IMG/VR virus record: IMGVR_UViG_3300008113_000290
Location: 1 to 27,866 of that record
From: a virus
DNA length: 27,866 nucleotides
Reading direction: 5' to 3' (one strand)
Both the position numbers and the translations under genes were made by a program. A model generated the notes under the pieces. The model saw nothing but the letters and a program-made list of their open reading frames with translations. It made no database searches and had not been told where the DNA came from. Numbering within the stretch: position 1 is the first letter of the stretch; each line of letters opens with the position of its first letter. Positions 1-27,866 of this stretch are shown piece by piece.

Positions 1-234
1 GCTATTTAAAAATTCACGTTCTTGCCCGTTTGCCAGTTCCTGTGCCTTTTGTGTTGCTACATTTGCAGCTACAGCTATTATAGTTCTACTGGCAACATCA
101 AAATTATGTGTTTGTGCTCTAAGCTGTTCGGCTTGAGAATCTGTGATTTCCTGCACACTCACAGTGCTAGGAACACTGGGTAGATAATTTAATAGCGCAA
201 CTACAGTATTGTTTTCTATACAGATATAATGCAT
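1..234 (-). CDS. Small protein after the fibre genes, possible tail-fibre assembly factor (3' part outside the window)
   Basis: The first 78 codons are present and the frame stays open to the left edge, so the C-terminus is missing. The ATG lies 2 bases after the TAA of the upstream fibre gene, and a GGAG ribosome site at 241-244 overlaps the end of that gene, so translation is probably coupled. The protein starts MHYICIENNTVVALLNYLPS and then becomes helical and rich in Ala, Gln and Glu (residues about 45-75), ending in EREFLNS at the edge. It has no signal peptide or membrane segment. Position directly behind three fibre genes fits a fibre assembly or chaperone protein, and many such proteins carry an 'R..fL.sTDW' motif whose first half could be what is seen here. 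That is inference; the deciding residues lie outside the window. Confidence 0.6.
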   Translation of the reverse strand, partial: MHYICIENNTVVALLNYLPSVPSTVSVQEITDSQAEQLRAQTHNFDVASRTIIAVAANVATQKAQELANGQEREFLNS

Positions 235-236
235 GG

Positions 237-2519
237 TTAACTCCAAATGGCCAAATAGTTTGCTGCTGGGGTGCCATTCTGTTCTGTGTTCTGAACATAT
301 ACCCTAATTCTATCGCTGAGATACGAATACTGGCATCTTAATCTATCGTTTCCATCTACTCCACCAGCAAAAGCTATAAAATGTATAGAAGGAATAAATC
401 CTATAATATTTGCCATGCTTTTTCCTGCTGGGGGGAATACATCAAAAAAGTTTGCGCCATTATTAAACGATCCCACTTGATTAGTAAATCCCGAGGTACT
501 AGACTGTTGTCCGCTGACAAAAGTATATTGAGGTAACCTACTATCTACATAAGTTTTGGTGGTAGCATGATTGTCATTCACTGGGGCACCAACCAGTGTA
601 AGATACCCAGTCATCGTATCGCCAGATTTAGCCACCCTTGCAGTGTCACTAGCAGTTATAGTTATGTTCTGTGTGCCATTAAATGCTACACCGTTAATAG
701 TTCTTGCAGTTTGTAATTGTGTTGCTGATCCTGCATTTCCAGAAACTGTACCAGTAACAGCTCCTATTAGGTTTGCAGTAATAGTTCCTGCGGCAAAATT
801 GCCACTGGCATCACGTGCTACAACTTTGCTGACGGTATTGGCGGAGGTAGCATCTACAGCTATCGTGGCATCAACTATACCATCGTAACTGGCTACAGCA
901 CCACTGGTGCTGGTATTGACCAGAGTAAGGAATGAACCTTTACGTAGCGGCTCTCTGCTGACCTGCGCCCATGCGATTGATCCCGCCTGTGCAGTCAATA
1001 CATACCCAGCTGTGCCAAGTCCTAACATTGATGTGGTTCCAGCAGCAGTTTGGAAAGGTATGGCTCCGGCGCCACCGCCTACGATATTGGTAGCTGTTGT
1101 GGCCAGGGTGGCTGTGGTAGCATTACCTAAGAAATTGTTGGCATAAACATTGTTAAATTTATATCCTGTGATTCCTAAATTTGTGGTGTTATCTCCTAGT
1201 ATTGCAGGTGCATTAGGACCTCCCAACGATAGTGCAGTTGCAGAATCAACAAATGATACATCGGGGCCACTCGGTCCCATATCAAAATTAAGTATGCCTG
1301 TGCTGGATCTTACTGTTGGCCTACCAGAATCAACAAACATCCTCAGCTGGCCGGCACTACCTATATAAACTCCAGTATTAGTCACGTTTAGATCGACTAA
1401 TGTTCCTAGTTGTTGAAGACTACTTTGAATAACTGTAGAATTTAAGGTATCACCAGTAAGTGTACCAGCTGCTGAGGTCACAGTAATATTACTAGTTCCA
1501 TTGAAATTCACACCGTTGATCTGTCTTGGTGTAGCTAACTGTGTAGCTGAATTTGCATTTCCGGTAAGTGTAGCTCCTACAAATGTATTAGCCTGTACAA
1601 TATTAAATGAACTTGTACCAGACCCAGCAGTCACATTACCAGTGACGTTGCCAACAAGGTCCGCTGAAATAGTGCCTGCTGAAAATCCCCCCTCTGAATT
1701 TCTAGCTACCAATTTACCTACAACATTTGAGGAAGTAGCATCTACACTCCATGTGGTCTCTGAACCGCCGTCAAAATCAGTACCGAAAATGTACGTGCCT
1801 CGAACTAATTTGTTTGTTGTAGAAGATTTTATCGTGATGTTTTGCTGACCGTCAAAAGATATACCGTTTATGGTCCTCGCCGTGCTGAGCTTATCTGCGC
1901 TACCGGCATTACCTGTTATATCACCTTTGATTTTAGCGGTCGCAGAAAGATTTATACCTGTTATCAGATTGTTTTCAATTCCTGCAACTGCATTAGAAGG
2001 ATTGATGGTAAATGCCTGTGTTGTACAAATAGCCAAGGCAGTGCCGTTGGTCTCTAAAATTATCACAGGTCTAGGAGCACCTGAAGAATCGTCTAAGGAG
2101 GTAGCCCTGGCTCTAGTAACTCCGAACCCTGACACTGCTTCTGGACCAATAAAGGTCCAAGCAGAACCTGTGTAAATCTTAAGTTGATTGGCAGTAGTGT
2201 CTAACCACAATGCGCCTGCATTAGCATCAGTGGGGGCAGTTGTGCTTAACACCGCAGCACCTATAGGGTTCCAATTCACACCGTCATAGACGTAGGTTAA
2301 GTTGGTAGTGGTGTTGAACCAAATCTGTCCCTGCAATGGTCTCGATGGTGGTGATTGGTTGGCAAAATTTTCCAACAAGAAAACAAAATTTTCATTTTGT
2401 GTTTCGCCGTAACCTACGTAGTTTCTACCAACTAGGCCCAGACTAGTGGAGGTGTCGATAGTTCCATCTTCTAGAACTATTAATTGCGCCCCACTGAATT
2501 TATTGACTATATAGGCCAT
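237..2519 (-). CDS. Tail fibre-like protein with N-terminal anchor, 28-residue repeats and distinct C-terminal head
   Basis: This 760-residue protein is probably a peripheral baseplate fibre. Residues 1-190 form the anchor module shared with the two upstream fibre genes (GRNYVGYGE..NEN, LLENFA, GQIWF, GALWLDTT.NQLKIYTG). The shaft contains three copies of a 28-residue unit, GNA.SA..L.T.R.INGV.F.G..NITI, at residues 203-230, 320-347 and 594-621, and between them related blocks with VDATS.N.V.K.VAR. A tail-fibre-type motif ATTKTYVDSR lies near residue 650. The last 95 residues (FPPAGKSMANIIGFIPSIHF... to NYLAIWS) look like a globular head and are the likeliest receptor-binding part. The ATG is supported by AGGAG at 2528-2532, 8 bases upstream. 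Function is inferred from architecture and from the position after the baseplate genes. Confidence 0.85.
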   Translation of the reverse strand: MAYIVNKFSGAQLIVLEDGTIDTSTSLGLVGRNYVGYGETQNENFVFLLENFANQSPPSRPLQGQIWFNTTTNLTYVYDGVNWNPIGAAVLSTTAPTDANAGALWLDTTANQLKIYTGSAWTFIGPEAVSGFGVTRARATSLDDSSGAPRPVIILETNGTALAICTTQAFTINPSNAVAGIENNLITGINLSATAKIKGDITGNAGSADKLSTARTINGISFDGQQNITIKSSTTNKLVRGTYIFGTDFDGGSETTWSVDATSSNVVGKLVARNSEGGFSAGTISADLVGNVTGNVTAGSGTSSFNIVQANTFVGATLTGNANSATQLATPRQINGVNFNGTSNITVTSAAGTLTGDTLNSTVIQSSLQQLGTLVDLNVTNTGVYIGSAGQLRMFVDSGRPTVRSSTGILNFDMGPSGPDVSFVDSATALSLGGPNAPAILGDNTTNLGITGYKFNNVYANNFLGNATTATLATTATNIVGGGAGAIPFQTAAGTTSMLGLGTAGYVLTAQAGSIAWAQVSREPLRKGSFLTLVNTSTSGAVASYDGIVDATIAVDATSANTVSKVVARDASGNFAAGTITANLIGAVTGTVSGNAGSATQLQTARTINGVAFNGTQNITITASDTARVAKSGDTMTGYLTLVGAPVNDNHATTKTYVDSRLPQYTFVSGQQSSTSGFTNQVGSFNNGANFFDVFPPAGKSMANIIGFIPSIHFIAFAGGVDGNDRLRCQYSYLSDRIRVYVQNTEQNGTPAANYLAIWS
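657..1913 (-). repeat. Three copies of an 84-base/28-residue shaft repeat in the 760-residue fibre
   Basis: Copies lie at 1830-1913, 1479-1562 and 657-740. Each is exactly 28 codons and encodes GNA.SA..L.T.R.INGV.F.G..NITI. Copies two and three are most alike (SATQL, INGV.FNGT). The bases have diverged much more than the amino acids, so this is a structural repeat kept by selection and not a recent DNA duplication. A longer unit surrounds it: the block with VDATS and K.VAR precedes copies two and three. Such units suggest a repetitive beta-structured shaft. Confidence 0.85.
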
Positions 2520-2539
2520 TTATGCCGCTCCTGTATTCA

Positions 2540-4387
2540 TTATGGTGGTAAAGTTAAATCAGTCTGCCAGACCCATGCACCTGTCACTATTTGAAAAGTT
2601 TTAATAATCCTGGTAGTAGAAACACTTGCTGCTGCGATAGTAGCTGTGGAAAAAGCAATACTGGTCACTGCTGCTGAACTGCTACCTACTAGATCAGTTA
2701 AGAACGGATTAGTACCAACACTGGCAAGTGGATTAATTGCCAATGAGGTGCTGGAAGGATTAATTAAAGTACATAATATCCGTGCATAGGTACCATTTCT
2801 AAATTCAGCTACAGGTGCAAGATTATTCAGCACGTTGTTGATGATATATGAATTCGACTTACCATCTGATAAATCCATACTGAATATCAATGATCTCGAC
2901 TCTATAGTGATATCTACATATTCTTTGGTCGAAGCATCTTGTTGACCTATAGGGTCCTGCATGCCAGTGATTCTTGGACTTCCTATCAATACTACATTAC
3001 CAGTACCGTCTGGTTCTAATTCAATATCAAAATTAGATGATACTGTGCTAATTCTGTGATTTTCCAATCTCATCTGAGTCACCGGCGGCGCTCCAGGTCC
3101 AACATTTATCACAGTCTGTGTACCAAAGGAACTTACTCCCGGAATACTAGTGATAGCTGAACCCAAACTGTTACCATCTATGACTTTGATTCCGCCTATC
3201 TGCAGCTGTTTTCCTGCTGCTAAATTAAGATCTTCGCTTACGTCAAACACTCCGGTGGGAGGCGGACCTTCACTGGTAGATCTATAAACTATTTCTTTAT
3301 CGTAGGCAGATGAATCAGCACCGGTGGATCTAATTATAATGCCCGCCCCTGTAGCAGTGGTTTCACTGGGTGCGGCAACATTTGCCAGTGTTAGTGTTTT
3401 GTCTTCAATTGTCACATTAGCGGTGTTTATGGTAGTAGTCGTACCTTCAACTGTAAGATCTCCAGCTACCACTAAACTGCCTCCAACATTCACAGAACTT
3501 GTAAGAAATCCAGAATAAATGCTTACTGTGCGTGTGCTGGAATCTATAGCCACTGCTGTTTCTTGATCGATACCTTTTCTAACAGTGAGAAATAGATCTC
3601 TGTCACTGGCAAAGTTAGATAATTCTATATCTCCTGAGCTTACCAAGAGATTCATCTGGTTACCCGATCCTATCACTATGCCTGCATCTACGCCAACGGA
3701 TACTTGCCCATTAAACGTATTAGATGTATCTCTTCGAGCATATGTGGTAGCTACTACACCCCCTAACTGTTCTGAATTAGTACAGGTCACTCGGAACTTG
3801 ATATTAGCCAGTGTTCCTGAATTGAATCCAGGTTCTATATTACCGCTAAACCCAATAATAGCAATTTTAGGTGTAAAACTGTCTTTGGAAAAAATTCCTA
3901 AAAGTATACCATTGTTGTAAAGATATATGATAACCCTAGTTTGATTTAGTGTGTCTAAAATACTAGCAACTTCTAGTCCGCTTTTACCCTGCGCTGTGGA
4001 ATACGATGGTCCAATTAATATAGGCTGTGTTCCATCAAAGAAGTATAACTGAGCACCAACATCGTCAAACCATAGATCACCTATAGATAATGTTTCAGGT
4101 TGTGTGCTGGAAATTGTAGCAGAACTTACCGGAATAAATGCCGTTCCATTATATACCTTGAGTTTATTTTCTGCATTATCAAACCAAACTTGACCTTTGA
4201 GTGGATGTAAGGGTGCTGAGGTACTGGCAAAATTTTCTAGTATTTTCACTAGATTTTCATTAAATGCTTCGCCGAATCCACTGTAATTTTTGCCTATCAG
4301 TGTGATATCTGTAGATAGTGTATCTATCTGCCCATCGGCTACTGTGGCTATAATCGTTCCGTCGGTTTTATTTATTTGATATGCCAT
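2540..4387 (-). CDS. Tail fibre-like protein with shared N-terminal anchor
   Basis: This 615-residue protein is the middle one of three anchor-sharing fibre-like proteins. Residues 1-190 carry the anchor (GKNYSGFGE, NENLVKILENFAS, GQVWFDN, GDLWFDD) and end in FSKDSFTPK, which also occurs in the upstream 835-residue paralogue. The shaft contains VEGTTTTINTANVTIEDKT near residues 307-330, a pattern common in phage fibres that precedes beta-rich shafts, and DASTKEYVD at 483-491, a motif often found near fibre tips or trimerisation points. The C-terminal 110 residues are small and Ala/Ser/Thr-rich, with no recognised receptor-binding fold. AGAGA at 4394-4398 lies 6 bases before the ATG, and 13 bases separate the gene from its neighbour. 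It is probably a baseplate-attached fibre or fibre linker; receptor unknown. Confidence 0.85.
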   Translation of the reverse strand: MAYQINKTDGTIIATVADGQIDTLSTDITLIGKNYSGFGEAFNENLVKILENFASTSAPLHPLKGQVWFDNAENKLKVYNGTAFIPVSSATISSTQPETLSIGDLWFDDVGAQLYFFDGTQPILIGPSYSTAQGKSGLEVASILDTLNQTRVIIYLYNNGILLGIFSKDSFTPKIAIIGFSGNIEPGFNSGTLANIKFRVTCTNSEQLGGVVATTYARRDTSNTFNGQVSVGVDAGIVIGSGNQMNLLVSSGDIELSNFASDRDLFLTVRKGIDQETAVAIDSSTRTVSIYSGFLTSSVNVGGSLVVAGDLTVEGTTTTINTANVTIEDKTLTLANVAAPSETTATGAGIIIRSTGADSSAYDKEIVYRSTSEGPPPTGVFDVSEDLNLAAGKQLQIGGIKVIDGNSLGSAITSIPGVSSFGTQTVINVGPGAPPVTQMRLENHRISTVSSNFDIELEPDGTGNVVLIGSPRITGMQDPIGQQDASTKEYVDITIESRSLIFSMDLSDGKSNSYIINNVLNNLAPVAEFRNGTYARILCTLINPSSTSLAINPLASVGTNPFLTDLVGSSSAAVTSIAFSTATIAAASVSTTRIIKTFQIVTGAWVWQTDLTLPP

Positions 4388-4400
4388 TCTTGTTCTCTAA

Positions 4401-6908
4401 TTAAAATTGCGGTGGTCCGGATCGAATAATATAATTTATTGTAAGAAACGGATTCATAATACCTATCGAAGTCACTCCACTCAAGTTCATTGAAATTGCT
4501 ACCGATATCGTATGACTATTACTGATAGTCCAGATCGAGCCGGAACCACTGACAATAGTAGTGCCGGGAGTAATTCCAACTCCCGATAGTGTAGCCCCAG
4601 GTGCGACAGTACCGAAACTCAAAGTTACGACAGTAAGTGTTGTACCACTGATAGTTCCCGTGATGGTTGCTACTAATGGTTTTTTAATACCACCTGAATC
4701 TTTGAGGTATTGTGCTTGACCCGGAGCAGTCGGACCCAATCCTGTTGTAGCAGCCGGATCAACAGTTGTTGATACTGATATAGCTGAATAATCTTGTGTG
4801 CCAGAACTCAGTGTATGACTGTGCTCTGGCAGATTGGCTAGCGTAAGCGTACTTGAGCTTTGTCCGGCGCTGCCGCCTAAAGTGGTTGCCTGCACATCAG
4901 GCACACGTCCTGTTGTTCCGCCTCCTGCATCCAAGTTGGTTCCGCCTGCAGGAACAGTGCCGGCATTGTCCATGTTATCCTTGCCCAAGGCAAATCTTCC
5001 GCGTAGGTCTGGCAGTCTAAAAGTACCAACTCCGATCAATACTGCTATTCCATTATATGTTGTACCTATTACGTCATACAACGCTGAAAATTTTGTTCTT
5101 TCAATTTCTGAACCGTCGCAGAATAAGAATCCGTACGGTGCGTTTGCGCCAGCATAAGGAATAATTCCACCAATAGGAATGCCTAAATCTCCCACAAACG
5201 TGTCTCGACTCTGTTTTAATAATCCTGTAGATACAATCGTAGTGGTTGCTGTGCCTATTCCCGATCCAGGGCCGGTAGCAACAAACCCAAGTCCTACGGT
5301 GTTAGATGCAGCACCGATAGTGGTAAAATCTGTAGCGGGAATACTGGGAATTCCGGGTGCACCAGGAGTAGCAGGTCCAATTGAAGCTATTGTATAAGTT
5401 GTACCTATAACATAATTACCAGATGACACTGTAGCAACAGTAGCTGACGCGGCAGCCACACTAGCTCTGTAAGTTAGTATAAAATCATTGCTTTTTGAAA
5501 CTAAAGGATTTGGTTCCGCTTTGCTTGCAATTAGGTTGGCAGTCAATGAAGTATTGAATACTTTGGTATAACTTCCAAACTGTCCATCAAATTGCACAGC
5601 TGGACTTATCACATCGCCTGCTAGTTGAAAACTTGTGATTTTTGTGAGACTGGTAGCGGTATTAGCATTACCACTAATATTTCCAGATAACACGCCTTGA
5701 ATATCATCTGCTATGATTGTTTTAGCTCTAATAGTCTTCCAACGTTTAAGACTAGAACCTAGATCATATATTTCTGTGGTCTTGGGTTGTAGGTTATTGA
5801 CCTGTGCAGTACCTGTGATATCGACACCACCTCCTACTATGAGGTTTTTTGTAACAGCAGCACCGCCAGCAGTTCTGAAACTTCCGTTATTTAAATTAGT
5901 ACTGGCTGTATTGTTTGTGACTATAATCGAACCAGTAAGGGTGAGACTACCGTCGATATCTAGAGCTTGGCTAGGAGTAGCCTGATTAATACCCACTCTG
6001 TTATCTACTATTTTTAAAATCGTAGAAGGAATTCCGTCTTGGTTGGTTTGAATATCTATTGAACTACCAGCGGCACTGTTGTATATTTTAGCTGCTGTGG
6101 CAGTGGTACCAATGTTAAAAGTGCCATCAACTCCAACTGTAATACCATTGTTATTTCTTATATTAAATGCAAAATCAGTGGTATTGATGATGTCAGATCT
6201 CAAGAATTTTCCTGACTCTACTTCAACTCCTCCGACATTTAGTGCATTAGCACGAGTAGCTGTGCCAAATAATATCGGTTCAAATCCTCCAATAAATTCT
6301 GCGATCTCAGGTGCAGTGCTGGGATCAGATATGTTAATTCCAGAACGCACAACATTAAAACCAGATATTATAGTCTTAGGAGTAAAACTGTCCTTGCTAA
6401 AAATAATCACCGGTATATCTGCAATGTAGAAAACAAGAATAAATCTATCAATGTTGTCGGAGTCTGCGACCTTTTCAACCACAGGACCGTATCTTAGTCC
6501 ATCAACAGCACTTTCTGATGGTCCTACCAAAATCCAGCGTGTGCCTGTGAAAATACGCAGTTGTTGGTTGGTAGTATCTACCCATAATTCTCCTACCTTA
6601 CTGGCTGCCACCGATGGCTCGCTTACACCTTTTTGTATTCCCGAAGCTGCTTTCCAAGCGGTGTTGTCCCAGATCTGTAGGACACCGTCAGTGCTGTTGT
6701 ACCATAATTGTCCTTCGATAGGATTTATAGGTTCGTCAGCAGAAGCAAAATTTTCTAATAGTGCTAGAAAATTTTCAGCAATGATCTGGCCATAGCCTGT
6801 GACATTTCTACCCGGAAACTTTAGACTGGTGTCAGTGCTGGAGGTATTATCAAACACCGTTATGGGTGTTTTATTTTCTTTATCTGTGAAATTGACTGAA
6901 TATGGCAT
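4401..6908 (-). CDS. Tail fibre protein with phage tail-collar domain (short-tail-fibre-like)
   Basis: The 835-residue protein starts with the fibre anchor (residues 1-190: GRNVTGYGQ, LLENFAS, GQLWYN, GELWVDTTNQQL, FSKDSFTPK). Its distal part contains a clear Tail_Collar domain at about 575-645: GIIPYAG....GFLFCDGSEI, YDVIGTTYNG and TFRLPDLRGRFALG. LPEHSH follows, with H696-S-H698. T4 gp12 binds metal through an HxH motif in its trimeric tip, so the same role is likely here. The C-terminus NPFLTINYIIRSG is also typical of the family. Two extra modules stand out: residues about 493-552 (TDFTTIGA..N.VG..F.ATG, split by a Pro/Gly insert) and about 746-811, placed between the collar core and its last strand. 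AGAGG at 6917-6921 supports the ATG. The likely role is irreversible surface binding; the receptor is unknown. Confidence 0.9.
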   Translation of the reverse strand: MPYSVNFTDKENKTPITVFDNTSSTDTSLKFPGRNVTGYGQIIAENFLALLENFASADEPINPIEGQLWYNSTDGVLQIWDNTAWKAASGIQKGVSEPSVAASKVGELWVDTTNQQLRIFTGTRWILVGPSESAVDGLRYGPVVEKVADSDNIDRFILVFYIADIPVIIFSKDSFTPKTIISGFNVVRSGINISDPSTAPEIAEFIGGFEPILFGTATRANALNVGGVEVESGKFLRSDIINTTDFAFNIRNNNGITVGVDGTFNIGTTATAAKIYNSAAGSSIDIQTNQDGIPSTILKIVDNRVGINQATPSQALDIDGSLTLTGSIIVTNNTASTNLNNGSFRTAGGAAVTKNLIVGGGVDITGTAQVNNLQPKTTEIYDLGSSLKRWKTIRAKTIIADDIQGVLSGNISGNANTATSLTKITSFQLAGDVISPAVQFDGQFGSYTKVFNTSLTANLIASKAEPNPLVSKSNDFILTYRASVAAASATVATVSSGNYVIGTTYTIASIGPATPGAPGIPSIPATDFTTIGAASNTVGLGFVATGPGSGIGTATTTIVSTGLLKQSRDTFVGDLGIPIGGIIPYAGANAPYGFLFCDGSEIERTKFSALYDVIGTTYNGIAVLIGVGTFRLPDLRGRFALGKDNMDNAGTVPAGGTNLDAGGGTTGRVPDVQATTLGGSAGQSSSTLTLANLPEHSHTLSSGTQDYSAISVSTTVDPAATTGLGPTAPGQAQYLKDSGGIKKPLVATITGTISGTTLTVVTLSFGTVAPGATLSGVGITPGTTIVSGSGSIWTISNSHTISVAISMNLSGVTSIGIMNPFLTINYIIRSGPPQF

Positions 6909-6911
6909 CTA

Positions 6912-7559
6912 TTATACCTCTGTGAAACCAGTTAGACTCTGCACACGTATGGTGTAATCGATCTGTAGCAATCTGTTCAAGCTCTTTTGAACAGGATGAA
7001 ACACTACATGAGTTAATAATTTACCGGTGCCGCTGGGACTGTAACTAACTAGTCCAAGTTCATCAAAAACGAAGTTTCCGTTCATATCTACTGAATTATC
7101 AAAGGCCTGTTGTTCCAGGGGTTCTCCGTAATCAAGCAAACAACTGATCAATATATCGCTATACGTAGCACCACTGACATGTCTTACCTGCATGAGATTT
7201 CTAGCAGGATCTGCATTTTCAATAGCATTTTGATCTACAACTTTCACATAGGTTTGATTGTAAAGGCTGGAATTCACTCCTATTGTATTAGGTGTTAGAT
7301 ACGTAATCAAGCCAGTTGGGTCTACGATAGTACCGCCAGATCCAAATACCATTTGATAAACTGTACCTTGTCCTTGATTACTGAGACTTTGAACCATTGC
7401 CACACTCATATTTTCATAATGTATAGCGTTACGTTTGTCAATAAACACTTCTTTGGTGTTGGGATCAAAGATCTTGATGTGTCCTTCAAAATGGAAACCG
7501 CCCGTTTCGTTGGGGCGAGACTGGGGGATCTCTGGGATTTTTGATTGATTTTCTGACAT
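6912..7559 (-). CDS. Conserved small virion/baseplate protein of marine T4-like phages, function unknown
   Basis: The protein has about 215 residues from the chosen start. The text resembles a conserved structural protein of marine T4-like phages, which I recognise by pattern only: FEGHIKIFDP, NAIHYENMS, VFGSGGT, SLYNQTYVK and LLTHVVFHPVQKSLNR. It has no membrane segment or signal peptide. An in-frame ATG lies further upstream at 7581-7583 (eight codons longer), but that start has no ribosome site and would lie upstream of the start point expected from the late promoter motif at 7585-7592. The ATG at 7557-7559 has AGAG at 7566-7569 with 6 bases spacing, so I chose it. Its place between the giant protein and the fibres suggests an attachment or wedge-fibre adaptor role (inference). 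Confidence 0.85.
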   Translation of the reverse strand: MSENQSKIPEIPQSRPNETGGFHFEGHIKIFDPNTKEVFIDKRNAIHYENMSVAMVQSLSNQGQGTVYQMVFGSGGTIVDPTGLITYLTPNTIGVNSSLYNQTYVKVVDQNAIENADPARNLMQVRHVSGATYSDILISCLLDYGEPLEQQAFDNSVDMNGNFVFDELGLVSYSPSGTGKLLTHVVFHPVQKSLNRLLQIDYTIRVQSLTGFTEV

Positions 7560-7584
7560 TTTATTCTCTGTTGAATTCATCATA

Positions 7585-7592
7585 TATTTATC
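7585..7592 (-). promoter_or_regulatory. T4-type late promoter motif GATAAATA
   Basis: The motif differs from the T4 late consensus TATAAATA at the first base only. It overlaps the TAA stop of the giant gene. With the usual spacing of T4 late promoters, transcription would start near 7579, about 20 bases before the ATG at 7559. This would allow the small virion protein and the fibres to be expressed without reading the 13.8-kb gene upstream. It is a sequence match only. Confidence 0.5.
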
Positions 7593-10500
7593 GAGGCAAA
7601 CCTGTGGTCTTCTCCGCTATGAATCTTGCAATAGACGTTGAGTTGTCTAACAGTGATGTGCCCTTAGATGCCGTGGTTTCTCCACGATCGTACCAGATCC
7701 TACCTGTTCTTTTGATCACAGTGATCCTAGTACCTGCTGCTAACGGTTCTGTAAGTCTGATGTAGGCAGCTAATCCATCCACTGCAAATTCTGCTTCTAG
7801 CGTTTCATCTGCTGTAGGACTGTAATCTCCGTTGGCTTCAATCCATACATCTATGGGATCTTTACGCAATCTACGACCACCTGCAAACACTTCAATCTGA
7901 TCACAGGCTCCATAAGTATCAGGCACAGTATCCCTGTACCACGAAGTTCTTATACCTTGTGCAGGCACAAAATCCAAGGGTCCAACTAGTAATGAACTAC
8001 CGTCGCTGACGAAATCTGTTCTATCTTGAGTTTCATTATAAGGTAATATTTCTTCGTAGCCTACATCAACTATAACAGTTCCTATAGCATATGTTTCTGC
8101 AATAGCTGTGCCTTGTGATCCTCTGCGCAACTGTGACAATACATTACCAACTTTACTCATGTATTCTATGCGTTCCCCATCAACACTTATGACTCCTGGA
8201 ACATTTCTTGAAGCGATTGGATCAGTTAGCTGTGATCCGTCAGTGACTGTGATAGTAGTGTCGTAGTAGTTGAGAACTGTGGTTAGATACACCTCTGCTC
8301 TAGCAAATCTATTATAGTGATAGACATTAAGCATATCTTTGTGAATTTCAAAAGCACTAGGTGATCGATAAATGTCTGATGAAAATATCACTATCTTGAT
8401 CCGATCACTAAGGGTAGAATCTGCACCTAGATAAACTACATTTCGAGGTATGCTTACATAGAAGTCTTGATCCTGAGTAAGCCGAACTCCATTTTTATAT
8501 ACCCAAACATAACTGGCAGATATAGGAGCTCGAGGCAGTTGGTACTGTAACTTGCCTCCAACAATTTCATCGGATATCATATCCAGTGCAGCATATTCGC
8601 TGAACCATGTAACATTTATTTCTACATTGTTTGTTTCGTTAGTGGTAATCATTGCGACGCTGGAATCTATCACGAGATTGGCGCCAACTATAGAATATTC
8701 TGCCCTGAGATTATTTTCAATTTTGATATCGTCCCCTACTGAGAGTACAGCAGGTGTTATCACCAATTCTTTTGTGGTACCATTATAGGTATAGTCTGTG
8801 ATAAAGGTTTTCAACTGATTATTCACATACACTCTGATATTGCTTGGAAGAATAGCTCCAGAAACTTCAAATGGATCCTGACCTAGAATAAAAGTATTAT
8901 TGATTCCGTCATATTCCGCATAGATTGTATCTGCACCTATGAGGTATTGGCCATCTACTTCTACTAGCATCGAATTAGGTGCTGATCCTCTGGATAGTTC
9001 TACAAATCCTTCAAGATCAAAACTTCGTGTGCTACCCTCAAAATACACCGTTTGAGTATTGACCTGCACCACAGACACTCCCGAACTATCTACATCAGCA
9101 CCAGCTTCTAGACTTATTATTTTTATTACTGCTTCCGCTGGAGGAACTATACTAAATTCTACTAGAGTTTTTCCTGGTACATCAATAACTCCTGTGCTGT
9201 CTATGAAACCAACATCTACAGACTCACCATTGACTGTGACAAATGTCAATGCTGTATCCTCGTAATTAGCGTCTGTAAGGAATAAATTAGTGGCTCCGTC
9301 GGCTACGAACAGATCTGAAGATAATATACCTATTCCGCCGATGCCTATAGAAATAACTTCTATTATTGAATCGCTGATTGGTGCTGTATTAAATATTACC
9401 GTATTTTGTAATAGGTCCAGAGAATAATCTATTCCAAGATATTTTTTAACTTTATTTACATACACGATTACCGATTTATTTTCAATAACACGTTGTCCGA
9501 TGTCAAAGTCAGTAGTGATCCCATTGCCCTTGATAATTTTAGATTGCAGCGCCGCTGATCCTGTAGGTGTTGATTGAAACACTTTGATAGACACGCTGTC
9601 CATGACCTGACCGGGAACATTTTCTTCTGGAGCAGGTACATGGTCAGGTTCAATAAATTTTCCACCTGTTATAGCTATTTCTTCTGCTGTAGTGCCTTTG
9701 GCTGTAACATACACACTGTCTATAGCTGATAAAGTACCACCACTGAGTTTGGTGTCTAGTAGATTATCATCAGTGATAGTAACAGACCCGTCACTTTCTA
9801 TAGGGCGAAAAATCAACGTGTCACCGTCGTGGGTTGAAATATAATCACCAATTTCAATTACTCTATTGACACCGTCACCTATGAATGTAGGCATTTCTGC
9901 ATTGGGATTTACGCTGGTTGACGAATCTACTTGATCGGAATAAGCAGGATCGTCGATTCTTCTGGTCAGCGTTTCTCCTGCAAGTTTAATATAGATATTA
10001 ATCTCTTGTCCCGCTACAGGAGTGTAAGGCAAAGTCACTGTGTTGGTACTGCCGTCGCAGATCACGTAATAGTCGCTGTTGGTTTCAACACTATCCCAGT
10101 TGTCAGTGAACCACGGTAATGCATCCCAACCACCTGTGACATCAAAAGTTGTTCCTTGTATCTGGACCCCACCAAAATCTATTCCGGTCATTAATTGATT
10201 AAGTTCTTTGCCGATCATACCACTAACAGGATTATAAAACCTATCAATTCTGTTTACTGCAGATAATAATTCGATATTTTTTTCATAACTAATTGTAATA
10301 ATGTCACCTACCAACGGTGCAGTATTGAATATGATTTTTCCTCTCAGCAACGAGTAACTATCAGCAAATGAATAGTAGAGATTAAGAGTGTATTCACTAA
10401 TTAATACTAGTTGATTATTTTTTAATATAGTAATTTTAGTTTTGTCTCTAGTAGGAGCATATCCCAGTTCAAACACCGCTGTAGTTCCTGTGGCTGTAAA

Positions 10501-13500
10501 TGTTTGATTCTGTGTATATGATTGATAGTCACCGGTTTTACTCACACGATCAAATTTCACTGTAAGATCAAAAGTTCTAACTTTGGTGTCACCTAACACT
10601 GCTGTAGCTTTGGCCTGTATGCCATCGTTAGAATTTCCTCCAACTAAAGTAACCGTGGGTCGTTGTGTATATCCACTACCGGCGGTCAATATTCTAATAC
10701 CGGATACTTTGCCGTTGGATATGTAGGCCTGAGCCGTGGCTCCTGAGCCGTTGCCTTCTATGACCACTCTAGGAACTGCGGTATAAGTGGTGCCATAATC
10801 ATACAACAGAATATCAGTAACTACATATCCGTTGTTATCCGTCCACCATTTCCAAGGATACTGTGTTAATTCGTTACGTTCAAACGTTATAGGAACTACT
10901 TTACCGTCTGTAACTGAATAGTTGGGAGCAAGATCAAAATCTGCGACAGCTGATTGATAGGGTTCCGGAGTGCTATACCGACTCACATACTCTCTTACCG
11001 TGGTTCTAAAAGGTTTAACCTCATCTATGTATTGTTGATAACTTTCTAGATTATCATTTTTGTAATTTATTTTTTGTTCAAAACTGCCTACAGAGTGTGT
11101 GGCATTTAAGAAACTGGTTTTGAAAACCCAGTCAACATACTGTTGTTCAGATAAGGCGTATCGTATGCTAGAGAAAAACAGTTTGTTCCATTCTATGGTA
11201 TAGTCAGCAATAAAAATATCTTGTTTTACGGCTTGCAAAATGTTTCTTAATTCTGTTGAATTTGAAATATCATAGGTGGTATTATCAAAACTCTGTGTGT
11301 TATCAAATCCTATGCCTGTCACGGTAGTATCATACAATGAAGATTTCAATTGAATCGTTCCGTTTTCTCTAGCTACTAATTTGAATCTATCTGAAAAAGT
11401 TGCACCGGTATCGTTTATTTTTTCAAATATCGCCCACCCGCCGGCACCATATTCTTTGACTCTTATCAGTGTGCCTAACGAAATTTGATATTGTGATTCT
11501 TGAAATACACTTACAATTCCTAGATTTACCTGAGAATTTTGATCGTATCCGGTAAGATACCAATCCACTGTGTTCCAATATTTGGTAGTATCATAGGCCT
11601 GGGATTGGCTGCGGAAAAATACCTTTCGAACATCATCCCAGGCATAGATACTCCAAAAATTATCTATGGTAGAATCATTTTTAACTAAAACTGAAAAATT
11701 TCGTATAGTGATCGACAAGGTTCGATATCGTTTACCTCTGCTTAACACTGTAGCAGTGACCACCCTTCCTTGACCGTCAATCCTACACACCGCGGAGGCG
11801 TTGATTCCATCTCCGTTAATGGTTATCGAAGGTCCCTCATATAGTTGAGGAATCGTACCTAATATTGCCACTTTAGGTTTATATCCAAATCCCGGTTCAA
11901 CGATGTCAACCGTATCAAGTTCACCATCTACTAGATTAGCTCTAAGCACAGCCTGTTTGGTTCTTACTGTACCTACTGTCCGAAGATCAATCTCTGTGTC
12001 CACTATGACGTCGTATAGATTTAATATTTCTGCCGGTACAGTATCTTTAGAATTTAAATTTGTAAAATCTATAAGATCAGCGAACGGTTGAGTAGTTAAT
12101 ACCGTGTTGATATTTGTTATGGCTAATTTTAATGCCATAATTCTATCAACAAATATACTTTGGCGCGGTCTAAAACTTATACCGTATTTTTGTTTAGCAG
12201 ATAATTTTGTATCAGGTACTCTATTGCCTTGAATGTCAGTGCCTATCAAGCTGTCAATCCATTTATTTTCCAGCTGTGCTGTTGGAACGCTGTCAGCAAC
12301 AGATTCTGTTAATAATTGATATTCACTGTGTATTGGTCTTTGAGATTCTAGATCATTTCTATACTTAATGTTAATCAATGCAGTGTCCGACGACATCATT
12401 GATTTTACATTGTATAAAACAAACTTATCAGCTGCTATCAACGCCATAAATGCAGTGCCCGTACCTACAGGATTGGCAATGATGTTAGCTACTTCTGCTG
12501 CCGATCGTGTTCTACCTGGCAGATTTGCAGGCACCACAGTCTTGTTTTCTACCCAATAAAAATAAACTGTTTCTTGTACCTGTCCGGTGGTAGAGTTAAA
12601 AGTTTGTTTTAGACTGTATGCATCGTTATTAGGATATAAAGGTTGGCCGCTGATACCTAATGATAAGCCTTCGTTGGTGTCGGCCACTGCTGCCCACTCA
12701 TTAGGCAACAGCACACTCTGTACCCATTCGTACACTGCAATTTCGCTGCCCTCGACCTGTTGGTTCCAAGTACCTGTTCTAAAAGCAGCATCGCCCTGTT
12801 CTGCATAGATCCATTTTACGGCAGATGTGTTCCACCATAATCTACCAACATTAGATTCATACCAGGCGATGGCAGGATCTGTAATTACTTGATCATTGCC
12901 TATGGTATAAACCGCTGGATCATACGGTGTCTTGAATTTAATTTCTTGTTCTGCTGTGTTTAGTATTTTCCCTTTCGCAGCGTCTATGTAATCGAGATCT
13001 TGTATTTTAACGTTCTGTACATTGTCATATAATTCTATGCTTCTGATTTTTCTTATATCTATCACAGGCTTTTGTGTGCTGAGGATGTTCCAAGAACTTC
13101 GTGCAGGATCTTTTTTGAACAATCTAGCATTGCCTATGTACGGTCCTTCGAAGGCCACACCGCCTACATCATGCAGTACCGGTACCCTATAGTATGGAGA
13201 TCCCACTGCCACATAATGTCCCACACAATCTACGCTGGAACCAAATGCTTCATCAGGAGAAAATACTTCCTGTAGTTTTTCAGTGAGGAAAAATATTTGA
13301 TCTTTTTTGTCAAATATATAAACTCCACCGGTGAAACCTTGCGCAGTGCTGAATCTAGTTGATCTTAGATCAAATGTTGTATCCCGCAGAATATCAAATG
13401 TTATAGGAATGTTGTTCGAAGCATTCTTTGCACCTACGGCAATTTTTGCTGCATCAGGACTCACTGAAACACCAAACCCAAAATACTCATTGGGATATGT

Positions 13501-16500
13501 CTCGAAACTTTCTAGGCGCTGTTTTACCCTGTATTCGGTAGTGGCACTATCTAATCCCAACACATACACGCTGCCTTGGTCCTGATAGTTGATATCTGAT
13601 TTAGGACTAGATACCACCAGTAAGTTTCCAGTCAAATCCATGTCCATGGCAAATCCAAACTGATCTCCAGTGCTGATCACTAGTCCGGAATCTACGTCTG
13701 AGAATGAACTGATAGATGCTGCATTGATCATTTGTTTCAGTTCATAAATGTCACCTTCAGTACGAGCATAGACCCACACCTTGCCACTGGATTGAGTAGT
13801 ACTGTCTCCTACCACCTGCCAGTTGGAGCTGTTTGATGGGTCTTCGTTGTAGCTTCTATATGTGGAGTCTGCTCCTAGAAACGCATCACCTAACCTGTAG
13901 TATTGATAAGAATCTCCGGGTGCTGTGGGATCTTTGAATCTCACTACTTCACCCTCTACGTATTCCACATCACCTCTCCATAGGCCTCGATAATTTACAA
14001 AATACTGTCCGTCTGCATCTGGAGCACCTATGACCAATATGCTGCCGTCTCGATTCATGGTCATACTAGAACCAAATCTGTCACCTTGTTTTACTAATTC
14101 CGCCATCTGTGTATCACTTAACAGTCCTGTGATAGCGAATTCCAAGGTGCTGCCGTCATCCTCTACAGATAATGTAGTTGGCAGAGAACAGTTGGTGCTA
14201 ATGTCACTGACCTTTAACCAACCTTGAGATTCTATAGTAATTGTGCTGCCGTCTGAGGTAGAATCTTCTAGATTCATCCATAGATTTCCCCTCACAGCCT
14301 CTGCTATGGGGTCCTGCGCAGCCTGCCATACGATTTCTCCCGCTTTGTAAGATTCTTGGAAATCGTAAACGCCTTTGTACATGGGATTTTCTAGATGGCT
14401 CCATGCTGTGCCAGAATATTTAAAGAGATATACGCGGCCTGTGTTGTTGTAGGCACCTGTGGCGGATACAGCCATGTAGTATGTGCTGCCGCTGACCGAT
14501 ACAGTTATCTCGCTGCCAAATCTTTCGTTGTCTGCAGGTCTCGGGCTGACTAAAGCAGCGGTGTTGGAAAATCTACCGTTGGCATAGTTATAGACTGCTA
14601 TCATTCCCTGCTGATACAGACCTGTACTGACTCCAGATTCAAGTGCTGGTATGATCGTGGCTAATTCCCAATCATCTGTGTTCACTGCTAGTTCGCTGCT
14701 GCCATCGCCTACCACTGTATTGGCATTTTTGGCTCGGTAAAGTCGGCCGCCGTATATCACAATTTCATCTGGTTGATATAACTGATCTGTTCCCCACGGA
14801 CCGCGGAATGCACTGGCTACACCGCTGGCTTCATCGGCACCTATAATCAGTACCTTACCATCTGGGCTCAGTGACATAGAATTACCAAAAGATCCCAATG
14901 CGGTTGTAAAGAATCCGGTAGGTGGTGAAACTATCTGTTTCAATACCAGTCCTGCAGAACTTTCAGCATACACAGTGACTATACCAGAACCGGGTATGCT
15001 GACTATCAGCTGTTTGTTAACGGTGTCATAAATCACTTTCTTACCCGTATTTACGGGGCTGGTTGTAGCATAATCTGTGATGGCACTGGCCGTATATTGT
15101 TTTTGTTTTTCTATCACTTCCCATAGATCATCACCATTGTTGTCTATGAACAGTCTAGAGTTATTGTACAGCAGTGCAGACGCGCCTCGATCTAAAACCT
15201 GATAATCAGCAAATCTACTATCAGTGAGTATAGTAGGATTGGCCAATGTGCTTTCGTCTAGTTCTGGATCTTCAATGTCGCTACTGACCCCAACACCAAT
15301 CGTGGTATTTGTCACTGTAACAATTTTGAAAAATCCCTGTAGGTTGATTATGTTTCTAAACCCCACATAGGTTTCAACTTCAAATGCATGTGGTCGATTA
15401 AAGGTAACTGTCACTGTGGTGTCATCAAATCTTTCCACCGCAATTACAAATAACATTTCGGATTGATTAGCTCTCAATACCGTCCAAGAATCTTTATCGA
15501 ATGTAACCCATATATGATCATTTTCTCTAACTGTGGAGATATTCAACGTGTTCAATGCTGCTTGAGTAGCTACCACATGTTCATATTGATCTTCATAAAC
15601 ATACCCTGCGGTTAATGTGGGTTCTGTATCTTCAGAGATCGGAGTGATTTCTGCGGTGTAAGGGGTAGGACTAATGGTAAAATCATTAGCTGTGATTCTA
15701 TAATTTTTATCGGTACCTATGACAGTTTCTGAAGACTGGAGTAGAAATAACTGAGGATTTAACTGAAGTTTGTTTTTTTCTATTTGTATTTCTATTTCTC
15801 TAAGCTGGTCAGTGCCCCCCATGCGACCTACTAAGAAGGCCCACTCTTCGTTAAGAGTTACACTGTCGGACCCAGATCGACTGAGTTTGCCAAATATTTT
15901 TGTTATAGCGTTGGCCGATCCTTTTTCACGTATGAATCCTTGATACAGTTGGAACTGACTTACCGGATCTTCAGCTAGGTTGTTTAAATAATCTCTCTGT
16001 TGATATCCTATGGTGTGTCTTGCCAGTGCTCTCTGACTTTGATTAACGCCCTCAGATGATGTTTCAAAATAATCGCTGAACTGTTTGATCTTATAATCAA
16101 AATTGGGTAGTAATTGTTTTTGTGGAGTGGAATCTAATTTGGTCCAGAAAGTGTCATTGAAGATTTCTGTGCCTAGTTGATTTGTTAGACTGGTCCAATT
16201 ATAACTTTTATATGAAACTATATCACCTAATTTGTAATCTGTAAAAGACTGCCAGATCTGTATGTTAACGTTATCAAACAGAAATCCTGGACTAGTGTAA
16301 TCACCATCCCAGTCCACTGTGCGGAATCCCTGTGCTTTAATACGACCCTGTCGATATCCTGTAGTTTTATCATAGATGATGTCGTTGAACACTGTGCGAT
16401 CATTAAATACTGTGACATGTTCTTTGAGAACATAATTTAATTTCAAGAAAAATATACCATCGGTAGTATTAGCCGTTTCTATTGTGATGTTTTGAAAACT

Positions 16501-19500
16501 GCGATTGACATTTATAAATCTTGGTTCTAGAGGTTTGCCATCACCTTTTAATACCTGATAGTCATAGAATCCATCCAATATATTATCAGCTACGCCCACG
16601 GGCACCATAACATCTACCTTTTGTGCAACAGGACTTATTGCAATTAACGATCCTTGTTCCCAGTTATGTTTAGTCCAGAACATGAATTCTTTAGCACTGC
16701 TGAGCCAATCCTGGCTGACTTGATTCTCCGGATCGTATCTATCAAATTTAAATCCAAGACTTTTTAGATAGCTTTCGTAACCTAGTAGAAAATCAACTAC
16801 CTGTTGTACGGTGGTGAACAGTGTGCCGTAACTGATACGTTTTACTGACAGTGTGTTAAATGTGCGTCGGCGAAGTGCTTCTACTGCACCTACTTTAGGA
16901 ATTGTGCTGAGTTTTTGCCATGCTGTGCGATCAAAGGCACCACCACTGTTGTGTGTGCGTAGTGCTCTATAAAAATCATTGAAATATCGTACCAATGTAC
17001 CATTGTTGTAATTTTTATCTGTGGTCCAGTCTAGAAATGTTTCACTAACTCCTCCAACAGATATCAATGGATCTCGCTGGCTGACCAATGCTTGATGATA
17101 TTCAAAATAAGGATGTATGTCGTCATAGCCTGTGGCTATCCATCCGCCTTGTGTTTTTTCAAATATAACTCCGCTGATAGCCACTGTGGCCACTGGAGCA
17201 CCTACATTAAAAATGATATCATAATTTTCTGCAGGCACATATATACTGCTGGTAGTAGCTGAGGGGCTTTTTGAATCCAGTAAGAATTTCTGCTGTTGTT
17301 GATCTACAAACCCACTCATCCTAAAACTCAAGGCAACATCAAGTCTGTTTATTTTTTCTAATATACTGTCTTGAGGAATACCTCTGGATTTTATGTAGGC
17401 CACTATATATTTCAATAAGCCAATGTGTGGATCTGATAATGCAGTTGGAGCAATGTCGCCCAAGGTGCTGAATAAGGAAGTCGTGCTATTCACTGTCTGA
17501 TCTATTATGTTGGTAGTGGTCCTAGAGCGATCAAAATTATCTGTGATGAATTCAAAAGGTTTCATCAGACACATGGCCATTACGACTGCGAACGGCCATT
17601 CTGAACTAGATCTCCAAGCATATTCCACTGGACTGATATCACCCAGCACAAACGGACCTTGATTATTAATCAGTGAAAAATTCTGTGCTAGGCCGCTGTC
17701 CAATGGACTCAACAACACTCCATCGCCATCTGTAGGAATATGATTCAACAACCCTGGACGTTTGTATCTATCGTGACGGCCGGCTCTGGTTCCTTGCCTA
17801 ATATGACCATTCTCTAGATCTTCCCAGAGCAATAGATTGTTGCGTGTGTATGGGGCAGCACCATACTGTGTTTGCCACCAATCAGGTTCTTGTGAAAATC
17901 CCAGCATCTCCCACGGACAACGGTGTGGTCGATCTGTGTCATAGAACCATTGATAGACTCCTCTCCAATACCCGGGCAAAGACTGTGTCTTGGTTGGATC
18001 TGACATTCTAGAATAGGTATAGGTGAAACTATTCTCACTATCAAAATACGTGTTTAAGGTATAATTGATATTGGTATTCTGTATCCATTTTAAAAATTCT
18101 TGATTAACAATATCATCTAACTGTTTCTTGGTATAAAGACCAACATCATAATATCCGCCTAGAATAGCATCAATATCAAAGATCTCAGGATCGTATTCCT
18201 GTTTGATGTTATTGTAGATACGATATTCAAGTTCTAATAATAAATCATCTCTGAAATCACCATAGGCAGCTGTGATACTGCCATCGTGTCCCTGTATAAC
18301 TTCACGAGGTTCCTGATAGGTATCGTCTACGAATTTTCGAGGAGTGTATTTTTTATACAGTCCCATGCTGGTAGGAGTTGGCGGAACATGACTAGTGGCT
18401 GTGGAAATATATTCACGTATTTCTACAACATCATTTTCTTCAAGAGTCACTGTGAGCTGTACAAATCCGAAGGTCGAATTGAATACATAGTCTCTGGCAT
18501 TTAGCAATTGACTGTTGTTGAGATAAACATAAACTGCACGTTTGCTGAGAGTGTTAAGATCAAATTTTTCACTTAATGCAAATGTTTTTATTTCTACATC
18601 TTCTACTGTATAGGTGATGGCTGTATAGGCACCAGCTCCCAACATGTCACTGTCTGCAAATGGACTTACTGCTGTTTTGTTTTTTGCTAGGCCAGTAATA
18701 ACATCGTCGACAAAATCCGGAACACTGTCATTATAAGCAATTTCTAATGCTTTAACAGAAAAATTATTTTTGAAGTCTGTATAGGCTTTTTTAGCATACT
18801 GTATTGATTTAATCACGTTGTGAGTCTTATCACACAGAGTCATTATAGCCAGTGGTGCGATTCCTGAATGTTTAAGGAATCGCTTGGCGTGTTTTTCGTA
18901 TCCAGAAATATCTCGCAGATTACTGACTCCTGGAATAATGCCAATGAGTGCGGAATCAAATTCTACCGCTGAAACAACATGGTCTACTGCTTGTCCTAAT
19001 GTGAATGATGTCAGCTGTGCATTTAACGGATTTTTTTCCAATCCCACAGGTATTTCGTAATAGCCTTGATCAGGATCAAGATCTGTAATAATTTTCAATA
19101 CCACAGTGTCTTTGGCCGACAGTGTGTAAGGAAATACAAATGTGTTCTGTGTTCTGGTATAGGATTCTGTATATTTTACGCCATTAATGTAAACATTTAT
19201 TATCGGATCGGTAGATAACATCGACCATTCTATGGTATTAAATATCAGCGTGTTAGTATCACTGGTAACCAATTGACTGTCGATGATGGGTTGCATGTAT
19301 TCTGCACCTGCTGGTAACCAGCCATTGTCATAGACTCCGTCTGGGTTAAACATGTAATAACCAGTAGATATTTTTACACTTTTAGGTATGCGTATTTCTG
19401 TGTACTCAGCAACATCTAAGTCCCAGTCAAAATTAAATTCTATGTCACCAACGTTGTCAATATTCAAATAGCTGAGACTGAATCCTAATTCAGGATCTAC

Positions 19501-21405
19501 TCTGCCGGATCCCGGTTTGTAACTAATAATTTTTGTACCAGCAAACGTACTGGTGTTGTATTTTTCAATGTCTCCAAAACTAACACCTGCTGAATCAAAT
19601 GCATCAAACAACGGCGCTTGATTTACTGTGGTTTTTGTTTGGCTTGGAACCCAATCTGTGCCGTTGTAGTGGAACATACGGCCACCATTCTTATTACCTC
19701 TGCGCACCAACACTCCTTGCCCCAATACACTGTCACTGTCTTCAGTTTCAACAAGATGTATCTGAGTGGTGTTGATGTGCCTAATAAACGTTACTTTGTA
19801 TATTTTGTTGTTGGTTAATCTATCAGTGTCGGCTGTGGCTAATATTCTAGCACCTTCAAATAAGAATTCTCCATCAACGTTATACCCTGTGCTGCCTTCG
19901 ATACGAGATAGTATATCAGTTGTGTAATCGTCGAGATAATCTACAGTCTGCTTGGCCACTGCACCGTGATTGAATAGCTGTAGATTTGCTGAAAATTCTA
20001 TAATAGGACGCTTGGCTCTAGTGGCTTCTTCAGCAGGAAAATTTTCGCCACGCAAATTAAAAGCAGTTTCTAATACAGTTCGATGGAACCAACGATTGTA
20101 TCGTGACCAAGGATTGGAGTCCGTGCTGTCTCTGGCTATAGTCACATAGTCTTTGAAAGTGGGATAGGCTGTAGCATCATCGAAAGGTTCTGTGTCGAAT
20201 CCTGCGTTGTCAAACAGCACTTCAGGCACAGTGGCAGTCAGCACGGGCACTATGAGATCAGAAAATTTTGTCAATGTTATTGCTTTTCCAACTCCCTCAA
20301 CTAACCATGTTTCTGAAGAGTATTTCTCTGGGATAACAGTGCCCTGGAATTCAACAATCATTCCGTTGGTAAATGTAATGCCGTTGCTGCTGACATATTC
20401 ACTCTTGCCAACGATATCTTTATCTACATTTAGATAGGTGTTGGATTCAATATCAGCTATAATAAATCTACCAAAAGCATCGGGAGTGATCAATCCCTGG
20501 TAATACAATGTGTCAGGAGCATCATAAGGCACCGTGAAAGTTACCGTGCCATTTTCGATGCCGTTGTTGATTACACCTTTTTTGTATTCTAGTGCTGCGC
20601 CGGATGCGGCTGGTTCGAGATATTCCCAATCTTCACTGTCTAAGGTAATAGAACTACCATCTAAAGGATTTATATCACGACGTGCTCTATACAATTTAGA
20701 ATCCGATACTGCAAGGTCTCCTGCACTGTAGCCATAACTGGGTTTAAATATCAAACTTCCTGTATCGTAATTTGTGCGGATACTGAATCCTTCACCGGGC
20801 GCATTAACTTTAAATTTGTAGATCTGTCCTCTATACAATGTTAGCGTTGGATTATTAGTATATGCATCAGGAGTAAACACAAAACTATTTGCAGTTGTAC
20901 TCAACACCACTTTATATGTGCTGCTAACTGTGGCGCTTTGTCCGTACACCGGCACACTAGGTGGGCCATTAGGCACCCAATAATATTCTCGGTAATTAAC
21001 AAATTTGTCCCAGGCGATGGGCGGATTCCAGGTATAGTGTTCTTGGCTAGTGATTTTGTCATCACGTTCATCTGTGTTGCCAAAGAATTTCAGTTGATTT
21101 TTAAAATCGATGTAATCATAAAAATTTTCAATCTTGTTATGGTTTCGATATATCACACCTGGTTCTAATTGATATGCACTTCTCAGCGTGGCATCTGTGT
21201 CTAGGTATAGATCATTGCCGTTGTAGGTTTTACCGAATCTACGACCAATATATCCTGTGACCTTATCTAATAATCCTGGTTGAACCAGCGGATCTACAAC
21301 TCCTGCAAGAAACTTGTCGTTGGCCTCAGTCTGAAAAACTTTAGGCAGAAGTTCTACTGATTTTCTTATAGGTAGCTTACTGAAAGGAAAAAATTTATCT
21401 GACAT
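7588..21405 (-). CDS. Giant modular baseplate/tail structural protein (4605 residues)
   Basis: One open frame of 13.8 kb encodes a protein of roughly half a megadalton. The N-terminus (LPIRKSVELLPKVFQTEAND, VDPLVQPGLLDKVTGYIGRR) and the blocks NQAPLFDAFDS (near residue 600) and DRPHRCPWEMLGFSQEPDWW (around 1160-1177) resemble very large virion proteins of marine T4-like phages, by my recall. Domains seen: cupredoxin-like 173-319; CBM5/12-like modules at 219-264, 1457-1500, 1716-1758, 2203-2250, 2342-2400 and 2475-2533; FG-GAP propeller about 2120-2765; GYxxxP modules around 3175 and 3579; beta-sandwich-like repeats 3633-4575. The start follows the gp6 stop by 2 bases with no clear Shine-Dalgarno site, so coupled translation is likely. 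Its place after gp6 corresponds to gp7/gp8 in T4; that equivalence is untested. A peripheral baseplate or host-contact role is inferred. Confidence 0.9.
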   Translation of the reverse strand: MSDKFFPFSKLPIRKSVELLPKVFQTEANDKFLAGVVDPLVQPGLLDKVTGYIGRRFGKTYNGNDLYLDTDATLRSAYQLEPGVIYRNHNKIENFYDYIDFKNQLKFFGNTDERDDKITSQEHYTWNPPIAWDKFVNYREYYWVPNGPPSVPVYGQSATVSSTYKVVLSTTANSFVFTPDAYTNNPTLTLYRGQIYKFKVNAPGEGFSIRTNYDTGSLIFKPSYGYSAGDLAVSDSKLYRARRDINPLDGSSITLDSEDWEYLEPAASGAALEYKKGVINNGIENGTVTFTVPYDAPDTLYYQGLITPDAFGRFIIADIESNTYLNVDKDIVGKSEYVSSNGITFTNGMIVEFQGTVIPEKYSSETWLVEGVGKAITLTKFSDLIVPVLTATVPEVLFDNAGFDTEPFDDATAYPTFKDYVTIARDSTDSNPWSRYNRWFHRTVLETAFNLRGENFPAEEATRAKRPIIEFSANLQLFNHGAVAKQTVDYLDDYTTDILSRIEGSTGYNVDGEFLFEGARILATADTDRLTNNKIYKVTFIRHINTTQIHLVETEDSDSVLGQGVLVRRGNKNGGRMFHYNGTDWVPSQTKTTVNQAPLFDAFDSAGVSFGDIEKYNTSTFAGTKIISYKPGSGRVDPELGFSLSYLNIDNVGDIEFNFDWDLDVAEYTEIRIPKSVKISTGYYMFNPDGVYDNGWLPAGAEYMQPIIDSQLVTSDTNTLIFNTIEWSMLSTDPIINVYINGVKYTESYTRTQNTFVFPYTLSAKDTVVLKIITDLDPDQGYYEIPVGLEKNPLNAQLTSFTLGQAVDHVVSAVEFDSALIGIIPGVSNLRDISGYEKHAKRFLKHSGIAPLAIMTLCDKTHNVIKSIQYAKKAYTDFKNNFSVKALEIAYNDSVPDFVDDVITGLAKNKTAVSPFADSDMLGAGAYTAITYTVEDVEIKTFALSEKFDLNTLSKRAVYVYLNNSQLLNARDYVFNSTFGFVQLTVTLEENDVVEIREYISTATSHVPPTPTSMGLYKKYTPRKFVDDTYQEPREVIQGHDGSITAAYGDFRDDLLLELEYRIYNNIKQEYDPEIFDIDAILGGYYDVGLYTKKQLDDIVNQEFLKWIQNTNINYTLNTYFDSENSFTYTYSRMSDPTKTQSLPGYWRGVYQWFYDTDRPHRCPWEMLGFSQEPDWWQTQYGAAPYTRNNLLLWEDLENGHIRQGTRAGRHDRYKRPGLLNHIPTDGDGVLLSPLDSGLAQNFSLINNQGPFVLGDISPVEYAWRSSSEWPFAVVMAMCLMKPFEFITDNFDRSRTTTNIIDQTVNSTTSLFSTLGDIAPTALSDPHIGLLKYIVAYIKSRGIPQDSILEKINRLDVALSFRMSGFVDQQQQKFLLDSKSPSATTSSIYVPAENYDIIFNVGAPVATVAISGVIFEKTQGGWIATGYDDIHPYFEYHQALVSQRDPLISVGGVSETFLDWTTDKNYNNGTLVRYFNDFYRALRTHNSGGAFDRTAWQKLSTIPKVGAVEALRRRTFNTLSVKRISYGTLFTTVQQVVDFLLGYESYLKSLGFKFDRYDPENQVSQDWLSSAKEFMFWTKHNWEQGSLIAISPVAQKVDVMVPVGVADNILDGFYDYQVLKGDGKPLEPRFINVNRSFQNITIETANTTDGIFFLKLNYVLKEHVTVFNDRTVFNDIIYDKTTGYRQGRIKAQGFRTVDWDGDYTSPGFLFDNVNIQIWQSFTDYKLGDIVSYKSYNWTSLTNQLGTEIFNDTFWTKLDSTPQKQLLPNFDYKIKQFSDYFETSSEGVNQSQRALARHTIGYQQRDYLNNLAEDPVSQFQLYQGFIREKGSANAITKIFGKLSRSGSDSVTLNEEWAFLVGRMGGTDQLREIEIQIEKNKLQLNPQLFLLQSSETVIGTDKNYRITANDFTISPTPYTAEITPISEDTEPTLTAGYVYEDQYEHVVATQAALNTLNISTVRENDHIWVTFDKDSWTVLRANQSEMLFVIAVERFDDTTVTVTFNRPHAFEVETYVGFRNIINLQGFFKIVTVTNTTIGVGVSSDIEDPELDESTLANPTILTDSRFADYQVLDRGASALLYNNSRLFIDNNGDDLWEVIEKQKQYTASAITDYATTSPVNTGKKVIYDTVNKQLIVSIPGSGIVTVYAESSAGLVLKQIVSPPTGFFTTALGSFGNSMSLSPDGKVLIIGADEASGVASAFRGPWGTDQLYQPDEIVIYGGRLYRAKNANTVVGDGSSELAVNTDDWELATIIPALESGVSTGLYQQGMIAVYNYANGRFSNTAALVSPRPADNERFGSEITVSVSGSTYYMAVSATGAYNNTGRVYLFKYSGTAWSHLENPMYKGVYDFQESYKAGEIVWQAAQDPIAEAVRGNLWMNLEDSTSDGSTITIESQGWLKVSDISTNCSLPTTLSVEDDGSTLEFAITGLLSDTQMAELVKQGDRFGSSMTMNRDGSILVIGAPDADGQYFVNYRGLWRGDVEYVEGEVVRFKDPTAPGDSYQYYRLGDAFLGADSTYRSYNEDPSNSSNWQVVGDSTTQSSGKVWVYARTEGDIYELKQMINAASISSFSDVDSGLVISTGDQFGFAMDMDLTGNLLVVSSPKSDINYQDQGSVYVLGLDSATTEYRVKQRLESFETYPNEYFGFGVSVSPDAAKIAVGAKNASNNIPITFDILRDTTFDLRSTRFSTAQGFTGGVYIFDKKDQIFFLTEKLQEVFSPDEAFGSSVDCVGHYVAVGSPYYRVPVLHDVGGVAFEGPYIGNARLFKKDPARSSWNILSTQKPVIDIRKIRSIELYDNVQNVKIQDLDYIDAAKGKILNTAEQEIKFKTPYDPAVYTIGNDQVITDPAIAWYESNVGRLWWNTSAVKWIYAEQGDAAFRTGTWNQQVEGSEIAVYEWVQSVLLPNEWAAVADTNEGLSLGISGQPLYPNNDAYSLKQTFNSTTGQVQETVYFYWVENKTVVPANLPGRTRSAAEVANIIANPVGTGTAFMALIAADKFVLYNVKSMMSSDTALINIKYRNDLESQRPIHSEYQLLTESVADSVPTAQLENKWIDSLIGTDIQGNRVPDTKLSAKQKYGISFRPRQSIFVDRIMALKLAITNINTVLTTQPFADLIDFTNLNSKDTVPAEILNLYDVIVDTEIDLRTVGTVRTKQAVLRANLVDGELDTVDIVEPGFGYKPKVAILGTIPQLYEGPSITINGDGINASAVCRIDGQGRVVTATVLSRGKRYRTLSITIRNFSVLVKNDSTIDNFWSIYAWDDVRKVFFRSQSQAYDTTKYWNTVDWYLTGYDQNSQVNLGIVSVFQESQYQISLGTLIRVKEYGAGGWAIFEKINDTGATFSDRFKLVARENGTIQLKSSLYDTTVTGIGFDNTQSFDNTTYDISNSTELRNILQAVKQDIFIADYTIEWNKLFFSSIRYALSEQQYVDWVFKTSFLNATHSVGSFEQKINYKNDNLESYQQYIDEVKPFRTTVREYVSRYSTPEPYQSAVADFDLAPNYSVTDGKVVPITFERNELTQYPWKWWTDNNGYVVTDILLYDYGTTYTAVPRVVIEGNGSGATAQAYISNGKVSGIRILTAGSGYTQRPTVTLVGGNSNDGIQAKATAVLGDTKVRTFDLTVKFDRVSKTGDYQSYTQNQTFTATGTTAVFELGYAPTRDKTKITILKNNQLVLISEYTLNLYYSFADSYSLLRGKIIFNTAPLVGDIITISYEKNIELLSAVNRIDRFYNPVSGMIGKELNQLMTGIDFGGVQIQGTTFDVTGGWDALPWFTDNWDSVETNSDYYVICDGSTNTVTLPYTPVAGQEINIYIKLAGETLTRRIDDPAYSDQVDSSTSVNPNAEMPTFIGDGVNRVIEIGDYISTHDGDTLIFRPIESDGSVTITDDNLLDTKLSGGTLSAIDSVYVTAKGTTAEEIAITGGKFIEPDHVPAPEENVPGQVMDSVSIKVFQSTPTGSAALQSKIIKGNGITTDFDIGQRVIENKSVIVYVNKVKKYLGIDYSLDLLQNTVIFNTAPISDSIIEVISIGIGGIGILSSDLFVADGATNLFLTDANYEDTALTFVTVNGESVDVGFIDSTGVIDVPGKTLVEFSIVPPAEAVIKIISLEAGADVDSSGVSVVQVNTQTVYFEGSTRSFDLEGFVELSRGSAPNSMLVEVDGQYLIGADTIYAEYDGINNTFILGQDPFEVSGAILPSNIRVYVNNQLKTFITDYTYNGTTKELVITPAVLSVGDDIKIENNLRAEYSIVGANLVIDSSVAMITTNETNNVEINVTWFSEYAALDMISDEIVGGKLQYQLPRAPISASYVWVYKNGVRLTQDQDFYVSIPRNVVYLGADSTLSDRIKIVIFSSDIYRSPSAFEIHKDMLNVYHYNRFARAEVYLTTVLNYYDTTITVTDGSQLTDPIASRNVPGVISVDGERIEYMSKVGNVLSQLRRGSQGTAIAETYAIGTVIVDVGYEEILPYNETQDRTDFVSDGSSLLVGPLDFVPAQGIRTSWYRDTVPDTYGACDQIEVFAGGRRLRKDPIDVWIEANGDYSPTADETLEAEFAVDGLAAYIRLTEPLAAGTRITVIKRTGRIWYDRGETTASKGTSLLDNSTSIARFIAEKTTGLPR
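7680..10509 (-). repeat. C-terminal array of beta-sandwich-like repeats in the giant protein
   Basis: Residues about 3633-4575 contain successive diverged units of 70-110 residues. The clearest are at 3633-3713, 3953-4025, 4032-4102, 4156-4232, 4266-4345 and 4461-4575. The common pattern is a start like 'G...F.L', then a strand 'V.VYVN..K', then 'DY(T/S/F/Y)', then 'I.F..AP..GD.I.I'. Two isolated units with the same pattern occur near 722-772 and 928-1000 (VYVYLNNSQLLNARDYVF). DNA identity between units is low. Such arrays are common in large phage tail proteins and probably form an extended stalk; no family is assigned with certainty. Confidence 0.65.
10641..11910 (-). repeat. Two Gly-Tyr-rich (GxGYxxxP) modules in the giant protein
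   Basis: Around Y3175 (EPGFGYKPKVAIL) and Y3579 (AGSGYTQRPTVTLVGG) the same short pattern occurs: a strand, then GxGY, two or three residues, P, then TV/KVAI, followed by a Gly-rich turn. The segment before the second copy (YGTTYTAVPRVVIEGNGSGATA, near 3540) is a further, weaker copy. The modules are separated by about 350 residues of unassigned sequence. They look like short beta-hairpin modules of the sort reused in marine phage structural proteins; their function is unknown. Confidence 0.5.
13111..15048 (-). other. FG-GAP-type beta-propeller in the giant protein, with three nested CBM-like modules
   Basis: Six blades begin with an FG at residues 2173, 2296, 2444, 2583, 2642 and 2721, in the pattern FG.S...S.DG..L.IGA, and most are followed by a strand such as GRVYLFKYS, GKVWVYAR, GSVYVLGLD or GGVYIFDK. 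A preceding half-blade (QLIVSIPGSGIVTVYAE, about 2130-2150) could close a seven-bladed ring. The plain spacing is about 59 residues (2583 to 2642). The spacings of 123, 148 and 139 residues are explained by CBM5/12-like modules at 2203-2250, 2342-2400 and 2475-2533. FG-GAP propellers are known in integrin alpha chains and many surface proteins. Binding partners here are unknown. Confidence 0.7.
16132..17037 (-). other. Two further CBM5/12-like modules in the giant protein
   Basis: The modules at residues 1457-1500 (W1460, NNGTLVRYFNDFYRALRTH, W1496) and 1716-1758 (W1718, YKLGDIVSYKSYNWTSL, W1754) follow the CBM5/12 pattern: W, then Y..G.(L/I)V.Y....Y.A/S, then a closing W with a short strand (WQKL, WTKL). 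The closing W lies exactly 36 residues after the first W in both copies. In CBM5/12 domains these aromatic residues form the sugar-binding face, so carbohydrate contact is plausible but not shown. Confidence 0.6.
20449..20889 (-). other. Cupredoxin-like domain without copper ligands, split by a CBM5/12-like module
   Basis: Residues 173-212 (SFVFTPDAYTNNPTLTLYRG, YKFKVNAPGEGFSI) and 276-319 (KGVINNGIENGTVTFTVP, APDTLYYQGLITPDAFGRFI) resemble the two halves of a plastocyanin-type domain. In copper-binding members one expects His in the place of G-E-G-F and Cys-x-x-His...Met after LYY. Here these are Gly/Glu and QGLITPDAFG, so copper binding is unlikely. The residues between (219-264) form a CBM5/12-like module: YSAGDLAVSDSKLYRARR followed by DWEYLE with W260. 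The fold assignment is by pattern and needs a structure prediction. Confidence 0.5.
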
Positions 21406-21407
21406 AA

Positions 21408-24400
21408 TTAATAGGTAGAGGATACCACACTGGATATAGCAGAACCGATTTCAGCTGCTGTGATAGCCGTGACTATTTCAACATCTGCGACTGTGGCTCC
21501 GCTGATTAAGATTTCATCTGATCTGCTCTGAATCTCAAACAGGCTTCCGAATGATTGACTGCTTTGTTTAGGGCATATAACTATATTACTGATATCTGGT
21601 GCAGTGGAATTTAAAATATAAGTGGTAAGTTCGCCCATATAGAACCTATCTCCAAAATCCCAGTTACTGATGTCAAAGAACGCATTTATCGCAGCGATAA
21701 CCCGAACTTTTAAATCGTTGTCATTGATAGCTTGCCCAGGATTTTTAACCACTTTAAATGTGGCCTGTAGTTTGGGATCTGCTTTTGAACCAAACAGCAC
21801 TTTGTATTTCACTGTGTGATAAATGATCTCATCACTGATGGATTTGATGGCTGATAAACTAGTACCAAATGTGGTTCTTAGGCTGTCTGTGCTGGGAGGT
21901 TCTGGTGCAGTTGCAGTACCGCCTGCAAGATAAATCCTATATGATTCATCGTAGGATCTGGTCAATAAAAATATATCAATAATGTTACTAGAACTTGGAT
22001 CTATTCTGCGATTCACACTGGCATTATGAATGTACTGAAATTTAAGATTTCTACGGCCAACATTAGCTCTGTAGGATCTATCGAGATCAAATGTGTTTGT
22101 GGTTCGATTCACTGCTTTTACTGCATCTTCGTCGATAGTGTAAAAATAAATCAATTGACCGTCAGGATATGTTACGGTATCTGTAAAATCAACTATTGAT
22201 TCTTTTTCTCTGATCAATATCAAATCGTCTGAATTGTCCACCAACTGATAAATTGTGGTACCATACTGATCCACAGTTTCTTTAAAGAATAGATAATTTA
22301 GTGCTGTGTCAGCACCAACTATCTGTTCAAATGAATCTGGATTATCTATAACTCCATCGTCGTCACTGTCTTGAAAACTTAATGTTATTTCAGTTGTGCT
22401 TTCATACCCGTCGTCGAATTTAATTGTATCACTGATAACAAAGGCAATATCTTGCCGTAATTCTGAAATGAATCCACTGTCGGTATTAATCCCAAGAACT
22501 TTAACTTGATCCTTGACTACTGAACCTAACTGGTCGTTGTAACGTTTTTCGTTGGTGTCAAAATAAAAGCGATTCTGTGTTACACTGCCAAACACATAAC
22601 TTAGACGTCTGATCCTTACGTTGTATCTATCTGCTTCCTTAACAAATGCCACTAACCATGAACTATCTGCATTAGAATTAGATATATCCCCTGATTTACC
22701 TAGGCTAAAATCGCTGACTAAATTAACATTTGAAGCCGTGATAATTTTCCAAGTAGATGATACTGATTCATATCTTATACCGAAATTTAAATTCTGAGCA
22801 CATTGATTCACTATCTCGGTTTCTAGTGCAGTGTCTAGATCATTGACAAATCGAGGCACTATGCGGTTAGCCACAGCACCAGTAGGCACTACATCACTAA
22901 ATGTCACTGCCCCTAGTCCGCTGGTCAGCACACCTCTGCCTGCATTAGTACCGTCACCTACTACAGACACCACCTTGGTCCAAAGTCTATCACTCTGTTC
23001 AGGATCTTGAGAATTAATAGTTACTAATTTACCTTTTTTAAACGCTTGTCCAGCAGGTGCTGTAAATTTAATTAATGCTCCGCTGAGAAGATATTTCAAA
23101 CTAGAGGTGCTATATATTCCTACTTTAAGCAAAGAGTTGTCAACCACATTCTTAAAATAACCTGTGGGAGTTGCTGTGGTCACACTCTGCCATACTGTGT
23201 TGATATCAGTAAAAAGAATCCGATCAAATTTTGTAAAGTAAAAATTATACACATCGGGGTCTGTGAATTTTGATTCTATGCTTTGTCGGATAAAATTAAT
23301 GACATCAATCCTGCTGTCAAATCTAAATCCCAGTGTTTCTTCACTTTCTTGTTTGTAGATGTATCCGTCGTCGCAGAAAACATTGATGCTGGAATATTTT
23401 CCGCTGGCATCTATGATATCAAAATTTCTACTGATGCCGCTGGATGTTCTATTAATTGATTTTATTTTCACTATGTTCTGACTGCTGCTCAATGGTGCAA
23501 GATTATAGTCTTCAGCAGTGATCATGCGGTTCTGTGTGTAGTAGACTGCAGGAGCATTGGTTCTCACTGAATCTATATCTTCTGTGGCTGCTGAGTTAGC
23601 CACTGTGGATTGTAAAGCCAGTCCCACTGTCAGCGTGTGTTCTACCCCTGATTTATTGAAATAACTGATACCGATATTGATACCCCTGAGTTCATTGGGG
23701 CTGATGGTATATGACAGTCCATTGCTGGTTCTATAAAATACTCTGAAAGGTCCTTGTGGTAAATTACCGTAAACCCCATCAGCAAACACAAGATCCACTG
23801 TATCATTTTCTTTGGTATTAACTGCATATATGTTTCTGATATCTTGTTCTATGCTATTATAGGCTATATTATTGCCTACTAATGTAGATACCTTAACCCA
23901 CTCTTCTAATTGTGCACCTGCGCTGTTTAATGAAAACAGCCATACATCGTCATTATTAATATCAGCAGCATCGATAGCGATTTTTTCGTTAGGTGTCGGA
24001 ACTCCAATGCCAAAATCAGCCAATGCCAACGTGCCTTGTTTAAACAATAGGAAAAATCCTGTATTAGGACTACCGGGACCTGTGCCGTCATTTCTATAAA
24101 CAAATCCCAGTTGGTTGCCGGGAACCGGAGGTTCTTCATAGATGTTTTCGCTGTTTTTAAATGCTGTAGAAACTAATTCAAACAACATGCCTCTGGCTGC
24201 CACAGTTTTACTGAAACTGTAGATGGGCACATCTGTGCTGGTTGTTCTAAATCTATACTGTTCTGTGGGTATGCCTTGTATAGTAGCTGATCCTTGGCTG
24301 CGACCAAATTCTGTGTTATCTGCCATGGCAGAATTTAACACCAGAATGAATTGCTCAAGCCAATTGGTGTTGGTTGGATCATTCCAACTTACAATTTGTT

Positions 24401-24815
24401 GTGCGAGATTTCGACCATTGCTGTCAATGATGTCCTCGGTGGTGGCCACACTGGTAAATTTCAATAGGCCCGAAGCAGCTTGATTTCTCTTGGCATTGTA
24501 GCTCAACATGCGAGCTATACGCAACACGCTTTCTTTGGTTTCGGCCAGTTCGATAAAATTTTCTCTGCTGGCGAGGTCTATGCGGAATGCTAGGCTTTGT
24601 CCTAGAAATGCCACTGCATCTATCAAAGCTAGATATTCTGATGATTCAATGTAGTCGTTGAAATCTTCGGGATAATTTTCCCGAAGATATGTGATAATGA
24701 CCCTGCGCAGATTTTCAAAGTCGTAGCTTTTGAAGTCGGCATTTCTAAATGTCTGATAGATTCTAGTCCAGTCTTGGTTTAGAATTAGATTATTTTGTCT
24801 GCTGGTAGTGGTCAT
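21408..24815 (-). CDS. 6: Baseplate wedge protein, T4 gp6-like (enlarged)
   Basis: This 1135-residue protein is the gp6-type wedge protein, which in T4 dimerises to form the inner baseplate ring around the hub. The N-terminus (NQDWTRIYQTFRNADFKSYD, LRENYPEDFNDYIESSEYLA, LGQSLAFRIDLASRENF) and the C-terminus (FFDISNWDFGDRFYMGELTTY, DISNIVICPK, FGSLFEI, DEILI) show the family pattern at both ends. It is much longer than T4 gp6 (660 residues); the extra length sits in the middle. Residues 816-829 (DSDDDGVIDNPDSF) match a DxDxDGxxD calcium-loop motif as in thrombospondin type 3 repeats. The ATG has AGGGA at 24822-24826, 6 bases upstream. The gene follows gp25 after 42 bases that carry a late promoter motif. 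Confidence 0.92.
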   Translation of the reverse strand: MTTTSRQNNLILNQDWTRIYQTFRNADFKSYDFENLRRVIITYLRENYPEDFNDYIESSEYLALIDAVAFLGQSLAFRIDLASRENFIELAETKESVLRIARMLSYNAKRNQAASGLLKFTSVATTEDIIDSNGRNLAQQIVSWNDPTNTNWLEQFILVLNSAMADNTEFGRSQGSATIQGIPTEQYRFRTTSTDVPIYSFSKTVAARGMLFELVSTAFKNSENIYEEPPVPGNQLGFVYRNDGTGPGSPNTGFFLLFKQGTLALADFGIGVPTPNEKIAIDAADINNDDVWLFSLNSAGAQLEEWVKVSTLVGNNIAYNSIEQDIRNIYAVNTKENDTVDLVFADGVYGNLPQGPFRVFYRTSNGLSYTISPNELRGINIGISYFNKSGVEHTLTVGLALQSTVANSAATEDIDSVRTNAPAVYYTQNRMITAEDYNLAPLSSSQNIVKIKSINRTSSGISRNFDIIDASGKYSSINVFCDDGYIYKQESEETLGFRFDSRIDVINFIRQSIESKFTDPDVYNFYFTKFDRILFTDINTVWQSVTTATPTGYFKNVVDNSLLKVGIYSTSSLKYLLSGALIKFTAPAGQAFKKGKLVTINSQDPEQSDRLWTKVVSVVGDGTNAGRGVLTSGLGAVTFSDVVPTGAVANRIVPRFVNDLDTALETEIVNQCAQNLNFGIRYESVSSTWKIITASNVNLVSDFSLGKSGDISNSNADSSWLVAFVKEADRYNVRIRRLSYVFGSVTQNRFYFDTNEKRYNDQLGSVVKDQVKVLGINTDSGFISELRQDIAFVISDTIKFDDGYESTTEITLSFQDSDDDGVIDNPDSFEQIVGADTALNYLFFKETVDQYGTTIYQLVDNSDDLILIREKESIVDFTDTVTYPDGQLIYFYTIDEDAVKAVNRTTNTFDLDRSYRANVGRRNLKFQYIHNASVNRRIDPSSSNIIDIFLLTRSYDESYRIYLAGGTATAPEPPSTDSLRTTFGTSLSAIKSISDEIIYHTVKYKVLFGSKADPKLQATFKVVKNPGQAINDNDLKVRVIAAINAFFDISNWDFGDRFYMGELTTYILNSTAPDISNIVICPKQSSQSFGSLFEIQSRSDEILISGATVADVEIVTAITAAEIGSAISSVVSSTY

Positions 24816-24833
24816 TTCAGGTCCCTATGCCAA

Positions 24834-24841
24834 TATTTATG
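24834..24841 (-). promoter_or_regulatory. T4-type late promoter motif CATAAATA
   Basis: This is the only sizeable gap of the window (24816-24857), and it contains CATAAATA, one base from the T4 late consensus TATAAATA. The start of transcription would fall near 24827, immediately before the AGGGA ribosome site of gp6. The leader would be very short, about a dozen bases. It probably drives gp6 and the giant gene. Confidence 0.5.
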
Positions 24842-24857
24842 TTATAAAATAAACTGG

Positions 24858-25295
24858 TCATATTATCATATTGTTGGCTTTGTCAAAATCAAAAGTCATT
24901 CTTTCATTTACATTAAATGGAATATACACAATATCGGCTTGTATGCGAATGCCTAGATCTGTGCTGTCCACTATGATTGAGTTCACTGAGATTCTTGGAT
25001 CATAATTTATTATGGCTTCTACGTCTTTGGCAATAATCTGCTTGACGTCTTCTGTGAAATTTTCAAACAGCATGTCCCAGATCACTGTACCAAAGTCTGG
25101 ATTCTCTAATTTCTCACCTTTGCGAATGTAAAAATGGTTAATTAAGTCTTGTTTTACAAGGTCAATGTCATAGAGCCTGTAATTTTTTGAACTCTGTTGA
25201 CTGCTGAAACCTTTGTACAAAAATACGCCTTGACTTTCCGTTGTAACTGCAGTGGTGTTAGCCACGGCCTTTTGATTATATAATTGATTTGCCAT
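24858..25295 (-). CDS. 25: Baseplate wedge protein, T4 gp25-like
   Basis: The 145-residue protein has the GPW/gp25 pattern: LYDIDLVKQDLINHFYIRKG (41-60), then GEKLENPDFGTVIWDMLFE (60-78), then VEAIINYDPRI (92-102) and a beta-rich end (IRIQADIVYIPFNVNERMTF). RKGE.....FGT...LFE is the hallmark of the family. In T4, gp25 (132 residues) sits in the wedge core with gp6 and contacts the sheath initiation site. The first 35 residues are a Thr/Gln-rich extension. The gene starts 2 bases after the gp5 stop with AGGGA at 25305-25309. The order gp5-gp25-gp6 is typical of T4-like phages. Confidence 0.93.
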   Translation of the reverse strand: MANQLYNQKAVANTTAVTTESQGVFLYKGFSSQQSSKNYRLYDIDLVKQDLINHFYIRKGEKLENPDFGTVIWDMLFENFTEDVKQIIAKDVEAIINYDPRISVNSIIVDSTDLGIRIQADIVYIPFNVNERMTFDFDKANNMII

Positions 25296-25297
25296 GA

Positions 25298-26896
25298 TTA
25301 TACGTCCCTATCTGTGTTATCAGGAGTTAGTTGTGCAGGGGCTAGATGCTCGTGCAGAGGCCAAGGTTCATGCATAGGAATTCGTTTCATTAAGCTCTTT
25401 ACAATGCCTGATTGATATCGCTTGTCCCATCCTGCTGCGGTACTTGTAGCTATGTTATCTCTGAGATCATACGGTCTCACAAAGTCTGCAGAAGCTGCAG
25501 TTTCAGCATTATTAGGTCCGTTGAGATTGATTTTTGTGCCATTCATTTTCAGCTCTGATGTAGAACCTACACTGATATCGCCGGTTGCAGAAACTTTGAG
25601 TTCTGTGTTGGTAGCAATGTCCATGTCATTATTCGATGAGATCTTTAGTTTGGTTCCTACTAGAATATCGCAGTTAGCTCCCACGGTGAGTTTGGCATCA
25701 TCGTTAATCAAGAACTCCATGTCAGTGGCAATCTCTGCATGCCATTTGCCAGACTCTGTTCGAAAATTCATGTTACGGCCTGCTTCAAAATTAATGTCTC
25801 TGTCGGCACGTATGTTGAGGTCAGTACCAGTATGTATGCTGACGCTGTCTTGAGCATAGATGTCTATCTTACCATTGCTGGTCATTTCAATCCAAGCAGT
25901 GCCTCTGGCGTTGCCTATGTAGATCAAATCCTCGCTGTTATGTAACAGTATTTGATGCCCAGTTCTTGTTCGTACTCTAAAATATTCATTGTAAGGAACT
26001 GTTGGCTCGCCTTGTAAATTTCTTTTTTGAACTGCTGGATCTAACAGATCAACATATTTCACTGGACCTTCTGCAGCTGTTTTTTCTCTGTGATATCTAT
26101 CATCACCATCATCCATGACCAACTGTGTGCCGCCCAGCCTACTCACAGGCAGCGGAGCAGACTTACTGTCTTTTTTTCCTATCACTGCTTTTTTAGCATT
26201 AGTTCTACGGTCCACTGGTCCGGGAGTTGATATGCCAAATACCATACCAGGCAATTCTCTTCTTGGTGATGAAGATGATGTCCCTCTAACATCATCTTCA
26301 AGCAGACCTTGTTCTAGAAATCTATCAGCTATAGGATGTACTACTCTAGGAAACTTTTCTGGATCTACTTCGGATTTTTTGCCAATAATACGTTTGTTAA
26401 CTTCTGCTACCGGCAACGGTAGTTTAGTGTTCCCATATCTAGTTTTGTCGGTGGCATCTAAAGAATTGGTCCGAGATCCTGCTATGGCTGGAACCATATT
26501 ATTGATGTTGCGACCAGGAACACAGGCAAACCAATAACCTTGACTAGGATCGCCGTCCACAAATAGCACTAATACGTTGACTCCGACATCTGGCGGAACA
26601 AACCACATACCATAACTTTTTTGTGTATCATTAAATCCTTCGATAGTAGATTTAGTGCCATCATTATTGCCCATGTATTCAAATCCAGTATAACCGAAGA
26701 AAGGTGGGGCATATTTCACTATATGTAACTGACTGTCATCGCCAGGATCATTAGCCTGATCTTTTAACAGCGTGACTTCTAAAGATCCCATAAAAGTTGG
26801 ATCAAGGTGGCTGATTACTCTAGCAAGGTATATACCTTGCGTAAGACCTCCTGATTTTCCTTCACCTTCTGCTGATGGTCTTCCTAATTCTGCCAT
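25298..26896 (-). CDS. 5: Baseplate central spike/hub protein, gp5-like, without lysozyme domain
   Basis: Residues 1-130 form the gp5/VgrG-type OB-fold: GGLTQGIYLARVISHLDPTF, QKSYGMWFVPPDVGVNVLVL, FVDGDPSQGYWFACVP. Residues 342-460 form the triple beta-helix needle with eight-residue spacing (IDIYAQDSVSIHTGTDLNI, NMDIATNTELKVSATGDISV, KINLNG). Between them, residues 140-300 are charged and Pro/Ser-rich, with no T4-lysozyme-like catalytic segment, unlike T4 gp5 (575 residues). The C-terminus contains MHEPWPLHEH, rich in His, which may bind a metal or the spike tip. The protein would puncture the outer membrane, while cell-wall cutting must come from elsewhere. AAGGA at 26903-26907 supports the ATG. 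Confidence 0.9.
   Translation of the reverse strand: MAELGRPSAEGEGKSGGLTQGIYLARVISHLDPTFMGSLEVTLLKDQANDPGDDSQLHIVKYAPPFFGYTGFEYMGNNDGTKSTIEGFNDTQKSYGMWFVPPDVGVNVLVLFVDGDPSQGYWFACVPGRNINNMVPAIAGSRTNSLDATDKTRYGNTKLPLPVAEVNKRIIGKKSEVDPEKFPRVVHPIADRFLEQGLLEDDVRGTSSSSPRRELPGMVFGISTPGPVDRRTNAKKAVIGKKDSKSAPLPVSRLGGTQLVMDDGDDRYHREKTAAEGPVKYVDLLDPAVQKRNLQGEPTVPYNEYFRVRTRTGHQILLHNSEDLIYIGNARGTAWIEMTSNGKIDIYAQDSVSIHTGTDLNIRADRDINFEAGRNMNFRTESGKWHAEIATDMEFLINDDAKLTVGANCDILVGTKLKISSNNDMDIATNTELKVSATGDISVGSTSELKMNGTKINLNGPNNAETAASADFVRPYDLRDNIATSTAAGWDKRYQSGIVKSLMKRIPMHEPWPLHEHLAPAQLTPDNTDRDV
25517..25873 (-). repeat. Beta-helical needle repeats of the gp5-like protein
   Basis: Residues 342-460 show alternating short strands and Gly/Asn turns with a period of about eight (V.I.., L.I.A, I.F.A, M.F.., L.V.A, I.V.). 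This is the pattern of the gp5/VgrG triple-stranded beta-helix that forms the membrane-piercing spike when three chains intertwine. The stretch of about 120 residues is comparable to the T4 needle. Confidence 0.8.
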
Positions 26897-26899
26897 TTA

Positions 26900-27866
26900 T
26901 TATCCTTGTCCTAGATCTCTGTAATACCTAAAACCTGTCCTAGTCGGTGCTTGATTGCTGGTGGTTCTAGTTGTTTGTGTGCCGTTGTTTGCATTAGTTG
27001 TTGAGTTATTGTTCACCACTGGAGTAGCTGATGCTGTATCACCTATGGGGCTGGTTTTTGGAGATTCTTGTTCGGTTACATCAATGGCCTGTGCATTTAC
27101 CGGAGTTACTGTTCCTGTCTCATCTTCTTCTGTGATTTCCGGTCCTTGAGGACCTGGCATTCTTAGACATTTAAGTTTTTGCTTCCATTGCCCGTCTGAA
27201 AAAGTATTTTCACAAGCCACTACTCTGTATATACCGCCGAAGGGACTCTCTTTGCCGTCGTCTGAAAATTTATATAGTCCTCTTGTTTCGTTAATGTCAA
27301 GAGGTGTCTTGAATGTTAGATAGATATAGACATTACCACTCTCATAGTTCATTGTGCCATCGTTGGTAATTTGACTGATAGGAGATGGAGCGTCTGCAAA
27401 ATAATTGGCGATTCCGCTGTCCACCAGCCAATAAGGATCTCCCATTATTTCTAAATTTACAGAGATGAGATCGGCACTGTTACCACTTAGAAACGCCTGT
27501 TGCATGGTTTCTGCCACATTCTGTTCCACTGATTTGGTTCCTGACCCGCCTTTATAACCTTTCAACAGTCTTGGATCTCTTTTTGGCCTAGCTCTGCCTA
27601 ATTGTGCTGCCTGAGAAGCAGGTGCATTTCCTTGACCTGTTCCGGTAGTGGGATTTAAAGTTTCTGCGGATGTTTGATCTTGGTTACCAGTCTTTGATGA
27701 CTTGTTTTCCGCTGCAGGATTAGCCCCTGTGAAAAACAAGTTATTAATATCAATATCAAATCTAAGAATATCAACATTCTGACCTGTATAGATATATTGG
27801 TATTCTTTGACCACTGATTTCATCAGTTCATGATATCCCACAGGAGCTGCATTGACGTTTGAAAAA
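26900..27866 (-). CDS. Baseplate hub-associated virion protein (5' end outside the window)
   Basis: The frame is open to the right edge, so the protein begins outside the window; an internal GTG at 27839-27841 should not be taken as the start. The visible part has about 321 residues. Two blocks are ordered: ELMKSVVKEYQYIYTGQNVD ... LRFDIDINNLFF near the visible start, and from about residue 125 ISVNLEIMGDPYWLVDSGIA, GNVYIYLTFKTPLDIN, YRVVACENTFSDGQWKQKLK. The latter resembles structural hub-type proteins of marine T4-like phages, by pattern. Linkers are low-complexity (Thr/Asn/Gln/Ala) at about 55-95 and in the C-terminal 60 residues. It ends 3 bases before the gp5 start. A hub or tube-to-spike connecting role is inferred from position. 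Confidence 0.75.
   Translation of the reverse strand, partial: FSNVNAAPVGYHELMKSVVKEYQYIYTGQNVDILRFDIDINNLFFTGANPAAENKSSKTGNQDQTSAETLNPTTGTGQGNAPASQAAQLGRARPKRDPRLLKGYKGGSGTKSVEQNVAETMQQAFLSGNSADLISVNLEIMGDPYWLVDSGIANYFADAPSPISQITNDGTMNYESGNVYIYLTFKTPLDINETRGLYKFSDDGKESPFGGIYRVVACENTFSDGQWKQKLKCLRMPGPQGPEITEEDETGTVTPVNAQAIDVTEQESPKTSPIGDTASATPVVNNNSTTNANNGTQTTRTTSNQAPTRTGFRYYRDLGQG

Follow-up and report, generated by a model that had tools for sequence, protein, structure and literature searches.

An FG-GAP propeller with nested CBM5/12-like modules in a giant, putatively baseplate-associated protein of a probable jumbo phage

The giant gene and its neighbors

The window analyzed here is the whole of a 27.9-kb contig (27,866 nucleotides) from an uncultured virus. 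Read on the minus strand, the gene order is gp5-like, gp25-like, gp6-like, a giant protein of 4605 aa, a small protein, and then tail fiber/collar proteins. The genes that bear on the analysis, with the two conserved cores of the giant protein, are listed below.

25298..26896, minus strand: gp5-like baseplate hub/spike protein
24858..25295, minus strand: gp25-like baseplate wedge protein (PF04965, E=8e-9)
21408..24815, minus strand: gp6-like baseplate wedge protein (phrog_10646, E=1.4e-285; phrog_219, E=1.7e-20)
7588..21405, minus strand: giant protein, 4605 aa (phrog_10938, "virion structural protein" family, E=5e-302)
15640..21405, minus strand: conserved core I of the giant protein, residues 1-1922 (matches Paride, Phosso, and Atu_ph07 at E<=1e-143)
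12073..13092, minus strand: conserved core II of the giant protein, residues 2772-3111

Contigs carrying close relatives of the window reach 280 kb, and the window's virus is therefore probably a jumbo phage. The giant protein belongs to phrog_10938 both by homology over the conserved cores and by its position beside gp6. Relatives in this family come from Pseudomonas phages Paride and PA5oct, Klebsiella phage RaK2, Agrobacterium phage Atu_ph07, Sinorhizobium phage Phosso, and Salicola phage SCTP-2, and at least several hundred members were found in viral metagenomes. The giants of all six phages resemble that of the window in their order after gp6 and in having cores I and II.

A first-pass annotation had assigned this protein to the phage baseplate. 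Because its gene directly follows the gp5-, gp25-, and gp6-like genes and its family is annotated as a virion structural protein, we infer that it is a baseplate-associated virion protein. The assignment gained nothing from T4 gp7, gp8, and gp10, to which profile comparison detected no homology (probabilities of <1%) and with which the giant protein agrees in gene position only. That result, along with the PHROGs category of phrog_10938, "head and packaging," would suit a location in another particle structure, such as the neck, a whisker, or a head decoration. Such a location is nevertheless very improbable, given the gene's place right after the three baseplate genes and the retention of the gp6-giant gene pair in Paride, RaK2, and Phosso.

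The propeller and its modules

Between the two cores lies a region in which six FG-GAP starts with uneven spacing had been noticed in the sequence. The starts fall at residues 2173, 2296, 2444, 2583, 2642, and 2721 of the giant protein, and the intervals are the same as those claimed (123, 148, 139, 59, and 79 residues). The region and the CBM5/12-like modules of the giant protein, six copies in all, map as follows.

13090..15045, minus strand: seven-bladed FG-GAP (integrin-type) beta-propeller, residues 2121-2772 (FG-GAP_2, AlphaFold2, and integrin fold matches)
14644..14814, minus strand: CBM5/12-like module M4, residues 2198-2254, in the strand 2-3 loop of blade 2
14191..14388, minus strand: CBM5/12-like module M5, residues 2340-2405, between strand 4 of blade 3 and the start of blade 4
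13792..13998, minus strand: CBM5/12-like module M6, residues 2470-2538, in the strand 2-3 loop of blade 4
20614..20754, minus strand: CBM5/12-like module M1, residues 218-264 (no Pfam hit in the window copy; orthologous stretch matched by module profiles in relatives L258, L239, and L243)
16906..17040, minus strand: CBM5/12-like module M2, residues 1456-1500 (E=2.4e-5)
16120..16260, minus strand: CBM5/12-like module M3, residues 1716-1762 (E=6.4e-4)

The Pfam family FG-GAP_2 (PF14312) matched the giant protein in three stretches (E=3e-14; 53.3 bits against a cut-off of 23), and the generic FG-GAP profile PF01839 found no match in the window. An AlphaFold2 model built from 52 natural homologues (an earlier one, from 12 close relatives, was poor, with a pLDDT of 65) gave the seven-bladed propeller that the annotation had anticipated, with a pLDDT of 81.3 and a pTM of 0.83. 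The blade strands occupy model residues 25-60, 74-187, 197-238, 348-462, 488-533, 541-611, and 625-666 (add 2099 for giant-protein numbering). Blade 1 lacks the FG motif, and strand 4 of blade 7 is unassigned in the model; an N-terminal strand may close that blade. By fold, the PDB entries that match best are headpieces of integrin alpha subunits (9t5z, E=1.7e-11; 9ind, target-normalized TM score 0.61), and viral FG-GAP propellers were matched as well. No full Ca2+-binding DxNGDGxxD motif was found, the strand 1-2 loops reading SPDGK, NRDGS, and DLTGN; since the Ca2+ motif is not carried by every FG-GAP repeat, its absence does not exclude the fold. The predicted structure thus confirmed that residues 2121-2772 form a seven-bladed FG-GAP propeller. 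At the sequence level, a tblastn search of annotated phages with the propeller, or with only blades 5-7, and a search of PDB sequences with the whole giant protein returned no matches. Among genome contigs, the propeller had only distant matches, in six contigs from bacterial MAGs (E from 2e-9 to 7e-5).

Each of the three long FG gaps contains a CBM5/12-like stretch, so the proposed architecture of a propeller with three inserts holds. As had been suggested, two of them (M4 and M6) share the named type of blade loop; M5 instead comes after strand 4 of blade 3, so that two kinds of loop are occupied. The CBM5/12-pattern motif is present in M4, M5, and M6 and appeared in 0, 0, and 3, respectively, of 20,000 shuffles of each. 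Because this motif was composed after the sequences had been seen, relatives provide the better test. Separate CBM5/12 profile searches of the window's own copies, the check that the annotation had proposed, gave little: M4 scored 16.7 bits (E=0.0075), below the cut-off of 26.2, and M5 and M6 had no Pfam hit. The orthologue sets, in contrast, matched CBM_5_12 at E<=0.05 in 24 of 27 cases for M4 (best, 1.8e-6), 6 of 19 for M5 (best, 8e-6), and 17 of 22 for M6 (best, 5.6e-6). Profile-profile comparison related M4 to M5 (99.3%) and to M6 (96.8%). Among solved structures, all three matched Cis13 (All3316), from the thylakoid-anchored injection system of Anabaena, and M4 and M6 also matched enzymes with chitin modules; the module profile gave further weak PDB matches near the N termini of phage tail fibers or spikes (9rkv, 8fqc, and 9x3r). 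By alignment column, a Trp in the GWEP-loop stretch is present in 3 of 61 M4, 0 of 60 M5, and 2 of 61 M6 orthologues; the exposed Trp of this loop, at the position of ChiA1 W687, is the ligand Trp used for chitin. In the Pfam search of the window, M2 and M3 outscored the propeller modules. M2 is part of the core common to other jumbo phages, being shared with the window by most of the phrog_10938 giants of Paride/PA5oct, RaK2, SCTP-2, Atu_ph07, and Phosso.

Variation among relatives

Across 66 loci, the length separating core I from core II ranges from 213 to 3063 aa; judged by these sequences, the interval is a hypervariable site, which in the window holds the propeller. No propeller match was found between the cores in RaK2, Paride, SCTP-2, Phosso, or Atu_ph07. 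Unlike the window, the first three have 213-506 aa at the site, without an FG-GAP propeller, and Atu_ph07 and Phosso have about 1530 aa of other sequence there. The comparison indicates that the propeller itself is optional and lineage specific.

Four contigs (L186, L184, L224, and L203) carry 2265-3063 aa between the cores with no match to the propeller profile. In Phosso (L107, PV764938.1, positions 48386-68852), whose phrog_10938 protein has no propeller, two other giant frames of 3702 and 3182 aa contain long FG-GAP_2 arrays; there are also two smaller FG-GAP frames, which brings the matches in the genome to 42 in total.

Where the propeller is present, its modules come and go. The window's propeller has all three. 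Two relatives (L199 and L226) have a bare propeller at the same site, with module hits only outside it; one (L256) has M4 and M5 without M6; and three (L094, L099, and L150) have M4 and M6 without M5. In the blade-sequence tree (midpoint rooting, moderate support), propellers lacking M5 occupy two separate places. M4, M5, and M6 are evidently independent modules, since they are missing one at a time from relatives. Within the window's own clade, the three stay in place even where identity over the region as a whole falls to 58%; most of that clade keeps all of them, and they are not highly variable there. Modules have also been entered by other domains: a domain of ~60 aa lies within M4 of L132 and within M5 and M6 of L161, about 500 aa are inserted within M4 of L243, and L164 has a further domain inside a module.

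Other small domains were observed in the same region. The clade of L099 (10001-12103), which lacks M5, carries ~85 unrelated residues inserted ahead of blade 5. A domain of ~50-60 residues with the pattern G.TYTI...GTTDW...AG...G..F.A....GTG has entered the propeller loops of relatives and even their modules (M4 of L132, M5 and M6 of L161, and the blade 7 loop of L138), and a stretch resembling it is found at residues ~480-560 of the window's collar protein (4401-6908).

Outside the phrog_10938 protein, other giant proteins of relatives have many CBM_5_12 matches over the curated cut-off. Two relatives, L176 (7004-12490 and 1-6985, minus strand) and L177 (4555-10170 and 1-4521, minus strand), encode two further giants that start with CBM5/12 arrays; many of the array modules keep an HTS motif, and the neighboring genes look like capsid genes. 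These giants have homologues in cyanophages and pelagiphages, and those of P-SSM2, S-CAM1, and pelagiphage Mosig bear annotations as tail fibers or similar.

Possible function and comparison with known systems

The domain nesting in this giant virion protein, which is putatively baseplate associated and probably from a jumbo phage, is thus real and has two levels. The outer level is the integrin-type propeller, seated in the hypervariable site between the cores, and the inner level is the small CBM5/12-fold modules plugged into its loops. In integrin-type propellers, the strand 2-3 loops and the loops between blades open on the upper face, which is the site of ligand-binding loops. Since both kinds of loop open there, M4, M5, and M6 are probably grouped on a single face of blades 2-4. 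The propeller would most likely form a disc, held at the baseplate's edge or on its underside. Modules on the disc face may make low-affinity, multivalent contacts with host glycans or other envelope material during adsorption, and gain and loss of modules would tune specificity.

The leading reading, to which we give even odds, is that the propeller and its modules serve as an exchangeable surface-binding platform. Such a role is suggested by an optional, lineage-specific disc that carries exchangeable glycan-module folds and adjoins the baseplate wedge genes. The two further giants with CBM_5_12 arrays, whose homologues are annotated as tail fibers, argue in the same direction, as do the precedents of Alg11 on the AlgoCIS baseplate and of beta-propeller lectins in injection-system fibers. 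The architecture behind the original proposal of a host-recognition platform has stood; the ligand-binding side of that proposal has fared less well, because hardly any M4-M6 orthologue has the exposed GWEP-loop Trp and a structural role is a serious rival. The modules could be spacers or docking elements that brace the propeller or anchor tail proteins and have no ligand role, which we regard as possible but short of probable. Besides the missing Trp, this reading is favored by the recurrence of the fold, as M2 and M3, in the conserved core across phages of unrelated hosts, by the weak matches near the N termini of tail fibers and spikes, and by Cis13, the best PDB relative of M4-M6. In the passages on Cis13 that the analysis covered, the matched stretch appears to be the intermediary domain, between the baseplate-binding N-terminal part and the C-terminal helices, and no sugar role is reported for it there. 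Braces, however, should not vanish singly from an intact propeller, yet M5 and M6 each do, and propellers bare of all three modules exist.

That the modules are not highly variable in most of the window's clade also speaks against a surface-binding platform, and the same conservation down to 58% identity weakens an altogether different view, that they are evolutionary hitchhikers, short domains spreading from loop to loop in giant virion proteins and having little functional effect. Six modules in one protein, arrays elsewhere in relatives' genomes, and the invasion of the same loops, and even of modules, by other small domains (L132, L161, L164, L099, and L243) would fit such spreading, but we consider it improbable. 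A bolder form of the surface-binding platform, in which the baseplate propeller is an exchangeable disc with glycan modules swapped into fixed loops and host specificity evolves in this way, not via tail fiber tips, is speculative and on balance unlikely.

In contractile phages, adhesion is normally sought in tail fibers. The giant protein described here, which takes a wedge position and bears a large integrin-like domain that is lineage specific and fitted with detachable modules, suggests that jumbo phages may have a second place of host contact, one that has received little study. With bare, two-module, and three-module propellers all occurring in nature, function can be tested by comparing them. 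Separately, the elements are known: viral FG-GAP propellers, phage tail proteins with CBM5/12 modules, and contractile baseplates that bear carbohydrate-binding modules. In the part of the literature that our search spanned, their combination at such a site was not found, no paper brought together FG-GAP, baseplate, and phage, and a 2026 review of jumbo phages mentioned neither a propeller nor carbohydrate-binding modules.

One structural parallel is the propeller of integrin alpha subunits, which likewise has seven FG-GAP blades and in leukocyte integrins has an alpha-I domain of the von Willebrand A type nested within it. Identity to the window's propeller is about 10%, and the window has three inserts, which are CBM5/12-like and not of the von Willebrand A type. 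With CBM5/12 domains (the ChiA1 chitin-binding domain and deacetylase DA1), the modules share the pattern W/Y..Y..(G/D/E)(D/E).V.Y...(Y/W).A...W; the central GWEP ligand loop is replaced by a DGST-type turn. Cis13, the closest solved relative, is also part of a contractile baseplate but has a single module, in a small trimeric fiber, and none in a propeller. Among phages, the "hemagglutinin" of Atu_ph07 and H6WG31 of cyanophage S-TIM5 have a predicted FG-GAP propeller fold like that of the window, but they are separate proteins of ~400 aa and are not nested in a giant. The Alg11 spike cage of AlgoCIS has inserted carbohydrate-binding-like modules on a baseplate protein, proposed to aid attachment; unlike those of the window, these are likened to CBM27 and CBM32 folds, and Alg11 has no propeller (PMC8894135). 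Beta-propeller lectins, for their part, occur in the fibers of injection systems (PMC12923769).
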